A DNA stretch of 64,000 nt, taken from positions 1 through 64,000 of the IMG/VR virus record IMGVR_UViG_3300044646_001284; one strand, written 5' to 3'. Of the stretch, positions 1 to 64,000 are shown in pieces. The position numbers and the translations under genes were made by a program. This stretch comes from a virus. Position 1 is the stretch's first letter. Every line of letters begins with the position of its first letter. Under the pieces are notes generated by a model, which was given only the letters and a program-made list of their open reading frames with translations, was not told the origin of the DNA and made no database searches.

Positions 1-3000
1 GGTGCGCAGGTGCTCAAGGTGCTACAGGAGCTACAGGAGCACAAGGAGCACAAGGTTCTATAGGACCTCAAGGATCACAAGGAACTACAGGAGCACAAGG
101 TGCACAAGGAGCTGCAGGTGCACAGGGAGCTACAGGATCTACAGGAGCTCAAGGTGCTACAGGATCTACAGGAGCTCAAGGTGCTACAGGATCTACAGGT
201 GCTCAAGGATCTGCAGGAGCACAGGGTGCTACAGGATCTACAGGTGCTCAAGGATCTGCAGGAGCACAGGGTGCTACAGGATCTACAGGTGCTCAAGGAT
301 CTGCAGGTGCTCAAGGTGCTGCAGGAGCACAAGGAACTGCAGGTGCTCAAGGAGCTAGAGGACCTCAAGGACCACAAGGAGCACAAGGTTCTGCAGGTGC
401 ACAAGGAGCTGCAGGTGCACAGGGAGCTACAGGATCTACAGGAGCTCAAGGTGCTACAGGATCTACAGGAGCTCAAGGTGCTACAGGATCTACAGGAGCA
501 CAGGGTGCTCAAGGAACTGCAGGAGCACAAGGTGCAAGTGATGGTGGATTTACTGTTTTCAATAATACTACTCAGAACTCTAATTGGTATGTTGGCATTC
601 TTTCTGTAACATCTGGAATTGCCAAAACTGCTCATGTTTCTTCAACAAAACTTCAATTCAATCCTTCTACTGGGGCACTTGGAATTGGTACTATTATTGA
701 TATCGTTCCTTATGATACTTTAAATTCAGGAACACTTTCTTGGGAAGGTTCTGCTGGACAACTCTTCAGTATTACAAATAATCTAACTACTGGATCTATC
801 TTCTCAGTTAATGATGTTTCTGGTATTCCAAGTATTGATGTAGATGCTGACGGAACAATTGAACTTGGACCTTATGGTGGTAATATTGGAGTTGGAACCA
901 CAGGGCCAACACAAAAATTACATGTTCAAGGTAATGTAAGAATTACTGGTGGAATTTATGATTCAAGCAATAGTGTAGGTTCTGCAAGTTCAGTATTAAG
1001 TTCTACTGGAGTAGGATTGAGGTGGGTTACGCCAAACTCAGGACCTCAAGGTGCACAGGGTGCTGCAGGAGCACAAGGTGCTACAGGATCTACAGGTGCA
1101 CAGGGAGCTACAGGATCTACAGGTGCACAAGGTGCTACAGGATCTACAGGCGCACAGGGATCTACAGGATCTACAGGAGCACAAGGATCTGCAGGAGCAC
1201 AAGGATCTGCAGGAGCACAGGGATCTACAGGATCTACAGGAGCACAGGGTGCTGCAGGTGCACAGGGAGCCACAGGATCTACAGGTGCTCAAGGTGCTGC
1301 AGGTGCTCAAGGTGCTACAGGATCTACAGGTGCTCAAGGTGCTGCAGGAGCACAAGGAACTGCAGGTGCTCAAGGAGCTAGAGGACCTCAAGGACCTCAA
1401 GGAGCACAGGGTGCTACAGGATCTACAGGAGCACAGGGTGCTGCAGGTGCACAAGGTGCTACAGGATCTACAGGTGCACAAGGAGCTGCAGGAGCACAAG
1501 GTGCTACAGGATCTACAGGATCTACAGGAGCACAGGGTGCTGCAGGTGCACAGGGAGCCACAGGATCTACAGGTGCTCAAGGTACTGCAGGTGCTCAAGG
1601 TGCTACAGGATCTACAGGTGCTCAAGGTGCTACAGGATCTACAGGAGCACAGGGTGCTGCAGGTGCACAGGGAGCTACAGGATCTACAGGTGCTCAAGGA
1701 ACTGCAGGTGCACAGGGTGCTGCAGGAGCACAAGGATCTGCAGGTGCACAAGGTGCTGCAGGTGCTCAAGGTGCAAGAGGTGGTTCTGATTGGACACCAA
1801 ACCTAACAAACATCACTCAGTCCACAACAGATTCTTCAACATTCACCAAAACTGGTGGAGCTGCAAGTACTTGGGATTCTCAGGTATATTCATCTCAAGG
1901 TTATGTGAGGGGAGCATTTGCATCTGCAAGAATATCCTCAACAACTGGATTTGCAATGTTTGGTCTCAATACAGACCCAACAACAAATGCAAGTTATGCT
2001 TCAATTGATTATGCTTTCTATTTTGATAGTGGAACAGTAAACATTTATGAGAGTAATGTTCCAATAGTAGGTTCTTATGGAACTTATACCACAGGTGATA
2101 CTGCTTATGTCATTTATGATGGTGCAAATGTAAGGTACTATTTAAATGGAACTCTCTTGAGAACTGTTGCAAGAGCAATTGGAAGTGCTCTTTATCTTGA
2201 TAGTTCCATTTATACATCCGGCCTTGCATTCAACCAACTCTCCTTTGGTCCTATGGGCGAGATTGGACCTCAAGGTGCACAAGGAGCTACAGGATCTACA
2301 GGAGCACAGGGTGCTGCAGGAGCACAAGGAACTGCAGGTGCACAGGGAGCTACAGGATCTACAGGAGCTCAAGGTGCTACAGGATCTACAGGAGCTCAAG
2401 GTGCTACAGGATCTACAGGTGCTCAAGGTGCTACAGGATCTACAGGTGCACAAGGTGCTGCAGGATCTACAGGTGCACAAGGTGCTGCAGGTGCACAGGG
2501 AGCTACAGGATCTACAGGTGCTCAAGGTACTGCAGGTGCTCAAGGTACTGCAGGTGCACAAGGTGCTACAGGATCTACAGGTGCACAAGGAACTGCAGGT
2601 GCTCAAGGAACTGCAGGTGCACAAGGTGCTACAGGATCTACAGGTGCACAAGGAACTGCAGGTGCTCAAGGAACTGCAGGTGCACAAGGAACTGTAGGAG
2701 CACAAGGAACTGCAGGTGCACAAGGAGCTAGAGGACCTCAAGGACCACAAGGAGCACAGGGTGCTGCAGGTGCTCAAGGAACTGCAGGAGCACAAGGAAC
2801 TGCAGGAGCACAAGGAACTGCAGGTGCACAAGGAGCTAGAGGACCTCAAGGACCACAAGGAGCACAGGGTGCTGCAGGTGCTCAAGGAACTGCAGGTGCA
2901 CAAGGAACTGCAGGTGCACAAGGAGCTAGAGGACCTCAAGGTGCACAAGGATCTGCAGGAGCACAAGGTTCTGCAGGTGCTCAAGGTGCTCAAGGAACTC

Positions 3001-3482
3001 CAGGTGCACAGGGAGCTGCAGGACCATCAACTTTAATTAATGCTACAAACACAACAACAAATGCTACATTTTATCCAGTATTTGTTGCAGCAGCAGGTTC
3101 AAACCAAACTGCAAGTGTTAGAACTACAGCAACTGCATTTACATTTAATGCAAGTACAGGTGACTTAACTGTTGGTGGAACTATAACTGCAAACTCTGAT
3201 GAAAGATTAAAAACTAACATTCATACTATTGAAAATGCACTTGAAAAAGTTCTTAATCTTAGAGGTGTAGAATATGATCGTATTGATACTAAGGTTCATA
3301 CTATTGGTTTGATTGCACAAGAGTTAGAAACAGTATATCCAGAACTTGTTATAGAAAGTAATGGATACAAATCAGTTGCTTATGGAAACCTTGTTGGATT
3401 ACTCATAGAAGCAATTAAAGAGCAACAAGTTCAAATTGAAAATTTAAGCAACATTATAAATAATTCCAAATTGTTAGGATAA
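1..3482 (+). CDS. Collagen-like tail fibre with C-terminal S74 chaperone (5' partial)
   Basis: The frame (codons from base 3) is open from the window edge to the TAA at 3480-3482, so 1,159 residues are visible and the N-terminus lies upstream. Three Gly-X-Y blocks ([16 protein letters not shown] type) alternate with two globular insertions at about 546-1034 and 1785-2262. The second insertion looks like a jelly-roll fibre domain. The C-terminus is a peptidase S74 intramolecular chaperone with the dyad S-D-E-R-L-K (Ser codon 3195, Lys codon 3210), which in the family directs trimerisation and then cleaves itself off just before the Ser. A final coiled coil ([10 protein letters not shown]) follows. 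Role: trimeric distal fibre for host recognition. A TTG at 1017 is internal and not a real start. The family is clear; the receptor is unknown. Confidence 0.9.
3..545 (+). repeat. Collagen-like tandem repeat block I
   Basis: Nine-base units encode Gly-X-Y triplets, mostly G-A-Q, G-A-T, G-S-T and G-A-A, with a G-P-Q island near 360. The DNA is highly repetitive (ACAGGATCTACAGG recurs), which favours length variation by recombination or slippage. It is part of the tail-fibre gene. Confidence 0.9.
1044..1784 (+). repeat. Collagen-like tandem repeat block II
   Basis: A second Gly-X-Y block in the same frame, opening with G-P-Q and carrying one G-A-R-G-P-Q-G-P-Q island near 1375. Nearly identical 18-27 bp units recur with blocks I and III, so recombination between blocks could delete the globular insertions between them. 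Confidence 0.9.
2265..3029 (+). repeat. Collagen-like tandem repeat block III
   Basis: The third Gly-X-Y block lies between the second globular insertion and the C-terminal chaperone. It contains three G-A-R-G-P-Q islands (about 2725, 2835, 2930), which hold most of the prolines. These prolines sit in the X position of the triplet. Confidence 0.9.
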
Positions 3483-3486
3483 AAAA

Positions 3487-3654
3487 ATGGCTGTTTTGGG
3501 TGCAAATGGTGGAAATTTTCTTGGTAGTGAACCAACTATTAGTGCAAACCAAACACTTACCACCACCTACAATTGGTTAACTGTGGGACCAACCACAATA
3601 AATAGTGGAATCACAGTCACTATAAATACTGGTGCTCGTTGGGTTATTGTTTAA
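3487..3654 (+). CDS. Small fibre-tip-like protein (55 aa)
   Basis: ATG 3487 to TAA 3652-3654, five bases after the fibre gene. The body has the pattern GPTTI-x-SGITVTI-x-TGARWVIV, a C-terminal beta motif common at the ends of phage tail-fibre proteins (known from the family, not tested here). A run of A precedes the ATG and no Shine-Dalgarno is visible, so translational coupling to the fibre gene is likely. Probably a detached fibre-tip module. Confidence 0.65.
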   Translation: MAVLGANGGNFLGSEPTISANQTLTTTYNWLTVGPTTINSGITVTINTGARWVIV

Positions 3655-3664
3655 TTGAGGAATT

Positions 3665-3856
3665 ATGATTAATACAAGAATAATTTATCCAAATGATGAA
3701 GGTGGCGTTTCTGTAATAATTCCTACTATGGAATGTCTCTCACTTGAAAAATTAATTGAAAGTGTACCAGAAGGAAAACCATATCAAGTTGTTGATGTTT
3801 CGGAAATTCCTAATGATAGAACTTACAGAAATGCTTGGACTTATGAGGAGGTTTGA
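3665..3856 (+). CDS. Conserved phage protein of fibre locus (63 aa)
   Basis: A short acidic protein with VSVIIPT followed by a helical stretch and a YRNAWTYEEV tail. Proteins with this NAW-x-Y/W-E ending commonly sit beside tail-fibre genes in T4-like marine phages. No catalytic motif is seen. Preceded by TTGAGGA at 3656-3662, a weak Shine-Dalgarno. Function unknown; a fibre assembly factor is the contextual guess. Confidence 0.6.
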   Translation: MINTRIIYPNDEGGVSVIIPTMECLSLEKLIESVPEGKPYQVVDVSEIPNDRTYRNAWTYEEV

Positions 3857-3858
3857 AA

Positions 3859-4143
3859 ATGCCTATTGGAATTAATGTAGATAAAGCAAAAGAAATTCAC
3901 AAAGATATAATTCGTGAAGTGAGAAATCCTTTACTTGAGCAAAAGGATGTAGAGTTTATGAAAGCACTTGAAGTAGGAGATTCTGCTAAAGTTGCAGAAG
4001 TTACTACAGAAAAACAAGCACTCAGAGATGTGACTACTATTGTGAATAATGTAGAACCAACAGCAACTGATGTTCTTGGTGTAACTGCAGAACTCAAGCA
4101 AGTTTGGGATGAAAATGTTTTAGGTCCAAATCCACTGGTATAA
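3859..4143 (+). CDS. Possible tail-fibre assembly chaperone (94 aa)
   Basis: ATG 3859 is chosen over the in-frame TTG 3853 because GAGGAGG at 3845-3851 sits seven bases before it. The sequence is mostly helical, with REVRNPLLEQKDVEFMKALE near the N-terminus, loosely resembling phage tail-assembly-chaperone proteins (R-x-x-LL pattern). It is the right size and place for such a chaperone. This is a weak family match, so the function is inferred from context. Confidence 0.6.
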   Translation: MPIGINVDKAKEIHKDIIREVRNPLLEQKDVEFMKALEVGDSAKVAEVTTEKQALRDVTTIVNNVEPTATDVLGVTAELKQVWDENVLGPNPLV

Positions 4144-4146
4144 ACT

Positions 4147-4530
4147 ATGAGTACTTTAAGTGTAGGTACAATTCAAAGTAACACTACTTCTCCACCAACT
4201 ATCAATAATAGTGCTGGAACTGCAATTGGAACTTTTTGCAGAGCCTGGGTGAACTTTAATGGTACTGGTACTGTTGCTATTCGTGCTTCTTTTAATGTAA
4301 CTTCTATTACTGATAATAATACTGGTGATTATACTGTGAACTTTACGACTGCGATGCCTGATGCAAATTATGCAGTTGCTTGGTCTTTTGGGGGAACGGG
4401 AGGCCTGTTAACGGGCAGAACGTTGGATGATACAACTGCCAGAACTACATTATTGGTGAGGGTTGTAACAGCAAATCTTTCTGGTACTTCTACTGATGGT
4501 GCTCAAGTCAACATCACAGTTTTCCGTTAA
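4147..4530 (+). CDS. Fibre-tip domain protein (127 aa)
   Basis: Begins three bases after the preceding stop. The central part, CRAWVNFNGTGTVAIRASFN then GDYTVNFTTAMPDANYAV, is a well-known phage tail-fibre tip domain that usually ends a fibre; here it is almost the whole protein. A Ser/Thr-rich N-terminus (STLSVGTIQSNTTSPP) is typical of the linker seen in such proteins. Likely a short accessory fibre or exchangeable receptor-binding tip. Confidence 0.8.
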   Translation: MSTLSVGTIQSNTTSPPTINNSAGTAIGTFCRAWVNFNGTGTVAIRASFNVTSITDNNTGDYTVNFTTAMPDANYAVAWSFGGTGGLLTGRTLDDTTARTTLLVRVVTANLSGTSTDGAQVNITVFR

Positions 4531-4608
4531 GAACCCCCCATAAAAGACATTATATACCTCACAAAATCTCCACATTTCCAGAAACAGTAATTTATCCACC
4601 ACCACAAA

Positions 4609-5424
4609 ATGGCAATCACAGTTTCAGGACCAACTATAATTTTTGATGATACTAGTGTTGCACAAGCAAGTCTTTATAATGAAACTTTTGGTACTGGAGT
4701 TTTTCCTGAAGGTGGCACAAGTCTCACTATTTCAGGAGGAACAGCATTTAAGTCAAGTGCTACTGGTGGTGCTGGGCATATAGCAACTGTTGTGGGAGTA
4801 AAAACAGATGCTTCTGTGATACTTGAAACACCTCAAAGTGGAAGTGTAACTGTAAATCCAATTGTATCTGGAGTTTATGTTTTTGCTATTGGAGGTGGAG
4901 GAGGTGGTGCTGGGACATCTCCTCTAGCTCGTACTGTTGGGTCAAATGGAACTCCATCATTTTTCTCAACTGTTATTGGAAATTCTGGAACTGGAGGTTC
5001 TCCAGGAGGAGGAACTGGTGGAGGAACTGGTGGAACTGCAACTGGAGGAACAACAAATACATCAGGAACTACAGCAGCATCTAGACCTGGAACTGGAAAT
5101 GGTGGCAATGCTGGAGGATTTCCTGGTGTAGTATCAGGAGCAGGTGGGGCTGGTGCAGGACCTGGAAGTCCTGGAGCAACCCCATTTCCAGGGCCTGGTG
5201 TTGCTGGTGAACCTGCTGGTGGAGGAGGTGGAGGGTCATGGACTGGATTGACTGGTGGTGCTGGTGGAGGTGGAGGAGGACGTGCAATTCACACAAGACT
5301 TACTATAACTGGAGGTTCTCCATATCCATATCAAGTTGGTGCTCCTGGTGCTGGGGGAGTTGGTCCTTCTGCTACAGGTGGTGCAGGAGGAAGGGGATAT
5401 TTGAGATTTGTTTTATATGATTGA
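4609..5424 (+). CDS. Glycine-rich adhesin-like protein (271 aa)
   Basis: Residues ~1-85 are ordinary beta-type sequence (VSGPTIIFDDTSVAQ). Residues ~85-265 are extremely Gly-rich (GGGGGGAGTS, GGTGGGTGGTATGG, GGGGGGSWTG), resembling the polyglycine loops of T4-type gp38-like tip adhesins and other glycine-rich fibre proteins. The ATG lacks a Shine-Dalgarno. The 78 bp upstream hold no gene that I can see. Role inferred: receptor contact at the fibre tip. Confidence 0.7.
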   Translation: MAITVSGPTIIFDDTSVAQASLYNETFGTGVFPEGGTSLTISGGTAFKSSATGGAGHIATVVGVKTDASVILETPQSGSVTVNPIVSGVYVFAIGGGGGGAGTSPLARTVGSNGTPSFFSTVIGNSGTGGSPGGGTGGGTGGTATGGTTNTSGTTAASRPGTGNGGNAGGFPGVVSGAGGAGAGPGSPGATPFPGPGVAGEPAGGGGGGSWTGLTGGAGGGGGGRAIHTRLTITGGSPYPYQVGAPGAGGVGPSATGGAGGRGYLRFVLYD

Positions 5425-5429
5425 TTCAA

Positions 5430-5437
5430 AATAAATA
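5430..5437 (+). promoter_or_regulatory. T4-type late promoter motif AATAAATA
   Basis: AATAAATA lies 22 bp before the ATG of the oxygenase gene and in the gap after the adhesin gene. Cyanophage late promoters use a NATAAATA-like -10 recognised by gp55. Position supports it; no transcript data. Confidence 0.45.
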
Positions 5438-5459
5438 GTTCAAATGACTTGATTTTTTT

Positions 5460-6086
5460 ATGGCATTTCAGACAGTATGGTATGATACTAATTTACCTCA
5501 AGATATTATAAGTATTTTAGAAAAAGATTTAAAAGTTTTTGAAAATAATTTTGATGATTCTGCGGTTGGATATGGTGGACAGGGAGAAGTAAATAAGGAC
5601 ATTAGAAATAGTAAAAATGTATGGATTCCTACTACACACTGGATTGGTGGGTTTCTTTGGCATTATGCTACAAGAGCAAATAGAGAAAATTTTCTTTATG
5701 ATTTAACTTGTATTGATGGTGAAAGTCTACAATATACAAGATACTCAGAAGGTGAATTTTATAATTGGCATACTGATTCAGGTATAGATGTTTGTTATAA
5801 ACCACAAAATATTACAACTTCTTGTGTTAATGACCCACAAGATTTTATTGCAACAAATGTAGAATATGTGAGAAAACTTTCTTTTACTTTACAACTTTCA
5901 AATTTTGATGAATATACTGGAGGTGAAGTCCAGTTTCTTGATAGTTCTGGGAAACCTTATTTTATGCCAAAGCAAAAAGGGACTATTGCATTTTTTGATT
6001 CAAGAACTCCACATAGAGTAAAGAAAGTAAAATCTGGAGTAAGAAAATCTTTAGTTGGGTGGACAATTGGGCCTCGGTGGAAGTGA
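5460..6086 (+). CDS. 2OG-Fe(II) oxygenase, prolyl-hydroxylase type
   Basis: A 208-residue protein with the double-stranded beta-helix iron site: H104-T-D106 in YNWHTDSG, distal H185 in RTPHRV, and R195 to bind 2-oxoglutarate. FTLQLSNFDEYTGGEVQFL matches the core of P4Hc-type hydroxylases. It should couple oxidation of 2-oxoglutarate to hydroxylation of a protein side chain or small substrate. Its neighbours are fibre genes and a second oxygenase whose start overlaps its stop, so a fibre-modifying role is attractive but unproven. Such oxygenases are common in T4-like cyanophages. Confidence 0.85.
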   Translation: MAFQTVWYDTNLPQDIISILEKDLKVFENNFDDSAVGYGGQGEVNKDIRNSKNVWIPTTHWIGGFLWHYATRANRENFLYDLTCIDGESLQYTRYSEGEFYNWHTDSGIDVCYKPQNITTSCVNDPQDFIATNVEYVRKLSFTLQLSNFDEYTGGEVQFLDSSGKPYFMPKQKGTIAFFDSRTPHRVKKVKSGVRKSLVGWTIGPRWK

Positions 6087-6736
6087 TGGAAAGAGAATAT
6101 CCACAAAAACAAACCTTACCAACCTATCAGATGACTAATCATCAGTCATTTGAAAAAAATGGATATCTTTTTGTTCCAGGTATGGTAACAAATCCAGAAA
6201 TGATTTTTTGCCCAGTTCCAAAAGAAAGAGGGCAAATTAATTATCTTGGAAAAAATAAATCTAATTATGAACCAGAAGAAAAACAAGTTCAAGGTTCATT
6301 ATCAAGATATAATTTTCCTCCATATAAAGAACTTCATTATCTTATCAAAAAAGAAGTAGAAGATACTTTAGGTATTGATTTATATTCTACTTATTATTTT
6401 GATAGATTTTATTTTACTGGGCAAGGACTAAAAAGACATAGTGATAGACCTTCCTGTGAAGTGAGTGTTACTCTTCAAATCAGTACAAATAGAAAAGAAC
6501 CTTGGCCTATTTGGTTTGAGACACCCAATAGTAATGAAAGCTTTGTAAATATGAAAAATGGTGATGCCGTGATTTATAAAGGATGTGAAAGAGAGCACTG
6601 GAGGTATCCTTTAGAATCAAAATATAATAGGATTCAAAGAGTGTTTAAAAAAGATGATACATATCATCATCAAATCTTTTTTCATTATGTGAATGCAAAT
6701 GGACCTTATCTTCCCTTTGCATTTGATAGAACTTGA
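6086..6736 (+). CDS. Second 2OG-Fe(II) oxygenase-like protein (216 aa)
   Basis: ATG 6086 shares its A with the TGA of the previous gene (TGATG), which implies translational coupling; an upstream in-frame start would sit deep inside that gene. The iron site is H118-S-D120 (LKRHSDRPSCEVSVTLQIS) with a distal H171 in CEREHWRYPL, preceded by NGDAVIYKG as in phytanoyl-dioxygenase-like folds. The substrate is unknown. Its pairing with a P4H-type enzyme suggests two successive or paired hydroxylations in the same pathway. Confidence 0.75.
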   Translation: MEREYPQKQTLPTYQMTNHQSFEKNGYLFVPGMVTNPEMIFCPVPKERGQINYLGKNKSNYEPEEKQVQGSLSRYNFPPYKELHYLIKKEVEDTLGIDLYSTYYFDRFYFTGQGLKRHSDRPSCEVSVTLQISTNRKEPWPIWFETPNSNESFVNMKNGDAVIYKGCEREHWRYPLESKYNRIQRVFKKDDTYHHQIFFHYVNANGPYLPFAFDRT

Positions 6737-6742
6737 TAAATA
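6735..6742 (+). promoter_or_regulatory. T4-type late promoter motif GATAAATA
   Basis: GATAAATA overlaps the stop codon of the second oxygenase and lies 20 bp before ATG 6763, the same spacing as the motif before the first oxygenase. Probable late promoter for the structural protein that follows. Confidence 0.45.
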
Positions 6743-6762
6743 ACTAAAAAGATTATAAAGAT

Positions 6763-7311
6763 ATGAGTACTTTAGCTGTAAATAAAGCAACTGATGTAGT
6801 AGGGACTTCTTTTTATGAACTAATGAGACTTGAAGCAGTAAAATCTGCTACTGGCACCGCAGTTGAATTCACAAGCATCCCAAGTTGGGTAAAGAGAATT
6901 ACTTTTATGCTTAATGGTGTAAGTACAAACAGTACATCACCTATGCAAATACAACTTGGTGACTCTGGAGGATATGAGACTAGTGGTTACAATGGATCGA
7001 ATCATGTTTTTGTAGGTGGAATTGCTAGTGTAACATTGGCTTCAGCTTTTCTTTTAACCCTCAATACAAGTTACCAGGCTGCAGCTAACCTATATTCAGG
7101 TAGTTGCATCTTGACCTTGATAGATGCTAGCACAAACACTTGGTCTATGTTTGGTAGTATTAGCGGCCACACCAGCTCTATAGGATATCTAACCTCAGGG
7201 TCTAAATCTCTTTCTGCCACCCTCGACAGAATCCGCATCACCATGGCTAACGGAACTGATACATTTGATTTAGGAAGTGTCAGTGTCTTATTAGAAGGAC
7301 ATAATGCATGA
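6763..7311 (+). CDS. Virion/fibre structural protein (182 aa)
   Basis: Beta-rich and Ser/Thr/Gly-rich, with N-terminus MSTLAVNKATDVVG like fibre linker starts, a middle part with IQLGDSGGYETSGYNGS, and C-terminus RIRITMANGTDTFDLGSVSVLLEGHNA. This layout (repeated G-rich turns, ending on a single beta domain) is common to short phage fibre or decoration proteins. It closes the fibre locus and is followed at once by a perfect host-type promoter. No specific receptor domain recognised. Confidence 0.65.
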   Translation: MSTLAVNKATDVVGTSFYELMRLEAVKSATGTAVEFTSIPSWVKRITFMLNGVSTNSTSPMQIQLGDSGGYETSGYNGSNHVFVGGIASVTLASAFLLTLNTSYQAAANLYSGSCILTLIDASTNTWSMFGSISGHTSSIGYLTSGSKSLSATLDRIRITMANGTDTFDLGSVSVLLEGHNA

Positions 7312-7315
7312 GTAC

Positions 7316-7344
7316 TTGACAAGTATCTAAAATCTACCTATAAT
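7316..7344 (+). promoter_or_regulatory. Consensus sigma70 promoter
   Basis: TTGACA (7316-7321), 17 bp spacer, TATAAT (7339-7344): a perfect consensus for host RNA polymerase. It starts in the last codons of the structural gene, and transcription should begin near 7351. The next thing downstream is an intrinsic terminator, not a gene. Confidence 0.85.
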
Positions 7345-7349
7345 CACTC

Positions 7350-7434
7350 TGTTAGGGTTGAAGGATAGGTAATACTTAACTCCTATAGGACACTTTGGGA
7401 ACTGGTCCATACAGACCTCCAGTTCCCTTTTTTT
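7350..7434 (+). ncRNA. Candidate small RNA (about 84 nt)
   Basis: The stretch between a perfect promoter and a strong terminator has no open frame of note. Predicted folds: ATAGG paired with CCTAT (about 7367-7386) and the terminator hairpin GGGAACTGG/CCAGTTCCC. The transcript would be roughly 84 nt. It could instead be a leader for the VWA gene with a regulated terminator. Inference only. Confidence 0.45.
7397..7434 (+). terminator. Intrinsic terminator before the VWA gene
   Basis: GGGAACTGG (7397-7405) pairs perfectly with CCAGTTCCC (7419-7427), followed by seven T (7428-7434). Directly after it comes TGTGCTATCCTATAAGGA, a degenerate form of the promoter that recurs before later genes. Confidence 0.85.
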
Positions 7435-7468
7435 GTGCTATCCTATAAGGACAGTAAAGAAATCCCAC

Positions 7469-9607
7469 ATGTCAGTCAATCTTGAAGTTAAAGGTTCTCT
7501 TGCCAAATGTCTGGCAACTGAGAACCTTATCATTGAACACAAGAAAGTTCCTACTGCGTGCTTTGATGTTGATCGTAGGGTTCTTGTTCTTCCTTTATGG
7601 GATAAAGCATCTGCAACTGTTTATGATCTTCTTGTAGGTCATGAAGTGGGACATGCACTCTTTACTGATAATATTGATTGGACAAAAGAGTATGCTGATG
7701 TTCCTAAGGACTTTATCAATGTAATTGAAGATGTTCGTGTAGAACGTTTGATGAAGAAAAAGTATCCTGGTCTTTCTAAGACATTTTACAATGGATATAA
7801 TGAACTGAATAATGATGATTTCTTCTCAGTGAAGGATGAGAATCTTGATAATCTTACCTTTATTGATCGCATCAATATGTATTTTAAGATTGGTGCATTT
7901 CACAATATTGCTTTCTCTGATGAAGAGAATGAGTTTGTGACTCGTATCAGTCAACTGGAAACTTTCCAAGAAGTTCTTGATATTGCTCGTGAGATTGTTC
8001 AGTTCTTGAACTACAAGAAAAAACAACTCACTGAGATGCCTGAAATTGTTCAAAATCAAGGACAAAGTGGAGAAGAAGTAGATCTTCCTGAGAATGCTGA
8101 ACAAAATACTCAAGATTCTATGGATATTGAACAAGAATCAGAGGAATCTTCTAAGTCTCAACAAGAATCACAGGGTGAAAATCCTATTACTATGGAGCAA
8201 GAAACTCCTGCTGGTGGTGGACGTGAACCCAGCAATGAGCATGGTGAGTTTGAATCCAAGACTTCACAATCCTTTGAGGAAAAGGCACAGGATTTGACCA
8301 ACAAGTATGGTCAAGAGACTAACTATGTGGAACTTCCTGAAATTATTCTTGAGAATGTGATTATTCCTAATGATTTCATTCATCAGAAAACTGAAGAATA
8401 TTATCAAAGTCATTCTGGTTGGATGAAGGATTGGTATCAGAATGTTCTGGTAGAATACAATTCTTACAAGAAATCTGCAGAGAAAGAAGTTTCTTATCTG
8501 GTTAAGGAGTTTGAATGTAAGAAATCAGCAGACCAATATGCTCGTTCTTCTACTGCACGTACTGGTGTACTTGACACATCCAAACTTCATACTTACAAAT
8601 TCAATGAAGATTTGTTCAAAAAAGTGTCAGTAATTCCTGATGGTAAGAATCATGGTCTTATCTTTATTCTTGACTGGTCTGGTTCAATGTCCCATTGGAT
8701 GTTGGATACTTGTAAGCAACTGTTTAATTTGATTTGGTTTTGTAAAAAGGTCAACATTCCCTTTGAAGTTTATGCTTTCACTGTGGATTGCAATGCTTAT
8801 GTTGAATTGCAGCCAAATCATCCTCCTATCTACAAGAAAGTAGGAGGTGTTATTGCACCAGAACAGTCATTTAGACTGATGAACTTCTTTACCAGTAAGA
8901 GTAATTCTCGTGAATTGGATGCTCAAATGAAGCACATCTGGGCAGCATGTTGGGCATTTCAGAAAGGTAATGGTTGTGCTCCTCGTCATCTTGACTTGTC
9001 TGGTTCTCCTATTGGTGATACAATGCTTGCATTGCATTCGCTGATTCCTGACTTTCAAAAGAAAAACAAACTTCAAAAGGTGAATGTTGTTTTCCTGACT
9101 GATGGTGAGGGTTATGTGAATGCAACTACCATCAAGAAAAAGAATAATAGTGGTGAGGAATATGTTAGCCTCACTAAAGCATTTAACACTACTGTTCGTA
9201 ACAGGACTAATGGTAGAATCTATTCTTCCTATAACTATGGAAACTTCCCACAGTATTCCAAAGTTCTTCTTTCTACTCTGAAAGATAGGTTTTCTACTGT
9301 AAACTTCATCAACTTTAGGGTTGTTCCTGGTAGGGATTTCAAGACTTGCTATGATTGGTATGGCAAGGAATTTGGTGATTATGAGAAAGTAAAGTCAATT
9401 TACAAGAAAGAACAATTCATCACATTCACTGGAACTGGTTATGATCAATTCCATGTAATTCCCACTACTTCACTTTCGCAAGATGAAAAGTTTGAAGTTG
9501 AGGAAGGTGCAACCAAAGCACAAATTAAATCAGCATTTGCTAAAATGTTGAATAAAAAGAAGACAAATAAGAAACTTTTGTCCTCTTTTGTTGATATGAT
9601 TGCTTGA
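7469..9607 (+). CDS. CobT-like VWA-domain protein with HEXXH motif
   Basis: 712 residues. The C-terminal half is a von Willebrand A domain with MIDAS D402-W-S-G-S (FILDWSGSMS) and a later FLTDGEG. The N-terminal part holds H58-E-V-G-H62, a zinc-peptidase-like motif, and NVIEDVRVERLMKKKYPG. An acidic linker (about 205-280) separates them. ATG 7469 is preferred to the upstream GTG at 7433, which lies in the promoter. Next to it is the matching AAA+ ATPase; such MoxR/VWA pairs act as metal-insertion or remodelling chaperones (CobS/CobT in cobaltochelatase). T4-like cyanophages carry both. Whether the phage protein helps cobalamin synthesis, acts as peptidase or serves virion assembly is open. 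Confidence 0.8.
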   Translation: MSVNLEVKGSLAKCLATENLIIEHKKVPTACFDVDRRVLVLPLWDKASATVYDLLVGHEVGHALFTDNIDWTKEYADVPKDFINVIEDVRVERLMKKKYPGLSKTFYNGYNELNNDDFFSVKDENLDNLTFIDRINMYFKIGAFHNIAFSDEENEFVTRISQLETFQEVLDIAREIVQFLNYKKKQLTEMPEIVQNQGQSGEEVDLPENAEQNTQDSMDIEQESEESSKSQQESQGENPITMEQETPAGGGREPSNEHGEFESKTSQSFEEKAQDLTNKYGQETNYVELPEIILENVIIPNDFIHQKTEEYYQSHSGWMKDWYQNVLVEYNSYKKSAEKEVSYLVKEFECKKSADQYARSSTARTGVLDTSKLHTYKFNEDLFKKVSVIPDGKNHGLIFILDWSGSMSHWMLDTCKQLFNLIWFCKKVNIPFEVYAFTVDCNAYVELQPNHPPIYKKVGGVIAPEQSFRLMNFFTSKSNSRELDAQMKHIWAACWAFQKGNGCAPRHLDLSGSPIGDTMLALHSLIPDFQKKNKLQKVNVVFLTDGEGYVNATTIKKKNNSGEEYVSLTKAFNTTVRNRTNGRIYSSYNYGNFPQYSKVLLSTLKDRFSTVNFINFRVVPGRDFKTCYDWYGKEFGDYEKVKSIYKKEQFITFTGTGYDQFHVIPTTSLSQDEKFEVEEGATKAQIKSAFAKMLNKKKTNKKLLSSFVDMIA

Positions 9608-9611
9608 TGTG

Positions 9612-9677
9612 CCAGTTTGGGAACTGTCTACTAAGTGGTTCCCAAACCTCAAATCCATGCTATCATTACAAAGTAAT
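9612..9677 (+). promoter_or_regulatory. Promoter cassette, ATTAC-class (CobS-like gene)
   Basis: Dyad CAGTT-TGGG-AACTG (9613-9625) lies inside a longer stem TTTGGGAAC (9616-9624)/GTTCCCAAA (9638-9646). An extended -10 TGC-TATCAT (9658-9666) overlaps the palindrome ATTAC-AAA-GTAAT (9665-9677). ATG follows at 9690 without a Shine-Dalgarno. No good -35. Confidence 0.65.
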
Positions 9678-9689
9678 CAACCCAAGACC

Positions 9690-10787
9690 ATGCAGGAACA
9701 ACTTATTAGTTTGCTAAAGGAACAATTTGGTACTGAAATTGATGCTAATGCAGTCAAATCAGTGGCAAATCAAATGAACACTAGTTATGCTACAGCATCG
9801 AAGTATCTGCAAGCATATAAAACTAGTCGTGGTAAATGGAATCTGGAGGCAACAGTAAAAGAACTGGAAGACACCTATAACTCTCCTGCTGCAGAAGGAA
9901 AAGATACCATTTCTTCCCTTTTGTCAGTTGTCCAAAACCTCATTCCTAAGAAAGATGATACCTTCGTCAGCTTTGGTAACTTTAGTGATATTAAAAAAGT
10001 TGTTTCCTCTGGTCTATTCTATCCCACTTTTATTACTGGTCTTTCTGGTAATGGTAAAACCTTTGGTGTAGAGCAAACATGTGCACAGTTGGGTCGTGAA
10101 CTGATTCGTGTCAATATTACTATTGAAACTGATGAGGATGACCTAATTGGTGGTTTTCGTCTTGTCAATGGCGAAACTGTATGGCACAATGGTCCTGTGG
10201 TTGAAGCAATGGAGCGTGGTGCAATTCTTCTTCTTGATGAGATTGACCTTGCTTCCAATAAAATCATGTGTCTTCAGTCAATTTTGGAGGGTAAGGGTGT
10301 CTTCCTGAAGAAAATTGGTAAGCATGTTACCCCTAAACAAGGGTTCAATGTGTTTGCTACTGCTAATACTAAAGGTAAAGGTTCTGATGATGGTAGGTTC
10401 ATTGGCACCAATGTGCTCAATGAGGCATTTCTTGAGAGGTTCCCTATTACCTTTGAGCAAGAGTATCCTACCATTAATGTTGAGACAAAAATCTTGACAA
10501 AAGTAGCAGAATCACTTAGTATTCCTATGGTTGGAGAGCACACTGATTTTATTAAACATCTGTGCACTTGGTCTGAGATTATTCGTAAGACCTTTGCAGA
10601 TGGTGGTATTGATGAAGTCATTTCCACTCGTCGTCTTGTTCACATCATCAAAGCATATTCCATCTTTGGAAAAAAAGATAAGGCAATCAAAGTTTGTCTC
10701 AATCGCTTTGATGATGAAACTAAAACAACTTTTGTTGAATTGTATGACAAGATTGATGCTGAGTTTCAGCAACAGGAAGGGGAGTAA
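9690..10787 (+). CDS. cobS: CobS-like / MoxR-type AAA+ ATPase
   Basis: 365 residues. Walker A is G117-LSGNGKT124, Walker B is LLLD183-E-I-D, and the MoxR-type insert IGGFRLVNGETVWHNGPVVEAMERG lies between them; sensor FATANTKGKGSDDGRF follows. The N-terminal 110 residues are a helical adaptor. ATG 9690 is used; the frame extends upstream to a TTG but that would cross the promoter. Together with the VWA protein it should form an ATP-driven chelatase or remodelling complex. CobS-like genes are near-universal in T4-like cyanophages; the biochemical role in infection is not settled. Confidence 0.85.
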   Translation: MQEQLISLLKEQFGTEIDANAVKSVANQMNTSYATASKYLQAYKTSRGKWNLEATVKELEDTYNSPAAEGKDTISSLLSVVQNLIPKKDDTFVSFGNFSDIKKVVSSGLFYPTFITGLSGNGKTFGVEQTCAQLGRELIRVNITIETDEDDLIGGFRLVNGETVWHNGPVVEAMERGAILLLDEIDLASNKIMCLQSILEGKGVFLKKIGKHVTPKQGFNVFATANTKGKGSDDGRFIGTNVLNEAFLERFPITFEQEYPTINVETKILTKVAESLSIPMVGEHTDFIKHLCTWSEIIRKTFADGGIDEVISTRRLVHIIKAYSIFGKKDKAIKVCLNRFDDETKTTFVELYDKIDAEFQQQEGE

Positions 10788-10816
10788 TCCCTTTCCTAAA
10801 TACATAACATCACCCC

Positions 10817-10822
10817 TATAAT
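10817..10822 (+). promoter_or_regulatory. Possible -10 element TATAAT
   Basis: TATAAT 12 bp before ATG 10834, in the gap after the CobS-like gene, with no clear -35. Weak on its own but consistent with host-polymerase promoters placed close to start codons elsewhere here. Confidence 0.3.
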
Positions 10823-10833
10823 TATAAACTCCT

Positions 10834-10965
10834 ATGACTTCCCTTTTTCTCGAAAAAGATGCTGATACCATCTATGATGAATTAGAGGATAATAAATCAG
10901 AAGACATGGAAGATGAATATAGAGAGGATAGGATGGAACAAATGATTTCCAGATATGGTTATTGA
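10834..10965 (+). CDS. Small acidic protein (43 aa)
   Basis: ATG 10834 to TGA 10963-10965. Highly charged (ELEDNKSEDMEDEYREDRMEQM), predicted helical, no recognised domain. The next gene's Shine-Dalgarno GAGGAGG overlaps its stop, so the two are probably co-translated. Confidence 0.5.
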   Translation: MTSLFLEKDADTIYDELEDNKSEDMEDEYREDRMEQMISRYGY

Positions 10966-10976
10966 GGAGGTTTACT

Positions 10977-11117
10977 GTGATTCAAAACATAAAGGAAATC
11001 ATTTATACAGAGCATCATCAGGAGCTCAAAGAGTTTGCAGAATATCTTGGTGTTGATTACGAAGATTACTTAGAATTTCTGCATCCTGATGTTGACTTTG
11101 ATGATGTTTCAATGTAA
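10977..11117 (+). CDS. Small protein with FAxYLGVDYxDY motif (46 aa)
   Basis: Starts at GTG 10977, six bases after GAGGAGG (10964-10970). Contains FAEYLGVDYEDYLEFLHPDVD. The 46-residue protein at 27714-27854 shares FASYLGVDYDDY and HLPDED, so the two are paralogues. Acidic C-terminus; function unknown. Confidence 0.6.
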   Translation: MIQNIKEIIYTEHHQELKEFAEYLGVDYEDYLEFLHPDVDFDDVSM

Positions 11118-11123
11118 GATGTA

Positions 11124-11258
11124 GGGGTGGAAGGTTGCCCCACAGAGAGTGAAGCCAAAGGGTAAGGCACGTGGACAACACATTCAGTAGTTGGTTCGAA
11201 TCCAACCACTCTCTACTTATGGGCATCAAAGGTCCAAACTTTGAATAAGTCCCACCCC
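11124..11258 (+). ncRNA. tRNA-like structured RNA with nested stems
   Basis: Nested pairs: GGGGTGG (11124-11130)/CCACCCC (11252-11258); TGCCC (11136-11140)/GGGCA (11221-11225); GAGAGTG (11145-11151)/CACTCTC (11207-11213). Inside the last is a tRNA-like core: D-arm GCC..GGTAA..GGC as in tRNA-Gln and a perfect T-arm GTTGG-TTCGAAT-CCAAC. No canonical anticodon stem with U33 can be drawn in the 20 bases between them. A side hairpin CAAAG/CTTTG lies at 11227-11243. It may be a decayed tRNA or a new tRNA-like RNA; tRNA-Arg follows 40 bp later. Confidence 0.5.
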
Positions 11259-11297
11259 CTCCATGCCTCTTAACAATGCACAAACAGGAGGGACTAT

Positions 11298-11370
11298 GCC
11301 CCGTTAGCTCAGGAGACAGAGCAATTCTCTTCTAAAGAATCGGTCGTGGGTGCAAATCCTACACGGGGTG
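11298..11370 (+). tRNA. tRNA-Arg(UCU)
   Basis: Complete cloverleaf: acceptor GCCCCGT/ACGGGGT with one G-U pair, D-arm GCTC/GAGC, anticodon stem ATTCT/AGAAT with loop CTTCTAA (anticodon TCT), T-arm GTGGG/CCTAC around TGCAAAT, discriminator G. Reads AGA, a codon abundant in the structural genes here. CCA is not encoded. Confidence 0.92.
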
Positions 11371-11441
11371 TTTGTTTTGAACCTATTTCTTCATTTAGTG
11401 ATGATATAATGATAAGTGTGATAAACTCAAGAGAAAATCTA

Positions 11442-11495
11442 ATGGCACTTTGTCCAAACTGCCATTGGGAATATGATCACAATTTACTAGATTAA
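11442..11495 (+). CDS. Possible 17-residue CxxC peptide
   Basis: ATG 11442 to TAA 11493-11495 with CPNCHW near the start; TATAAT at 11405-11410 lies upstream. Too short to be sure it is a gene; it may be a zinc-ribbon remnant. Confidence 0.25.
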   Translation: MALCPNCHWEYDHNLLD

Positions 11496-11497
11496 TT

Positions 11498-11656
11498 ATG
11501 AAATCAAAAGATTGGTGGGTAAGTCAGAATGAAGAGTGGGCAGTAATTCCTTATTGTAATAAGTATATGTTGATATATAAAGGACAGCAAATATCAGTTC
11601 ACAATACAATAGAAACTGCCAAAAAAATTGCACTGAAGGAGTCTAAAAAGAAATGA
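11498..11656 (+). CDS. Small protein of unknown function (52 aa)
   Basis: Trp-rich start (KDWWVSQNEEWAVIPY) and a lysine-rich C-terminus (KKIALKESKKK). No domain recognised. Its TGA overlaps the ATG of the next gene (ATGA), the common coupling in this region. Confidence 0.55.
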   Translation: MKSKDWWVSQNEEWAVIPYCNKYMLIYKGQQISVHNTIETAKKIALKESKKK

Positions 11657-11913
11657 GTATCTTGAGCATTGAAAGTATTAGTCTTGATGATGATGGATCT
11701 GTTTATGTAACTGCTGTAGTTGAAGATGCAGTTGAAACTTATGCGCCAACTTTCTATGATCCTGCTGAGTATGGTCCTGGATTGTGTGAGGCAAGTTTTA
11801 CTTTTGAGGAAGAACAAACTTTTCCAGATAATGATGAAGAACTAATTAAACTTCTGGAAGAACTTGACTTAGAGTGGAATTTGGTGGATAATAGTGATTA
11901 CTACCTTGATTGA
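11653..11913 (+). CDS. Conserved acidic cyanophage-type protein (86 aa)
   Basis: Beta-strand N-terminus ILSIESISLDDDGSVYVTAV then YDPAEYGPGLCEASFTFEEE and an acidic tail. Strongly negative overall. Overlaps the previous gene by 4 bp and precedes the epimerase by 2 bp, so it belongs to the same transcription unit. Function unknown. Confidence 0.65.
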   Translation: MSILSIESISLDDDGSVYVTAVVEDAVETYAPTFYDPAEYGPGLCEASFTFEEEQTFPDNDEELIKLLEELDLEWNLVDNSDYYLD

Positions 11914-11915
11914 AT

Positions 11916-12944
11916 ATGACTAAAAGAGTTCTTATTACTGGTGGTGCAGGATTTATTGCTCACCACCTTATTGGATACATTCTCAAAGAAACTGACTGGG
12001 ATGTTGTAACTCTAGACAGACTTGACTATAGTGGAAATCTTAATAGATTGAATGACATTCTTTCTGATTTTACAGCAGATGATCGTAAACGTGTAAAAGT
12101 TGTATTCCATGACCTTAAAGCAGAACTCAATCCTCTCATTAAATCAGAAATTGGTAAAGTTGATTACATTCTTCATCTTGCTGCTGGTTCTCATGTAGAT
12201 CGCAGTATTGAGTATCCTATGGAGTTTGTTCTTGATAATGTTGTGGCAACCTGTAACATTCTAGAGTTTGCAAGAACACAGAAAGACAACCTAGAAAGAT
12301 TCATTTACTTCAGCACTGATGAAGTATTTGGTCCTGCTCCAGATGGAATCAAATACAAAGAGAATGATAGATATAATTCTACTAACCCATACAGTGCAAC
12401 CAAGGCAGGAGGTGAAGAACTTGCTGTAGCATATGAGAATACTTATGGACTTCCCATTTATATTACTCATACTATGAATGTATTTGGAGAGCGTCAGCAT
12501 CCAGAGAAGTACATTCCTATGTGCATCAAGAAGTCTAGAGATGGTGAAAAAGTAACCATTCATAGTGACTCAACTTGTACAATTCCTGGGTCTAGACATT
12601 ACATCCATGCTGAGGATGTTGCTAGTGCAATTCTATTCCTTCTGAACTATCAAGGTAGTCTTGAATATACCTATGGTGGTGCTAAGTGTCCTAAATTCAA
12701 CATTGTTGGTTCAGAAGAACTAAACAACCTTGAACTTGCACAAATCATTGCAGAGGCACAAGGCAAAGAACTTAATTATGAATTGATTGACTTCCATTCC
12801 TCACGACCAGGACATGACCTTAGGTATGCACTTGATGGTGATAAGATGAGAGAAATGGGTTGGGAACCTGCCAAGTCAGTTAGAGAAAGAATTGCAGATG
12901 TAACTAATTGGACCTTGGAAAATGAAAGGTGGATTACAATTTAA
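11916..12944 (+). CDS. dTDP-glucose 4,6-dehydratase-like NAD-dependent enzyme
   Basis: 343 residues, extended SDR fold: nucleotide loop TGGAGFIA (8-15, the last Gly replaced by Ala), LHLAAGSHVDRS, FSTDEVFG with T134-D135-E136 typical of the dehydratase RmlB, and Y159-SAT-K163 catalytic pair. PGSRHYIHAEDVASA and a C-terminal SSRPGHDLRYALDGDKM region complete the family pattern at normal length. Expected reaction: dTDP-glucose to 4-keto-6-deoxyglucose, or a close UDP-sugar relative. Could feed glycosylation of virion or host envelope; the glycosyltransferase at 36122 is a possible partner. ATG 11916 preferred over TTG 11910. Confidence 0.85.
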   Translation: MTKRVLITGGAGFIAHHLIGYILKETDWDVVTLDRLDYSGNLNRLNDILSDFTADDRKRVKVVFHDLKAELNPLIKSEIGKVDYILHLAAGSHVDRSIEYPMEFVLDNVVATCNILEFARTQKDNLERFIYFSTDEVFGPAPDGIKYKENDRYNSTNPYSATKAGGEELAVAYENTYGLPIYITHTMNVFGERQHPEKYIPMCIKKSRDGEKVTIHSDSTCTIPGSRHYIHAEDVASAILFLLNYQGSLEYTYGGAKCPKFNIVGSEELNNLELAQIIAEAQGKELNYELIDFHSSRPGHDLRYALDGDKMREMGWEPAKSVRERIADVTNWTLENERWITI

Positions 12945-12972
12945 CTAGATAGTAAATAAATTTTGGAGGTGT

Positions 12973-13137
12973 ATGACTCCTCTATTTCTCACAACAATTA
13001 TATCTTGCACACAAGCAGTTGGAATAATACACAAACTTACAAATGTTGTGGGATTAACTGAAATTCAGAAAAAAGAAATTTTAGTTGAGATCAAAAAAAT
13101 TATTCCATCCTGTCCAGTAAAAATAGAAAATAAATGA
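12973..13137 (+). CDS. Small lipoprotein-like protein (54 aa)
   Basis: ATG 12973 follows TTGGAGG (12963-12969). The N-terminus TPLFLTTIISC is hydrophobic and fits a short lipobox (I-I-S-C at 9-12), then a helical charged body. Similar short proteins occur in cyanophages. A membrane-anchored product is possible but the signal is short. Overlaps the next ATG. Confidence 0.55.
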   Translation: MTPLFLTTIISCTQAVGIIHKLTNVVGLTEIQKKEILVEIKKIIPSCPVKIENK

Positions 13138-13394
13138 ACACCTACTATTACACACTATTCATAGCATTTACTGTTGTTGCAGTAATGATGATTGTAGATC
13201 AAAATGTAGGTGATTATCTTTTACTTGTTTTTAAAATTATTAAACTAAATTTTGAAAGGATGATCTGGATTATTAGATTTCATCCTTTCTGGATTAGTAA
13301 TCCTATTGGCAAATGGTGGATGATGAGAAAATACATGAGGACAGTTGAGCAACTGGCACAACAACTTTCTCAAAAGCAGGATGATGCTGTATAA
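13134..13394 (+). CDS. Small membrane protein (86 aa)
   Basis: One clear transmembrane segment near the N-terminus (YTLFIAFTVVAVMMIV), a second hydrophobic stretch around 30-40, then NPIGKWWMMRKYMRTVEQLAQQ, an amphipathic charged tail. Conserved in T4-like cyanophages as an unassigned membrane protein. Starts within the stop of the previous gene (ATGA). Confidence 0.7.
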   Translation: MNTYYYTLFIAFTVVAVMMIVDQNVGDYLLLVFKIIKLNFERMIWIIRFHPFWISNPIGKWWMMRKYMRTVEQLAQQLSQKQDDAV

Positions 13395-13418
13395 TAGAGC
13401 ATATTCATCAACAGGTGC

Positions 13419-13955
13419 ATGACCTACACAGCAAAAATCACTCTTAAGTTTGATTCTATCTGGGATTTTAAAGGTGGAATCTATGATGATGAAATTCTTC
13501 CCGAGCAACATATTACTATGGAAGTTCCTGCAGAAGATCTAAACACTACACAGTTGTTTAAATTGTGGGAAAATTTTCTTCAAGCAATGGGACATAATGA
13601 AGTTGGCATTATGAAAGGTGCTTGTTATGTTGCTTTCAATGATATGCGCAGTGATGAAAACATGCGCAAGATTGCTAATGAGTTTGATATCAAAATGATG
13701 GAAGATCATTATGAAATTGTTGCTGAACTGCAAGAAGAAATTAGTAAACTTAAAGCAAAGATTTTTAAACTTGAGCAACCTGATAATGATACAGACATTT
13801 ATGATGAACAGTATGGTGTCTGGAATGGTTTAGTTCCTGGTACAGATGAAGCATATGCAAAAGGTTGCAAGTGTCCAATTCTTGACAATCAAGACATGCC
13901 TGCTAGTAAGAAATGGGTGAATGGTGATTGTCCTCTTCATGGTAAAGTAAAATGA
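13419..13955 (+). CDS. Conserved protein with coiled coil and Cys pair (178 aa)
   Basis: N-terminal beta part (TAKITLKFDSIWDFKGG), coiled coil around 105-127 (AELQEEISKLKAKIFKLEQ), then a C-terminal GCKCPILDNQ...GDCPLHG with three Cys and a His that may bind zinc. Such Cys-x-Cys-P tails recur in cyanophage proteins of unknown role. Coupled to the next gene by a 4 bp overlap. Confidence 0.65.
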   Translation: MTYTAKITLKFDSIWDFKGGIYDDEILPEQHITMEVPAEDLNTTQLFKLWENFLQAMGHNEVGIMKGACYVAFNDMRSDENMRKIANEFDIKMMEDHYEIVAELQEEISKLKAKIFKLEQPDNDTDIYDEQYGVWNGLVPGTDEAYAKGCKCPILDNQDMPASKKWVNGDCPLHGKVK

Positions 13956-14206
13956 AAAAAACAACTAACACAGAAGATTCTACAACTTTTCCTCATACAC
14001 AATTTCCATTCAAAATTGTGCACATGGAGGGGAAAGATATGATGGACAAAAAGATTTGCTATTTTCAATCTCAAGATCATGCAGATAAGTACATAACAAA
14101 GTCAAAGTTTAAATCTAGAGATTATCAACTCTATATCAAACCTGGAACTGATGTAACTAGCACCAGTCATCCAATTAAAAAGAAAACAAGGAAAAGCACA
14201 AAGTGA
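13952..14206 (+). CDS. Basic small protein (84 aa)
   Basis: Lys/Thr-rich, with a basic C-terminal tail (HPIKKKTRKSTK) suited to nucleic acid contact. No domain recognised. Overlaps neighbours at both ends by 4 bp. Confidence 0.55.
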   Translation: MKKTTNTEDSTTFPHTQFPFKIVHMEGKDMMDKKICYFQSQDHADKYITKSKFKSRDYQLYIKPGTDVTSTSHPIKKKTRKSTK

Positions 14207-14355
14207 ATAGTTATCATGTATTAGATCCAACAACTCCTTGGTATGAATGGTTATGTTATTGTGAGATCTGCTACCAATTAAATGTTCTCAATCAACCAAG
14301 TGTTGGTAGATTTATGAGATATAGAAATTATCTAAAAGAAATAGGAGTTTTGTAA
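14203..14355 (+). CDS. Small Cys/Trp/Tyr-rich protein (50 aa)
   Basis: GTG 14203 overlaps the upstream TGA (GTGA); TAA overlaps the next ATG (TAATG). Contains WYEWLCYCEICYQ, a compact Cys cluster, and a basic RYRNYLK. Could bind a metal. Function unknown. Confidence 0.5.
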   Translation: MNSYHVLDPTTPWYEWLCYCEICYQLNVLNQPSVGRFMRYRNYLKEIGVL

Positions 14356-14582
14356 TGAGTGACCCAAATTGGTTTCAAAAAAAATGGGGAACGCCAGAAG
14401 TACCTACTGATATTTTATTCAGAAAAATTGAAGAACTTGAGCAAAGGATAATAAAGTTAGAAGAAGAAAATGTAGAAACTACAAACACTCTCTATGAAAT
14501 TATGCATTCAGTAGATGCAGTTGATGCTCGTATAGATATTGTTGCAGAGAATCCATGGAAGGAACAATTTGATAATGTATGA
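14355..14582 (+). CDS. Coiled-coil protein (75 aa)
   Basis: WFQKKWG at the start, then a strong coiled coil (FRKIEELEQRIIKLEEENVE, about 22-41). Likely self-associates or docks to a partner. Function unknown. Confidence 0.6.
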   Translation: MSDPNWFQKKWGTPEVPTDILFRKIEELEQRIIKLEEENVETTNTLYEIMHSVDAVDARIDIVAENPWKEQFDNV

Positions 14583-14772
14583 AACCCTCACAGAATTCGA
14601 GAGAGCACTTGCCCGTTTTGGTGATAAAGTGGGTCTCATTGCAGGACTTGAAATTGCAGATAAGATCTCGCCAGAAGATGCTTATCAGCAAATCAAGGAA
14701 CTTTACAAAGAACTTAAGAGCCTCCGTAAAAAAGAAAAATCTGAATGGGATGGAGACTATTACCCAAACTAG
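14575..14772 (+). CDS. Small helical protein (65 aa)
   Basis: ATG 14575 overlaps the previous gene's end; AAGGA at 14559-14563 is a distant Shine-Dalgarno. Helical, with DKISPEDAYQQIKELYKELKSLRKKEK. The same kind of short helical proteins are stacked with 4-20 bp overlaps throughout this segment. Confidence 0.55.
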   Translation: MYETLTEFERALARFGDKVGLIAGLEIADKISPEDAYQQIKELYKELKSLRKKEKSEWDGDYYPN

Positions 14773-14896
14773 GATTTGTTCTAAATGTAAAGAAGAAAAA
14801 CCACTTGACAAAGAACATTATCAGGTGGTAAAACAATTTAAATCTGGATTTTCTTATTACTGCAATGAATGTAACAAACCAAAACCAAAAGATTGA
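14750..14896 (+). CDS. Zinc-ribbon small protein (48 aa)
   Basis: Two CxxC pairs: C10-SK-C13 and C38-NE-C41, with KPLDKEHY and FSYYCNECN between and around them. This spacing is that of the zinc-binding N-terminus of endonuclease VII-type proteins, without the catalytic part, so it may be a remnant or a stand-alone ribbon. Overlaps both neighbours. Confidence 0.6.
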   Translation: METITQTRICSKCKEEKPLDKEHYQVVKQFKSGFSYYCNECNKPKPKD

Positions 14897-15056
14897 TGAT
14901 GGTCTCAAAGTAATTGAAAATGCTGATGGTACATTTACTATAGAGTGGGATCCTTGTGACAGTAGATGGAGTGTCCTCAATGGACTGACATCAGAAGAGA
15001 TTGGTGCTATGATTATGGAACAAGTCAAACTTTACTTGAAAGAACAAAATGCCTAG
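14865..15056 (+). CDS. Conserved small cyanophage-type protein (63 aa)
   Basis: DGTFTIEWDPCDSRWSVLNG followed by a helix (SEEIGAMIMEQVKLYLKE). The EWD-x-x-D-x-R/N-W pattern is familiar from cyanophage small proteins. The start may be later, since the first codons overlap the zinc-ribbon gene. Function unknown. Confidence 0.6.
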   Translation: MNVTNQNQKIDDGLKVIENADGTFTIEWDPCDSRWSVLNGLTSEEIGAMIMEQVKLYLKEQNA

Positions 15057-15555
15057 CAAAATGTGGACAGCGATGAATGATGTTGATGCAGTAACATCTA
15101 AGATTTGTTCTGCCCGTGAAATTCTTGATTGTGCAATAGATAGACTTCAAGAACATCAATATGATAAAGTTGAACAATTGATGTATGCTGTAGATGAGTT
15201 TCTTCAGTATTATCTTGCAGAGTTTGATGAGAAGTTCAAACTTGCTTGGCAAGAAACTGTAGTCAAACAGAAAGAAGAAGAGGAAGACCATTGTATGCCT
15301 CCTTGGGGACATAGTGATATGGAGTATCTCATTAAAAATAAGAAAGATAAAGTCATTAAGTGGCAACTTCCTGTTGATAAGATTGAAAATGGTGATACCG
15401 GAGAAGATGAATACTTCATCATATTCCCTGATGACCTATTGGAAGCAGCAAACCTAAAACCAGGAGATAATGTGGAATGGGTTGATAACAAGGATGGAAC
15501 TTATACTCTTCGTCATGTAACAATGACTAATACCCTCAAAAAGGCTGGGAGTTGA
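15049..15555 (+). CDS. Protein with AbrB-like C-terminal domain (168 aa)
   Basis: Helical N-terminal part (1-75), acidic KEEEEDH linker, then LPVDKIENGDTGEDEYFIIF and PDDLLEAANLKPGDNVEWVD, which match the swapped-hairpin AbrB/SpoVT fold in pattern (ip.e.le.lgl.pGd.v). The first half may be a separate module fused to it. A DNA-binding regulator is possible; equally a conserved cyanophage protein of unknown role. Confidence 0.6.
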   Translation: MPSKMWTAMNDVDAVTSKICSAREILDCAIDRLQEHQYDKVEQLMYAVDEFLQYYLAEFDEKFKLAWQETVVKQKEEEEDHCMPPWGHSDMEYLIKNKKDKVIKWQLPVDKIENGDTGEDEYFIIFPDDLLEAANLKPGDNVEWVDNKDGTYTLRHVTMTNTLKKAGS

Positions 15556-15737
15556 TGAGAACCATTCAAACCTGTGGGTCTTCTAATCCAGATGAAGATG
15601 AGTATTCGCTAACAATTGCATTTGAAAAGCAATCTATTACCTTAGATGGACTTTCTAGGGAAGATATGTTACGATTGCAATCGTGCATTGATTGTATGCT
15701 AATGGAGGATGAAAATGGCATTGGGACAACAAGTTGA
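15555..15737 (+). CDS. Small acidic protein (60 aa)
   Basis: ATG 15555 overlaps the previous TGA. DGLSREDMLRLQSCIDCML is a predicted helix following a short beta region. Function unknown. Confidence 0.55.
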   Translation: MRTIQTCGSSNPDEDEYSLTIAFEKQSITLDGLSREDMLRLQSCIDCMLMEDENGIGTTS

Positions 15738-15933
15738 AGAATCACTTAAAGAAGCAGAGTCAAACCTAAGAAATGCACTTGCTTATGCATCAAGAACTGA
15801 ACGTCCTATGGTAGTTTCTGTGATTGCAGATTTGATTAGTAGGATTGATAGTGTCATTCATACTGATGCTCTTTTGGATAAGTTAGAAAACAGAAAGGAG
15901 GGTGATCGTGGAATCTGGGGACCATTTGGATAA
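15715..15933 (+). CDS. Small helical protein (72 aa)
   Basis: ATG 15715 chosen because GGAGG (15704-15708) lies six bases upstream; an ATG at 15709 would be too close. Sequence is helical (ESLKEAESNLRNALAYASRT). Overlaps both neighbours. Function unknown. Confidence 0.55.
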   Translation: MALGQQVEESLKEAESNLRNALAYASRTERPMVVSVIADLISRIDSVIHTDALLDKLENRKEGDRGIWGPFG

Positions 15934-16291
15934 ACAAACAAATGAATTTGGTAAGGCACTACAAGATTGGTGGGACTCTGATGCCTGTAAACAAATGCAA
16001 AAAGCAAATGAAGAAGCAAAGCACCGTGCTGTAGGAAAGTATTTTATGCTTTCTGAAGAAGATAAACTTGATATGGTTCAGGCAATCTGTTATATTATGT
16101 GTAAGGCAGAAAGTGAAGGAACATCTCATCGTGGTCTATTGAATGAACTGGGAATCTATCCTTCTGGTTTCTGGGTAGACCATCTTATGGAAGTTCACAA
16201 TGCTCTGTGGTCTTATTATCATGATAAGAAACAAGAACAAGATCTCAAAGATGACTTAGATGCCCTTGATAATTTTATGAAGAAATCTTAA
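15908..16291 (+). CDS. Conserved hypothetical protein (127 aa)
   Basis: GTG 15908 follows AGGAGG (15897-15902). Trp-rich helical protein (ALQDWWDSDACKQMQK; YPSGFWVDHLMEVHNALWSYY) with a charged C-terminus. No domain recognised. Confidence 0.55.
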   Translation: MESGDHLDKQTNEFGKALQDWWDSDACKQMQKANEEAKHRAVGKYFMLSEEDKLDMVQAICYIMCKAESEGTSHRGLLNELGIYPSGFWVDHLMEVHNALWSYYHDKKQEQDLKDDLDALDNFMKKS

Positions 16292-16369
16292 GTGATTTCG
16301 AAGAAACCCTTAAGAAAACAATCATTGGATAGATAGTGTGTTAGGATTTGAAGATAATTGTAGAGAACT

Positions 16370-16555
16370 ATGACTCACTCAAGATCCACAGAAAAAGACC
16401 TTACAATTGAAGAATGGAACGAAATGATAGCACTCAAAGATGCTATAAACATCAATCCTGCTACTGTCCATCCTGATAAAATGGAACTTTTTACATCATT
16501 GTTAGTTAAATCATTAGAAGGAAAAGGTGATGACCAACCCCCAAACATTCAGTGA
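16370..16555 (+). CDS. Small protein (61 aa)
   Basis: Charged N-terminus (STEKDLTIEEWNEMIALKDAI) and a proline-containing end. The 78 bp before it contain no gene. Function unknown. Confidence 0.5.
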   Translation: MTHSRSTEKDLTIEEWNEMIALKDAININPATVHPDKMELFTSLLVKSLEGKGDDQPPNIQ

Positions 16556-16559
16556 GAAA

Positions 16560-16694
16560 ATGCTCATATCATATAAAAATATGGAGGGAAGAATTGTATT
16601 TGTGGATAATCAATATTTTACCTTCACTCCAAATGGTAGCAGTGCTCTCCTTTTAGTGTATAGACAAGATTGGAACACTGTGACAGTTCTGTAA
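16560..16694 (+). CDS. Small beta-strand protein (44 aa)
   Basis: YKNMEGRIVFVDNQYFTFTP then LLLVYRQDWNTVTVL: alternating hydrophobic strands with a central NG turn, resembling small cyanophage proteins that sit before promoter cassettes. Its 3' end enters the dyad of the cassette that follows. Confidence 0.5.
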   Translation: MLISYKNMEGRIVFVDNQYFTFTPNGSSALLLVYRQDWNTVTVL

Positions 16695-16748
16695 GTGGCA
16701 CAAACCCCTTGACTTTCCTCCCCAAACCTGCTATTATTACTAGGTAAT
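16679..16748 (+). promoter_or_regulatory. Promoter cassette, ATTAC-class (KTSC-like gene)
   Basis: Imperfect dyad TGTGACAGTT/AAGTGGCACA (16679-16702), -35 TTGACT (16709-16714), 17 bp spacer, -10 TATTAT (16732-16737) overlapping the palindrome ATTAC-TAG-GTAAT (16736-16748). ATG at 16762 has no Shine-Dalgarno. Confidence 0.8.
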
Positions 16749-16761
16749 CAATCAAAAGCAC

Positions 16762-16992
16762 ATGTCTGTTACTGCTATTCTTGCTGTTGAATCTTCTGCT
16801 ATTTCTCAAGTTTCCTTTGACTATGATGAAATGCAAGTTGGAGTGACTTATAAGAGCAATCCTGATAAGTCTTATGTGTTCTCTTGCCAAAATCCTATTG
16901 ATGTTGAGGATCAAATTCGTACTGCTGAGAGTGTTGGTAAACTGATCTCACAACTGAAGAACAATAAAGTTCTTGTTCCTATTCAGATGTGA
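16762..16992 (+). CDS. KTSC-like domain protein (76 aa)
   Basis: AVESSAISQVSFDYDEMQVG, then VTYKSNPDKSYVFSC and a helix ending in SVGKLISQL follow the layout of KTSC domains (beta-beta-beta-helix, S..G near the end), seen in phages and bacteria as small nucleic-acid-associated modules. Leader is short and lacks a ribosome site. Family match moderate. Confidence 0.6.
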   Translation: MSVTAILAVESSAISQVSFDYDEMQVGVTYKSNPDKSYVFSCQNPIDVEDQIRTAESVGKLISQLKNNKVLVPIQM

Positions 16993-17008
16993 TACATAAT
17001 TAGATAGA

Positions 17009-17053
17009 GGTTAAGTCCCTGTTATATCCTTATGAGGTATATCACACTTAACC
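17009..17053 (+). other. Hairpin upstream of tRNA-Ser
   Basis: GGTTAAGT (17009-17016) pairs with ACTTAACC (17046-17053); inside, ATATCC pairs with GGTATAT. Eight base pairs from tRNA-Ser. It could protect or process the tRNA precursor, or be a terminator without a T-run. Confidence 0.5.
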
Positions 17054-17060
17054 CATCATT

Positions 17061-17143
17061 GGAAGGAGTCCGGTTGGTCGAGGACACCGCCTTGAAAGCG
17101 GCTGGGTGTAAAAACTTCGCAGGTTCGATTCCTGTTCCTTCCG
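17061..17143 (+). tRNA. tRNA-Ser(UGA)
   Basis: Acceptor GGAAGGA/TCCTTCC, D-arm, anticodon stem CCGC/GCGG with loop CTTGAAA (anticodon TGA), long variable arm (CTGGGTG..AACTTCGC), T-arm CAGG-TTCGATT-CCTG, discriminator G. Class II tRNA reading UCA. CCA not encoded. Confidence 0.9.
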
Positions 17144-17153
17144 TTGATACTCG

Positions 17154-17247
17154 CTAGGCACATAGCCTAGAAGGAGATCAACCTTACTGAAAGTGTTATT
17201 GATGCCTGTGGGGAGTCAATAACTTACTTCAGTATTGTACACCTTCT
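17154..17247 (+). ncRNA. Structured RNA between tRNA-Ser and tRNA-Val
   Basis: Hairpin 1: CTAGGC (17154-17159)/GCCTAG (17165-17170). Long hairpin 2: AGAAGG (17169-17174)/CCTTCT (17242-17247), TACTGAA (17185-17191)/TTCAGTA (17228-17234), GTTATTGA (17195-17202)/TCAATAAC (17216-17223), with a GGGG-containing 13 nt apical loop. The two overlap by two bases, so they may alternate. No open frame fits. Not a tRNA. A processed non-coding RNA in the tRNA transcript is the likeliest reading. Confidence 0.6.
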
Positions 17248-17320
17248 ATCATAGCGCCTGGAGATAAACTTGTCTGCTTGATAGTCGTAAGGGGTACAAC
17301 CAGGAAAGTTGTATTAAATA

Positions 17321-17377
17321 AAGAGTCCCCTAGGCCACATCGTAGATTATCGTAGGTGGACACTCTTGCCCCTTTTT
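17321..17377 (+). terminator. Terminator-like hairpin before tRNA-Val
   Basis: AAGAGT (17321-17326) pairs with ACTCTT (17362-17367), with inner CCAC..TCGTA/TCGTA region pairs, followed by GCCCC and five T (17373-17377). tRNA-Val begins at the next base, so the T-run may instead be only a linker. Confidence 0.45.
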
Positions 17378-17453
17378 GGGAGATTAACTCAGTGGTTAGA
17401 GTGTCTGCTTTACACGCAGAAAGTCCACAGTTCGAATCTGTGATTTCCCACCA
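17378..17453 (+). tRNA. tRNA-Val(UAC)
   Basis: Acceptor GGGAGAT/ATTTCCC (one G-U), D-arm ACTC/GAGT, anticodon stem TCTGC/GCAGA with loop TTTACAC (anticodon TAC), T-arm CACAG-TTCGAAT-CTGTG, discriminator A and an encoded CCA (17451-17453). Abuts tRNA-Pro with no gap. Confidence 0.93.
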
Positions 17454-17524
17454 CGGGGCGTAGTATAGTGGTAGAATGCTGCTTTTGGGAAGCAGAGGTG
17501 CAAGTTCGATTCTTGCCGCCCCGA
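17454..17524 (+). tRNA. tRNA-Pro(UGG)
   Basis: Acceptor CGGGGCG/CGCCCCG, anticodon stem CTGCT/AGCAG with loop TTTGGGA (anticodon TGG), T-arm GCAAG-TTCGATT-CTTGC, discriminator A. Starts on the base after the CCA of tRNA-Val. Confidence 0.92.
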
Positions 17525-17563
17525 TAGGAGAACTAAATATCTCCAACCAACTAAATTATTGTT

Positions 17564-17719
17564 ATGTCACTTATTTCACAACAAGATAGAAACCTTGCTA
17601 TAGAAGCATTAGATTTCTATATCTTTAGTAAAGGTAATGACTTCACTGAAGCAAAGAGAGGAGAAGTAAATGCTCTTCTTAATTGGATTAAATTGGAACA
17701 TCAGAAGCATGATAATTAA
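17564..17719 (+). CDS. Small helical protein (51 aa)
   Basis: ATG 17564 to TAA 17719. SQQDRNLAIEALDFYIFSKG and KRGEVNALLNWIKLEHQKHD, two short helices. Lies between tRNA-Pro and the next gene; no Shine-Dalgarno. Function unknown. Confidence 0.5.
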   Translation: MSLISQQDRNLAIEALDFYIFSKGNDFTEAKRGEVNALLNWIKLEHQKHDN

Positions 17720-17723
17720 TTTG

Positions 17724-17732
17724 TGGTATAAT
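17724..17732 (+). promoter_or_regulatory. Extended -10 promoter, leaderless geometry
   Basis: TGG-TATAAT (17724-17732) ends six bases before ATG 17739, the same spacing as the CATAC-class cassettes, but here without dyad or palindrome. Confidence 0.5.
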
Positions 17733-17738
17733 GCAGAC

Positions 17739-17870
17739 ATGAAACAATGGCGTTGGACTTTAACTGATCCTACACATTTTGATATGGAATCAGGTCAAAG
17801 AGAAAACCTTCGTGATGCTATGAATGATGTAGCAAATACTGTAGAGTATTTGTTGAACAAACAAACTTAA
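17739..17870 (+). CDS. Small protein (43 aa), probably leaderless
   Basis: ATG 17739 chosen over upstream in-frame starts because of the TATAAT just before it. MKQWRWTLTDPTHFDMESGQ then a helix NLRDAMNDVANTVEYLLN. No domain recognised. Confidence 0.5.
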   Translation: MKQWRWTLTDPTHFDMESGQRENLRDAMNDVANTVEYLLNKQT

Positions 17871-17875
17871 TTTAT

Positions 17876-17948
17876 TCCCCTATAGCTCAATGGTAGATGC
17901 GTCTGACTGTTAATCAGAATGTTCCTGGTTCGAGTCCAGGTGGGGGAG
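17876..17948 (+). tRNA. tRNA-Asn(GUU)
   Basis: Acceptor TCCCCTA/TGGGGGA (one G-U), anticodon stem TCTGA/TCAGA with loop CTGTTAA (anticodon GTT), T-arm CCTGG-TTCGAGT-CCAGG, discriminator G. CCA not encoded. Confidence 0.92.
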
Positions 17949-17951
17949 TTT

Positions 17952-18024
17952 GGGGGCATAGCTCAATTGGTAGAGCACTTGCTTTGCAAGCAAGATGTTT
18001 CGGGTTCGAGTCCCGATGCTTCCA
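17952..18024 (+). tRNA. tRNA-Ala(UGC)
   Basis: Acceptor GGGGGCA/TGCTTCC (two G-U pairs), D-arm GCTC/GAGC, anticodon stem CTTGC/GCAAG with loop TTTGCAA (anticodon TGC), T-arm TCGGG-TTCGAGT-CCCGA, discriminator A. Confidence 0.93.
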
Positions 18025-18085
18025 TTAGATAGTTACACTGTTGTGAAAACTATCTAAACTACGTTGTTTTACGTTATTAATTACT

Positions 18086-19075
18086 ATGACTACATATAAA
18101 AAAATTGAAATCCCTTGTGGAGTTCCTGATCTAAATTGGTTTTCTGATTTAGAAGTTCCTACATTTAACACAGCAAAATTTGTAGGATTTGAAATTAGAG
18201 ACTGTGATAGTATCATTTACACTAATAATCTAGGTCAAGTTGTAAATGTTGTCAGAGCAACTGGAACTGATTATATAAATGCAGATAAAATTAAAAATAA
18301 TATTGAAGTAAAAGGTATTCAAATTGATAGCCTTCCCCCTGTTATTTTGGAAGATGGAACTTCCATTGATGGGTTTACTCGTGGATATGCTCTTAAATCT
18401 CTTGGGCAAAATAAGTGGGTATATACTGTTGTTAAACTTGAAGATGGGTATGAACTTGAAGATCTAAAAGATGAATTGGGTCTTGGTTGCAATGACCATC
18501 CTCCATCAAAAGCTGCAGATATTAAAGATTTTAAAGTTCGTCTTGCAAATTGGATTGATAGGTATCAGAAAAGAAATTCTGATAAACTTCCTACACTTGA
18601 TCAATGTTTAGATTGGTGGTCTTCCATTCGACATTCTATTAAAGAAGAAAAAGTAAAGTCTGCTTGTGAAGATGTTCTCAACAAGATTAGAACCAAATCA
18701 AGCATGGTTCCTCTGAAAAAAGAGGAAGCAGAAAGTAAAGCAAGAAAAATGCTTGAATGTGATAATCAAACAGAAGTAATTGCAATTAATAATAAAAGAA
18801 GCACTTACATTGAAAGAGCATTTATTCAAGCACTTAATGCTATTTCAAACAATAAAAATGTTAAGGTAGTTGGATTTTTGAGTGATGTTCCTGCCGAAGA
18901 GGCAAAAAAAGCAAGGCAACAATTAAAAAAAGATGTTCAAAAATTGAATAAAATGTTTAGAAATTATGCACAAAAGTATAATGACGATGTAATTAATGAT
19001 TTGATTACTATAGAAGGATTTATTCCTCAAATTCTTGATGAAGAAGATACAACTGAATTAGTGAGAATTTCCTAA
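18086..19075 (+). CDS. ParB-like domain protein (329 aa)
   Basis: Residues ~60-118 follow the ParB N-terminal nuclease fold pattern: INADKIKNNIEVKGIQIDSL, PPVILEDGTSIDGFTRGYAL with I94-DGFTR99 in place of the usual IDGHHR. The rest is helical and charged, with a Lys-rich C-terminal coiled coil (EEAKKARQQLKKDVQKLNKM, ~272-291). Phage ParB-like proteins range from partition factors to transcription regulators and nucleases. Followed by a strong terminator, so it ends a unit. Family moderate, function unknown. Confidence 0.6.
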   Translation: MTTYKKIEIPCGVPDLNWFSDLEVPTFNTAKFVGFEIRDCDSIIYTNNLGQVVNVVRATGTDYINADKIKNNIEVKGIQIDSLPPVILEDGTSIDGFTRGYALKSLGQNKWVYTVVKLEDGYELEDLKDELGLGCNDHPPSKAADIKDFKVRLANWIDRYQKRNSDKLPTLDQCLDWWSSIRHSIKEEKVKSACEDVLNKIRTKSSMVPLKKEEAESKARKMLECDNQTEVIAINNKRSTYIERAFIQALNAISNNKNVKVVGFLSDVPAEEAKKARQQLKKDVQKLNKMFRNYAQKYNDDVINDLITIEGFIPQILDEEDTTELVRIS

Positions 19076-19080
19076 TAATT

Positions 19081-19107
19081 AGAGGGTCATTTTGACCCTC
19101 TTTTTTA
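19081..19107 (+). terminator. Intrinsic terminator after ParB-like gene
   Basis: GAGGGTCA (19082-19089) pairs with TGACCCTC (19093-19100), three-base loop, then TTTTTT. Textbook rho-independent terminator, placed directly before the next promoter cassette. Confidence 0.9.
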
Positions 19108-19114
19108 TTGTCCA

Positions 19115-19182
19115 TGCCACCTGTACAACTGGCACAATAGACCACTAAAACCATTAAGAATGTGCTATAATTACTTTGTAAT
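19115..19182 (+). promoter_or_regulatory. Promoter cassette, ATTAC-class
   Basis: Dyad TGCCA..TGGCA (19115-19134, inner part TGTACAAC), extended -10 TGC-TATAAT (19163-19171) overlapping palindrome ATTAC-TTT-GTAAT (19170-19182). ATG at 19194 without Shine-Dalgarno. Confidence 0.75.
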
Positions 19183-19193
19183 TGATGTGAACC

Positions 19194-19337
19194 ATGTCTA
19201 CTGCATTTCTCGATGACATTCAAATTGATGAGTTTGATTGTATCATTCCAAATGAATCCATGTTTGATCTCTTTGATGATAACTGGGAGTCTGTGACTGA
19301 AAGTGACATGGAAGATTGGATTTTGATTGAGGATTGA
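19194..19337 (+). CDS. Small very acidic protein (47 aa)
   Basis: ATG 19194 to TGA 19335-19337. Rich in Asp/Glu (FLDDIQIDEFD, FDLFDDNWESVTESDMEDWI) with few basic residues; such DNA-mimic-like charge is common in early host-inhibitor proteins, though no homologue is recognised. Expressed from its own cassette. Confidence 0.55.
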   Translation: MSTAFLDDIQIDEFDCIIPNESMFDLFDDNWESVTESDMEDWILIED

Positions 19338-20038
19338 CTAATAAATTAATTAATACTAAAATTCATTTATTTCATATCCCCATGCATACTGAACTAGAAA
19401 AAGTATTAGAGTCTGATTACTATAAAAAAATTCAAACAGTACTAGAAAATATAAATGATATAGGACTAATTGAACGTGGTGTGGGATTTTGTTTTAGTAT
19501 GAGTGATATGATACTAAAACTCTTATATAAAAATGGAATTGAATGTGAATTAATTGAGTGCAGCCTTATGGTTGTGATGAAAAATCCTCCAGCTTTACAT
19601 TTGGTTGGATATCCAGGAACTTTCAAAATTCCAACTAAGACACAAATGGAAACCCACGTTGTATGTCTTACAAAAACTCCTGTTCCTATTTTGGTTGATT
19701 GTAGTATAAGGCATATTGACCCAACGATTCCTTTTGTTTGTATGCCAGTTATGAATCATTTTAATCATACAAATTTTGTGGAGTATGATTTTGAAAATAG
19801 TGTATGGACATATCAGCAAAAGAAAGATAGTTTGATTCCAAAACTTCACCAAGAAAGTATTTTGGATAGAATTAGGAAAGATGCAAACACAGACAAAGAA
19901 ATCAAATTTATCAAGTTCTTTATGTTTGTGTTATTTGCCGTGAGTTCTCTTAACTTTGGTAGGGGTATGGTTGACTTTTATTATACTGTTCTTCATCCAG
20001 AACAACACCCAACCAGAGACCTGAGAATTAAAAAATGA
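19334..20038 (+). CDS. Transglutaminase/cysteine-protease-like protein (234 aa)
   Basis: A possible Cys-His-Asp triad is seen: C53 (RGVGFCFSMSDMI), H108 (METHVVCL), D122 (PILVDCSIRHIDP), with the spacing and strand context of transglutaminase-like folds. A C-terminal hydrophobic segment (FIKFFMFVLFAVSSLNF, ~195-211) could anchor it in a membrane. Start uncertain: TTG 19334 overlaps the upstream stop and follows GAGGA, while ATG 19382 gives a shorter form. Target unknown. Confidence 0.55.
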   Translation: MTNKLINTKIHLFHIPMHTELEKVLESDYYKKIQTVLENINDIGLIERGVGFCFSMSDMILKLLYKNGIECELIECSLMVVMKNPPALHLVGYPGTFKIPTKTQMETHVVCLTKTPVPILVDCSIRHIDPTIPFVCMPVMNHFNHTNFVEYDFENSVWTYQQKKDSLIPKLHQESILDRIRKDANTDKEIKFIKFFMFVLFAVSSLNFGRGMVDFYYTVLHPEQHPTRDLRIKK

Positions 20039-20217
20039 AACCTAAATTTCGTAATGTACTTGAAATGGCACTGGAAGAAGGTGTTAGGTTTGGATGGAAT
20101 CGTGCTCACAAACATGTAGAAGGCACACCACACATTGATGCTGCTGCTGATGCTATTGTGAATGAGATTATGAACTCTCTTGATACATGGTTTGACTTTG
20201 AGGATGACAATGACTGA
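20035..20217 (+). CDS. Conserved small cyanophage-type protein (60 aa)
   Basis: MKPKFRNVLEMALEEGVRFGWNRAHKH pattern is familiar from T4-like cyanophages. Predicted helices with an acidic C-terminus. Overlaps both neighbours. Function unknown. Confidence 0.65.
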   Translation: MKPKFRNVLEMALEEGVRFGWNRAHKHVEGTPHIDAAADAIVNEIMNSLDTWFDFEDDND

Positions 20218-20515
20218 TGGTAAGTTGAGAGTCTATGATAAAGGAAAAGAAACTCTCACCATTGATGATAGTTCTTGGGGAAAAATCCAAACACCAGAAA
20301 TGAAATTAGAGGTCAAAGAAATGACTCACGAAGAAATGCTTGAAGAAGCAGAGAGAATAGAACTAGCAAACAAATCATTTGAGGAACTTACCAAAGACCA
20401 AAGAATTCAATTGGCATTAGAAGAAATTGATTGGATTGTGATTGGCGGACAGGATGGTGAGGAGTTTTATGGTTCTATACAGTTTCTCCGAAAAGTATTG
20501 AAAAGTTTGGCATAA
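20210..20515 (+). CDS. Conserved hypothetical protein (101 aa)
   Basis: ATG 20210, just after AGGATGA, is preferred to a start 30 bases upstream. Beta-type N-terminus then a glutamate-rich helix (MTHEEMLEEAERIELANKSF) and EEIDWIVIGGQDGEEFYGS. Function unknown. Confidence 0.55.
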   Translation: MTDGKLRVYDKGKETLTIDDSSWGKIQTPEMKLEVKEMTHEEMLEEAERIELANKSFEELTKDQRIQLALEEIDWIVIGGQDGEEFYGSIQFLRKVLKSLA

Positions 20516-20533
20516 TATCAGGATTCTGAATAA

Positions 20534-20743
20534 ATGCCATTTATCAGGAAAACAACTAAAATGACAAGATTTGTAAAGAACCCAGATGAGATTGTTCTAG
20601 AAGATGTAAAGATGGTGCATTATGAAGTAATGGAACCAAACAAAGCAGTATGGTTAGGAATCTATCTAAACAATGGTAAGATGTATCACCTGAACATTGG
20701 TGGTGATAATTTATGGATTAATTATAGTGATGAAACATTATGA
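20534..20743 (+). CDS. Hypothetical protein (69 aa)
   Basis: Mostly beta, with KAVWLGIYLNNGKMYHLNIG. ATG 20561 is an alternative start. Overlaps the next gene by 4 bp. Function unknown. Confidence 0.5.
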   Translation: MPFIRKTTKMTRFVKNPDEIVLEDVKMVHYEVMEPNKAVWLGIYLNNGKMYHLNIGGDNLWINYSDETL

Positions 20744-21003
20744 AACTCTTTGATTATGAAACCTATCAGGACTATGGAAAGGAATGGTTCTTCCAAGTTC
20801 TTACATCCCCAAAGTTTGCTCTGTTGGATATTACAGTCCAGTGGGATGAGTTTCCTGCCACTGAAATATTCCCTTTGTTGATTATGAGTATTGGGAGCAC
20901 TCAGTTGTTTGGATTTACATTTCGTTGGAAGTGGTTTGAGATTAGTATGGATGTGATTGATACAAAACCACGCAACTTTGAATGGTATAGGAGAAACAAA
21001 TGA
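20740..21003 (+). CDS. Hypothetical aromatic-rich protein (87 aa)
   Basis: Many Trp/Phe (YGKEWFFQVL, FGFTFRWKWFEISMD); mixed alpha-beta, no clear transmembrane helix. Coupled at both ends by ATGA overlaps. Confidence 0.55.
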   Translation: MKLFDYETYQDYGKEWFFQVLTSPKFALLDITVQWDEFPATEIFPLLIMSIGSTQLFGFTFRWKWFEISMDVIDTKPRNFEWYRRNK

Positions 21004-21224
21004 CTGAAGAACAAGAAATTCCTTATGTGAATATTTCAACCGATAATACATTTTTTATTCACCAACCAAAACAATCTAACTACAAGTGCTACTTATTTGG
21101 TAATCGTCCTGATGTGAATACTGGTATTGTTTATATACCAGCAGAAGGAAGAGTGCCTAATCGTTTTGTGAGGTGGATGATGTATTTGTGTTTTGATTCG
21201 GTTTGGGTGAAAGAAAATGACTAA
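21000..21224 (+). CDS. Hypothetical protein (74 aa)
   Basis: Pattern NISTDNTFFIHQ, CYLFGNRPDVNTGIVYIPAE and VPNRFVRWMMYLCFDSVWV. Reads like a small globular beta protein. Function unknown. Confidence 0.55.
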   Translation: MTEEQEIPYVNISTDNTFFIHQPKQSNYKCYLFGNRPDVNTGIVYIPAEGRVPNRFVRWMMYLCFDSVWVKEND

Positions 21225-21420
21225 ACTATCAGCAGCAGACCTTATGGTAATTCATAACACTCTTTATAAAAGTTTGAATGTTGTTGGAAACAGCATTTGG
21301 ACACAAGAAACCAGAGAAAGAGTTATGGATAAGGTGTCTATTATTATGGAACAAATGAACGCAGAAGTTGTCTGTGGTGATGTAGAACCTATTGTAGTGA
21401 GTGGAGATTTGGGAGGATGA
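21217..21420 (+). CDS. Hypothetical helical protein (67 aa)
   Basis: SAADLMVIHNTLYKSLNVVG and RERVMDKVSIIMEQMN are helices; C-terminus is short and acidic. Ends in GGGAGGATGA, which supplies the Shine-Dalgarno of the next gene. Confidence 0.55.
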   Translation: MTKLSAADLMVIHNTLYKSLNVVGNSIWTQETRERVMDKVSIIMEQMNAEVVCGDVEPIVVSGDLGG

Positions 21421-21560
21421 CGGAAAACAAACAACTCACAGAATACATCAAAGAAGTTCTCAATCCTCCTGATAATGTAGAACTCTCTGTTTATGATGAA
21501 GATAATAATGAAAAAGATTTATCTAATGGTATTGTAAATGTTTGGGTAGAAAAGAAATGA
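21417..21560 (+). CDS. Small protein (47 aa)
   Basis: ATG 21417 follows GGGAGG. LTEYIKEVLNPPDNVELSVY then an acidic Asn/Asp stretch and VNVWVEKK. Function unknown. Confidence 0.5.
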   Translation: MTENKQLTEYIKEVLNPPDNVELSVYDEDNNEKDLSNGIVNVWVEKK

Positions 21561-21757
21561 ACGATGATAATTTGATTGGGGGACTTCTACTTGCTGTTCT
21601 CGCATCTATTGGTGTGACTTTCCTTTTAGGTGCTCGTTTTGGTTATGATGATGGTGTCGCAGATGGAAAGAATGGGGGTATTGTGTATTGTATGGAACAA
21701 CTAAAGAATTGTAAGACCACTTATGATTACTTGAAACTTCAGGAGAAACAAAAATGA
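21557..21757 (+). CDS. Small single-pass membrane protein (66 aa)
   Basis: LIGGLLLAVLASIGVTFLLG (about 6-25) is a clear transmembrane helix, followed by FGYDDGVADGKNGG and a Cys-containing tail. ATG 21557 overlaps the previous stop. Confidence 0.6.
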   Translation: MNDDNLIGGLLLAVLASIGVTFLLGARFGYDDGVADGKNGGIVYCMEQLKNCKTTYDYLKLQEKQK

Positions 21758-21861
21758 CTCACCCATCTTATTGTTGCCCTAAATGTGGAGCACAGATAGG
21801 ATGGACTGGAAGGTTCTTTCAGTTTCTTCGTATTCCATTACATCGGTGTAAGGACACTTGA
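21754..21861 (+). CDS. Zinc-ribbon mini-protein (35 aa)
   Basis: CCPKCGAQ near the start and a late Cys (LHRCKDT) could coordinate zinc. Its end enters the next cassette dyad. AGGAGAAA precedes the ATG. Confidence 0.45.
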   Translation: MTHPSYCCPKCGAQIGWTGRFFQFLRIPLHRCKDT

Positions 21862-21909
21862 AGAACTGGCACAGCAGGGCACCCAAAGTGGTCTGTGATG
21901 CCCTATAAT
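21853..21909 (+). promoter_or_regulatory. Promoter cassette without palindrome
   Basis: Dyad element GACACTTGAAGAACTGGCAC (21853-21872) and TATAAT (21904-21909); no CATAC or ATTAC palindrome. ATG lies 22 bp downstream at 21932. Confidence 0.5.
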
Positions 21910-21931
21910 ACTCTCATAAGCAACCAAACCG

Positions 21932-22141
21932 ATGACTAATCCAATCATTCCCAAAGTCGCATACATTCCTCTGGAATACCATATGTCTGTTGAAGATTTC
22001 TTGGAAGTTTGGAAGGATATGGAAATGGAAGATGAACCAACCCAAGAAGATTATGATACTGCTGTTCTTGATAGAGCACAATCGTATTTTTATGATATGA
22101 GAGGATTATTTGAAAAGTACATTCGTTTGGAGGATGCCTGA
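21932..22141 (+). CDS. Hypothetical protein (69 aa)
   Basis: YIPLEYHMSVEDFLEVWKDM and an acidic middle, then RAQSYFYDMRGLFEKYIRLE. Starts after its own cassette and overlaps the next gene by one base. Function unknown. Confidence 0.55.
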   Translation: MTNPIIPKVAYIPLEYHMSVEDFLEVWKDMEMEDEPTQEDYDTAVLDRAQSYFYDMRGLFEKYIRLEDA

Positions 22142-22347
22142 TGAAAGACGAAGAAATCCTAAAACTTGCTAACACCTATGGGTTTGATAGACACATATGT
22201 AAAACAACACACGACATTTACTGGGAATGTGATGAAAAAGACTTCTTGAAGTTTGTCCAAAAAATCTATCAAATGGGTTATGATGATGGTTGCTACGAAA
22301 CATCTTATTCCACTGGATACACTGGACTTTTTGGAGAACCACAATGA
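22141..22347 (+). CDS. Small protein, paralogue of 22553-22726 (68 aa)
   Basis: Shares DEEILKL, F-KF-QxIxQMGYxxG and Y-x-x-SY with the product of 22553-22726, so the two arose by duplication. Helical, function unknown. Confidence 0.6.
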   Translation: MKDEEILKLANTYGFDRHICKTTHDIYWECDEKDFLKFVQKIYQMGYDDGCYETSYSTGYTGLFGEPQ

Positions 22348-22553
22348 TGACTAACACAGCATACCAAATCTGGGAAACATTCAAAGCAGAATTGATTGTA
22401 GAACCCACAGATGATATGAAAGAAGCATTAGCATCTTCTATTCGTGTGATTTCTTCTCTCATTCATAGAGATGGAGTGCTATCAAATGAACCTTGGCTTA
22501 CTCATACTGCTCAAGAACTGAATGAGATTGCTGATGATGTGGAGGCACTCTAA
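22344..22553 (+). CDS. Hypothetical helical protein (69 aa)
   Basis: Two adjacent ATGs (22344, 22347). YQIWETFKAELIVEPTDDMK and RVISSLIHRDGVL, ending TAQELNEIADDVEAL. Sits between the two paralogues. Function unknown. Confidence 0.55.
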   Translation: MMTNTAYQIWETFKAELIVEPTDDMKEALASSIRVISSLIHRDGVLSNEPWLTHTAQELNEIADDVEAL

Positions 22554-22726
22554 TGATTTTAGATGAAGAAATCCTAAAACTTGTGAAAGAACACTTTGAA
22601 GAAGATTGGGATGAGAATGATGGTTGGGAGTATTCTGGAAACTTTGATGCCTTTGTGAAGTTTGCCCAAGAAATCTTTCAAATGGGTTATAATGAAGGTA
22701 GTTATGATATGTCCTACTATGAGTGA
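22553..22726 (+). CDS. Small protein, paralogue of 22141-22347 (57 aa)
   Basis: ATG 22553 overlaps the upstream TAA. DEEILKLVKEHFEED and FDAFVKFAQEIFQMGYNEGS match the earlier gene residue by residue in part. Function unknown. Confidence 0.6.
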   Translation: MILDEEILKLVKEHFEEDWDENDGWEYSGNFDAFVKFAQEIFQMGYNEGSYDMSYYE

Positions 22727-22731
22727 TAAAG

Positions 22732-22878
22732 ATGACTTACGAAGTTCAAACTTGGGATGACGCAGATGAAACTGTGTATTATGAAACCGTAAAGGATGCT
22801 GTTGATTATGAGAATGCTCGTGATATAATTGTAGAGAAGTATCCAAATCGTAAAGTAATTGCTGTGATTAGAAAATGA
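22732..22878 (+). CDS. Small protein (48 aa)
   Basis: EVQTWDDADETVYYETVKDA followed by helix ENARDIIVEKYPNRKVIAVI: a compact beta-alpha-beta unit. Overlaps the next ATG. Confidence 0.5.
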   Translation: MTYEVQTWDDADETVYYETVKDAVDYENARDIIVEKYPNRKVIAVIRK

Positions 22879-23600
22879 CTGAATTTCAACCAAAACCACA
22901 AACACCAGAACAAGTGGATCAAGGGCTTCGTGATGCCTTTAGACAAGCAATCAAAGATGGTGTGATGGATGCTACTCCTTATTTTAAACAAACGACTTAC
23001 AAGAACGATATTGAAATAACAGAAGCAGAAATCAAAGTGCTTCAAAAGAAACTTGAACTCCTCAAAGAGATTGAGACACATAAATCTCAACCCAGAATGG
23101 AGTTTGATTTTGGTGGGAAGTTTGAGATTGTCTCTTATAATGATGAAGAATATCTTCGTCTTGAATTTGCTGATGAAAGTCATGGTTGGTATAAGAGAAA
23201 GCATACTGTTGATGGTGTGGTAATGGTTGCTATTACTGATGGTGAAACTCATCGTCTCCTTGAAGGTGTGTGGTTCAACGATGTAAAGAAGGGGAAGTAT
23301 GATGATGTAGTTGATGAACCTTATAGGAATGTGAGAGCATATTGGGATGAGAAAGATAATCCAAAACCTATGGATGAGGTTGTGAATAGGTTAATTAAAA
23401 AACACCAAGCACAAAAACTTTTTAATAGATTGGTAGATGAACTTGGTTATGATTTTGATGCCTGTAATGATATTGTAGATTTGGTGGAGAGTTGGTTGCC
23501 GAAAGAACAATCAGCAGCAGGAAGTCAAAATGTAAATACTGAATTGCTTGTGGATGGATTTAATCATTGTCTTGAAAAAATTAAAGGAATGCTACGATGA
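22875..23600 (+). CDS. Hypothetical protein with coiled coil (241 aa)
   Basis: N-terminal helix (QVDQGLRDAFRQAIKDGVMD), a coiled coil ~52-72 (EAEIKVLQKKLELLKEIE), a beta-rich middle (EFDFGGKFEIVSYNDEEYLR) and a helical C-terminus. Largest unassigned protein of this stretch. No known fold recognised. Confidence 0.6.
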   Translation: MTEFQPKPQTPEQVDQGLRDAFRQAIKDGVMDATPYFKQTTYKNDIEITEAEIKVLQKKLELLKEIETHKSQPRMEFDFGGKFEIVSYNDEEYLRLEFADESHGWYKRKHTVDGVVMVAITDGETHRLLEGVWFNDVKKGKYDDVVDEPYRNVRAYWDEKDNPKPMDEVVNRLIKKHQAQKLFNRLVDELGYDFDACNDIVDLVESWLPKEQSAAGSQNVNTELLVDGFNHCLEKIKGMLR

Positions 23601-23752
23601 CTGAGAGAACCGACGACTGGCGAACAATCTTTGGAGACCTCACAGATGCTGGAGTTTATGATATGGGAGAAGTCAACCTGTATAAACTCACATCACACCT
23701 TGAGGAACTCTACCTGAAAATTGCCGAACTGGAGGCAAAGGTAAATGACTGA
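23597..23752 (+). CDS. Small protein (51 aa)
   Basis: TERTDDWRTIFGDLTDAGVY and a C-terminal leucine-rich helix LTSHLEELYLKIAELEAKV, probably a coiled coil. ATGA overlap upstream. Confidence 0.5.
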   Translation: MTERTDDWRTIFGDLTDAGVYDMGEVNLYKLTSHLEELYLKIAELEAKVND

Positions 23753-23936
23753 AAAAACAATCCAAATGAACCTCACAGAAGAGCAATTCAATATGATTTG
23801 GAATGCTCTGGTATTGAGTGAGAATGAAATGGTAGATGATGGGGATGAGAAAGTTCGTTGTGACCTTTTGAATAGAATGGAGGTTATTGTGGAAGAACTT
23901 GGACTTGAAGTATTTGGAGACCCTGATGATGACTGA
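23745..23936 (+). CDS. Small helical acidic protein (63 aa)
   Basis: LTEEQFNMIWNALVLSENEM and RMEVIVEELGLEVFGDPDDD. Overlaps its neighbours. Function unknown. Confidence 0.55.
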   Translation: MTEKTIQMNLTEEQFNMIWNALVLSENEMVDDGDEKVRCDLLNRMEVIVEELGLEVFGDPDDD

Positions 23937-24078
23937 AGAATACGGTCACATTCCTGATGGTTTTCTACTCAATCCAGAGGAAATAGAAGAACTCCGCAAA
24001 CAAAAATACGAAATTACTGAATACGCAAAAGAGAAACTGAGGAAACTTATAGAAAAACAGGAGGCACAAAATGATTAA
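23929..24078 (+). CDS. Small charged helical protein (49 aa)
   Basis: ATG 23929 used (ATG 23926 also possible). LNPEEIEELRKQKYEITEYA and KEKLRKLIEKQEAQ form one long helix. Function unknown. Confidence 0.5.
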   Translation: MTEEYGHIPDGFLLNPEEIEELRKQKYEITEYAKEKLRKLIEKQEAQND

Positions 24079-24382
24079 CCTACTCAACAAATTACTTGCC
24101 CGATTTGGGTTTCAGTTAGTATCCATCAAACCCGATATGAGTTTGGTAGAAGCAACTGTGAAGTTTATGAACAATCATCCAAAACAATTTACGGGTAGTC
24201 TTGATTGTGACGACTATATTGGAGACATCAACTATGTAAAAGAAAAAGTAGAAGGTGAGTTTCCACAAGTCTCTGGGAAAACTTATTACGAACATCAAGT
24301 TCTTGGAAAAGATAGAACCTTTTTCAATTTTGATGGAGAAAAATACACCGCACAAGAACTTGCGGAGAAACTGAATGACTGA
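24071..24382 (+). CDS. Hypothetical protein (103 aa)
   Basis: Short hydrophobic start (INLLNKLLARFGFQLV), then DCDDYIGDINYVKEKVEGEF and a C-terminal FDGEKYTAQELAEKL. Function unknown. Confidence 0.55.
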   Translation: MINLLNKLLARFGFQLVSIKPDMSLVEATVKFMNNHPKQFTGSLDCDDYIGDINYVKEKVEGEFPQVSGKTYYEHQVLGKDRTFFNFDGEKYTAQELAEKLND

Positions 24383-24794
24383 AACCGACATCTCAAAAGT
24401 TCTCATAGAAGGAGAATACGCAACCATTATGGGTGTGAAGTATAAGAGAGTGGAAGAACCAACGAAATTAGAACTTTTCCTTGATGGATTTCGTAATGTT
24501 CTGTATATCTTGGATTGTTATGATGATGGTGATGTATGGGGATATGATGAGTTTTGGGAAAGTTTGAATATTGGTTGGATGCAAGAATACATTTATCCTT
24601 ATGATGACCCTTACAATCTCACTATCAGTCCAGAACGTAAGTTGAGATTGTCTCAAAAACCTGAAACAATTGTACTACCAAAAGAAGATTTTGATACACT
24701 TGTAGAAAGGTTGAATGAACCACCAGACCCAGAAGTACAGAAGAGATTTCGTGAAATACTAAACAAAAAAGCACCTTGGGATGTAGAAGAATGA
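24375..24794 (+). CDS. Protein with DUF1778-like C-terminus (139 aa)
   Basis: The last 45 residues (ETIVLPKEDFDTLVERLNEP followed by PDPEVQKRFREIL) resemble the C-terminal neutralising segment of TacA/DUF1778 antitoxins (LsedDfe..l..L..PP.P...L). The N-terminal part is beta and aromatic-rich, not the ribbon-helix-helix of such antitoxins. Could act as an antitoxin mimic; low certainty. Confidence 0.5.
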   Translation: MTETDISKVLIEGEYATIMGVKYKRVEEPTKLELFLDGFRNVLYILDCYDDGDVWGYDEFWESLNIGWMQEYIYPYDDPYNLTISPERKLRLSQKPETIVLPKEDFDTLVERLNEPPDPEVQKRFREILNKKAPWDVEE

Positions 24795-24805
24795 AATGAA
24801 GACTC

Positions 24806-24875
24806 TGTGCCAGATGATGAAGTGGCACACAAACCCCCCAAATGCCTTGACAGTATGCTATGATTACTTTGTAAT
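24806..24875 (+). promoter_or_regulatory. Promoter cassette, ATTAC-class
   Basis: Dyad TGTGCCA..TGGCACA (24806-24829), extended -10 TGC-TATGAT (24856-24864) overlapping palindrome ATTAC-TTT-GTAAT (24863-24875). The nearby TTGACA (24847-24852) is too close to the -10 to act as its -35. ATG 24887 lacks a Shine-Dalgarno. Confidence 0.7.
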
Positions 24876-24886
24876 CAGTAAAACAC

Positions 24887-25297
24887 ATGGGAACTCGCAG
24901 TTTCATTACAATCAAACACAAAGACAATACTTATTCTGGTGTATATTGTCACTGGGATGGTAGTGTTGAGCACAATGGTAAGATTCTCAAAGAAGATTAT
25001 CAAGCACGCAGTAAGGTTGTTGATCTTATTGATGGTGGTGATATGTCATCTCTAAAGACAAATACTACTTGGGAATCTACTTTCAAGCAAGATGCTTATA
25101 CTAATACTCGTGAAGAACAACCTCTTTACTATTATGAAAGGGGAGACACTGATAAAGATTCAATCTATCCTAAACACTTCAAAAATCATCAGCAAATGTA
25201 TAAGTATGCTAAAAATTGTGGATGTGAGTACATCTACACATTTGATGATACTGTAGGTGAAGATCAACCTTGGTGGTCTTTTTGTGGAGTAAATTGA
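24887..25297 (+). CDS. Conserved phage protein of MGTRS family (136 aa)
   Basis: MGTRSFITIKHKDNTYSGVY then CHWDGSVEHNGKIL: a small-protein family widespread in phages, usually expressed early, with no settled function. A Trp/Cys C-terminus (GEDQPWWSFCGVN) is typical. First gene of a unit driven by the cassette just upstream. Confidence 0.7.
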   Translation: MGTRSFITIKHKDNTYSGVYCHWDGSVEHNGKILKEDYQARSKVVDLIDGGDMSSLKTNTTWESTFKQDAYTNTREEQPLYYYERGDTDKDSIYPKHFKNHQQMYKYAKNCGCEYIYTFDDTVGEDQPWWSFCGVN

Positions 25298-25500
25298 TGC
25301 AAACTAAAGTGAAACGTAAAATGGTAAATGTTCAACCTATTTCCAATAAAGCAAAGAATAGGTTTGCAAATATAATGGATAAACTACATGGTTGTCATGT
25401 AGAACAAGAGACAGATACCAAATTGTTTCTTGCATCTATCAACAAACAATACTTCTTTTGGATAGATAAGATTAACGATCCAAATTGGAAACTAATCTAA
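25297..25500 (+). CDS. Small basic protein (67 aa)
   Basis: ATG 25297 overlaps the previous TGA, with GTGGAG upstream. Lys-rich N-terminus (QTKVKRKMVNVQPISNKAKN) then LFLASINKQYFFWIDKI. Function unknown. Confidence 0.55.
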   Translation: MQTKVKRKMVNVQPISNKAKNRFANIMDKLHGCHVEQETDTKLFLASINKQYFFWIDKINDPNWKLI

Positions 25501-25859
25501 TGAGTAAAAAACTAAATTGGTGGGAGTATTGGATTGGTCACTGTTGGATGACAGGATGGCAAAACATTCGTGGGTCATTTAGAATCTGGAGTGACCTAAT
25601 GACAGGAAACTATAAAGATTATGCCCTGATGTGGTATGATGAACCCTATGAAGAATGTTATAGTTGGTTCTGGCAATATCTTGGTGATGATGATACTTTA
25701 CCCAAAGAGTTTCTTGAACATTTGATGCAGATGGCAGAAGATGTGAGAACAGGTAAAGAAAAAGTGATTCCATTAGATGAAGATTTCTTTGATAGATTGA
25801 AAGACCTTACTGATGGTATTGAAGTGAACTTAAATGAGGAATTAAAGGACAATGGATGA
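25500..25859 (+). CDS. Trp-rich hypothetical protein (119 aa)
   Basis: Ten or so Trp residues (LNWWEYWIGHCWMTGWQNIR; ECYSWFWQYLGDDD), amphipathic rather than transmembrane. TAATG start overlap at 25500. Could associate with membranes or pigment proteins, but nothing proves it. Confidence 0.55.
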   Translation: MSKKLNWWEYWIGHCWMTGWQNIRGSFRIWSDLMTGNYKDYALMWYDEPYEECYSWFWQYLGDDDTLPKEFLEHLMQMAEDVRTGKEKVIPLDEDFFDRLKDLTDGIEVNLNEELKDNG

Positions 25860-26040
25860 AGATTTTGTACGTTTGAACCTTGATGAGTTGGATGCACTGA
25901 AGACTGCCCTACAGTTGCTGTCAAAGAAAGAGCAGAAGATTATGGAAGGTAGTGGTAAAGTATCCCTCAGTGCCCTGTATAACAAACTGCAAAGCACTGT
26001 AGAGGACATCGAGAGGACACTTGTACAAGTGGCACAGTAA
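25852..26040 (+). CDS. Small helical protein (62 aa)
   Basis: AAAGGA precedes ATG 25852. LNLDELDALKTALQLLSKKE and a second helix LYNKLQSTVEDIERTLVQV. The 3' end overlaps the dyad of the next cassette. Confidence 0.55.
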   Translation: MDEDFVRLNLDELDALKTALQLLSKKEQKIMEGSGKVSLSALYNKLQSTVEDIERTLVQVAQ

Positions 26041-26080
26041 ATCCCCACAGTGCCCTTTTGTGTGCTATCATACTTGTATG
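26018..26080 (+). promoter_or_regulatory. Promoter cassette, CATAC-class, leaderless
   Basis: Palindrome CACTTGTACAAGTG (26018-26031), GGCAC/GTGCC stem followed by CTTTT, extended -10 TGC-TATCAT (26063-26071), palindrome CATAC-TT-GTATG (26069-26080) whose last ATG (26078) starts the gene. Confidence 0.8.
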
Positions 26081-26374
26081 AATGAATCACAGATGACTTA
26101 CTCCTTCACTACTTCTAATCTTTCCAAGATTAAACCTAAACTTCGCACAAGTGGCAGGGTTTCTGGTAACTTTGGTAAGAACAAAGTAAAAGCAGGTTCT
26201 CCTATTTCTGGTCTTGGAGTTACTAATGCAAAAGTAGTCAAAGTTACAACTCAAGATGAGTATTTGAACAAAATGTATTATGTTCTGGATAATGCTGCTG
26301 ACAGGCAGATTCAACAGTTTGCTTACAATGAAATTCGTAAAATTTTGATTCAAAGAGGTATGTGGAATTTCTAA
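26078..26374 (+). CDS. Small basic protein, leaderless (98 aa)
   Basis: ATG 26078 lies six bases after the -10, so the mRNA should start at or next to the AUG. Basic, Ser/Gly-rich first half (LSKIKPKLRTSGRVSGNFGK) and a helical second half (ADRQIQQFAYNEIRKILIQR). Converges with the HNH gene on the other strand, overlapping by 4 bp. Confidence 0.6.
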   Translation: MNESQMTYSFTTSNLSKIKPKLRTSGRVSGNFGKNKVKAGSPISGLGVTNAKVVKVTTQDEYLNKMYYVLDNAADRQIQQFAYNEIRKILIQRGMWNF

Positions 26375-26823
26375 TTTTTTGAATTTCTTTTATTTCTTTG
26401 TTGTTGACTTCTTGTTGCCCATCTAACATTTCCTGGTTCATAATGACCATTGTTGTCTATTCTGTCTAATGAATAATCTGATGATGGTCTTTCTCCCAAA
26501 TTATTGATAATGTATTCTTTGAATGATTCATAGGTATCCCATTTTTCATGTAATTTAATACCTCTTCCACCATAATCTTTGTAATTTATTTTATTAGGAT
26601 TATTGCATCTTTGATTTATTTGATGATAACAGTCATACAAATAACTTTTCCAATCTCCATGTTTTGTATTTTTACTTTTCCTTGACTGATTGGCACAATC
26701 ATTACATTTATTTTGCTTTCTTAAACAATCTCTTCTAATAATAAATTGATTTCCACAATCACAAATTACATTGTCATAGTATTTGTTTCCAATTCTATGA
26801 CTAAAATCTAAAACTTTTAACAT
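26371..26823 (-). CDS. HNH-type homing endonuclease-like protein (150 aa)
   Basis: The only clear minus-strand gene. Two zinc pairs, C21-D-C23 and C40-ND-C43, then CNNPNKINYKDYGGRGIKLH and YSLDRIDNNGHYEPGNVRWA (117-136), the beta-beta-alpha signature of phage HNH nucleases with D120, H127 and N132 as candidate active residues. Very AT-rich with a Lys/Asn-rich end, unlike its neighbours, so recently acquired. Lacks any obvious DNA-binding extension beyond NKRNSKN. Likely a free-standing homing endonuclease. Confidence 0.8.
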   Translation of the reverse strand: MLKVLDFSHRIGNKYYDNVICDCGNQFIIRRDCLRKQNKCNDCANQSRKSKNTKHGDWKSYLYDCYHQINQRCNNPNKINYKDYGGRGIKLHEKWDTYESFKEYIINNLGERPSSDYSLDRIDNNGHYEPGNVRWATRSQQQRNKRNSKN

Positions 26824-26882
26824 TTAACACAACAGGTAACTGTTTTATTTATCAAAGAGGACAGTGGGTATAAAGTTATCTT

Positions 26883-26951
26883 GTGACACTTGTGCAACTG
26901 TCCACTATGCCTTGACTTTTGACCTTAAATCTGTTATCATTACAAAGTAAT
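26883..26951 (+). promoter_or_regulatory. Promoter cassette, ATTAC-class
   Basis: Dyad GTGACACTT..AACTGTCCAC (26883-26905), -35 TTGACT (26912-26917), 17 bp spacer, -10 TATCAT (26935-26940) overlapping palindrome ATTAC-AAA-GTAAT (26939-26951). ATG 26962 has no Shine-Dalgarno. Confidence 0.8.
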
Positions 26952-26961
26952 CTAAAAACAA

Positions 26962-27087
26962 ATGCCTACTACTTACAATTTCACTGGTGATGCTATTACC
27001 TTCCTTGGTCTGGTTGGTGTCATTAGCACTTCCATTATTGTTATTACTGTCTTTCGTCGTTATTTCAATAGTCCCTACATCAAATGA
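26962..27087 (+). CDS. Small membrane protein (41 aa)
   Basis: ITFLGLVGVISTSIIVITVF (12-31) is a clear transmembrane helix with RRY following, so the C-terminus should face the cytoplasm. Overlaps the next ATG. Confidence 0.6.
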   Translation: MPTTYNFTGDAITFLGLVGVISTSIIVITVFRRYFNSPYIK

Positions 27088-27293
27088 AAAGCATCCAAGA
27101 GTACGAAAAAGACCTCAAAGAAGCAAAGAAGAGGTATGATAAACTGACTAAACAGATTAGGAATTGTAAGTCTGAATATCAGTATGAAATCATGTGTGAA
27201 GACCTTGAAGATTGTAGGCAAGATGTATTTGAACTGCAACTTATCATCAAAGACTTACGACAACAGAAAAAACTTGCTGAAATTGATGTATAG
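27084..27293 (+). CDS. Coiled-coil protein (69 aa)
   Basis: Almost entirely charged helix (YEKDLKEAKKRYDKLTKQIR; DLEDCRQDVFELQLIIKDLR). Probably dimerises. Co-transcribed with the small membrane protein, perhaps as a partner. Confidence 0.6.
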   Translation: MKSIQEYEKDLKEAKKRYDKLTKQIRNCKSEYQYEIMCEDLEDCRQDVFELQLIIKDLRQQKKLAEIDV

Positions 27294-27309
27294 CATGTGA
27301 CACTTGTAA

Positions 27310-27344
27310 AACTGGCACTGTAAATGAGCACAGTGCCAGTTTTT
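27310..27344 (+). terminator. Intrinsic terminator within a promoter cassette
   Basis: AACTGGCACTGT (27310-27321) pairs perfectly over 12 bp with ACAGTGCCAGTT (27330-27341), followed by TTT. The usual dyad (27297-27318) overlaps its left arm, showing that dyads in this family can become true terminators. Confidence 0.85.
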
Positions 27345-27363
27345 ATGCTATCATGTATTCATG
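27345..27363 (+). promoter_or_regulatory. Extended -10 fused to start codon
   Basis: TGC-TATCAT (27346-27354) ends six bases before ATG 27361; the palindrome has the variant form CATG-TATT-CATG (27352-27363). Leaderless geometry preserved although the palindrome sequence differs. Confidence 0.65.
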
Positions 27364-27546
27364 ACAAACAAACAAATGAACTTTCAAGATTATTCTGTTA
27401 GCAAACCCAGTAATGAATGGTTTGAGGATAGTTGTAGAGTGTGGGCAGAATATTATAGTTTCTTGCTTGGACTTAGCATCTGGGATGATGCAGAAAAAGC
27501 ATGGTTTGAGGATCAATTTAATTTCAACAAAATCTACGATGTCTAA
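27361..27546 (+). CDS. Small protein, leaderless (61 aa)
   Basis: TNKQMNFQDYSVSKPSNEWF then Trp-rich RVWAEYYSFLLGLSIWDDAE. A second in-frame ATG occurs at codon 6, a pattern repeated in other leaderless genes. Function unknown. Confidence 0.55.
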   Translation: MTNKQMNFQDYSVSKPSNEWFEDSCRVWAEYYSFLLGLSIWDDAEKAWFEDQFNFNKIYDV

Positions 27547-27673
27547 TAAAGTTTGGAAAGGTGTCTGCCTGTGCGTTATCCTGCTTGTGGGAGATCCTTT
27601 CATTAACTTGCCACAGGTTAATGCTATGCCTGTGACACAAGTTGAAGTGGCACATAACACTCCCAAAACCTAA
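27539..27673 (+). CDS. Possible secreted mini-protein (44 aa)
   Basis: MSNKVWKGVCLCVILLVGDP is a signal-peptide-like N-terminus (positive start, hydrophobic core), with a plausible cleavage near Asn-Ala-Met. The C-terminal 15 residues are encoded by cassette DNA, so the real gene might be shorter or absent. Confidence 0.4.
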   Translation: MSNKVWKGVCLCVILLVGDPFINLPQVNAMPVTQVEVAHNTPKT

Positions 27674-27699
27674 GTTTATGTGCTATGATGATTACATCA
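27631..27699 (+). promoter_or_regulatory. Divergent promoter cassette
   Basis: Dyad TGTGACACAAG..AAGTGGCACA (27631-27654), extended -10 TGC-TATGAT (27681-27689), palindrome TGATG-ATTA-CATCA (27686-27699) in place of the usual types. Leader has GAGGA (27706-27710) before ATG 27714, unlike most cassettes. Confidence 0.6.
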
Positions 27700-27713
27700 A
27701 CAGTTGAGGAAAC

Positions 27714-27854
27714 ATGATTGACACTTGTAGATTGCATGATGATTTAGAGGGTTTTGCATCCTATTTGGGTGTTGATTATGATGATTATTATCAACTCATT
27801 TATCATCTTCCTGATGAGGATGAGTCTGATTTAGAAGTAGAACTCACTGCTTGA
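27714..27854 (+). CDS. Small protein, paralogue of 10977-11117 (46 aa)
   Basis: FASYLGVDYDDYYQLIYHLP shares FAxYLGVDYxDY with the earlier gene. Acidic C-terminus (DEDESDLEVELTA). Own promoter cassette and a Shine-Dalgarno. Function unknown. Confidence 0.6.
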   Translation: MIDTCRLHDDLEGFASYLGVDYDDYYQLIYHLPDEDESDLEVELTA

Positions 27855-27915
27855 TTTATAGGAATGTGTTTGCCTTAAAGTTACACAACTTTGTTCACTT
27901 ACCACTTTCTTTATT

Positions 27916-28086
27916 ATGTCTATCAATCTGATGTCTCTTGCTGCTGATCTTGCTGATACCAATTTCGCTGCTTCTCAACTCATTATGAGTCTGCAAAGTG
28001 CACAAAATGGTGCTGAACTTGTTGAAGCACTTGATGCTTATGACAGCACAGTTATTGATAGTGTGACTGAACCTGTTGCTGCTTGA
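27916..28086 (+). CDS. Small helical protein, paralogue of 33031-33210 (56 aa)
   Basis: AADLADTNFAASQLIMSLQS then AQNGAELVEALDAYDSTV; the gene at 33031-33210 has AQTGDDLLTVLDAVVDTQ in the same place. Lacks a clear Shine-Dalgarno. Ends just before a terminator. Confidence 0.55.
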   Translation: MSINLMSLAADLADTNFAASQLIMSLQSAQNGAELVEALDAYDSTVIDSVTEPVAA

Positions 28087-28094
28087 TAATAAAT

Positions 28095-28120
28095 AGGGGC
28101 ACAATGCCCCTTTCCTTTTC
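28095..28120 (+). terminator. Intrinsic terminator
   Basis: AGGGGCA (28095-28101) pairs with TGCCCCT (28105-28111), three-base loop, then TTCCTTTTC. Ends the unit of the paralogue gene. Confidence 0.75.
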
Positions 28121-28137
28121 TATACACTTCTAAGACA

Positions 28138-28260
28138 ATGACTCCCAACTGGATACACAATTCAGGCAAGAAAAAGAATCCCAGAGGTGTGTCCAAAGGG
28201 AAGATTAAAGCACGTAAACAAGTATTGCAATCAATAAAGGCAAAGTATAAAGTATCATGA
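28138..28260 (+). CDS. Small very basic protein (40 aa)
   Basis: Twelve or so Lys/Arg in 40 residues (SGKKKNPRGVSKGKIKARKQ), suited to RNA or DNA binding. ATGA overlap with the next gene. Confidence 0.55.
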   Translation: MTPNWIHNSGKKKNPRGVSKGKIKARKQVLQSIKAKYKVS

Positions 28261-28466
28261 TCCACAAGCATACTCTACAAACAGCAGCAGCATTTGATAG
28301 AATTGATGATGCTTTGCTTGGTAAAACTGATGATAGTTTGAGTGAACTAATTGAAGATCTTGAGCATTTATTGTATAGGGCAAAAGAGATTTATAACACA
28401 GCAGCAGCATTTAGTGATGGATCTGATTATGAAATAGTGACACAATGTGACCTTCCTAAAGTATAG
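28257..28466 (+). CDS. Small acidic helical protein (69 aa)
   Basis: TAAAFDRIDDALLGKTDDSL and LSELIEDLEHLLYRAKEIYN: acidic helices, in contrast to the basic partner encoded just upstream. Function unknown. Confidence 0.55.
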   Translation: MIHKHTLQTAAAFDRIDDALLGKTDDSLSELIEDLEHLLYRAKEIYNTAAAFSDGSDYEIVTQCDLPKV

Positions 28467-28470
28467 TGAT

Positions 28471-28538
28471 GTGCCAGTTGTGGAACTGGTCGCTATAATC
28501 CCCAAAACTCCTGAAACTGTGCTATCATACACAGTATG
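28471..28538 (+). promoter_or_regulatory. Promoter cassette, CATAC-class, leaderless
   Basis: Dyad CCAGTT-GTGG-AACTGG (28474-28489), extended -10 TGTGC-TATCAT (ends 28528), palindrome CATAC-ACA-GTATG (28526-28538). ATG 28536 is seven bases after the -10. Confidence 0.75.
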
Positions 28539-28952
28539 AACAAACAAACCACTCTCATGACTGAAAAAGTTATTGATAAGATTGAAGAAATGTGTCAAGT
28601 TCTTCGTACTAACTACCAGTCTTATTCTATTGCAAGGCACAGAGATTACATTGCCAAAGGTGATAGTGTAGAATGGCATCAACAGCAGATTGATAAACTC
28701 TGTGAAGGTGAAGGTGTTGATGAATACACTTACACCAAAGGCAGAAAGTATGCCAAGATTATTCATGTTACCAATGACAGTAAGCAACGCAGTGCTCATG
28801 CATTTGTGAACCTGAATACTGGTGATGTATACAAATCTGCAACTTGGTCTGCACCTGCATTGAATGGTGTAAGGTATAATCTTCTTGATGACAAATCTCG
28901 TGAAGAGATGTATCAACGTGCTGATTGGGCAGGTTCTTATTTGTATAAATGA
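28536..28952 (+). CDS. Conserved phage protein, leaderless (138 aa)
   Basis: Helical N-terminus, then YAKIIHVTNDSKQRSAHAFV and NLNTGDVYKSATWSAPALNG-x-RYNLL, a conserved beta core found in many phages (family of unknown function). Expressed from its own cassette; a second in-frame ATG at codon 8. Coupled to the next gene. Confidence 0.65.
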   Translation: MNKQTTLMTEKVIDKIEEMCQVLRTNYQSYSIARHRDYIAKGDSVEWHQQQIDKLCEGEGVDEYTYTKGRKYAKIIHVTNDSKQRSAHAFVNLNTGDVYKSATWSAPALNGVRYNLLDDKSREEMYQRADWAGSYLYK

Positions 28953-29119
28953 ATTATCTTTGTTTGGTTGATGGTGTTGTTGAGTATGGCAGCACCAGTT
29001 TGAGTGACTTTGTTCACTATCAGTTGGTGTATGCTGAAGAACACAAGTATGCTAATGTAGAGTATCTTACTCTCACTGATAAAGAGTATGCTAACCTGTT
29101 TCCTGTTGAAGAAGAATGA
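28949..29119 (+). CDS. Small acidic protein (56 aa)
   Basis: NYLCLVDGVVEYGSTSLSDF then HYQLVYAEEHKYANVEYLTL. Mixed alpha-beta, acidic end. ATGA overlaps at both ends. Confidence 0.5.
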   Translation: MNYLCLVDGVVEYGSTSLSDFVHYQLVYAEEHKYANVEYLTLTDKEYANLFPVEEE

Positions 29120-29235
29120 AATCTGCACTGTTTTGTATCACTTGCCTTGCAATCTTGAACATTGTTAATGCTTTTGCTGACCAACAAATGAAACATGATA
29201 CACAAAAAATGATTCACCAAAGTTCTACAATGTGA
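29116..29235 (+). CDS. Secreted or periplasmic mini-protein (39 aa)
   Basis: MKSALFCITCLAILNIVNAF then ADQQMK: a good signal peptide with A-x-A type cleavage (AFA/DQ at 21/22), leaving only 18 residues. Its stop lies in the dyad of the next cassette. Confidence 0.5.
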   Translation: MKSALFCITCLAILNIVNAFADQQMKHDTQKMIHQSSTM

Positions 29236-29298
29236 CAGTTGTAGAACTGGTCGCTATTTTTACCAAAACCCCTGAAAACGTGCTACCATACATGTATG
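29231..29298 (+). promoter_or_regulatory. Promoter cassette, CATAC-class, leaderless
   Basis: Dyad TGACAGTT-GTAG-AACTGG (29232-29250), -10 TACCAT (29284-29289) with TGC before it, palindrome CATAC-AT-GTATG (29287-29298). Gene ATG is 29296. Confidence 0.75.
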
Positions 29299-29454
29299 AT
29301 AAATCAAAACGACATGAAAGTGTTTAAGATTGTTGATGTTTGGTCTAATCGAACTCACACAGTTAATGCACAGAATCAAGAAATTGCAATTAGGAAAGTT
29401 GCAGATCAAGTTAATCACTTTGGTCTGCTAGTTGTGAGCATGAATCTACTCTGA
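29296..29454 (+). CDS. Small protein, leaderless (52 aa)
   Basis: Second in-frame ATG at codon 7 (MINQNDMKVFKIVDVW). NAQNQEIAIRKVADQVNHFG suggests a beta-alpha fold like small phage proteins that handle host targets, but no family is recognised. Confidence 0.5.
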   Translation: MINQNDMKVFKIVDVWSNRTHTVNAQNQEIAIRKVADQVNHFGLLVVSMNLL

Positions 29455-29521
29455 GTGACACTTGTAGAACTGTCCACTTATGCTTGACTTTTTGGTGAAT
29501 CTATGGTATCATACATGTATG
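29455..29521 (+). promoter_or_regulatory. Promoter cassette, CATAC-class, leaderless
   Basis: Dyad GTGACACTT-GTAG-AACTGTCCAC (29455-29477), -35 TTGACT (29484-29489), 17 bp spacer, -10 TATCAT (29507-29512), palindrome CATAC-AT-GTATG (29510-29521). ATG 29519. Confidence 0.85.
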
Positions 29522-29668
29522 AAAGATAAGTTTATGACTGATTCCACTCTTGATCTCTTCTGTGATCATGCAGATACACAAATGGCAGAAGAGTATGCTA
29601 TGGAACTTGAAGCAAAAGCAGCAGAACTAGAAATAACTGTTGACTATTATATTGCTGAGTTCCTTTGA
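29519..29668 (+). CDS. Small acidic protein, leaderless (49 aa)
   Basis: MKDKFMTDSTLDLFCDHADT then a long acidic helix EEYAMELEAKAAELEITVDY. Second ATG at codon 6. Heads the unit with the nuclease gene. Confidence 0.55.
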   Translation: MKDKFMTDSTLDLFCDHADTQMAEEYAMELEAKAAELEITVDYYIAEFL

Positions 29669-29685
29669 TTATTAACAACAACATT

Positions 29686-30360
29686 ATGCAAACCCAAACT
29701 AAGTTTAATCACCTCAATCTGCCTATTCTTGCAGATATTCCCACTGAAACTGTGGATGGTTCACGTCGTTATGTTGTGAATGGTAAACTGTTGCCTTCTG
29801 TCACTACAGTTACTTCCTATCAGAATCGCAAATCTATTGCAGAGTGGAGGGAACGTGTAGGTGTTGATGTAGCAAATCAAATTAGTCAATTTGCATCAAA
29901 CAATGGCACTAAGTTCCACAAAATTGTGGAAGATTATGTCAACAATCTTGATGTAGATTATGATACTGAGAAGTATGAAGTTGCACTGAAATTGTTCAAT
30001 CAATTCAAGGCACTTCTTGATGATGTGAATAACATTCACTATCAGGAATGTGCCCTGTATTCTGAACAACTTGGAATTGCAGGTCGTGTAGATTGTATTG
30101 CAGAATACAATGGTAAACTGTCTGTAATTGACTTCAAGAGTTCTTCTAAACCAAAGTATGAAAATCAGATTCAAAACTATTTTGTTCAGGAGACTGGTTA
30201 TGCTATGATGTATGAGGAAATGACTGGTCAAAAAGTAGAACAAATTGTGACCTTGATTTCTTGTCATTCAGGTGAAACGCAAGTTTTTATTAAGAACCCT
30301 GATGATTATGTTGATACTCTCAAGCAATACATTCAGGAATACAATAACAAAGGTAACTGA
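29686..30360 (+). CDS. PD-(D/E)XK exonuclease (MGME1/RecB-like)
   Basis: 224 residues with the RecB-type nuclease core: E121 in QECALYSEQL, D136 in AGRVDCIAEY, D149-F-K151 in LSVIDFKSSS, then the Q/Y helix (QIQNYFVQETGYAMMYEEM). This is the MGME1/Cas4-like exonuclease family found in T4-like cyanophages, likely acting on DNA ends in recombination or host DNA breakdown. ATG 29686 is chosen; an in-frame TTG overlaps the previous stop. Confidence 0.8.
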   Translation: MQTQTKFNHLNLPILADIPTETVDGSRRYVVNGKLLPSVTTVTSYQNRKSIAEWRERVGVDVANQISQFASNNGTKFHKIVEDYVNNLDVDYDTEKYEVALKLFNQFKALLDDVNNIHYQECALYSEQLGIAGRVDCIAEYNGKLSVIDFKSSSKPKYENQIQNYFVQETGYAMMYEEMTGQKVEQIVTLISCHSGETQVFIKNPDDYVDTLKQYIQEYNNKGN

Positions 30361-30363
30361 GTT

Positions 30364-30687
30364 ATGATTTATGAAGTGGAAGTTCGTCCAGGTCCTAACA
30401 CTGAGTTCTTTCAATACTACACAGAAACTGTAGAGGCACCTACCTCACATGATGCTGTTGCAAGAGTTCAACGTGCAAATCCTGGTTGTGTTGTGAGAAC
30501 AACTAACTCATGGAGTGAGTATAGTGATAATGAATCTGAATCTAGTTCATCATCAGAAATTAGTGGAGGTTTAGTACTCATTGGTCTTGTAGTGATGTTG
30601 TTAATCTATGCCTGGAAGTGGATTCTACTTATTGGTGCAATTTCATTGGTAATTTGGTTCATCATTCAATTTGTAAATGATAACTAA
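30364..30687 (+). CDS. Small membrane protein (107 aa)
   Basis: Soluble N-terminal domain (VEVRPGPNTEFFQYYTETVE), a Ser/Glu-rich linker (SDNESESSSSSEISGG) and two adjacent hydrophobic segments (GLVLIGLVVMLLIYAWKW; ILLIGAISLVIWFIIQFV). Topology suggests the soluble part in the cytoplasm or periplasm at the inner membrane. Function unknown. Confidence 0.6.
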   Translation: MIYEVEVRPGPNTEFFQYYTETVEAPTSHDAVARVQRANPGCVVRTTNSWSEYSDNESESSSSSEISGGLVLIGLVVMLLIYAWKWILLIGAISLVIWFIIQFVNDN

Positions 30688-30698
30688 ATAACTTTTTT

Positions 30699-30770
30699 GC
30701 TAGTGTAGCACAGTGGTAGTGCAATGGTTTTGTAAACCATAGGTCGCAAGTTCAAATCTTGTCACTAGCT
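30699..30770 (+). tRNA. tRNA-Thr(UGU)
   Basis: Acceptor GCTAGTG/CACTAGC, D-arm GCAC/GTGC, anticodon stem ATGGT/ACCAT with loop TTTGTAA (anticodon TGT), T-arm GCAAG-TTCAAAT-CTTGT, discriminator T. Isolated from the other tRNAs, between a membrane protein gene and a cassette. Confidence 0.92.
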
Positions 30771-30806
30771 TTTATTCCACAAATGTGTGGCATTTGGATG
30801 ATACCA

Positions 30807-30874
30807 TGTGCCAGTTGTAGAACTGTCACACGAAATGAGCACATCCCCCAAAAGTGTGCTATCATACATGTATG
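30807..30874 (+). promoter_or_regulatory. Promoter cassette, CATAC-class, leaderless
   Basis: Dyad TGTGCCAGTT-GTAG-AACTGTCACA (30807-30830). A second inverted repeat AGCACA (30838-30843)/TGTGCT (30855-30860) ends in the extended -10 TGC-TATCAT (30857-30865). Palindrome CATAC-AT-GTATG (30863-30874); ATG 30872. Confidence 0.8.
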
Positions 30875-31108
30875 AAAAATCAAATTGCATCTGAAATCTT
30901 CCACTATCACACTAACTGGAAGGAAGGTAAAGTGAATCAAATGTGGATTCAAGAAATTGAAGAATCCCATGATGTTTATAAGTATGTTGCTATTGCTTTC
31001 AATCCTGAGAAGAATGTGAGTATGGTGATGTCCAATCCTCGTGGATATTATGATACTCTGCTGTGGGTGCGCAAGTGGTGCGGAACTTTCTCTATTCTCC
31101 CTGTTTGA
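30872..31108 (+). CDS. Small protein, leaderless (78 aa)
   Basis: EIFHYHTNWKEGKVNQMWIQ then KYVAIAFNPEKNVSMVMSNP and a Trp-containing end. Globular beta-rich; no family recognised. Start fixed by the cassette, although an earlier in-frame codon exists. Confidence 0.55.
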   Translation: MKNQIASEIFHYHTNWKEGKVNQMWIQEIEESHDVYKYVAIAFNPEKNVSMVMSNPRGYYDTLLWVRKWCGTFSILPV

Positions 31109-31116
31109 TTATATCA

Positions 31117-31184
31117 TGTGCCAGTTGTAGAACTGGTCGCTATATTTACCGAAACCACTGAAACTGTGCTACCATACTAGTATG
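31117..31184 (+). promoter_or_regulatory. Promoter cassette, CATAC-class, leaderless
   Basis: Dyad CCAGTT-GTAG-AACTGG (31121-31136), -10 TACCAT (31170-31175) with TGC before, palindrome CATAC-TA-GTATG (31173-31184). ATG 31182. Confidence 0.75.
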
Positions 31185-31457
31185 GAAAAACAAATGACTG
31201 ACTTCCCCACAATTAAATCTAAAGATGGCACAATGGTAGTGTCATTTTATCCTGTCAAAACACCTTTTGGTGATATATCTGAAACCTGGACACTTAAGGT
31301 GCTTGAGTGGAAAGGAATTGAGACAATTTCCAAGAAGTTCATTAACAAAGTTGAGAAGAAAGTTCAACTGCGTGAGTATGCTGGTTTTGGTTACATTGTG
31401 ACCAAAGATAACAGCAACCTTCCGCAACTTGGTAATCCTATGGCAGGTGCTTGCTGA
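31182..31457 (+). CDS. Small protein, leaderless (91 aa)
   Basis: Begins MEKQMTDFPTIKSKDGTMVV with a second ATG at codon 5, then basic KKFINKVEKKVQLREYAGFG. Beta-rich. First gene of a three-gene unit. Confidence 0.55.
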   Translation: MEKQMTDFPTIKSKDGTMVVSFYPVKTPFGDISETWTLKVLEWKGIETISKKFINKVEKKVQLREYAGFGYIVTKDNSNLPQLGNPMAGAC

Positions 31458-31651
31458 TGAATGAAACTGTGCAACTGAAACTGAATAGAATTATGAGTGA
31501 TCTTGAGCAGGCAATCTATGAATCAGAGACTGCAATCAATGATCCTGAGAAAGGTTATCCCTATGCTGCTGGGTATAGTAGAGCAGCAATGAAATCTGTT
31601 TTAGATGATGTTCAACTCCTTAAATCTTACCTTGAAAATGAATCAGACTGA
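31457..31651 (+). CDS. Small helical protein (64 aa)
   Basis: ATG 31457 overlaps the upstream TGA. QLKLNRIMSDLEQAIYESET and YSRAAMKSVLDDVQLLKSYL: helical hairpin. Function unknown. Confidence 0.55.
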   Translation: MNETVQLKLNRIMSDLEQAIYESETAINDPEKGYPYAAGYSRAAMKSVLDDVQLLKSYLENESD

Positions 31652-31823
31652 TGTGATGGATGCTATTAACAAAGCATTTGCAAAGTTATCCTCAAATCAG
31701 ATGATTTATGATTTCTGGTTATCTGAACTGTATTATCCTAGTGGTGATTTTAACTTGGATAATTGGAATGAACATAGTCTCAAACTCATGCAAAAAGATG
31801 TATCATCAATGATCGACGAGTGA
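31638..31823 (+). CDS. Small protein (61 aa)
   Basis: ATG 31638 lies inside the end of the previous gene; an earlier in-frame start is less likely. MDAINKAFAKLSSNQMIYDF and LYYPSGDFNLDNWNEHSLKL. Function unknown. Confidence 0.5.
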   Translation: MNQTDVMDAINKAFAKLSSNQMIYDFWLSELYYPSGDFNLDNWNEHSLKLMQKDVSSMIDE

Positions 31824-31832
31824 GTGATACCA

Positions 31833-31900
31833 TGTGCCACTTGTACTAGTGTCACAATACACTTGACAAATCCCTAAAAACGTGCTATCATACAGGTATG
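31833..31900 (+). promoter_or_regulatory. Promoter cassette, CATAC-class, leaderless
   Basis: Dyad GTGCCACT-TGTAC-TAGTGTCAC (31834-31855), -35 TTGACA (31863-31868), 17 bp spacer, -10 TATCAT (31886-31891), palindrome CATAC-AG-GTATG (31889-31900). ATG 31898. The fullest promoter of the set. Confidence 0.88.
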
Positions 31901-32371
31901 GAAAAAAACAAAACATTCTCAAAACTAATTTACAACATCTCAAACCCTAAGTGTGTTGTATTTGATCTAGATGCAACTTTGTGTCATCATGGTGATCAAT
32001 CAGGGTTTGAAGAATGTGATCAATTCCCTGCTATTGATGCAGTTGTAGATGTTGCAAAGCACTGCAAATCTATGGGATTTGATCTAGTCATTGCTACTGC
32101 CAGACCTGATACATTTGCAGATGGTACAGCATATTGGTTGCAGGAACATTTGCCTGAGTTTGATGCACTCTACATGAAAAATGCAGATGATGATGCAACT
32201 GGTTCCACTGCTAAAGGTCATCAACTGATGGATATTCTTCGCTTTTGGGATGACATTCAGTTCTGGGTTGATGATAGTCCTTTCAATGCAAAAGTCATTG
32301 AGGATCATGCTGTAACCTGTATTCGTCCTTCCCACAATGATGCTTTCTGGGCAGATTATGGTGACCAATGA
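31898..32371 (+). CDS. HAD-superfamily phosphatase, leaderless (157 aa)
   Basis: Motif I D23-L-D25-A-T (VVFDLDATLC), motif II Thr in LVIATARPD (62-71), motif III/IV region with K106 (TAKGHQL) and WVDDSP (123-128). This matches the 3'-phosphatase domain of T4 polynucleotide kinase in motif order, without a kinase part, so a nucleotide or RNA-end phosphatase is likely. Predicted cytoplasmic, early. Confidence 0.75.
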   Translation: MEKNKTFSKLIYNISNPKCVVFDLDATLCHHGDQSGFEECDQFPAIDAVVDVAKHCKSMGFDLVIATARPDTFADGTAYWLQEHLPEFDALYMKNADDDATGSTAKGHQLMDILRFWDDIQFWVDDSPFNAKVIEDHAVTCIRPSHNDAFWADYGDQ

Positions 32372-32446
32372 TCCTAAAATGCTAGGCAATGTTCTGGCAT
32401 TTATGATTATCCAAATGCACAATGTTGTCTGCCTCCTTTATACTGA

Positions 32447-32514
32447 TGTGCCAGTTGTAGAACCGTCACACGAAATGAGCACAGACCCCAAAAATGTGCT
32501 ACCATACTAGTATG
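32447..32514 (+). promoter_or_regulatory. Promoter cassette, CATAC-class, leaderless
   Basis: Dyad TGTGCCAGTT-GTAG-AACCGTCACA (32447-32470), second repeat AGCACA/TGTGCT flanking GACCCCAAAAA, -10 TACCAT (32500-32505), palindrome CATAC-TA-GTATG (32503-32514). ATG 32512. Confidence 0.78.
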
Positions 32515-32988
32515 GAAAAACAAAACAACACTCAAACCAACCAAATGATTGCTCTTCAAACTAACATTCAACCTGTTGCCCTTACTGTTGACAACTATCT
32601 GACTGAGGTTAGTGATACTCTGCGCAGTAAGATTGAAGAATTGATGGAAGATTCTTTCCATCTTGATGATATGCTGGACTTCATCAATGAGCATGGCGAT
32701 GATAATTTCATCAACTATTATGATGATTATGTTCGCTTTGGTGAGGACAATTCCTATGCTGCTGTTGATGCTTTCATTGAAGAGTTTGGTATTCATGAAG
32801 TAGAAAGGTTTGAGGATGCCTATCATGGAGAATGGGAAACTCCTGAGATCTTTGCTGAAGTCTACTGTGATGACATGGGATATAAAGTTCCTGAGTTTGT
32901 TGTGGTAGATTGGGAAGCAACCTGGGAACAAAATCTCCAATATAATTATGCTTTCAACAATGGATTCGTGTTCATCAAGAACTACTGA
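32512..32988 (+). CDS. ArdA-like antirestriction protein, leaderless
   Basis: 159 residues, strongly acidic. The C-terminal half carries ArdA hallmarks: FEDAYHGEWETPEIFAEVYC (about 103-122) and VVVDWEATWEQNLQYNYAFN (131-150). ArdA proteins mimic bent DNA and block type I restriction enzymes, so an early, leaderless transcript would make sense for protecting incoming DNA. The N-terminal third is more divergent. Confidence 0.72.
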   Translation: MEKQNNTQTNQMIALQTNIQPVALTVDNYLTEVSDTLRSKIEELMEDSFHLDDMLDFINEHGDDNFINYYDDYVRFGEDNSYAAVDAFIEEFGIHEVERFEDAYHGEWETPEIFAEVYCDDMGYKVPEFVVVDWEATWEQNLQYNYAFNNGFVFIKNY

Positions 32989-33030
32989 ATCACACTCTTT
33001 CACTAACACTTTTTCACTCCAATTAACATC

Positions 33031-33210
33031 ATGACTGCTACTCTGAACCTGCCTAAAACTGCTGCTATGGTGATGCTTGCAAAGGCACAAACTGGTGATG
33101 ATCTTCTCACTGTACTGGATGCAGTTGTAGATACTCAAGAGGATCAAGTTCCTGTGCCTGATGATGCCTACATCATGGAGAATGATTATGATGATACCAT
33201 TGATTTCTGA
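33031..33210 (+). CDS. Small protein, paralogue of 27916-28086 (59 aa)
   Basis: MLAKAQTGDDLLTVLDAVVD aligns with the earlier gene; the C-terminus (PVPDDAYIMENDYDDTIDF) is acidic and unique. No Shine-Dalgarno seen. Function unknown. Confidence 0.55.
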   Translation: MTATLNLPKTAAMVMLAKAQTGDDLLTVLDAVVDTQEDQVPVPDDAYIMENDYDDTIDF

Positions 33211-33225
33211 TCCTGGGTGATACCA

Positions 33226-33293
33226 TGTGCCACTAATTAAAGTGGCACAAACATTTACCAAAACCCCTGAATCCGTGCTATCATACATGTATG
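33226..33293 (+). promoter_or_regulatory. Promoter cassette, CATAC-class, leaderless
   Basis: Perfect 9 bp dyad TGTGCCACT/AGTGGCACA (33226-33249) with loop AATTAA, -10 TGC-TATCAT (33276-33284), palindrome CATAC-AT-GTATG (33282-33293). ATG 33291. The dyad sequence differs from other copies in both arms at once, so pairing is preserved. Confidence 0.82.
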
Positions 33294-33500
33294 ATGAATG
33301 AGAAAAGCAACCAAATGCAAGTTTATGTGGTGATCGGTGGGCATGATTATGAAGGAGAATCTTTTGATTCTCTGAAAATGTTTGATTGCAAGTCTGCTGC
33401 TGAAGCATACAAGAATCACCTGGAAGTTGAGTGGAGTTATGATTATGTTCTGATGCGTGAGCAAGATGTAATCATGGAGTCTGCTATTGCTGCTGCCTAA
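33291..33500 (+). CDS. Small phage protein, leaderless (69 aa)
   Basis: QVYVVIGGHDYEGESFDSLK then FDCKSAAEAYKNHLEVEW: a beta-hairpin plus helix (the GGHDYEGE-x-F-x-S motif is common in phage proteins of unknown function). Two ATGs in tandem at the start. Confidence 0.6.
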   Translation: MMNEKSNQMQVYVVIGGHDYEGESFDSLKMFDCKSAAEAYKNHLEVEWSYDYVLMREQDVIMESAIAAA

Positions 33501-33509
33501 ATGATACCA

Positions 33510-33577
33510 TGTGCCACTTGTAGAACTGGCACAAACATTTACCGAAAACCCTGAATCCGTGCTATCATACATGTATG
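33510..33577 (+). promoter_or_regulatory. Promoter cassette, CATAC-class, leaderless
   Basis: Dyad TGTGCCACTT-GTAG-AACTGGCACA (33510-33533), linker ACATTTACC nearly identical to the previous cassette, -10 TGC-TATCAT (33560-33568), palindrome CATAC-AT-GTATG (33566-33577). ATG 33575. Confidence 0.82.
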
Positions 33578-33868
33578 ATGAATGAAACCAAAGCAATGAC
33601 CCAGCAAACTTATAATGGTTGGGCAAATTATGAAACCTGGAATGTATCTCTGTGGATGCAGAATAATGCCTTCCTGTATAACACTGCTGTTGCATGTGTA
33701 GAGTATCACAATGTTAATGAAGAATCACCTTACATCAAGTTCATTAGGTGCATGGACAATTGTGATAAGATTGCCACTGCTGATGATGTTAGGTGGGATT
33801 CTTTGGCAGTAGATCATGATGAGATCAATGCAATGATGTTTGAGATTCATGAAGGAGGAGAAGTTTGA
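33575..33868 (+). CDS. Conserved phage protein, leaderless (97 aa)
   Basis: TYNGWANYETWNVSLWMQNN is the signature of a small protein family found in many phages and plasmids (N-Y-E-T-W-N). Acidic, function unknown. Heads a short operon of four genes reaching the DnaA-box region. Confidence 0.68.
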   Translation: MMNETKAMTQQTYNGWANYETWNVSLWMQNNAFLYNTAVACVEYHNVNEESPYIKFIRCMDNCDKIATADDVRWDSLAVDHDEINAMMFEIHEGGEV

Positions 33869-33993
33869 TGACCATTAAATACACGTTCGACATTCAAACC
33901 AAACAACCTGTGTATGCTGTCTTCAGGCAAGATGTTTGTATTCTCCTGACCACATCTATCACCACTGCTATCAATAAGATCCAACAAAAATGA
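33868..33993 (+). CDS. Small protein (41 aa)
   Basis: ATG 33868 overlaps the upstream TGA, with GGAGGAG upstream. TIKYTFDIQTKQPVYAVFRQ and a helix. Overlaps the next ATG. Confidence 0.5.
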   Translation: MTIKYTFDIQTKQPVYAVFRQDVCILLTTSITTAINKIQQK

Positions 33994-34187
33994 AGTACAA
34001 AGTTACACAAATTGAGTTTGATTTTGATGATGATGAAGAGTTCACGCAGCATCATTATGATAACATCACTGCTGATACATTGAGTACAGTATGGGATGCA
34101 GATGATGAAGATGATCTAGTTGAAGAGATTACATGTGCAACTGGTTGGTGTATTAAATCCATTGATTATGTTCATGTCCTGAATTAG
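33990..34187 (+). CDS. Small acidic protein (65 aa)
   Basis: EFDFDDDEEFTQHHYDNITA then WDADDEDDLVEEITCATGWC. Very acidic, a possible DNA mimic, but no family recognised. Confidence 0.55.
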   Translation: MKYKVTQIEFDFDDDEEFTQHHYDNITADTLSTVWDADDEDDLVEEITCATGWCIKSIDYVHVLN

Positions 34188-34191
34188 AATT

Positions 34192-34344
34192 ATGTTGGAA
34201 ACAAAGACCTGGGTTGTTAAGTTGGAGATCATGATTGATGCTAACAGTCATCCTAGAAAGTTCATTCCTGAAACTATTAGTGAAGCACTGAACTTTGAGA
34301 TGGGTGAAGATCTGACACACTATGAGTTTATCTGTTTAGATTAG
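34192..34344 (+). CDS. Small protein (50 aa)
   Basis: TWVVKLEIMIDANSHPRKFI and EALNFEMGEDLTHYEFICLD: beta-alpha-beta, similar in layout to small phage proteins such as the 22732 gene. Function unknown. Confidence 0.5.
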   Translation: MLETKTWVVKLEIMIDANSHPRKFIPETISEALNFEMGEDLTHYEFICLD

Positions 34345-34345
34345 A

Positions 34346-34576
34346 ATGAAGGAGAACAAAGTGTTTCAACTTGAGTTATGCCAAGAGGATGCTAATCGTA
34401 TTCTCAAAGGTGTATGGGAGTTGCGGATACATGAGTATAACAAAGCAAGGCAAGAAGATCCCAATGGTGAACAGGAAAGTGCCTGGATTGAGTATGATTA
34501 TGTGACAGCACTGTGGGGAGAGTTAGATGAGAAGTTTTCCACAGTTTATGATAGTTTTCCACAGAAAGTGTGTTGA
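34346..34576 (+). CDS. Hypothetical helical protein (76 aa)
   Basis: FQLELCQEDANRILKGVWEL then a charged helix. Its last codons contain two DnaA boxes (34535 and 34555), so coding and replication signals overlap. Last gene before the long non-coding stretch. Confidence 0.55.
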   Translation: MKENKVFQLELCQEDANRILKGVWELRIHEYNKARQEDPNGEQESAWIEYDYVTALWGELDEKFSTVYDSFPQKVC

Positions 34577-34918
34577 TTTGTGGATAAATTAAATGTGTTA
34601 ATAAATGTAATAGTGTGATGTGTATTGTTTGTGTTAATTAGTGTATGTACCTGTAAATGTGTCTAGTTGTTGTGATCTTGGCCTCCAGTGTATCACAAAC
34701 TCTCTGAAAAGTCAAGCACCCCCAGTCACTCCTAGGACTGGCACATGACCCCTTGACAGTATAGTTTTCCACAGGTCTTAAGTGTGAATCAGTGAGAACA
34801 CAGTGCACCACTGGAGTTATAACAAATGACAGTCAATTTGCCTGTGGAAAACTATAGTCAAACCTGTGGAAAACCCTGTGGAAAACTATACAAATTGTGG
34901 AAAAATAGTTTTCCACAG
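34535..34918 (+). other. DnaA-box cluster: candidate replication origin or DnaA sink
   Basis: Eight copies of TTTTCCACA (the cyanobacterial DnaA box) and one TTATCCACA in 384 bp. Plus strand: 34535, 34555, 34765, 34909. Minus strand: 34842-34851, 34864-34873, 34876-34885, 34896-34904, and TTATCCACA at 34579-34587. Five copies extend to a repeat close to TATAGTTTTCCACAGG, and the copies at 34765 and 34842 form an inverted pair. An AT-rich stretch (34586-34655) could unwind. From 34577 to 35038 there is no gene. Confidence 0.8.
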
Positions 34919-34964
34919 GTTATAATATAGTGTGAGAATGTGTGAGAATGGCAGTGTATGTAAC

Positions 34965-34993
34965 TTGACAGTATTTGTGATGTGTGTTATAGT
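34965..34993 (+). promoter_or_regulatory. Sigma70 promoter downstream of the DnaA boxes
   Basis: TTGACA (34965-34970), 17 bp spacer, TATAGT (34988-34993). It could drive the small operon from 35039, or give a primer transcript away from the box cluster. Confidence 0.7.
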
Positions 34994-35038
34994 GAATTGG
35001 CAGTTATTTGTGCCCTTGAGGGTTGGTGGGGGGGTGTA

Positions 35039-35107
35039 ATGCGAAAAACCACAACTACCCTAACCTACAGAGGTGACAAACAGCGAGAGCGATATCAAGA
35101 TGAATAA
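35039..35107 (+). CDS. Possible DUF4278-like mini-protein (22 aa)
   Basis: Contains TTLTYRGDKQ, recalling the LxYRGxxY start of DUF4278 proteins of cyanobacteria and cyanophages, but stops after 22 residues and lacks the aromatic. May be a truncated remnant. Confidence 0.3.
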   Translation: MRKTTTTLTYRGDKQRERYQDE

Positions 35108-35240
35108 AAAAAATTTTCCCCAGGTAAAAAATTTCCTAGACTTTTTTGAGGAATTAGAGTATATTGTGCTTTGCCTGTGTGCCACTCTAAGTATTATTGG
35201 AACCCATTATATAAAAAAATTTTCCCAGTATAAAAAATGA
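35100..35240 (+). CDS. Small membrane protein (46 aa)
   Basis: LEYIVLCLCATLSIIGTHYI (19-38) is a probable transmembrane helix with Lys-rich flanks. Weak Shine-Dalgarno (GAGAG). Overlaps the next gene by ATGA. Confidence 0.5.
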   Translation: MNKKNFPQVKNFLDFFEELEYIVLCLCATLSIIGTHYIKKFSQYKK

Positions 35241-35398
35241 CATATAGGTTGATTGCAAGAGACAGGGTGTTTTGTGAGGGCACCTTATCAGAATGCCAGA
35301 AAACACTCACAGGTATATCCCAGATGATTAGTGCAGGTGTTTCTACTGATTTTCAGGTAGAAGAGTTTCTTATAGTAATTGACAATGAAAAAGAATAA
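35237..35398 (+). CDS. Small protein (53 aa)
   Basis: TYRLIARDRVFCEGTLSECQ and VSTDFQVEEFLIVIDNEKE: beta strand, helix, beta strand. Coupled at both ends. Function unknown. Confidence 0.55.
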   Translation: MTYRLIARDRVFCEGTLSECQKTLTGISQMISAGVSTDFQVEEFLIVIDNEKE

Positions 35399-35603
35399 GA
35401 AGACCCTGTGGAGGATTGTGGCAAAGTCCTTGGGGGAAAAGAGTGGAAGTACAGACAAAGAAGCAGACCAAGTTGCTATAGTTCGTTTGGTTATGTTTCT
35501 GTGTATTTTCATAACTAATGCATTTATTGTATACAATGCTCTTAGGACGCACCATTTCCCAAACTATGAAATACAATGTAAGAGGTATCACAATGGAAAT
35601 TAA
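35385..35603 (+). CDS. Conserved small membrane protein (72 aa)
   Basis: Lys-rich start KKNKKTLWRIVAKSLGEKSG, then VAIVRLVMFLCIFITNAFIV, one transmembrane helix. The WRIVAKSLGEK pattern is familiar from T4-like cyanophage membrane proteins of unknown function. ATG 35385 overlaps the previous gene. Confidence 0.65.
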   Translation: MKKNKKTLWRIVAKSLGEKSGSTDKEADQVAIVRLVMFLCIFITNAFIVYNALRTHHFPNYEIQCKRYHNGN

Positions 35604-35739
35604 TGAATTATTGGCAAAGGATCAATTGGAGAATGTTACAAAACTTTTAGGTGGCAAACTGACATACTTAGTTTGCAGCGATAAGTATACAGAACACAGG
35701 AAAATTGTAATTGAATATGATGCTAAAAAGAAGCGATAA
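35593..35739 (+). CDS. Small protein (48 aa)
   Basis: ATG 35593 preceded by AAGAGG; an upstream in-frame start would lie inside the membrane-protein gene. INELLAKDQLENVTKLLGGK then basic C-terminus. Function unknown. Confidence 0.5.
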   Translation: MEINELLAKDQLENVTKLLGGKLTYLVCSDKYTEHRKIVIEYDAKKKR

Positions 35740-35917
35740 GATCATTGAGGCCCGTTTATACTCTCCCCATAAGTGTGAGTATATTTGTGAACGCGAGGAT
35801 GGAACCCATTATGCTTATAGAAAATTAGGTGAAGATGAATATTATGAATTACATCCAAATCCTACAGGAGAAACAAGATGGGTGTGGGGACAGAAAATAG
35901 AATTATTGGAGAATTAA
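35717..35917 (+). CDS. Small protein (66 aa)
   Basis: ATG 35717 or 35720. EYICEREDGTHYAYRKLGED then PNPTGETRWVWGQKIELL: a small beta barrel-like pattern. Function unknown. Confidence 0.5.
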   Translation: MMLKRSDKIIEARLYSPHKCEYICEREDGTHYAYRKLGEDEYYELHPNPTGETRWVWGQKIELLEN

Positions 35918-35919
35918 AA

Positions 35920-36063
35920 ATGAAGTGTAAAGTACAATTGTATGTGGCAGGTAAGATCTTCTATGAGGAAGTCTATGCAAGAGATTATAAAGATGCAAAG
36001 GAAACTGCCCAGGCACGAAATCCAAAGGCAAAGATTATCAGTGTAACTGCAGTATTTGACTAA
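35920..36063 (+). CDS. Small conserved protein (47 aa)
   Basis: TTGGAGAA precedes ATG 35920. CKVQLYVAGKIFYEEVYARD then KDAKETAQARNPKAKIISVT: beta-beta-alpha-beta, a common pattern among cyanophage mini-proteins (YV-A..xF-EEV-ARDYxxAKE). Function unknown. Confidence 0.6.
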   Translation: MKCKVQLYVAGKIFYEEVYARDYKDAKETAQARNPKAKIISVTAVFD

Positions 36064-36064
36064 T

Positions 36065-36072
36065 AATAAATA
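36065..36072 (+). promoter_or_regulatory. T4-type late promoter motif AATAAATA
   Basis: AATAAATA just after the stop of the preceding gene and about 50 bp before the glycosyltransferase. A palindrome GATACGTATC (36091-36100) lies between. Probable start of late transcription into this region. Confidence 0.5.
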
Positions 36073-36121
36073 ATGCAGTATCATTGAGTTGATACGTATC
36101 ATCATAACATTTGATAATTTT

Positions 36122-36877
36122 ATGGCAAAAGGATTTACTGTAAAAGCAAAAGCACCTTCAGAAGAACAACAACCCCTGTTTAATAGAGAAGAGTGTTTAG
36201 AAAAGATTAGGGGTAAGACTATTGTATTCTGTCTTCCAGGTCGGGGCGTATCATATATTTTCCTGAAGAACTTCGTGCAACTGTGCTTTGATTTAGTACA
36301 GGCAGGAGCATCTATTCAGATTTCACAAGATTATTCATCAATGGTAAACTTTGCACGTTGTAAAGTTCTTGGTGCTAATGTTCTTGCAGGTCCTGATCAA
36401 TTACCTTGGCAGGGTAAACTTCAATACGACTACCAGTTGTGGATTGATTCTGATATTGTTTTCAACACTGATGCATTCTGGGCATTGGTTCAGATGGACA
36501 AGGATATTGCTGCAGGTTGGTATGCCACAGAGGATGGCAGAACTACCTCAGTTGCACATTGGTTAGAAGAAGAAGACTTTGCCAAGAATGGTGGCGTCAT
36601 GAACCATGAGATGGTAGACACCATTTCCAACAGAAAGAAACCATTCACTGTGGATTACACAGGCTTTGGTTGGGTTCTGGTTAAGCATGGTGTATTTGAG
36701 CACCCAGACATGAAGTACCCTTGGTTTGCCCCTCAGATGCAGGTCTTTGAGTCTGGCGATGTTCAGGATATGTGTGGTGAGGATGTTTCCTTCTGCTTAG
36801 AGGCAAAGAAGGCAGGTTTTGAAATCTGGTGCAATCCACAGATTCGTGTAGGTCATGAAAAAACAAGAATCATTTAG
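36122..36877 (+). CDS. Glycosyltransferase-like (GT-A fold) protein
   Basis: 251 residues from ATG 36122 (an upstream in-frame start would read through the promoter). Contains a Rossmann-like start (KTIVFCLPGRGVSYIFLKNF), the metal-binding motif D-S-D in LWIDSDIVFN, an aromatic acceptor region GWYATEDGRT and a late GEDVSFCLEAKKAGFEIWCN. These are typical of family 2-type glycosyltransferases in T4-like cyanophages. Could glycosylate virion proteins or DNA; substrate unknown. Confidence 0.75.
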   Translation: MAKGFTVKAKAPSEEQQPLFNREECLEKIRGKTIVFCLPGRGVSYIFLKNFVQLCFDLVQAGASIQISQDYSSMVNFARCKVLGANVLAGPDQLPWQGKLQYDYQLWIDSDIVFNTDAFWALVQMDKDIAAGWYATEDGRTTSVAHWLEEEDFAKNGGVMNHEMVDTISNRKKPFTVDYTGFGWVLVKHGVFEHPDMKYPWFAPQMQVFESGDVQDMCGEDVSFCLEAKKAGFEIWCNPQIRVGHEKTRII

Positions 36878-37031
36878 AATTCTTTGTGATGGGAGGGTGC
36901 TGTACCAGTATCTCTCTCAAGAAGAGTTGTGGGAAATTATGGAAGACCTGTCTCAACAGTTTTATGAGACAGGGGTTCCCAATCCAGAGGATCTTGTGGT
37001 AGAATGTGTAGGTGATCTAGAGGAAAATTAA
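36855..37031 (+). CDS. Conserved small cyanophage-type protein (58 aa)
   Basis: ATG 36855 overlaps the glycosyltransferase by 23 bp. KQESFRILCDGRVLYQYLSQ and PNPEDLVVECVGDLEEN: a compact acidic protein whose FRILCDGR start is familiar from cyanophages. Function unknown. Confidence 0.65.
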   Translation: MKKQESFRILCDGRVLYQYLSQEELWEIMEDLSQQFYETGVPNPEDLVVECVGDLEEN

Positions 37032-37033
37032 TT

Positions 37034-37177
37034 ATGGCAAAGCGTCCTTCACTGACTAATAAAGTTGTTATTGAGTCAAAACCTAAGAAGACTCGTCAGG
37101 GTTGTTCTCAAAATACCAAACTCTCTGCCACATCAAGGAATGGTAGGAAGAAGCGTTATAGGGGTCAAGGTAATTGA
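37034..37177 (+). CDS. Small basic conserved protein (47 aa)
   Basis: MAKRPSLTNKVVIESKPKKT then SATSRNGRKKRYRGQGN: thirteen or so basic residues, no hydrophobic core. A very similar small protein sits beside the baseplate genes of many T4-like cyanophages; probably binds nucleic acid or packs in the virion. Confidence 0.7.
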   Translation: MAKRPSLTNKVVIESKPKKTRQGCSQNTKLSATSRNGRKKRYRGQGN

Positions 37178-37186
37178 TATAGATAG

Positions 37187-37211
37187 AGCAGGAGGAAACT
37201 CCTGCTTTTTT
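37187..37211 (+). terminator. Intrinsic terminator
   Basis: AGCAGGAG (37187-37194) pairs perfectly with CTCCTGCT (37199-37206), loop GAAA, then TTTTTT. Ends the unit carrying the small basic protein. Confidence 0.9.
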
Positions 37212-37222
37212 ATTAGGTGTTT

Positions 37223-37855
37223 ATGTCATATCTGAATCACAATCTTCCTACATTTACATGTTATATAAGAAATGAGTTTCTCTACAATCATAAGGAAGGG
37301 CATGGTGAGGTAACATTATGTGATGTTCACTCAGTGGCATCTTTGGAGAAGCATGTGCCCCTCTTTGAAGCATTTTTAGAGAATGGCGTTAACTGGACTA
37401 GAAGACCAATTCATGCATTTTGCTGGAAACCTGATGCTCCAGTGCCAAAATTAGAGGAGTGTATGTGGTGGGATTGCTTTTCGCCTTATATTGATGTTCA
37501 AGTAAGGTCTAGACTTGCTGGATTGCGTGCAGAATTGATTAATTACAAGGGCGAAAAGAATGAAGGGGTCTATTTGTTCACCCTAGATTGGTCTTGGGAA
37601 TCAAAATCAACCTTGAATACCAATTTCAGTGAGACTCCAGAGCATAAATGTGCACATTTTTTCAAAATGGACAATGGAAATTACTATGCATACCCAAATA
37701 ATAAGATTTTGTGGTATGATGATGCCTGGATTCGCAACAGAATTACAAAAAATCCTGGTTATGAAATAGATTTGACTGAATATTCAGTTGAAAATAAAAG
37801 AAAAATTGAAACTTCTGATGATTTTATGTACGAAATAGGGATGGCAACCCCTTAA
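37223..37855 (+). CDS. Conserved protein of the baseplate region (210 aa)
   Basis: ATG 37223 after TTAGG. Pattern NLPTFTCYIRNEFLYNHKEG, VNWTRRPIHAFCWKPDAPVP, WWDCFSPYIDVQVRSRLAGL, FKMDNGNYYAYPNNKILWYD. A well-conserved protein next to gp25 in T4-like cyanophages. Many aromatic and Cys residues, mixed alpha-beta, no catalytic motif I can name. Confidence 0.65.
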   Translation: MSYLNHNLPTFTCYIRNEFLYNHKEGHGEVTLCDVHSVASLEKHVPLFEAFLENGVNWTRRPIHAFCWKPDAPVPKLEECMWWDCFSPYIDVQVRSRLAGLRAELINYKGEKNEGVYLFTLDWSWESKSTLNTNFSETPEHKCAHFFKMDNGNYYAYPNNKILWYDDAWIRNRITKNPGYEIDLTEYSVENKRKIETSDDFMYEIGMATP

Positions 37856-37861
37856 AAAGTT

Positions 37862-37879
37862 CTAATTCACTCGAATTAG
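37862..37879 (+). promoter_or_regulatory. Hairpin touching the Shine-Dalgarno
   Basis: CTAATTC (37862-37868) pairs with GAATTAG (37873-37879). The AGGAG ribosome site (37878-37882) begins in the right arm, so folding would partly hide it. May tune translation of the next gene. Confidence 0.45.
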
Positions 37880-37886
37880 GAGCACA

Positions 37887-38132
37887 ATGGCAAACTTACC
37901 TGTAGATAGAGACAAAAATTACATGTATCAAATGTGGGGGACTACAAATTTAGTCACTGATTATGATACAAAATTTGATAAAAGAACAATTCAAGAAATT
38001 ATGCATGATGATGTTCCAAGAAATAAGCATTTATTAAAGGAACAAGCAGAAATTCATGAAACAATTCGTAATGATGAAGACTATGATGATTGGGAATATG
38101 GAACTGAACCAACCTATGGGAAACCTCAATAA
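37887..38132 (+). CDS. Small conserved protein before gp25 (81 aa)
   Basis: ATG 37887 after AGGAG. DRDKNYMYQMWGTTNLVTDY and KRTIQEIMHDDVPRNKHLLK, then a Tyr/Asp-rich acidic end. Position before gp25 is typical for small structural accessories, but I do not recognise it as gp53. Confidence 0.6.
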   Translation: MANLPVDRDKNYMYQMWGTTNLVTDYDTKFDKRTIQEIMHDDVPRNKHLLKEQAEIHETIRNDEDYDDWEYGTEPTYGKPQ

Positions 38133-38135
38133 ATA
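38128..38135 (+). promoter_or_regulatory. T4-type late promoter motif before gp25
   Basis: AATAAATA overlapping the previous stop and 20 bp before the gp25 start. Position fits a late promoter for the baseplate operon. Confidence 0.55.
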
Positions 38136-38154
38136 AAAGTATCTTATTACGTAG

Positions 38155-38565
38155 TTGCAGGTGCCTTTAGAGAATATTTCAAGAGGATTTAAAGATATCA
38201 GCTTGTCTTTCTTAAGGCACCCTGTAACAAATGACATCGGAACATTAACAAATGAAGATGCAATTAAGCGTTCTGTTGTTAATTTAGTTAGAACAAGAAT
38301 AGGTGAAAGGTTTTTTAACTCACTGTTAGGGTCTAATGTAGAAAATTACTTCTTTGAACTTGCAGATAGTGGACTTGTAGACCCAATTCAAGAAGAAATT
38401 AGAACACTTCTTTCTAACTTTGAACCAAGAGTTACAGTCAGACGTGTAGATGTTGGAATTTTTCCAGAAGATAATGAGTTAGATATTACAATTGTTTATG
38501 ATATTGTTGGACTTCCTCTTCCAACGCAGGCAATTAACTTCATATTACAACCAACTAGGTACTAA
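38155..38565 (+). CDS. 25: Baseplate wedge subunit gp25
   Basis: 136 residues, close to T4 gp25 (132). MQVPLENISRGFKDISLSFL at the start, then NEDAIKRSVVNLVRTRIGER, the GPW/gp25 fold core, and RRVDVGIFPEDNELDITIVY. TTG 38155 gives the M-Q-x-P-L start usual in cyanophage gp25; GTG 38161 is the alternative and a stop codon lies just upstream. gp25 holds the inner wedge ring to the sheath first layer. Confidence 0.88.
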   Translation: MQVPLENISRGFKDISLSFLRHPVTNDIGTLTNEDAIKRSVVNLVRTRIGERFFNSLLGSNVENYFFELADSGLVDPIQEEIRTLLSNFEPRVTVRRVDVGIFPEDNELDITIVYDIVGLPLPTQAINFILQPTRY

Positions 38566-40445
38566 TGGCTTTTACAGATTTCACTAATCTGGATTTCGAT
38601 CAGATTAGAACCTCCATTAAAGATTACTTAAGGTCAAATTCAACCTTTACTGACTTTGATTTTGAAGGTTCTAACTTTTCTATTCTGATTGATGTACTTG
38701 CCTATAACACTTATCTGACTGCCTACAACACCAATATGGTGGCAAATGAGGCATTCCTTGACAGTGCAACCCTTAGAGAGAATGTAGTCTCTCTTGCAAG
38801 GAACATAGGGTTTGTTCCATTGTCACGAAGAGCAGCAAAAGCAAACATTTCCTTTATAGTAAACAATATTAACACTTCGGTCAAAACAGTTACCCTCAAA
38901 GCAGGTATAGTTTGTACAGGGTCATTGGACAATACGAGTTATATTTTTTCAATTCCAGAAGATATTACTGTTGGGGTAGAAAATAGTGAAGCAATTTTCT
39001 CAGAAATTGACATTTATGAAGGAACATATCTCACAAAAACTTTCACAGTAAATACTTCACAACCAAATCAGAAGTATATTTTACCAAATCCTTACATTGA
39101 CACTTCAACAATTAGGATAAATGTCAAAAATACTGCTCAAGATACCACTACAGAGCAGTATAATTATATTGACAATATTGTTGGAATTAATTCAGAGTCA
39201 CAAATCTTTTTAATTCAAGAAATTTCTGATGAAAAATATGAAATTTTCTTTGGTGATGGCATTTTTGGCAAAAAATTAAACAATAATAATCAAATTAATG
39301 CCTCTTACATCACTACAAATGGTTCTGCAGGCAATGGAGCATCTAATTTTAGTTTCTCTGGCACCATAAGAGACAATAATGATGCTATTTTAAATGCAAC
39401 AATAGGTCCTGTAATCACAAATACTGTCTCTCAGAATGGCGATAACATTCAATCCCTAGAATCAGTAAGGTATTATTCCCCAAGATTGTATGCATCACAG
39501 TACAGAGCAGTCACTGCTGGGGATTATGAGGCACTGATACCATCAATCTACCCAAACATTGAATCAGTTACTGCATATGGTGGCGAAGAATTGACTCCAC
39601 CAGAATATGGTAAAGTATTCATTGCAGCAAAACCAAAGAATTCAGATTACTTATCTGAATCTACTAAAGAATCTATTTTGAATTCTTTGAGACAATATTC
39701 TGTGGCAGGCATCAAACCAGAATTTGTCAATATTAATGTTCTTTATGTGGAATTGGATTCCACAGTTTATTATAATTCAAACTTTGTTGGTTCAGTTAGT
39801 GATTTGAGAACACAAGTAACAAATTCACTGAATGCTTACTCTAACTCTACAGACTTGAATAAGTTTGGTGGAAGATTTAAATATAGCAAAGCATTACGTA
39901 TAATTGATGCTACTAATACTTCAATTACATCTAACATCACAAAAGTTAGAATTAGGAGAAATGTTGGAACTTTAATCAATGATCCAACAAACTATTTGGT
40001 GTGTTTTGAAAATAGATTTTATGTTGATAAGGAAGGATACAATATTCGTTCTACTGGATTTAATATTCAAAATAATCCAAATGTTCTTTACATTTCAGAC
40101 AAACCAAATGATGATATGCAGACTGGAAAATTATTCCTTTTTTACCTGACTGGAACTGTAGTAAATGAGGTTTCAGAAATTGGAACAGTCAATTATGTCA
40201 CTGGAATTTTAAATATAGATAATATAAATGTATCTTCAACATTGAGACCAAATAACATTATAGAAATTGAAGCAACCCCATACTCAAATGATATCATTGC
40301 CAAAAAGTCCATTTATTTAAAGTTGGATGTTGGTAGAAGTGATATTACTATGTTAAAAGATACTATCTCTTCAGGAGAAAATGCCTCTGGTAGTATGTTC
40401 ACACCTGAATCAAGTTACTTATCTGGAATTAAAATAAGAAATTAA
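38565..40445 (+). CDS. 6: Baseplate wedge subunit gp6
   Basis: 626 residues (T4 gp6 is 660). NLDFDQIRTSIKDYLRSNST then FEGSNFSILIDVLAYNTYLT and NEAFLDSATLRENVVSLARN are diagnostic of the gp6/J-like family. Start ATG 38565 overlaps the gp25 stop by one base. gp6 forms the continuous inner ring of the baseplate that changes shape on contraction. Confidence 0.92.
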   Translation: MAFTDFTNLDFDQIRTSIKDYLRSNSTFTDFDFEGSNFSILIDVLAYNTYLTAYNTNMVANEAFLDSATLRENVVSLARNIGFVPLSRRAAKANISFIVNNINTSVKTVTLKAGIVCTGSLDNTSYIFSIPEDITVGVENSEAIFSEIDIYEGTYLTKTFTVNTSQPNQKYILPNPYIDTSTIRINVKNTAQDTTTEQYNYIDNIVGINSESQIFLIQEISDEKYEIFFGDGIFGKKLNNNNQINASYITTNGSAGNGASNFSFSGTIRDNNDAILNATIGPVITNTVSQNGDNIQSLESVRYYSPRLYASQYRAVTAGDYEALIPSIYPNIESVTAYGGEELTPPEYGKVFIAAKPKNSDYLSESTKESILNSLRQYSVAGIKPEFVNINVLYVELDSTVYYNSNFVGSVSDLRTQVTNSLNAYSNSTDLNKFGGRFKYSKALRIIDATNTSITSNITKVRIRRNVGTLINDPTNYLVCFENRFYVDKEGYNIRSTGFNIQNNPNVLYISDKPNDDMQTGKLFLFYLTGTVVNEVSEIGTVNYVTGILNIDNINVSSTLRPNNIIEIEATPYSNDIIAKKSIYLKLDVGRSDITMLKDTISSGENASGSMFTPESSYLSGIKIRN

Positions 40446-40446
40446 G

Positions 40447-43400
40447 ATGAATCAAGAAAATAAAGTAGTCAAGGTTAGTGACGTAGTTCAAAACCAAATA
40501 CCAGAGTTTATTCTTACAGAGAACCCAAACTTTGTAGAATTTTTAAAACAATATTATATTTCACAGGAATTTCAAGGTTCCACAATAGACATTGCTGAAA
40601 ATTTAATTTCTTATAAAAACCTTGATAGTTTTGACAGTAAAAATTTAATAGCAGAAACCACTTTATCATCAGATGTAGAATTTTTTGATGATGTTATCAA
40701 TGTGGAATCTACTCATGGTTGGCCACAGGAATATGGTCTTCTAAAAGTTGATAATGAAATTATTACCTACACTGGAATTACTTCAACATCATTTACTGGA
40801 TGTATTAGAGGATTTAGTGGAATATCTTCGCTGACTCAAGAAAATAATCCAGAATTTTTAGTATTTTCTCAATCAGAAGCATCAGAACACACAGAAGATA
40901 GTACAGTCCATAATTTAAGTAATCTTTTTCTAAAAGAATTTTTTGAAAAAATTAAGTATCAATTTACACCAGGATTTGAAAACAGGGATTTTGCTCCCCA
41001 AATTAATCCACAAAATTTTATTAGCAAAGCAAAAACATTTTATCAGTCAAAGGGAACTGATGAAGCCTTTAAGATTCTTTTCAAAGTATTATATGCAGAA
41101 AATGTAAAAATCATTAAACCAGATGATTATTGCTTTACTCCATCAGATGGCAAATGGAGAATTGTAGAAACTTTTGTTTGTGAATTAGTTGATGGAGATC
41201 CATTTAAAATTAATGGACAAACATTATATCAAGACAAGTTTTCTCAATATAACATTGAAACTGCAAATGGTTCTATCTATAATGTAGAATCATTCAAATC
41301 TAGAGGAGAAACTTTTTACAAATTACAAATTTTTTCTGGATACTCTAATAATTTAAACCCCAGAGGAAGCATTGAGGGGACCTTCGTGACCACTCCAAAA
41401 ACATTTGTAGTAGAAGATACTGCTGTGGATTCAACAATCCTCACAGTTGATTCTACAATAGGATTTTCAAATAGTGGGATCTTAGAAATAAATGGTCAAA
41501 TAGTTACCTACACAGATAAAACTAATAATCAATTTTTAAACTGCTCTGGAATTAATACTTCAATTTCCAAAAAAACTAAAGTATTTTCAGATCATTTCAT
41601 TTATGCAATAGAAGAAAATAGTTCAGCAGTAGTTAAGTTTAAACTTTGTAATGTTTTGTCAAAGTTAGACCTTTCAAATACTGATGTTGTTTTAGCATAT
41701 GACGAAGACCCAATTGAAATAACTCAAGTTGGTTCTTCGGAATCATCTATATTTTTAAACTCTTTGGTTTATAATCATGCTATCAGCGTTTCTCCTGGAA
41801 ATGTAGTTAATGAATTAACCACACAAATTAGAAATAATCAAAAGGAAGGATTTTCTATTTCTGGTGGAGTTGCACTTTGCAAATTTCCACATTATTTAAA
41901 GGCTGGTGATGTTGTTGATTTATATTTTGAAAACACTAATGCTACAATTGCAACAAATCTTGCAGTAAACTTTATTAACTCTAAAGAATTTTCCGTATCA
42001 ACAACAGTAATTTCTCAACAATATGGAAATTTAAATTCACTTTTAGGGAAAAGAATTTTATTTAGAAGACGTATTGAAAAATCTCCAAACTTAAATTTAA
42101 CTGCAAATATTCAAGATTCTTTTGTAGACAATGATTCATATTATTTGACCACAAATGGTTTACCAGAATATCAAGTAAGTCCTTTAACTCTTGATAAATC
42201 TTTTTCTGTGGTAAATATTGATACCTTAAGTGATGATACAAATCATTATTTTAATACTGGTGATGAAGTTACTGTTGTAAGTTTTACTGCATCTCAAGGT
42301 TTTAAAAATGAAATAGGAATTTCTACTGGCATTTCATATTATGTAACTAAAGTTAACGATGCTCAAATTAGATTATCGCAATCAAGAGAAAATATAGAAA
42401 TATTATCTCATGTTCTTTTCTTTGAATACAATCAATTCAATATTGAGTCTGGAAGAGTTAATAATATAACACTAGTACCAACTGCTCAATATGGAAATTC
42501 ATTTACATCAACTAAATTATTTAAAAAAATACCAAAAACCCCACAATTATCATTAACTAAAGAAAATACTTCTCCAGGAAATTTGGGTGTTTTTGTTAAT
42601 GGAGTAGAATTACGAAATTATAAATCTTTTAATAAAATTTATTATGGTCCTGTAGAATCAGTCTCAGTTCTTAATTCTGGTTCTAATTATAATTTATCAA
42701 ATCCACCAAGATTTGAGGTGTTTTTCAATAATGCAAAATATCCAAATAGTAAAATAATTCCACAATTAAAAGGGAAATTAGCAAAACTTTCTGTAACTGA
42801 TCCTGGATTTGATTATGTTGAAGTTCCAACAGTGGAAATTTTGGGAGGAAATAATCCTACCATTGTAACTGAAGTAAAAATAAAAAATACAAATAATGAA
42901 ATTGAATTCAATTCAACATCAAAGGACAATGTAGTTGATACAGTAAACAATATATTTGTATTTTCAGATAAACACAGGTTTATTACTGGAGAACCTATTC
43001 TCTATAAAACATTCAATACTACGTCTATTGGTATTGGAACTCAAGTCTCTGATGGATTTTTAACAAATAATTCAATTTACTATGTTGTAAATGTTGGTGC
43101 AGGAACTTCCATGGCTCTTGCATTCAATCAAAAAGATGCTTATGAAGGAACAAATTTAATTAATCTGAGAACTTTTGGAGGAGGACTTCAAAGTTTTATT
43201 TCTACTTTACCCAAAAAAATTATTGATGAAGTAAATATCATTCAAAATGAAAGTGAATTTGAATATAAAAAAGTATCTTTTATTGCAGAAGACATAAATC
43301 TTCAAGATGATATTATTACAGTAGAAAATCATGGGTTTTCTACTGGAGAAGAAGTTGTTTATAGTTGGGAACCAGCTCCAGGATTCAATGGAAACACTAT

Positions 43401-46400
43401 TGGTGGATTAGACACAAATCTTTATTATTACATAGTAAAAATTGACGATAATAGATTTAAACTAACATATACCAAAAATGGAACTGATTATGTAGATCTA
43501 CTTTCAAAGGAAAATTTTAGCACATACTTTATTGAATATTCTCCAATTAGAGTTAGCATTTTAGGTGCAGTTTCTACTACAGGAGTTTCCACTTTTATTG
43601 GATATGATGCTACAATTGTTCCAATTGTTGAGGGTTCTGTTGTTGGAGCATCTTTACAAAGAAATCCTCAGTTGATAGTAGATACTTTTGGAAGAACTGA
43701 TATCATTGATTATGAAAAATCCCCAGAAATAAGAATAGTAGAGGGTAGTGGAGCTTCTTTACAACCAATTATAGTAGATGGAAAAATTAAAGAAGTTGTA
43801 GTCAAAACTTCTGGTTCTGGTTATTTCAATTCTTTCGATCTTGTTGTTAATGGTAATGGATTTGGTGCTAAACTTGTACCAACTATTATCCAAGGAACAA
43901 TAATTGATGTTAAAGTTGTTAATGGTGGAGTTGGGTATGCATCAACAAACACTACCATTAACATAATTCCTCTTGGAAGTGATGTCAAATTAAAAGCAAA
44001 TATCAAGTCTTGGAATATAGATGATATTTCAAGATATGGAATTAATAATATTCAAGATGGATTATTGTTTGGAAAAAATTATTCTTTAATTGGCAATACT
44101 TATGGTACATTTTTCTTAAATCAAAATTTAAGACAGTTTTTCAACATTCCAAGTTCACCTTCAACACACTCTCCAATCATTGGTTGGGCATATGATGGGT
44201 GTCCAATTTATGGACCATATGCTTATACAAATATAGATGGCAGTGGTGGAATAATTAGAATGAGAAGTGGATATTCTTATTCTAATCCTATTGGTAGTTT
44301 TTGTAGATTAGTTGAAGAATATGTGTTTACTAATTCTGGTACTTTAGATGAGTACAATGGAAGATTTTGCGTTACTCCAGAGTATCCAAATGGAGTTTAT
44401 GCATATTTTTGCACTTTAGATGAAAATAATACTCCAGAATTTCCATATGTAGTGGGTCCAAAATACAACTATTCTCCTATTGAAGAAAATTTTGATTTGA
44501 ATAAAAATCAAACACTCAATTTCAACAATTTAAACATTATCAAATGGACAAGTCCATATAGAATTTCTGATCAAGACTACAAGTATGAGTATTTTGAATT
44601 ATTCAAAAATAGTAACGGTAAAGATGTTATTATTGAAAAATCATCTGTTGGAGTCATTGATTCTATTAATGTTATAGATTCTGGTATTGACTATCAAGTA
44701 GGAGATTCTGTAATATTTGATAATAGTAATGCTTCTGGATTTGGCGCAATAGCAAAAGTATCTGAAGTTTCTGGAGTTTCTGTAACATCAATATCTTCAG
44801 AAACTAAATCTTTCTCCAATGTAACATTTATTTCTGATGGCACATCTGTAACTGGAATAGCATCAACATACCATTCACTAAAAACTAATTCCTTTATAAA
44901 CATATCAGGAATTTCAACAAGTTCTTATGAATCTTTAGAGGGATTTGAAAAGATTATTGTGCCATCTATTGTTACAACTTTAGCATCAAATCTTGGACCA
45001 TCATCAATTACTGGAATAGTCACATCAATTCAAGTTAATGAATCCATTAGAACTTTTGATGTTGATTCATACTTGACTATTAGTAATGAAATAGTCAAAG
45101 TTGTAGGAGCAGATTATCAAAATAACTTATTGAACATTTTGAGACCCCCAAGTGCTCCAGCACATGCAGCATTAGAAACTATTACATTACTCCAAAATAA
45201 GTTCCAATATGTATCATCAGAGTTTACTCCAGTAATTTCAGAAGTAGATCAAAATTATTATTTTGATTCATCAAACGCAGTTTCTACTGGGACAAATACT
45301 TCACCTGGAATTGGAAATACTTTAACCATCTACCCTCTTGGAGTTGGAATTCCTTATGTAAAATATGTTCAAACTGGTGGAATATATCTTCCCAATAATA
45401 AGTTCAGCACTGGAGATAAGTTAAATTATACAGAAGATACAGCAACTATTGTAACCAATTATGGTGACTTAAATGCATTTTCTGAATTGTATGTTTTAAA
45501 ATTAGAAAATGATGTTGTTGGACTTGTAACTAGCAAAACAGATATTTCAAATCCAAGTAGAATTCTAACATATACCTCAGTTGGTTCAGGAAATCTTCAC
45601 AAATTTAAAACAGAAAAAAATATTGTTACTGGGACAATTACTCAAAATGATTGTGTAGTTTCAACAGCATCTACTCATGGGTTATCTGTTGGGAGTTTAA
45701 TTAAATTTAATGTTAAATCTGGAATAACTACAACTTTTGATGTAACTTACTCAAATAATAGAGTCTTGATTGACTCTGACACTAATCCAAAAATTGATGT
45801 CTATACCAATGACACAGTAGTATTTGATTTATCAGATGTTTCATTGTCTGGTAAAACATTTAATTTATATACTGATGAGGACTTTTTAAACCTATATGTA
45901 GGAAATATTGATAATGGAATTGAAGTTGAAAGAACTACCACCCAGTTAACATTAAATGTTAGTGACTATACTCCAAAAACTTTATTTTACAATTTGTCAG
46001 ATTCAATTACTGACATTACAGTAGAAAACTTTAATCAATTATCCATCAATGCTAGCGAATATAACATAGAGTCAATTATCACAGAATCTACTAGTAATCA
46101 GTTTAAGTTTAATCTAAGTTCTACCCCAGAAAGGTCTTCTTATACTAATCCCTCAACTTTATCATATTCAGTATTATCTGAGGGAATTTTAGGTCCAATA
46201 TCAAATATTGAAATAATTTCTAAAGGATCCCAATACAAAAAGTTACCAATTATTTCATCTGTTGATAGTGAATTTGGAAGTGGGTGTAATTTATTTGCTA
46301 AGAGCAATTCTATAGGTAAGATTGAAAGGTCTAGAGTAAACAACTCACAATTAATTTGTCCTTTTGATAAAACATTAACGCCACAATCAAATATTTTCTC

Positions 46401-48696
46401 AATCTTAAAATTAACTGATAATTATACTGTAGATTCTTTAATTGTAAATTCTACAGGACAAAATTATTTGTTCTCGCCAAAAATAAAACTGTACAGTGAA
46501 AGTGATAATTCTATCATATCACAATTTTCTGCTTCTGCAACTTTAAAAAATAATTCTATAGATGACATTAAAATTTTAAATCCTGGATTTGGATTAAAAT
46601 CTAATGATAATAAAATTATTGTTATTGATAATAGCAATGGGTTCAATATTATTAATGCATCAGTAACTGGATCTGGACCTTACACAATTACCCTGACCTT
46701 AAAAACTCCCACATCAGGATTTACCACTTCAAATCCATTACCTATTTCAATTGGTGATGAAATATTTGTAGAAAAAATTGTTTCCACTGGAGGTGATGGA
46801 TTCAACTCAAGTGATTATAACTATAATCCATTCACTGTGACCTTCGTAGACCCTGCATTTGGGTCTCAGGATGCTGCGATAGTTAGATATCAAACAACAC
46901 AAAATCCAGGTTCTTACAGCAGCACCTTGACCTATGATGCAAATGTAATTCCATATTCTTATTTACCTCAAATAGAACCTGTTTTGAAACAAAATGTTTT
47001 TTATAATGAAGAGTTTGTAAATGATTTGAGAATTATAAAAAATCAAAAAAATAATCCAATAACCAATTTATTAAAAGTCAAACAATCTGAAAATATTCAA
47101 ATAAATGATATTGTTACTGGAAAATCATCAAATTCTAAAGGTAAAGTTGTAGAAATTAATAATTTCAAATCTTCATTTATTTCTGACTACAGTGTTTCTG
47201 AAATATTAGGAGGACAAGAAAATAGGGGATATCTTTCATCAAATATACAAAAACTTTCTGATAATGATTATTATCAGAAGTTTTCATATTCTTTGAAGAG
47301 TAATAAATCTTTCTCTGATTGGGAGTCTCCAGTATCTGACATAACTCATACATCTGGATATAAAAAGTTCAGTGACTTATCTGTAGAATCTGTTGGTATT
47401 GGAACTACTCAATCAATTAAAACAGATTCAACATCAACTTTAAATGTTATTTTAGATTCTTATGTTGATGTAAATTCAATTAGCGATTATGACTTGGTAA
47501 ATGAAATTGATATTGAGGACACTGACTATGAATATTCTCAATATTTGAAGTTTAGTAGATTAAAATTAGGACAAAGTTTAAAATCAGTAGACAATAGAGT
47601 TTTATCAATAGATGACATATCAAACTTGTTTAATGTTGAGCCCACTGTTCCTGAAGTTGCAATAGATTCTACATTTAGCACTGACTCAATAGCATTGAAG
47701 TATACATTTTATCTGACTGCTTCTGAAGGATTTTTAGGTGACTTCGTTTACCCTGAAGTTTTTGAATTGTTGGTAGTCAGAAATGCAAATGACGTAGATT
47801 TAACATCATATGCTTCTTATTTTGATGCAGAAAATTTGGGAGCAAATGCTGTTTTGGGAAGATTCACTGCTGAAATAAATCCATCAAATGATAATGAATT
47901 AGTTTTATCATTTAGACCAACAAATCCATTTATATCAATAGATATAAAATCAATTAAAGAAACTACTCCCAGCACGGTTGGAGTTGCAACAACTGCTTTT
48001 GGATATGTAAAAAATGTAGAATTGACTCAACAATATAATACATCTGGAGTTTCTACATTTTATTCTATTCCATTGTCAGATTGCAAGTCTGGAACTTTGA
48101 TTGTGGGAATATCTTCTACAAAAAATAGTATCAACAAATCTTTAGAACTTTCATTTACCAATACTTCAAATGATTTGTTTATTAGTAAATATGCAGAAAA
48201 TGATTTGGTTAATTATGGCAACATAAACATAATTGCAAATGGTTCAAATCTTGAATTTAATTTTGACAATACAACTGGAATTGGAGTTACTTTATATGCA
48301 AACCTAAAACTTCTGACAAATACTTATGCTGGATATGATAGTATTAACAAAACTTTTTCAAAAATTTCAAGTTCAGAAATAACAACAAATTCATTATCTA
48401 CTGGAATTTCAACTGTATCTGGAATATATGGGTTTACCAAATATATTATGGAGATATCTCAAGATACTGGAATTACAACTTACAGGTCAATAGTACAATT
48501 AAATTCAGTTCATTCTGGTGACTACTTAAATAATATTGTATATGATATTAATGGTGATATTGAGTTGACTGACATAGTTTTTGAAACCAATTATAGTTTA
48601 GCACAAAATGAATACACTTTGTCTTTCAACCCTGTAACCTCTGCAAATTATACCATTAAAATTTATGAAGCAAACATTCTATCTCCAAATCAATAA
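40447..48696 (+). CDS. Giant wedge-position structural protein with YHYH domain (2,749 aa)
   Basis: N-terminus (VKVSDVVQNQIPEFILTENP, NFVEFLKQYYISQEFQGSTI) is of the type found in cyanophage baseplate proteins at the gp7 position. Around residues 1240-1345 is a YHYH domain (SPIIGWAYDGCPIYGPYAYT; GRFCVTPEYPNGVYAYFC). Most of the rest is beta, with repeats of two kinds: V-x-x-x-G-x-G/N-Y-x-x-x-P (four or more) and NEII-x-Y...RG-x-G. About 2.5 times longer than T4 gp7 (1,032). A composite wedge, fibre-docking protein seems likely; the gp7 label is by position only. Confidence 0.75.
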   Translation: MNQENKVVKVSDVVQNQIPEFILTENPNFVEFLKQYYISQEFQGSTIDIAENLISYKNLDSFDSKNLIAETTLSSDVEFFDDVINVESTHGWPQEYGLLKVDNEIITYTGITSTSFTGCIRGFSGISSLTQENNPEFLVFSQSEASEHTEDSTVHNLSNLFLKEFFEKIKYQFTPGFENRDFAPQINPQNFISKAKTFYQSKGTDEAFKILFKVLYAENVKIIKPDDYCFTPSDGKWRIVETFVCELVDGDPFKINGQTLYQDKFSQYNIETANGSIYNVESFKSRGETFYKLQIFSGYSNNLNPRGSIEGTFVTTPKTFVVEDTAVDSTILTVDSTIGFSNSGILEINGQIVTYTDKTNNQFLNCSGINTSISKKTKVFSDHFIYAIEENSSAVVKFKLCNVLSKLDLSNTDVVLAYDEDPIEITQVGSSESSIFLNSLVYNHAISVSPGNVVNELTTQIRNNQKEGFSISGGVALCKFPHYLKAGDVVDLYFENTNATIATNLAVNFINSKEFSVSTTVISQQYGNLNSLLGKRILFRRRIEKSPNLNLTANIQDSFVDNDSYYLTTNGLPEYQVSPLTLDKSFSVVNIDTLSDDTNHYFNTGDEVTVVSFTASQGFKNEIGISTGISYYVTKVNDAQIRLSQSRENIEILSHVLFFEYNQFNIESGRVNNITLVPTAQYGNSFTSTKLFKKIPKTPQLSLTKENTSPGNLGVFVNGVELRNYKSFNKIYYGPVESVSVLNSGSNYNLSNPPRFEVFFNNAKYPNSKIIPQLKGKLAKLSVTDPGFDYVEVPTVEILGGNNPTIVTEVKIKNTNNEIEFNSTSKDNVVDTVNNIFVFSDKHRFITGEPILYKTFNTTSIGIGTQVSDGFLTNNSIYYVVNVGAGTSMALAFNQKDAYEGTNLINLRTFGGGLQSFISTLPKKIIDEVNIIQNESEFEYKKVSFIAEDINLQDDIITVENHGFSTGEEVVYSWEPAPGFNGNTIGGLDTNLYYYIVKIDDNRFKLTYTKNGTDYVDLLSKENFSTYFIEYSPIRVSILGAVSTTGVSTFIGYDATIVPIVEGSVVGASLQRNPQLIVDTFGRTDIIDYEKSPEIRIVEGSGASLQPIIVDGKIKEVVVKTSGSGYFNSFDLVVNGNGFGAKLVPTIIQGTIIDVKVVNGGVGYASTNTTINIIPLGSDVKLKANIKSWNIDDISRYGINNIQDGLLFGKNYSLIGNTYGTFFLNQNLRQFFNIPSSPSTHSPIIGWAYDGCPIYGPYAYTNIDGSGGIIRMRSGYSYSNPIGSFCRLVEEYVFTNSGTLDEYNGRFCVTPEYPNGVYAYFCTLDENNTPEFPYVVGPKYNYSPIEENFDLNKNQTLNFNNLNIIKWTSPYRISDQDYKYEYFELFKNSNGKDVIIEKSSVGVIDSINVIDSGIDYQVGDSVIFDNSNASGFGAIAKVSEVSGVSVTSISSETKSFSNVTFISDGTSVTGIASTYHSLKTNSFINISGISTSSYESLEGFEKIIVPSIVTTLASNLGPSSITGIVTSIQVNESIRTFDVDSYLTISNEIVKVVGADYQNNLLNILRPPSAPAHAALETITLLQNKFQYVSSEFTPVISEVDQNYYFDSSNAVSTGTNTSPGIGNTLTIYPLGVGIPYVKYVQTGGIYLPNNKFSTGDKLNYTEDTATIVTNYGDLNAFSELYVLKLENDVVGLVTSKTDISNPSRILTYTSVGSGNLHKFKTEKNIVTGTITQNDCVVSTASTHGLSVGSLIKFNVKSGITTTFDVTYSNNRVLIDSDTNPKIDVYTNDTVVFDLSDVSLSGKTFNLYTDEDFLNLYVGNIDNGIEVERTTTQLTLNVSDYTPKTLFYNLSDSITDITVENFNQLSINASEYNIESIITESTSNQFKFNLSSTPERSSYTNPSTLSYSVLSEGILGPISNIEIISKGSQYKKLPIISSVDSEFGSGCNLFAKSNSIGKIERSRVNNSQLICPFDKTLTPQSNIFSILKLTDNYTVDSLIVNSTGQNYLFSPKIKLYSESDNSIISQFSASATLKNNSIDDIKILNPGFGLKSNDNKIIVIDNSNGFNIINASVTGSGPYTITLTLKTPTSGFTTSNPLPISIGDEIFVEKIVSTGGDGFNSSDYNYNPFTVTFVDPAFGSQDAAIVRYQTTQNPGSYSSTLTYDANVIPYSYLPQIEPVLKQNVFYNEEFVNDLRIIKNQKNNPITNLLKVKQSENIQINDIVTGKSSNSKGKVVEINNFKSSFISDYSVSEILGGQENRGYLSSNIQKLSDNDYYQKFSYSLKSNKSFSDWESPVSDITHTSGYKKFSDLSVESVGIGTTQSIKTDSTSTLNVILDSYVDVNSISDYDLVNEIDIEDTDYEYSQYLKFSRLKLGQSLKSVDNRVLSIDDISNLFNVEPTVPEVAIDSTFSTDSIALKYTFYLTASEGFLGDFVYPEVFELLVVRNANDVDLTSYASYFDAENLGANAVLGRFTAEINPSNDNELVLSFRPTNPFISIDIKSIKETTPSTVGVATTAFGYVKNVELTQQYNTSGVSTFYSIPLSDCKSGTLIVGISSTKNSINKSLELSFTNTSNDLFISKYAENDLVNYGNINIIANGSNLEFNFDNTTGIGVTLYANLKLLTNTYAGYDSINKTFSKISSSEITTNSLSTGISTVSGIYGFTKYIMEISQDTGITTYRSIVQLNSVHSGDYLNNIVYDINGDIELTDIVFETNYSLAQNEYTLSFNPVTSANYTIKIYEANILSPNQ

Positions 48697-48702
48697 TAAA
48701 TA
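48695..48702 (+). promoter_or_regulatory. T4-type late promoter motif
   Basis: AATAAATA overlapping the giant gene's stop and 9 bp before ATG 48712. The tight spacing would give a leader of only a few bases. Confidence 0.45.
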
Positions 48703-48711
48703 TTCATAAAA

Positions 48712-51147
48712 ATGCCCATTAACGAAGTAGGAACAATATACACACCATCAATATATGGGAGAACTTCTTTTCCATTAAAGCATAAAACGTCTGCTATTTT
48801 TTATAAAATTTTTAATTCAGAAGATTCTAGTACTGTAAACATAGTTCAAGATACAATCAATATTCCAAATCATTTTTTCAAAACAGGAGAACCATTAGCA
48901 TACAATGTTAATGATTCAAATACTGATACACCAATAGGAATTTCAACTTTAAGTCCTGGAGCTGGTGGAACAATTTCACAGTTTCCAAATATTGTTTATC
49001 CCATAGTTATAGATAAAAATAATATTAGAGTGGCATTGGGAAGCACTTATGCATTAGCAAATGAGTATGTTAATATATCTTCTCTAGGAATAGGAACTGA
49101 ACATTCACTTGAAGCATTTAAACAAAACTCAAAATGTCTAGTCTCAATTAATAATATCATCCAATCTCCAATATCAGTTGGTTCTACAGTTCAAGTATTG
49201 TCATATACCCCCTCAAGTTTAGTATTAGAAAGTTTACGAAATATAAAATTAGGCACTTGTTTAAAAATTAATGATGAAATTGTTAGAATTTCTTCTGTAA
49301 ATTATGACACAAAAGAAGTATCTTTATCTAGAGGTCCTCAAGTTCTAGGAACAAATACTAATTTGTTCACAAATTCACTTGTTGGAAGTTATATTGACGT
49401 TTTGTCTGGCAATTATAATATTATAAAAGACATCATTTATTTTGATGAACCTCCTTTAGAAGGTAGAAAAATAAATTACAGAATCCCATCTTCAGACATT
49501 GTTTATAGTAATTACAGTTTCAATTTACTTACTGATATTTTACAGACTGGGAGTCAAGTTTTAGTAATTTGGTCAAATCCTCCACAAGAAATTCCTACAC
49601 AAAAGTTTTATTATTTAATTAAGAATAGTGAAAATAACTTTAGTTTTGCAGAAAATTTTGCCAATGCTATTAATGATGTAAAAGTTACATTTTCAAATAT
49701 TTCTGATAATGAATTTCCAGTAAGTAATTTTGAAGTTGTTTTCTTTTATCCAAGTGAAGAAAATAGTTTTAATGGAAGAGTTTTTCTAAGGTCAAATTAC
49801 GATGCAAATAACGTATTTGATGATGTTTCTGAACAATTTACAGGAATTTCCAGCTCTTTTGAATTGAAAATTTCTGGAATTAGTACAGTTGGCATATCAA
49901 GTGATAATGGTATTTTATTAGTAAATAATATTTTCCAATATCCAGGTTCTAATGAAGCATTTTCTTTTTCTGAAACTGCATCAGAAACATTTGTAAATTT
50001 TGTTGGGTTTGGAACAACAGGATTCACTGGAAAAGATTATGATGTAAATGTTAAAGGATATCCAAGAGGTGGAATTATTGTTTCTTATGGGACAACCTCA
50101 GGAGGCAGTTATCAACTTTCTACTTCTTACTATAATGTTCCAGTAACTGGTTCAATTTCTGGAATAGGTGCATCAGTATCATTTAACACTGACGAATATG
50201 GAAATGTAAAAGAATTTAAGTTTACCAATCGAGGATACAATTACAAAGTTGGTGAAATTTTAATTCCCACAAATGCTACTGGACTTGGAACTCAAACTTC
50301 AAATGATAAAATTCACATTACAATCAATGAAGTTACCAAAGATACATTTAATGCTTGGAATATTGGAATATTAGAAAAATTAGATGATTTGAGTGATAAG
50401 GTAAATGGTGTCAGAAGAACTTTTGACATTACAAAAAATAGTCAAAGAATTAGCTTAGATACTGAATCTGAATCTGAAGTAGAACTTCAATATAATCTAT
50501 TAATCTTTGTCAATGATGTTCTTCAAATTCCAAATTCTTCATACATTTTCAATAGTGGTTCAATTATTACATTTACAGAACCTATCCCTACAGGAAGTAA
50601 TGTAAAGGTTTATTTTTATAGAGGGTATACAAATGACTCTTTCAATTCTGATGATGCATCTAAATTAAAAGAAGGCGATTCACTTGTTCTTCTTCAGGAC
50701 ATTTACAATCCACCACCACTTGAACAAAATGATAGAATTATTAAACAATTTGTTAGTGCTGATGTTTTAAGAACTAATATTTACTCTGATCTTGGATTGT
50801 CTGAAAATTCTTCCCAACTTAGGTCTATAACATGGACACCACAAAAGAAAGATTTAATTATTGACGGAACTTTTGTAAGTAAGTCTAGAGATGAACAAAA
50901 TTCTGGAATAACATCTTTTACTAAAATTGCAACATATGTGGGCACATTTTCTGGAGTTAGCACTAATACAATTGGCGTTACTACAACCAGCATTTTAATT
51001 GGAGACTATGTAGAGGGTACTTATGTTGGAACAGGGGTTTCAATTGTATCAATTGGATCATCTATTATTGGGATAGGTTCTACAAGTTATTCATCTTCTC
51101 CAGTTGGAGTTAATACATCATTACTCTCATTCTACAGAAAATCATAA
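48712..51147 (+). CDS. Virion structural protein (811 aa)
   Basis: MPINEVGTIYTPSIYGRTSF start, then beta-rich sequence with INDEIVRISSVNYDTKEVSL and FTNRGYNYKVGEILIPTNAT, motifs also found in the giant protein and in gp8. Residues ~560-650 (RRTFDITKNSQRISLDTESE; NDVLQIPNSSYIFNSGSIIT) look like a fibre-type module. By location a baseplate or short-fibre component, perhaps replacing T4 gp9-gp12 functions. Confidence 0.7.
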   Translation: MPINEVGTIYTPSIYGRTSFPLKHKTSAIFYKIFNSEDSSTVNIVQDTINIPNHFFKTGEPLAYNVNDSNTDTPIGISTLSPGAGGTISQFPNIVYPIVIDKNNIRVALGSTYALANEYVNISSLGIGTEHSLEAFKQNSKCLVSINNIIQSPISVGSTVQVLSYTPSSLVLESLRNIKLGTCLKINDEIVRISSVNYDTKEVSLSRGPQVLGTNTNLFTNSLVGSYIDVLSGNYNIIKDIIYFDEPPLEGRKINYRIPSSDIVYSNYSFNLLTDILQTGSQVLVIWSNPPQEIPTQKFYYLIKNSENNFSFAENFANAINDVKVTFSNISDNEFPVSNFEVVFFYPSEENSFNGRVFLRSNYDANNVFDDVSEQFTGISSSFELKISGISTVGISSDNGILLVNNIFQYPGSNEAFSFSETASETFVNFVGFGTTGFTGKDYDVNVKGYPRGGIIVSYGTTSGGSYQLSTSYYNVPVTGSISGIGASVSFNTDEYGNVKEFKFTNRGYNYKVGEILIPTNATGLGTQTSNDKIHITINEVTKDTFNAWNIGILEKLDDLSDKVNGVRRTFDITKNSQRISLDTESESEVELQYNLLIFVNDVLQIPNSSYIFNSGSIITFTEPIPTGSNVKVYFYRGYTNDSFNSDDASKLKEGDSLVLLQDIYNPPPLEQNDRIIKQFVSADVLRTNIYSDLGLSENSSQLRSITWTPQKKDLIIDGTFVSKSRDEQNSGITSFTKIATYVGTFSGVSTNTIGVTTTSILIGDYVEGTYVGTGVSIVSIGSSIIGIGSTSYSSSPVGVNTSLLSFYRKS

Positions 51148-51153
51148 TAAATA
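51146..51153 (+). promoter_or_regulatory. T4-type late promoter motif before gp8
   Basis: AATAAATA begins in the stop codon of the 811 aa gene, 20 bp before ATG 51173. Same spacing as other late motifs here. Confidence 0.5.
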
Positions 51154-51172
51154 ACATAAAATACAGATTCAA

Positions 51173-52714
51173 ATGGCAGTAATAACTGACAAATTAAGGA
51201 TAATAAATTGCTCTAATTTTGTAAGTGATATTGGGAATGGTAACTACTATACATTCATTGGATTTCCAAACGCAGATTCTCTTTATCCAAGTTGGGATTC
51301 TTCTAGACCAAATCCAACTGACAATTACTTATATTTAAATTCTTATAGAGATAATATTTTAGGTGTCAAAAAAATAACCTCATCTGATGTTATTAGAGTA
51401 ATTCCAAAAATTGTTTGGTCAAGTGGTAAAAAATATGAGATGTATAGGCATGATTATAGTGTTTATAATACATCACCAGTAACGTCTTCTACAAGACTGT
51501 ATGATTCTTCTTATTATGTAATGAATAGAGATTATAGAGTTTACATCTGTATCAACAATAATTCTTTACCATCTAACAATAACACTGGTGCTATCTCTAC
51601 TCAAGAACCATTACATACTGATTTGACACCAAGATTAGAGTCTGATGGGTACATGTGGAAATATTTGTATACATTGTCTCCAGCAGATGTTTTGAAATTT
51701 GACTCTACCAATTATATAAGTGTTCCAAATAATTGGGAAACTGAAGGTCTCAATGCTGAAATTGATAGAATTAGAGATAACTCAGTAGATGGAAAAATTG
51801 AAACAGTTTTAGTAGAATATAATGCAGTAAATTATCCATTCTTTGGCACATTATCTAATGTTCCCATCAGGGGGGATGGAACTGGAGCAACAGCTTCTGT
51901 AGTTTTTGATGAACAAGGAAAACCTATTAATGTAATTGTGACTAATGGTGGTAGTGGTTATACATTTGCAACCTTAGACTTAGATTCTATTTTAGCACCA
52001 ATTGGAGCACAAAAAGCAATTTTTAATGTAATAATTTCCCCACCAGGAGGTCATGGTGCAAACATTTATAATGAACTTGGTGCTTTTAGGGCATTGGTTT
52101 ATAGTAGAATTGAAAATGATACAATAAATCCAGATTTTATTATTGGAAATCAATTTTCAAGAGTTGGAATTATAAAGGATGTAAAATTAAATGGGAGTAA
52201 TGAGGTGTTTACCCCAAACACAGGTTCTGGTGTTTATGCCTTTAGAATAAATGAAGATGCTTCTGCAGAAACATATGATTCTATAATTACTCAAACAAAC
52301 ACAGGAGCTATTGGAAATTTAGTTAGTTTTGATAACACAACTAAAGTATTGAGATATATTCAACCCAGAAATAATAATATTGACACTTACTCTGTCCCTC
52401 CAAATATTCAAATTGATTATCATTTTGCAGATAGTGTATCTGGAATTCAAACTGCAACACAATATGCATTAAATGATTTTGATAATAGTACATTAACTAT
52501 TGGAGGAAATTCATATACAATAAACACAGGGTACACTGGAAATGAAGTTGATATTGGAGGAACAATATATTATCTTGGACAATCATTCAATGGAGGTCTA
52601 TCAAATCCAGACATAAATATAAAGAGTGGTGATGTTGTTTATGTTGATAATAGGGCTTCAGTAACTCGATCATCACAACAACGAGAAGATATTAAAATCA
52701 TTTTAGAATTCTAA
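51173..52714 (+). CDS. 8: Baseplate wedge subunit gp8
   Basis: 513 residues (T4 gp8 334). The N-terminal 190 residues match gp8: FIGFPNADSLYPSWDSSRPN, PTDNYLYLNSYRDNILGVKK, DVIRVIPKIVW, DYRVYICINNN, and LESDGYMWKYLYTLSPADVL. The C-terminal extension contains VTNGGSGYTFATLDLDSI, the G-x-G-Y repeat shared with neighbours. gp8 is a dimer that links wedges to the outer ring. Confidence 0.85.
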   Translation: MAVITDKLRIINCSNFVSDIGNGNYYTFIGFPNADSLYPSWDSSRPNPTDNYLYLNSYRDNILGVKKITSSDVIRVIPKIVWSSGKKYEMYRHDYSVYNTSPVTSSTRLYDSSYYVMNRDYRVYICINNNSLPSNNNTGAISTQEPLHTDLTPRLESDGYMWKYLYTLSPADVLKFDSTNYISVPNNWETEGLNAEIDRIRDNSVDGKIETVLVEYNAVNYPFFGTLSNVPIRGDGTGATASVVFDEQGKPINVIVTNGGSGYTFATLDLDSILAPIGAQKAIFNVIISPPGGHGANIYNELGAFRALVYSRIENDTINPDFIIGNQFSRVGIIKDVKLNGSNEVFTPNTGSGVYAFRINEDASAETYDSIITQTNTGAIGNLVSFDNTTKVLRYIQPRNNNIDTYSVPPNIQIDYHFADSVSGIQTATQYALNDFDNSTLTIGGNSYTINTGYTGNEVDIGGTIYYLGQSFNGGLSNPDINIKSGDVVYVDNRASVTRSSQQREDIKIILEF

Positions 52715-52718
52715 AAAA

Positions 52719-55700
52719 ATGCCCCAAAGTACTAATTTAAATAAAAATCCTTATTATGATGATTTTAGCGACTCTAAGAACTTTTATAAAGTTCTTTTTA
52801 AGCCTGGAGTCACTGTACAAACAAGAGAATTAACTACTCTCCAATCTATTTTACAAAATCAAGTTGAAAAACTTGGAAGTGCATTTTTTAAGAAAAACAC
52901 TGTAGTTGTTCCTGGTGGATTTGCATATGACTCTACATTTTATTCTGTAGAAATTGAAGGTTCTTACAAAGGAATTGATGTAGAAAATTATTTTAGCAAA
53001 CTTGTAGGAACAACTCTTACTGGAAGAACTTCAAACGTAACTGCTAAAGTAGAAAAAGTTCTTTCTAGACAAGATTCTATTAGAAACAACACAACACTGT
53101 ATATAAAATATCAATCTTCATCATCTGAAAATTTTACTTCTAATATTTTTTCAGATGGAGAAGAATTAACAATAAATCAAAATATTACTTTTGATAGTGG
53201 TTCTATTTTAAGTGGGTCTTCAGTAGCCAAAACTATTGCACCAACAAACAGAAAATCTACTTCAATAGCATCAGCAGCAAAAATAGACTCTGGAGTTTAT
53301 TTCGTAAGAGGATATTTTGTTAATGTTTCTACGGATACTCTTGTTTTAGACCAATATTCAAATACCCCCTCTTATAGAGTAGGATTAAATATTAGCGAAG
53401 AAATTATAAATGCTAATCAGGATTCTTCTTTATATGATAATGCTCAAGGTTTTTCAAACTTTGCTGCTCCTGGTGCAGATAGGTTAAAAATATCTTTAAG
53501 TTTATCTAAAAAATCATTAACTGATTTTAATGACGAAAATTTCATAGAACTCTTTAGAGTTGTAAATGGAAATTTACGTAAAATAAAAAATGAAACAGAT
53601 AGTTCATATATTACTGACATTTTAGCAAGAAGAACTTTTGATGAATCTGGAAATTATTATGTCAACCCATTTAATGTAGAATCTATAGATTCTTTAAATG
53701 ATAATTTAGGTAATGGTGGATTGTATTCTGAAGGAGAATCAACAGAAAATGGAATAATTCCAGCAGAAGAAACTGGGATCATCAAAGTTTCTGCTGGTAA
53801 AGCTTATGTTCAAGGATATGAAATTCCAACCACTACTGAAGTTTTATCTTTCCCCAAACCAAGAACAACTGCTCATGTAGAATCATCATCAGCAGTATTT
53901 TCTACTGGAAATCTTTTGAGGGTCAATAATGTAAAAAATATTCCAAACATTGGATTAACAACAGATTTTACTATTTCATTATATGATCAAAGACTTTCTG
54001 CTAATGTTGCTTCTGGGACAACAATTGGAGTAGCAAGAGTTTATGATTTCTCATCTTATATAACTTCATACGAAAATCAAGCAAGTCAATTTAATTTACA
54101 TGCATTTGATATTCAAGTTTACAGCAAAATTGACACAGACTCACCCCTAACATCAATTGTTGTAGGCGATTATATCAAGGGAAATAATAGTGGTTCAACA
54201 GGATTTGTTAAGACTAATTCTGGACAAACACTAACACTATATCAAGTTTCTGGACAATTCATTCAAAATGAATCTTTAATAGTCAATGGTATTGGTTCTA
54301 CAGTTGCAGTTGGAACATTTACTAATTATTCTGTAGATGACATTAAAGCAGTATCAAATGGAACTTTTGTTGCTGATTCTTTACTTTCCAAAGAAGTAGT
54401 TTTAACTGGACCATTTTCTCTTTCTGTTGATGCTGGTGTTGGTACAATTAGATCAAACAACGGTTCATCATTTGCATCAAATTTAAAAGTAGCAGATATA
54501 GTCAAATATCCTCAAGTTGGTGTTGGTTCTGATATTTTTGCAAAAATTACATCAATTAATGCAACAAAAAATCAAATTGTTTTAGCAACTACATCAACTG
54601 TTCCTAATGTTTGTTCTGGCGATCTTGGAATCAGCACTTCTCTTCAAACAGTTTCTGTAATCAAATCCCAACTAATACAAACAGACGACCCTTCATTAAC
54701 AACTAATTTAAACAACAACAATATTGCTAATGTAGATTTCTTAAATTCAAATATTTACACCAAAGTTTCATATAACTCAGTAACAAAATCATCTACTACA
54801 TTAACATTACCAAGTCTTTCTGGAACTGATTATGTGTATTCTACATTTAATCCAGAAAGATATATTGTAGTTAATGTAGATGGTTCAATAGAAAATTTAA
54901 CCACTGCAACTTTTACAATAACTGGTGGTGGCAAAAATGCAGAGTTTACAAATCTTTCTGCAACTGCAGGTCCATGCAAAGTCATTACGACACAAATTAA
55001 ATCTAATGTAAGTCAAAAGTCTAAAAAACTTACAAGATGTGCTTCATTAACTATTAATAAAACAAAATACACTACACCCCCAAATGCTGGTCTTGCTCAA
55101 ACTAGTGTTTATGGAACAAGAGTTGAAGATGATCAAATAAGTTTGAATACTTCTGATATTATCCAAGTTCATGGTGTCTTTGAATCTTCTTCCACTTCCA
55201 ATCCAACTCTTTCTTGGCTTGAACTTTCAGGATTGAATAGCACAAACAGTAGTGTTGATGATTTGATTGTAGGAGAACTAGTTATTGGTGCCACATCTGG
55301 AGCAGTAGCATTATATGCTCAAAAGAAATCTGCAGCTAGAATTGATATCATTTACAAAAATGATTCTGTCTTTGCTTTAGGCGAAACTGTTACTTTTTCA
55401 GAAAGTGGTTATACTGCAACCACTGCATCAATTAATGCTGGGGATAAAAATATTGTCAATGAATTTATATTAGATAATGGACAAAGAACTCACTTTTATG
55501 ATTTTGGTAGATTAATTAGAAAAGAATCATCAAAAGAACCATCTGGAAGATTGACAATTTTCTTTGATCAATTTACTTACAATACTAATGACTATGGGGA
55601 TTTAGTAGCAGTTAATAGCTATCCAACAACTCTTACTAAAAAATTAATCCCAGAGTTTGATGGATTAAGAAATACTGATGTTTTAGATGTTAGACCAAGA

Positions 55701-58700
55701 GTTACAAATTACTCTTCGTCTACTATAAGTCCTTTTGATTTTGCTTCAAGAACTTTTACAACTTCATCAAATAACCCAACACAAATTTTATCACCAAATG
55801 AAAGTTTTGTATTCGATTATGATTTTTACTTACCAAGAATTGATAAACTAACTCTTTCCAAAAATGGTGATTTTAATTTAGTTCTTGGAGATCCAAGCGA
55901 AGTCCCAATTCAACCACCAATATCATCTGATGTTTTAGATTTAGCAACAATAGTTAGTGATGCATATGTTTATAACATTAGTGAAGATGTAGACATAATT
56001 CTTTCTGATCACAGAAGATTTACTATGTCTGATATCAGAGACATTGAAAATAGAGTATCTAATTTAGAATTTTATACTACTCTCTCTTTGTTAGAATCTT
56101 CCACACAAAACTTACTTGTTGTTGATGGGAATGGATTAAATAGATTTAAATCTGGATTTTTTGTAGATGAGTTTAATAATTATGATACTTCAGATGCTGA
56201 TGACTTAAACTTTGATGCATTGATTGAAAATAAAACTTTAAGTGCTACTACAAACGAAGAAAGAATTGATTTATCTTTGTTTAGCACAGATGATTATACT
56301 GCAATTTCAAATATAAATCTCAACAATACTAACTGTAGTAATTTAAGATTGACAGGAACAAAATTATCCTTAAATTATTCTGAAGTAGAATCATCAAAGC
56401 AACCATTTGCAAGTAAAGTTGTAAATGTAAACCCATTTAATATTGTTACTTGGTCTGGAATTTTAGAATTAAGTCCAAATACTGACACTTGGTCAATTGT
56501 TGTAAACAGAACCAGAAGGGTAAGAGGACGTTTTGGTGGAATATCTATTAGAATTATTAACACCTTTCCATTCATAAGAATAGAAAGAAACAGAGGGGGA
56601 GTTGAAACTACTGTCACTTCAATCCCATTCATAAGAACCAGAAATATTAATTTCACTGCTGCGAAATTAAAACCAAACACAAGATTTAAACTCCTTTTTG
56701 ATAAGAGAGATTTAACTACAAATACTTCAAAATCTGCAGTATTTCCAAAATTCATTGAAATAACTAATATTTCTGGAACTTTCCAAATTGGAGAAACTGT
56801 AAAATGTATTAATTCTAAAGGAACCACAGATTGTTCTTTTAGAATTTGTACACCAAATCACAAGTCAGGTCCTATAGATTCTCCATCAACAACATTTACA
56901 TCTAACCCATATAACCCATCAGTTGGCATTTCAACTCAATATGGAGTTCAATCAACATTCTTGAATGTAGATACATCAACTTTATCAAGACAAGAAGTAA
57001 GTGAATTTTGGGGCAAAATCAATAAAGGAAATAAACTTGTAGGTTCTACAAGTAAAGCAAATGCTACTGTATCTGATGTTAGATTAATTACTGACAATGA
57101 AGGTGTTTTACTTGGAAGTATTTGGATTGATGAAAGTGATGAATTTAAAACTGGCCAAAGTTTAGTTGAAGTTGTTCCAAATACAACAACACAAAACCTT
57201 CCAGGAGAGTCTGTAGTTAATTCTGCATCTACATTATTTACATCTCAGGGTCAAAAAATAGACAACCTAACAGTGACATATTATGACCCATTGGCACAAA
57301 CATTCTTGGTAGAAGAAGAAAATGGGATTATCCCAACATCAGTTGATGTTTACTTTGCATCTAAAGATGATAATCTCCCAATTACATTAGAAATTAGAGA
57401 AGTGTCATTTGGAACTCCTGGAGGAACAGATAAGGTTGTTCCTGGATTGAGGAAAGTTTTATCTGCTTCACAAGTAAACATAAGCACTAATGCAAGTGTT
57501 GCAACTACATTTACATTTGATACTTTAACAAATCTTTCAGCAGGAGAATATTCAATAGTTCTTCTTTCAGATTCTTTAGAATATAATGTTTGGGTGTCTG
57601 AACTTGGCGCAGAAGATATTTCTACTGTAAATCTCCCAACAGTAAATAAAATCTTTATCAGCAAACAACCATCTTTAGGAACCTTATTCAAATCTCAAAA
57701 TGGAACTACTTGGGTTCCAAGTCCATTAGAAGATTTGAAATTCACTCTCAAAAAAGCAGAGTTTATAACCAGCGGAGGAACTGCAAGATTATATAATTCT
57801 ACAGTTTCATTGACAAGTCCAGAAAATAAACTTGCTGATAATCCAATAGTTGCAATTTCAACTGCTGGTCAAGTTGTGGGTGATGGTAGACATATTTTAG
57901 TATTCCATCCAAATCATGGAATGCATTCTTCTTCAAATAAAGTTCAAATCACTGGCGTTCAGTCTGATGTTCTTCCAGAAAAACTAACAGTTTCCTATGC
58001 AACCACAGACAGTGGTGCCATTTCAGTTGCAAGCACTGCTATCTTTACAACTTTTGAAGGAACTGCAGTCAGTGTAGCAAATCCAGGTTATGTTCAAATT
58101 TCAAATGAAATTATCAAATATGAAGATGTGGGAATTGACCAATTATTGAATGTTACAAGAGGTTTTTATGGAACAACTTTACAAAACCACAATATCAATG
58201 ATTTAGTTTATAAGTATGAATTCAATAATGTTTCCTTGAATAGAATCAATACAGAACACACCTTAATATCCAATCCAAATCCAACATTAAACAATTATTA
58301 TATTCAAGTTAGTGCAGGGTCTTCATTCACCCAAACAAAACTTGGTGGTGGAGAAAATGTCTATGCAACTAAGAATAAGCAATTTAGCGAACTTACTTTC
58401 AATGATAGATTTATTGAAAGATTTAACAATACACAAGTATCAGCATCTGTAAGAACTATCACATCTACAAGTGTTGATGGTAGTGAAGTGTCATTTATTG
58501 ATAGTGGTTCTCAAACTGTAGGAATTAGTAGTATCAATAATTTAGAAACTCCAAGAATGGTTGCATCTAGAGTAAATGAAACCACTTACCTAAATGCCAC
58601 AAACTTTGCTGGTAGTAGATCATTTACTTTAGAGTTGAATCTTAGCACAAATGACCAAAATGTTTCTCCACTGATAGATTTAACACAAAACTTTGCAATT

Positions 58701-59177
58701 GGTAAAATTTATAATATTAATCAACCAGTTGGTCTGTCATCTTATGCATCTGACAATAGAGCAAACTCAAATACAGATGATTCTCATGATTTTGCATATG
58801 TGTCAAACAGGGTGAACTTAGAGCAAAGTGCAGATTCTCTCAAAGTTCTGTTCTCTGCTTATAGACACTCATCATCTGATGTAAGAGTTCTTTATAAGAT
58901 TTTTACAAATGATACTCCAGATAATGAACAAATTTGGAATTTGTTCCCAGGCTATGATAATTTGGATGTTAATGGAAATGTAATTAATTCTGATAATAAT
59001 GATGGAAGGTCTGATTTAAATGTTAGAAGTAGTTTGAATGGTGAATATTTAGATTATACTTTTACAATTGACAACTTACCATCATTTACTGGATTCCAAA
59101 TTAAAATTCTTGGAACTGGAACAAATCAAGCATACTCACCATTAATTAGAGAATTGAGAGCAATTGCATTGAGATGA
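52719..59177 (+). CDS. DUF4815-type virion structural protein (2,152 aa)
   Basis: Starts four bases after gp8. N-terminal ~600 residues match the DUF4815 pattern: SDSKNFYKVLFKPGVTVQTR, ELTTLQSILQNQVEKLGSAF, VVPGGFAYDSTFYSVEIEGS, RRTFDESGNYYVNPF. Middle part holds helical coiled sections and RRVRGRFGGISIRIIN; the C-terminal part is fibre-like (SNEIIKYEDVGIDQLLNVTR-GFYGTT). Such proteins occupy the gp10 position in cyanophages and connect baseplate to fibres; homology to gp10 itself is not visible. Confidence 0.8.
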   Translation: MPQSTNLNKNPYYDDFSDSKNFYKVLFKPGVTVQTRELTTLQSILQNQVEKLGSAFFKKNTVVVPGGFAYDSTFYSVEIEGSYKGIDVENYFSKLVGTTLTGRTSNVTAKVEKVLSRQDSIRNNTTLYIKYQSSSSENFTSNIFSDGEELTINQNITFDSGSILSGSSVAKTIAPTNRKSTSIASAAKIDSGVYFVRGYFVNVSTDTLVLDQYSNTPSYRVGLNISEEIINANQDSSLYDNAQGFSNFAAPGADRLKISLSLSKKSLTDFNDENFIELFRVVNGNLRKIKNETDSSYITDILARRTFDESGNYYVNPFNVESIDSLNDNLGNGGLYSEGESTENGIIPAEETGIIKVSAGKAYVQGYEIPTTTEVLSFPKPRTTAHVESSSAVFSTGNLLRVNNVKNIPNIGLTTDFTISLYDQRLSANVASGTTIGVARVYDFSSYITSYENQASQFNLHAFDIQVYSKIDTDSPLTSIVVGDYIKGNNSGSTGFVKTNSGQTLTLYQVSGQFIQNESLIVNGIGSTVAVGTFTNYSVDDIKAVSNGTFVADSLLSKEVVLTGPFSLSVDAGVGTIRSNNGSSFASNLKVADIVKYPQVGVGSDIFAKITSINATKNQIVLATTSTVPNVCSGDLGISTSLQTVSVIKSQLIQTDDPSLTTNLNNNNIANVDFLNSNIYTKVSYNSVTKSSTTLTLPSLSGTDYVYSTFNPERYIVVNVDGSIENLTTATFTITGGGKNAEFTNLSATAGPCKVITTQIKSNVSQKSKKLTRCASLTINKTKYTTPPNAGLAQTSVYGTRVEDDQISLNTSDIIQVHGVFESSSTSNPTLSWLELSGLNSTNSSVDDLIVGELVIGATSGAVALYAQKKSAARIDIIYKNDSVFALGETVTFSESGYTATTASINAGDKNIVNEFILDNGQRTHFYDFGRLIRKESSKEPSGRLTIFFDQFTYNTNDYGDLVAVNSYPTTLTKKLIPEFDGLRNTDVLDVRPRVTNYSSSTISPFDFASRTFTTSSNNPTQILSPNESFVFDYDFYLPRIDKLTLSKNGDFNLVLGDPSEVPIQPPISSDVLDLATIVSDAYVYNISEDVDIILSDHRRFTMSDIRDIENRVSNLEFYTTLSLLESSTQNLLVVDGNGLNRFKSGFFVDEFNNYDTSDADDLNFDALIENKTLSATTNEERIDLSLFSTDDYTAISNINLNNTNCSNLRLTGTKLSLNYSEVESSKQPFASKVVNVNPFNIVTWSGILELSPNTDTWSIVVNRTRRVRGRFGGISIRIINTFPFIRIERNRGGVETTVTSIPFIRTRNINFTAAKLKPNTRFKLLFDKRDLTTNTSKSAVFPKFIEITNISGTFQIGETVKCINSKGTTDCSFRICTPNHKSGPIDSPSTTFTSNPYNPSVGISTQYGVQSTFLNVDTSTLSRQEVSEFWGKINKGNKLVGSTSKANATVSDVRLITDNEGVLLGSIWIDESDEFKTGQSLVEVVPNTTTQNLPGESVVNSASTLFTSQGQKIDNLTVTYYDPLAQTFLVEEENGIIPTSVDVYFASKDDNLPITLEIREVSFGTPGGTDKVVPGLRKVLSASQVNISTNASVATTFTFDTLTNLSAGEYSIVLLSDSLEYNVWVSELGAEDISTVNLPTVNKIFISKQPSLGTLFKSQNGTTWVPSPLEDLKFTLKKAEFITSGGTARLYNSTVSLTSPENKLADNPIVAISTAGQVVGDGRHILVFHPNHGMHSSSNKVQITGVQSDVLPEKLTVSYATTDSGAISVASTAIFTTFEGTAVSVANPGYVQISNEIIKYEDVGIDQLLNVTRGFYGTTLQNHNINDLVYKYEFNNVSLNRINTEHTLISNPNPTLNNYYIQVSAGSSFTQTKLGGGENVYATKNKQFSELTFNDRFIERFNNTQVSASVRTITSTSVDGSEVSFIDSGSQTVGISSINNLETPRMVASRVNETTYLNATNFAGSRSFTLELNLSTNDQNVSPLIDLTQNFAIGKIYNINQPVGLSSYASDNRANSNTDDSHDFAYVSNRVNLEQSADSLKVLFSAYRHSSSDVRVLYKIFTNDTPDNEQIWNLFPGYDNLDVNGNVINSDNNDGRSDLNVRSSLNGEYLDYTFTIDNLPSFTGFQIKILGTGTNQAYSPLIRELRAIALR

Positions 59178-59407
59178 TAAAAAAATACGCTAAGGTTGAA
59201 GGACATCCCAATCTTTTGAGGGATTTGTCTACAAATGCAATAGTTAATACAGATAAAATTGGATTTGATAATTATACTTTAGCAAAAAGAAAAAGACAAG
59301 ATGAGCAAAAAAGAATTGATAATATTGAAGAATCTATATCTGAACTTAAATCTTCACTTGAAGATATTAAACAATTATTGAGGAAAGTTGCAAATGAATC
59401 CCAATGA
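59174..59407 (+). CDS. Small conserved structural-region protein (77 aa)
   Basis: KKYAKVEGHPNLLRDLSTNA (KVEGH-x-x-L-x-RD is typical of cyanophage and pelagiphage proteins between structural genes) and a C-terminal coiled coil (RIDNIEESISELKSSLEDIK). Overlaps the DUF4815 gene by 4 bp. Confidence 0.65.
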   Translation: MIKKYAKVEGHPNLLRDLSTNAIVNTDKIGFDNYTLAKRKRQDEQKRIDNIEESISELKSSLEDIKQLLRKVANESQ

Positions 59408-59579
59408 ACTTAATCTAGAAACTGTTTCAAAACTTTTTGAATTTGAAAAAATTTCCAGAGAAATAGATTCTTGCACTAATATTGATTTGCTCAAAAATCT
59501 TTGCAAATGTTATGTAAAACTTTATATGAAACAAGAAGAAGTTGTATCTTCTTTAGGATTACCAAATCTAAATAACTAA
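59394..59579 (+). CDS. Small helical protein (61 aa)
   Basis: ATG 59394 follows AGGAAAG by six bases; a TTG at 59388 is too close. LETVSKLFEFEKISREIDSC and NLCKCYVKLYMKQEEVVSSL. Conserved in position before gp13. Function unknown. Confidence 0.6.
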   Translation: MNPNELNLETVSKLFEFEKISREIDSCTNIDLLKNLCKCYVKLYMKQEEVVSSLGLPNLNN

Positions 59580-59592
59580 AAAGAGCACAATA

Positions 59593-60423
59593 ATGGCTAA
59601 ACCAGCATCAAGACAAGAACTTATTGATTATGCCTTAAGGCAACTTGGTGCCCCTGTATTGGAAATCAATGTTTCTGAAGAGCAAATTGATGACAGATTA
59701 GATGATGCTTTGCAGTATTTTAATGAGAGGCATTTTGATGGTGTTGAAAAAATGTTTCTTAAGTATAAAATTACTCAAGATGATATTGATAGGGGAAGGT
59801 CTAGAGGTGGTAGTAAAAATGTAGGTATAGTTACAACTACAGTTACAACTGGACTGGGGTCATTTAATTGGGAAGAAAACTCAAATTATATTCCAGTTCC
59901 TGATACAATTGTTGGTATAGAAAGAATCTTTAAGTTAGATAACAGAACAATCACATCTAATTTATTCAATGTAAACTATCAGTTATTTTTAAATGATATT
60001 TACTGGTTTAGCTCTACTGAACTTTTGAATTATTATGTAACAAAAAGATATCTTGAAGATATTGATTGGATTGTAAATCCACAAAGACAAATTAGATTTA
60101 ATAAGAGACAGAACAGATTATACTTGGATATGAGTTGGGATGCTGTTACTGTAAATAATTATCTTATAATGGAATGTTATAGAATATTGGACCCCAATAA
60201 TTATATAAAAGTTTATAATGATTCTTTCTTGAAACTTTATTTTACTGCATTACTCAAAAGGCAATGGGGTCAAAATTTAATTAAATTCAATGGCGTAAAA
60301 CTTCCTGGTGGAATTGAACTGAATGGAAGACAAATCTATGATGATGCAGTGAAGGAACTGGAAGACATTAGAATGAGAATGCTTAGTGAGTTTGAGACTG
60401 CACCCTTTGACCTTATTGGTTAA
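59593..60423 (+). CDS. 13: Neck protein gp13
   Basis: 276 residues (T4 gp13 309). PASRQELIDYALRQLGAPVL, VSEEQIDDRLDDALQYFNER, VPDTIVGIERIFKLDN, ELLNYYVTKRYLEDIDWIVN and FTALLKRQWGQNLIKFNGVK are diagnostic of gp13, a head-completion protein that joins gp14 to close the neck and bind the tail. Confidence 0.92.
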   Translation: MAKPASRQELIDYALRQLGAPVLEINVSEEQIDDRLDDALQYFNERHFDGVEKMFLKYKITQDDIDRGRSRGGSKNVGIVTTTVTTGLGSFNWEENSNYIPVPDTIVGIERIFKLDNRTITSNLFNVNYQLFLNDIYWFSSTELLNYYVTKRYLEDIDWIVNPQRQIRFNKRQNRLYLDMSWDAVTVNNYLIMECYRILDPNNYIKVYNDSFLKLYFTALLKRQWGQNLIKFNGVKLPGGIELNGRQIYDDAVKELEDIRMRMLSEFETAPFDLIG

Positions 60424-60427
60424 TATT

Positions 60428-60979
60428 ATGCAATACTACACATATGCTTATTTAAGAGAAAATAAAACTCCTTACTATATTGGTAAAGGAAAAGGAGATA
60501 GAGCATATCATAAAAATGGACATAAATCTCATGGAATTAATTTGCCCCCAATTGAAAGAATTATTATTTTAAAAAATAATCTAACAGAAATTGAAGCATT
60601 GCAACATGAAAAATATATGATTTCAATTTTTGGAAGAAAAGATTTGGGTTCTGGGATTTTATATAATAAAACTGATGGTGGAGACAATCCACCAAAAGCA
60701 AAACCAAATCAAATTAATAGAATAAAAGCAATACAAAATTTTTGGGACAATTTATCCCAAACTGAAAGAAAAACAAGAGGGAATAAAATTTCAAAAACTA
60801 AAAAAGGAAATGGAAATCATTTACCAACATGCAAAGTTGTTATAAATGAATTAAATATTGAATTTAATTCAATAAAAGAATGTGCTCAATATATTAATGG
60901 GGATCCTTCTACAATTGTAAAATGTTTGAACGGAAGAAGGCAGAATAGTCATAAAGGATATACTTTTAGTAGGTCATAG
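60428..60979 (+). CDS. GIY-YIG homing endonuclease (183 aa)
   Basis: Catalytic module at residues 3-85: YYTYAYLR...PYYIGKGKGDRAY, E61 in EIEALQHEKYMI, and LYNKTDGGDNPP. The C-terminus has a short repeat-type DNA-binding motif (SIKECAQYINGDPSTIVKCL then GYTFSRS), as in modular homing enzymes. ATG 60428 sits 5 bp after gp13 and the gene ends 2 bp before gp14, so it splits a normally contiguous pair. Lys/Asn-rich, even more AT-rich than its neighbours. Confidence 0.88.
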   Translation: MQYYTYAYLRENKTPYYIGKGKGDRAYHKNGHKSHGINLPPIERIIILKNNLTEIEALQHEKYMISIFGRKDLGSGILYNKTDGGDNPPKAKPNQINRIKAIQNFWDNLSQTERKTRGNKISKTKKGNGNHLPTCKVVINELNIEFNSIKECAQYINGDPSTIVKCLNGRRQNSHKGYTFSRS

Positions 60980-60981
60980 AT

Positions 60982-62358
60982 ATGTTAAATCCATTTTTCA
61001 TACAGGGAACATCAGGGGAACAAGGTCTTGTACAAGACCTGATAAATGAACAATTAAAAATGTATGGCATAGAAATTTACTATATGCCAAGAGAATTCGT
61101 GTCTGAAGGAAAAGTTATAAAAGAAGTTTTATATTCAAAATTTACTAAAGCATTTCCAATAGAAGCATACTTGGTAAATTATGAAGGTTTTGACCCAAAT
61201 AGTATTTTGATGAGTAAATTTGGAGTAAGAGTTACTGATGAAATGACTCTTATCATTTCATCAGAAAGATTTGAGACATATATTGGCGAATTGATGAAAG
61301 ATATTACCTTAGTAAAAAATGCTACAAGACCTAATGAAGGTGATTTACTTTATATTCCATTGAGCGATAGCTTTATGGAAATTAAGTATGTTGAAAATAG
61401 AAAACCATTCTATCAACTTCAAAAGAACTATGTTTATGAATTGAGATGTGAAGTATATGAAATAGAAGATGATGAAATAAAAACAACAATTGATTCTATT
61501 GATAAGTCATTGAAAGATGTAGGATATGAATCCACATTGAATATGTCAGGAATTGGAGTAACTGCAACTGCAACTACAACACTTGTTACTGGTGGGGTTC
61601 AAACTACAGAAATAATTAGTGGTGGATACAGATATACTTCTATTCCAACATTTAATGTTTCTTCTCCCATTTCTGGCACTAAAGCAACGCTTGTTGGTGT
61701 AGTAACCAGTAAAATGGGATTACTATCATCAAAGAGTTTAAGTGATGTATACATTCAGAATCCAGGATCTGGATACAATCCAAGCAAACCCCCAATAGTG
61801 GATGTTTCTGGGGGTGGTGGTTATGGTGCTCAAGTTAGAGTTGGAATTGCAACCTCTGGTAGCATAGGACCCATTCAGATAAACAATTCTGGACAGGGTT
61901 ATGTGCTTGAACCAGTAGTAACAATATCAAGTCCAGTTGGAGGAGGAGTAACTGCTGTTGCTAAAGCTTTCTTGAATAATGTTGGAGGTATTTCATCTAT
62001 TAGAATTGTCAATGCAGGATATGGTTACACACAAACTCCAACAATCACTGTTTCTGCTGGAACCACTGTTTCTACTGGCAACTTTGTCTTTAATGAAACA
62101 GTAACTGGTTCAATATCCAATGCAGTTGGAACTGTTAAAAATTGGGATTCAGAAACCAGAGAATTGAAGGTGACAGGATTTGGAACTAACTTTATAGTTG
62201 GTGATATTGTAGTTGGTGCAGCATCAAGTGCAATTTACATAGTTTCAAATAGAGAAGAATTTGAAACAACATCTGCATATGATAATTCTGACATTATTGA
62301 AGAAGAAGCAGATAATATTTTAGATTTTAGTGAAATTAATCCTTTTGGAGAAGTTTGA
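60982..62358 (+). CDS. 14: Neck protein gp14 with C-terminal beta extension
   Basis: 458 residues versus 256 in T4. The N-terminal 190 match gp14: GTSGEQGLVQDLINEQLKMY, IYYMPREFVSEGKVIKEVLY, MTLIISSERFETYIGELMKD, RPNEGDLLYIPLSDSFMEIK. The remaining 260 residues are G-x-G-Y repeats (QNPGSGYNPSKPPIVDVSGG; NAGYGYTQTPTITVSAG) shared with baseplate proteins of this phage. Acidic end. Confidence 0.9.
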   Translation: MLNPFFIQGTSGEQGLVQDLINEQLKMYGIEIYYMPREFVSEGKVIKEVLYSKFTKAFPIEAYLVNYEGFDPNSILMSKFGVRVTDEMTLIISSERFETYIGELMKDITLVKNATRPNEGDLLYIPLSDSFMEIKYVENRKPFYQLQKNYVYELRCEVYEIEDDEIKTTIDSIDKSLKDVGYESTLNMSGIGVTATATTTLVTGGVQTTEIISGGYRYTSIPTFNVSSPISGTKATLVGVVTSKMGLLSSKSLSDVYIQNPGSGYNPSKPPIVDVSGGGGYGAQVRVGIATSGSIGPIQINNSGQGYVLEPVVTISSPVGGGVTAVAKAFLNNVGGISSIRIVNAGYGYTQTPTITVSAGTTVSTGNFVFNETVTGSISNAVGTVKNWDSETRELKVTGFGTNFIVGDIVVGAASSAIYIVSNREEFETTSAYDNSDIIEEEADNILDFSEINPFGEV

Positions 62359-62372
62359 CTAAATACTAAATA
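62359..62372 (+). promoter_or_regulatory. Tandem CTAAATA late-type motifs
   Basis: CTAAATA CTAAATA in direct tandem (62359-62365, 62366-62372), 18 bp before ATG 62390. Either or both may be gp55-type late -10 elements for the gp15 and terminase genes. Confidence 0.5.
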
Positions 62373-62389
62373 ATGTGAAAAAATAAAAA

Positions 62390-63241
62390 ATGTTTGGTAG
62401 GTATTTTTATCATAAGTCAATACAAAAGACAGTAACTGCTTTTGGAACTTTATTTAATAATATACAGATCAGAAGATTTGATGAGAATGGAAATGCTTTA
62501 TCTGTATTAAAAGTTCCTTTTGCTTATGGTCCAACTCAAAAGTTTTTAGCAAGAATAGAGCAACAACCACAAGGAGATAGAAAAGTTGCTCTAACTCTTC
62601 CAAGAATGTCTTTTGAGATGACTACTATTGATTATGATGCCCAGAGGAAATCGTCAGTTATTCAAACATTCTCTGCTCCAAGATCTGACACTGGAAAGGC
62701 TGCAAAAGTATATTCCCCAACTCCATATAATATTGGATTTGAATTAAATATTATGAGCAAAATACAAGATGATGCTCTGCAAATTATAGAACAAATTTTA
62801 CCATTCTTTCAACCATCATTTAACATATCTGTTAGAATGATCCCAGAAATTAATGAAGTTAGGGATATTCCTGTAATTTTAAATAGAGTTGGGTTTAGAG
62901 ATGATTATGAGGGAGACTATACCACAAGAAGGATTATCATTTATACCTTAAACTTTACTGCAAAAACTTATCTGTTTAGTGAAATTCCTTCAGATGATCA
63001 AGGACTTATCAAAAAAGTTCAAGTTGATTATGCTACAGATGCTATCTTAAATGCAAGAAGGGAAGTTAGATATACATCTACTCCTAAAGCACTTGAAGAC
63101 TACAATGGAGATAATGTTATCAATACTGCTGATGACCCACTTATTCCATATGGGGATGATTTTGGATTTAACGAACAAATCATAGATTTCCAAGATTTCA
63201 AAGATTACAGTAGCAGTCAAGGAATTGATGTTGATATATAG
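62390..63241 (+). CDS. 15: Tail sheath stabiliser / completion protein gp15
   Basis: 283 residues (T4 gp15 272). MFGRYFYHKSIQKTVTAFGT, FNNIQIRRFDENGNALSVLK, VPFAYGPTQKFLARIEQQPQ and PRMSFEMTTIDYDAQRKSS are diagnostic. gp15 caps the top of the tail and joins it to the neck. The C-terminal 60 residues (TADDPLIPYGDDFGFNEQII) look like a small extension. Confidence 0.92.
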   Translation: MFGRYFYHKSIQKTVTAFGTLFNNIQIRRFDENGNALSVLKVPFAYGPTQKFLARIEQQPQGDRKVALTLPRMSFEMTTIDYDAQRKSSVIQTFSAPRSDTGKAAKVYSPTPYNIGFELNIMSKIQDDALQIIEQILPFFQPSFNISVRMIPEINEVRDIPVILNRVGFRDDYEGDYTTRRIIIYTLNFTAKTYLFSEIPSDDQGLIKKVQVDYATDAILNARREVRYTSTPKALEDYNGDNVINTADDPLIPYGDDFGFNEQIIDFQDFKDYSSSQGIDVDI

Positions 63242-63244
63242 TGT

Positions 63245-63661
63245 ATGGATAAAAAATTTTCAAAGTTAGAAAAATCTTTAGATATAGAAACTACTTTAGT
63301 TCCTATATCTAAAGAAGTTATTGATATCAAATCTACTGATGTTCCTAATGATCCACAAAAAGATTATGAATATAGTAGAGGTCAACTCTATAGTTTAATC
63401 TCAAAAGGACAAGAAGCAGTTGATGGTATATTGGAGATAGCTCAAGAATCTGGTCATCCAAGAGCATTTGAAGTTGCTGGTCAATTAATTAAATCTGTTG
63501 CAGATACTACAGATAAATTAATTGACCTTCAAAAGAAAATGAGAGACTTGGATGCACCTCAAAAAGGACCTACAACAGTCAACAATTCACTTTTTGTAGG
63601 TTCTACTGCAGAACTATCTAAACTTATAAAACAAGGTCTTCTAAATAATGAAGAAGAATAA
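63245..63661 (+). CDS. 16: Terminase small subunit gp16
   Basis: 138 residues (T4 gp16 164). KDYEYSRGQLYSLISKGQEA then VDGILEIAQESGHPRAFEVA and GQLIKSVADTTDKLIDLQKK, the helical core of T4-type small terminase, with a C-terminal gp17-contact tail (SLFVGSTAELSKLIKQGL). Recognises DNA for packaging. gp15 to gp16 spacing is 3 bp. Confidence 0.88.
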   Translation: MDKKFSKLEKSLDIETTLVPISKEVIDIKSTDVPNDPQKDYEYSRGQLYSLISKGQEAVDGILEIAQESGHPRAFEVAGQLIKSVADTTDKLIDLQKKMRDLDAPQKGPTTVNNSLFVGSTAELSKLIKQGLLNNEEE

Positions 63662-63671
63662 TATTCTATAA

Positions 63672-64000
63672 ATGAAAGACCCAAAAGGACCTGTAAAATC
63701 ATATAAGACTCCAGAAGAAATTGCCCAAAAGCATAAAGTTTCTTTGGATAAAATTATTCAACAGGTAAAAATGGGAACCAAAGTTGAGGGTGAGCACACC
63801 ACAAGCAAAAGTGGAGCTAAGATCACTGCCCTTCAGCATGTGGATGAATTACCTGATTATTATTCTAAACTAAAAAAAATTGAAAAAGTCAAAGAAGGAA
63901 GTTTACATCAGTGGTTTAGTGGTTCTAAAGATAAGAGTGGAAAACCTGGATGGGTTAATGTTGTAACTGGAGATAGTTGTGCCAGTGACAAACCTGGAGA
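63672..64000 (+). CDS. DUF5661/DUF5872-type protein (3' partial)
   Basis: ATG 63672 to the window end (109 codons seen). Residues ~15-70 carry EIAQKHKVSLDKIIQQVKMG...VEGEHTTSKSGAKITALQHV-DELPDYY (DUF5661 pattern: helix, GEHT, HH..DYY). Then SLHQWFSGSKDKSGKPGWVN and VVTGDSCASDKPGE start the DUF5872 motif. Found in cyanophages and algal viruses; function unknown. Lies where the large terminase would otherwise begin. Confidence 0.72.
   Translation, partial: MKDPKGPVKSYKTPEEIAQKHKVSLDKIIQQVKMGTKVEGEHTTSKSGAKITALQHVDELPDYYSKLKKIEKVKEGSLHQWFSGSKDKSGKPGWVNVVTGDSCASDKPG

Follow-up and report, generated by a model that had tools for sequence, protein, structure and literature searches.

Putative leaderless promoters with an embedded start codon

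Small genes in a clade of uncultured T4-like cyanophages from freshwater appear to be expressed from promoters that carry the start codon within them. About ten such genes per genome, probably early ones judging by gene content, would be served by host-sigma70-type extended -10 promoters (TGCTATCAT), many of which also have a -35 element (TTGA or TTGC) at 17 bp. Transcription is predicted to start at the A of the ATG, or one or two bases from it at most, and the mRNAs would therefore be leaderless and translated from a 5'-terminal AUG. The ATG is the right arm of a DNA dyad in the initiation region, CATAC-N2/3-GTATG, spanning -9 to +3. An earlier note on this DNA had proposed that such leaderless promoters recur here and that their start codon is part of a palindrome; comparative sequence data support the proposal well, and we consider leaderless initiation at the motif ATG, give or take a base or two, to be the best reading, with a probability of roughly 0.8.

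The window (the whole stretch analysed, 64,000 nucleotides) is part of a 107.8-kb (107,814-base) record of a T4-like, Kyanoviridae-like cyanophage. Of the 467 records matched by its baseplate wedge initiator, nearly all are from cyanophages, with 33-38% identity in the top rows, and its small genes match Synechococcus phages. An uncultured relative (a record of 180.8 kb) has at least seven cassettes and also carries two Photo_RC genes, which identify its host as a cyanobacterium. The window contains the following putative leaderless promoters:

17724..17741, + strand: core TGG-TATAAT-GCAGAC-ATG, without the dyad; ORF 17739-17870 (43 aa), FAM9, conserved in relatives
26063..26080, + strand: core TGC-TATCAT-ACTTGT-ATG, dyad CATAC-TT-GTATG; ORF 26078-26374 (98 aa), FAM6, 20 copies in relatives
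27346..27363, + strand: core TGC-TATCAT-GTATTC-ATG, without the ACNNGT dyad, directly 3' of a strong hairpin (~27308-27346); ORF 27361-27546 (61 aa), FAM7
28520..28538, + strand: core TGC-TATCAT-ACACAGT-ATG, 7-nt gap, dyad CATAC-ACA-GTATG; ORF 28536-28952 (138 aa, DUF7717)
29281..29298, + strand: core TGC-TACCAT-ACATGT-ATG; ORF 29296-29454 (52 aa)
29484..29521, + strand: promoter with -35 TTGACT (29484-29489), 17-bp spacer, TGG-TATCAT and ACATGT-ATG; ORF 29519-29668 (49 aa), FAM1, 36 copies
30857..30874, + strand: core TGC-TATCAT-ACATGT-ATG; ORF 30872-31108 (78 aa), FAM2, 30 copies
31167..31184, + strand: core TGC-TACCAT-ACTAGT-ATG; ORF 31182-31457 (91 aa, phrog_500)
31863..31900, + strand: promoter with consensus -35 TTGACA (31863-31868), 17-bp spacer, TGC-TATCAT and ACAGGT-ATG; ORF 31898-32371 (157 aa, HAD phosphatase)
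32497..32514, + strand: core TGC-TACCAT-ACTAGT-ATG; ORF 32512-32988 (158 aa, anti-restriction protein phrog_36653, ArdA-like)
33276..33293, + strand: core TGC-TATCAT-ACATGT-ATG; ORF 33291-33500 (69 aa)
33560..33577, + strand: core TGC-TATCAT-ACATGT-ATG; ORF 33575-33868 (97 aa, DUF7249)

All ten starts said to carry the dyad do so, at the right coordinates. Nine are exact + strand copies of TAYCATAC-N2-GTATG (ATG 26078, 29296, 29519, 30872, 31182, 31898, 32512, 33291 and 33575) and the tenth has N3 (ATG 28536); ATG 27361 and ATG 17739 keep the 6-nt gap with other bases, again as described. The TGC said to precede the -10 is found in most copies, the exceptions being 29519 and 17739, which have TGG. 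In 11 of the 12 copies the -10 occupies -12 to -7 relative to A(+1), the position expected of leaderless genes. Chance can be ruled out as the origin of the motif by shuffling and by the gap histogram: 19 matches with up to two mismatches were found on both strands, against 3.2 ± 2.0 (maximum 9) in shuffles, none of 100 reaching 19, and in the whole record an ATG that begins an ORF of 40 aa or more follows TGNTANNNT at a gap of 6 in 12 cases, other gaps in the range 0-18 nt accounting for 0-5 cases each.

A good -35 at 17 bp is present in the window only at 29519 and 31898; the other copies depend on the extended -10, and a generic sigma70 scan of 25800-34000 did not rise above chance. The reported lack of a Shine-Dalgarno sequence holds as an observation (0 of 12 genes have AGGA, GGAG or GAGG in -17 to -4) but says little about leaderlessness, because such a sequence is present in just 30 of the record's 122 other genes (background 12/129). 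Few cyanobacterial genes have a Shine-Dalgarno sequence, and leaderless mRNAs are reported to be abundant in cyanobacteria (PMC5397173).

Spacing and start codons across relatives

The cassette was found on 103 IMG/VR stretches, which were retrieved by a pattern containing the motif, a bias that scans within the relatives lessen without removing. It is used by 21 cyanophage protein families, many copies being orthologues and thus not independent. The relatives have kept much the same gene order, apart from local swaps and insertions. A logo of 88 non-redundant copies shows TTG(A/C) at -35, a 17-bp spacer, TGC-TATCAT at -15 to -7, T at -1 and ATG at +1, the extended -10 being the most conserved part. 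When the relatives were scanned for TGNTAYCAT only, 222 of the 407 sites had the first ATG of an ORF at a distance of exactly 6 nt, the next commonest gap being 21 nt (19 sites); within the leaderless class it lies 6 nt past the -10 at 163 of 168 sites.

These regularities bear on the idea that the motif is mainly a protein-binding operator, with the true transcription start further upstream and an ordinary leader. The dyad is indeed conserved beyond promoter needs (267 of 285 sites are symmetric), hairpins and A/T-rich stretches lie upstream, and the -35 is weak in most window copies. Nevertheless, the extended -10 is the most conserved element and sits at the canonical -12 to -7 relative to the ATG, TTG(A/C) occurs ~17 bp 5' of the -10 in 96 of 168 distinct copies, and a sister promoter class (below) has the same -10 and dyad with the ATG moved. 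We therefore regard an upstream start as very improbable.

Reading from the motif ATG gives an ORF of 40 aa or longer in 183 of 186 distinct closed copies; the two other frames do so in 5/193 and 2/193. Several families, FAM2 and HAD (MEKNKTFSKLIYN...) among them, lack any further ATG close to the start, and codons 2-8 already show a third-position excess (48% vs 26/26). Frame, families with a single candidate ATG and codon-position bias all argue that the motif ATG is the true start codon. The beginning of these genes is also distinctive in composition: codons 2-11 contain 9% G versus 21% inside the genes, the first 45 nt have little structure (MFE -1.4 versus -6.0 kcal/mol), and unrelated families have the same first 15 nt of coding sequence.

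A second in-frame ATG follows within 20 codons in 193 of 282 copies, so that dual or downstream initiation is possible at those copies. Taken further, transcription could begin at or near the first ATG while ribosomes begin at the second, the segment between the two being a non-coding A/C-rich leader as in the sister promoters. The inter-ATG segment does resemble sister-class leaders, and the orthologue of gene 31182 in the cultured phage S-SZBM1, which is leadered with dyad ATTAC-AAA-GTAAT, begins near the second ATG. However, the frame from the first ATG is open in nearly all copies (183/186) across the 21 families, several families lack a second one, and codons 2-8 show the third-position excess; we think general use of the second ATG unlikely.

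Leadered sister promoters

A second promoter class, with the dyad ATTAC-N3-GTAAT, occurs in the same genomes, in the IMG/VR relatives and in three of the six cultured Kyanoviridae sampled. It has the same arrangement of -10 and dyad with the ATG displaced downstream: at most of 162 sites, 21-28 nt separate the -10 from the first ATG, with a peak at 22-24. The window has five examples:

9661..9692, + strand: TATCAT overlapping dyad ATTACAAAGTAAT (9665-9677); ATG 9690, 17-nt leader, porphyrin-biosynthesis-type AAA ATPase (phrog_249)
16732..16764, + strand: TATTAT and ATTACTAGGTAAT; ATG 16762, 18-nt leader
19166..19196, + strand: TATAAT and ATTACTTTGTAAT; probable ATG 19194
24859..24889, + strand: TATGAT and ATTACTTTGTAAT; ATG 24887, 16-nt leader
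26912..26964, + strand: -35 TTGACT, TATCAT and ATTACAAAGTAAT; ATG 26962, 15-nt leader

In the six cultured Kyanoviridae sampled, the gaps do not peak at 6 nt, and blastn with the 12-kb region and with 305-bp and 39-bp cassette queries found no related cassette in cultured phages. A 'Translation initiation factor 2' of S-SRM01, seemingly tied to leaderless translation, proved to be a misannotated NUMOD3-repeat protein.

Role of the dyads

The earlier note had tied the palindrome to leaderless promoters. It is not specific to them and can be separated from leaderlessness, because the leadered sisters also have a dyad in the initiation region, with other symmetric arms. Such a dyad probably acts as an operator-like element in the DNA, most likely bound by a dimeric regulator, and in this clade the right arm of the dyad probably came to serve as the start codon. 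CATAC-N2/3-GTATG would be a variant of the older ATTAC-N3-GTAAT, an element of leadered promoters in the same phages and in cultured relatives; as its arm turned into ATG, the former A/C-rich leader would have turned into the first codons (e.g. MKNQTT).

Another account, to which we give limited credence, is that the dyad lacks an independent function and simply arises where a -10 that ends in CAT, a favoured discriminator and ATG meet, which would be compatible with leaderlessness. Within the leaderless class the arms do not vary and hence show no covariation, and copies with other discriminators (GTATTC, GCAGAC) are known. Against this, the dyad of the sister class, at almost the same position, has other arms but is just as symmetric; symmetric variants exist, and mixed-arm versions (CA/TC, GA/TG) are scarce in IMG/VR and mostly without a gene start. 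A GA/TC arm variant does not prove compensatory change and supports it little, because only a handful of its IMG/VR sites fall in this phage group. The initiation dyad is not expected to act as an RNA hairpin, as its left arm would be untranscribed with +1 where the -10 sets it. On a host origin of the sister dyad, a scan of genome_contigs was informative only in that the matches listed, which came from scattered phyla at about the chance rate, showed no cyanobacterial concentration. A search for a repressor identified none, the MazE-like match of ORF 15049-15552 being weak and below the cut-off. We found no description of an initiation-region dyad in cyanophage promoters in the literature.

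Several cassettes are preceded by another dyad:

30808..30829, unstranded: upstream dyad GTGCCAGTTGTAGAACTGTCAC of the 30872 cassette, position conserved at ~-54 in relatives
31834..31855, unstranded: upstream dyad GTGCCACTTGTACTAGTGTCAC of the 31898 cassette
33227..33248, unstranded: upstream dyad GTGCCACTAATTAAAGTGGCAC of the 33291 cassette
33511..33532, unstranded: upstream dyad GTGCCACTTGTAGAACTGGCAC of the 33575 cassette

Such a dyad lies at ~-54 in 34 of 54 non-redundant copies, versus 3 in shuffles. It is not an ordinary terminator, being mostly without a T-run; hairpin-plus-T-like forms occur upstream of 27361 and 26078 only.

Relation to known systems and implications

The arrangement is new as a variant, yet its novelty is narrower than first claimed, because leaderless phage mRNAs and repeated promoter cassettes of T4-like phages are already known. 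Lambda cI and Thermus phage phiYS40 provide phage mRNAs that likewise begin at AUG. Those are single genes or other temporal classes, whereas the cyanophage has a dyad-embedded cassette repeated about ten times. Bacterial leaderless genes with a TANNNT '-10 motif' have the -10 ~12 bp before the start codon and no leader (Zheng 2011, PMC3160421), a signature validated experimentally in Deinococcus (PMC12340547). The cyanophage genes share this spacing and the predicted lack of a leader but differ in their repeated cassette, extended -10, ATG-containing dyad and shared first codons.

As summarized in PMC4503421, T4-like phages have PeSLs, cassettes that combine a promoter with a terminator (Arbiol 2010; Comeau 2014) and are credited with modular gene shuffling. 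On that summary, PeSLs are repeated intergenic units of early sigma70 promoter and stem-loop among small genes, and the cyanophage cassette, with its repeated promoter and upstream dyad, may be a unit of this kind. That unrelated cyanophage genes have both the cassette and N-terminal codons in common is a possible likeness. The cassette differs from PeSLs, as summarized there, in containing the start codon and, apparently, in its largely conserved gene order and in an upstream dyad that keeps a set distance from the promoter and for the most part has no T-run. We know of no report of leaderlessness as a PeSL trait. Halovirus HF2 also has intergenic repeats carrying promoters (PMC8707807); these are archaeal TATA-box promoters, unlike the cyanophage cassette, and in the main text of that paper the word 'leaderless' is absent and we found no start-codon dyad described.

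A bolder reading, which we consider improbable, is that one mobile promoter-plus-start-codon element made most of the early regulon leaderless, and that a dimer on the initiation dyad switches these genes off. If so, a phage- or host-encoded dimer would cover the -10 and the start codon together, and leaderless early mRNAs would be translated preferentially (e.g. by 70S ribosomes), displacing leadered host mRNAs. On the preferred reading of leaderless initiation at the motif ATG, gene starts would be corrected for many small phage proteins, which gain N-terminal extensions such as MKNQTT. Between one sister group and the other, orthologous phage genes would have passed from short-leadered to leaderless mRNAs, and a single genome would hold both promoter classes. 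Matched promoter pairs could therefore be used to test under what conditions, and for what reasons, cyanobacteria favour leaderless translation.

Organization of the cassette

The -10 of each cassette runs into CATAC-N2/3-GTATG and the final ATG is the predicted gene start, as the earlier note had proposed for 26066-33577; sequence reading and pattern searches confirmed this family. Pattern searches recovered nine exact N2 copies on the plus strand plus a single N3 copy (28536), and each ends in an ATG originally claimed as a start. Two further genes were reported to have the 6-nt gap but different bases, and this is confirmed:

Variant cassettes in the window
ATG 27361: TATCAT-GTATTC-ATG, 6-nt gap
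ATG 17739: TATAAT-GCAGAC-ATG, 6-nt gap

Allowing up to two mismatches, the motif has 19 matches on both strands vs 3.2 expected. A scan of all 107,814 bases of the record found an extended -10 exactly 6 nt upstream of an ORF ATG 12 times, whereas each of the other gap lengths between 0 and 18 nt came up 0-5 times. Only the 29519 and 31898 copies of the window have a good -35, and a generic sigma70 scan of the window's cassette region gave no excess above chance.

A pattern search found TGCTAYCATACNNGTATG on 103 stretches of IMG/VR contigs. In 183 of 186 closed copies (duplicates removed), an ORF of 40 aa or more begins at the motif ATG; the other two frames give one in 5/193 and 2/193. When the same loci were rescanned requiring TGNTAYCAT alone, and neither dyad nor ATG, an ORF ATG lay exactly 6 nt downstream at 222 of 407 sites, with a discriminator that was mostly ACNNGT. 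The logo of 88 non-redundant copies reads TTG(A/C) at -35, a 17-bp spacer, TGC-TATCAT, ACATGT and ATG; the basis of the promoter reading is therefore that particular positions are conserved between copies whose spacers diverge. Five stretches from other kinds of phages (L021, L036, L037, L065, L096) carry single TGCTAYCATACNNGTATG sites whose ATG begins an ORF; these may be leaderless promoters of independent origin or may have arisen by chance.

Further upstream, at about -54, GTGCCA-N10-TGGCAC-like dyads accompany 34 of the 54 non-redundant copies, vs 3 in shuffles. Their hairpins fold moderately. Most have no T-run, and the dyads may therefore serve as operators or weak terminators. The arrangement at 27361 differs: a very stable hairpin at 27308-27350 (-26 kcal/mol for 27285-27350) is followed by TTTTT leading straight into the extended -10, apparently a terminator fused to the promoter.

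Probable translation from the first ATG

Genes that carry the cassette belong to 33 protein families, of which 21 are found in cyanophages, and unrelated families have N-termini in common (e.g. MKNQT, MKNQK, MEKQM), so the cassette reaches into coding sequence. Translation from the second in-frame ATG is a serious rival to use of the first, given that such a codon lies at most 20 codons downstream in 193 of 282 copies; however, almost every copy preserves the frame from the first ATG, a second ATG is lacking in HAD, FAM2 and other families, and third positions are where codons 2-8 differ most often (48%, 26%, 26%; the compared pairs are not independent), with a weaker bias than in the gene body (64%, 21%, 15%). 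The opening codons are rich in A and C (47% and 23%, with 9% G) and have little structure, and weak structure around the start has been reported for non-SD genes, cyanobacteria included (PMC5397173). The missing Shine-Dalgarno noted earlier is uninformative, because just 30 of the 122 other genes of the record carry one.

A leadered sister class and the initiation dyad

Five promoters of the window share the upstream parts, and their -10 overlaps a different dyad, with a leader of 15-18 nt where the start is clear:

Leadered sister promoters (ATTAC-N3-GTAAT overlapping the -10)
9661-9692
16732-16764
19166-19196
24859-24889
26912-26964

This class is common in IMG/VR, where the first ATG lies 21-28 nt past the -10 at most of 162 sites (peak 22-24), compared with 6 nt at 163 of 168 leaderless sites, and it occurs in three of six sampled cultured Kyanoviridae (Syn1, DSL-LC02, S-SZBM1). 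Flanks are symmetric at 267 of 285 promoter-proximal TAC-N2-4-GTA sites, mainly CA/TG or AT/AT; mixed arms (CA/TC on 11 IMG/VR stretches, GA/TG on 5) mostly lack a gene start. Dyad symmetry near +1 is thus common to both classes, the arms are not, and, judging from these sequences, only in this uncultured clade is the start codon one dyad arm.

If +1 lies at the position set by the -10, the left arm stays outside the transcript and the dyad would therefore act as DNA, its natural reading being an operator for a putative dimeric regulator. Towards its C-terminus, ORF 15049-15552 has a weak, below-cut-off match to MazE-like proteins (E 0.009); it may encode a dimeric DNA-binding regulator, like the annotated AbrB/MazE proteins of DSL-LC03 and S-SRM01. 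An S-SRM01 gene (MW015081; L118:2516-3274) annotated as 'translation initiation factor 2' was discarded as wrongly annotated; it encodes a NUMOD3-repeat protein.

Carrier virus, precedents and origin

The baseplate wedge initiator (33-38% identity among the best rows) and small genes of the window match T4-like cyanophages (Kyanoviridae), and this uncultured virus also has genes for a porphyrin-biosynthesis-type AAA protein and a ferredoxin-like protein. The record that holds the window is partial and showed no photosystem gene; in a 180.8-kb IMG/VR relative, which has seven or more cassettes, there are two genes for Photo_RC proteins, and the host of this relative is therefore a cyanobacterium. 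The probably early gene array also contains:

26371-26823, minus strand in an otherwise plus-strand region: HNH endonuclease gene (phrog_374)
29680-30357: PD-(D/E)XK exonuclease (phrog_298), directly 3' of leaderless gene 29519, without its own cassette
30699-30770: tRNA-Thr(TGT), just 5' of the 30872 cassette

Five further tRNAs lie at 11297 and 17378-18025.

Leaderless bacterial genes have been defined by the same computational signature (PMC3160421), with experiments on such genes in Deinococcus (PMC12340547), and the AR9 paper terms phage transcripts often leaderless. Cyanobacteria reportedly have few SD genes and are rich in leaderless mRNAs (PMC5397173), so that the host should tolerate leaderless phage mRNAs. 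T4-like phages are reported to carry PeSLs, repeated cassettes of a promoter and a stem-loop (as cited in PMC4503421). Literature searches on cyanophages and leaderless mRNAs yielded no description of a cassette with a dyad-embedded start codon, nor was one found of an ATTAC-N3-GTAAT initiation-region dyad at leadered promoters. The cassette is best seen as a new form of known kinds of element, and comparative support for its predicted leaderlessness is strong.

Among cultured phages, the S-SZBM1 orthologue of gene 31182, identified by alignment and annotated to start at 6831, has a leadered promoter with the dyad ATTAC-AAA-GTAAT, and the S-CAM9 orthologues of 31182 and 33575 follow ordinary leaders. 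Six cultured Kyanoviridae genomes showed no 6-nt gap peak, and cassette queries against cultured phages found nothing related. From this distribution we infer the direction of change: leaderlessness was probably derived in the uncultured clade, the old leader having been absorbed into the protein.
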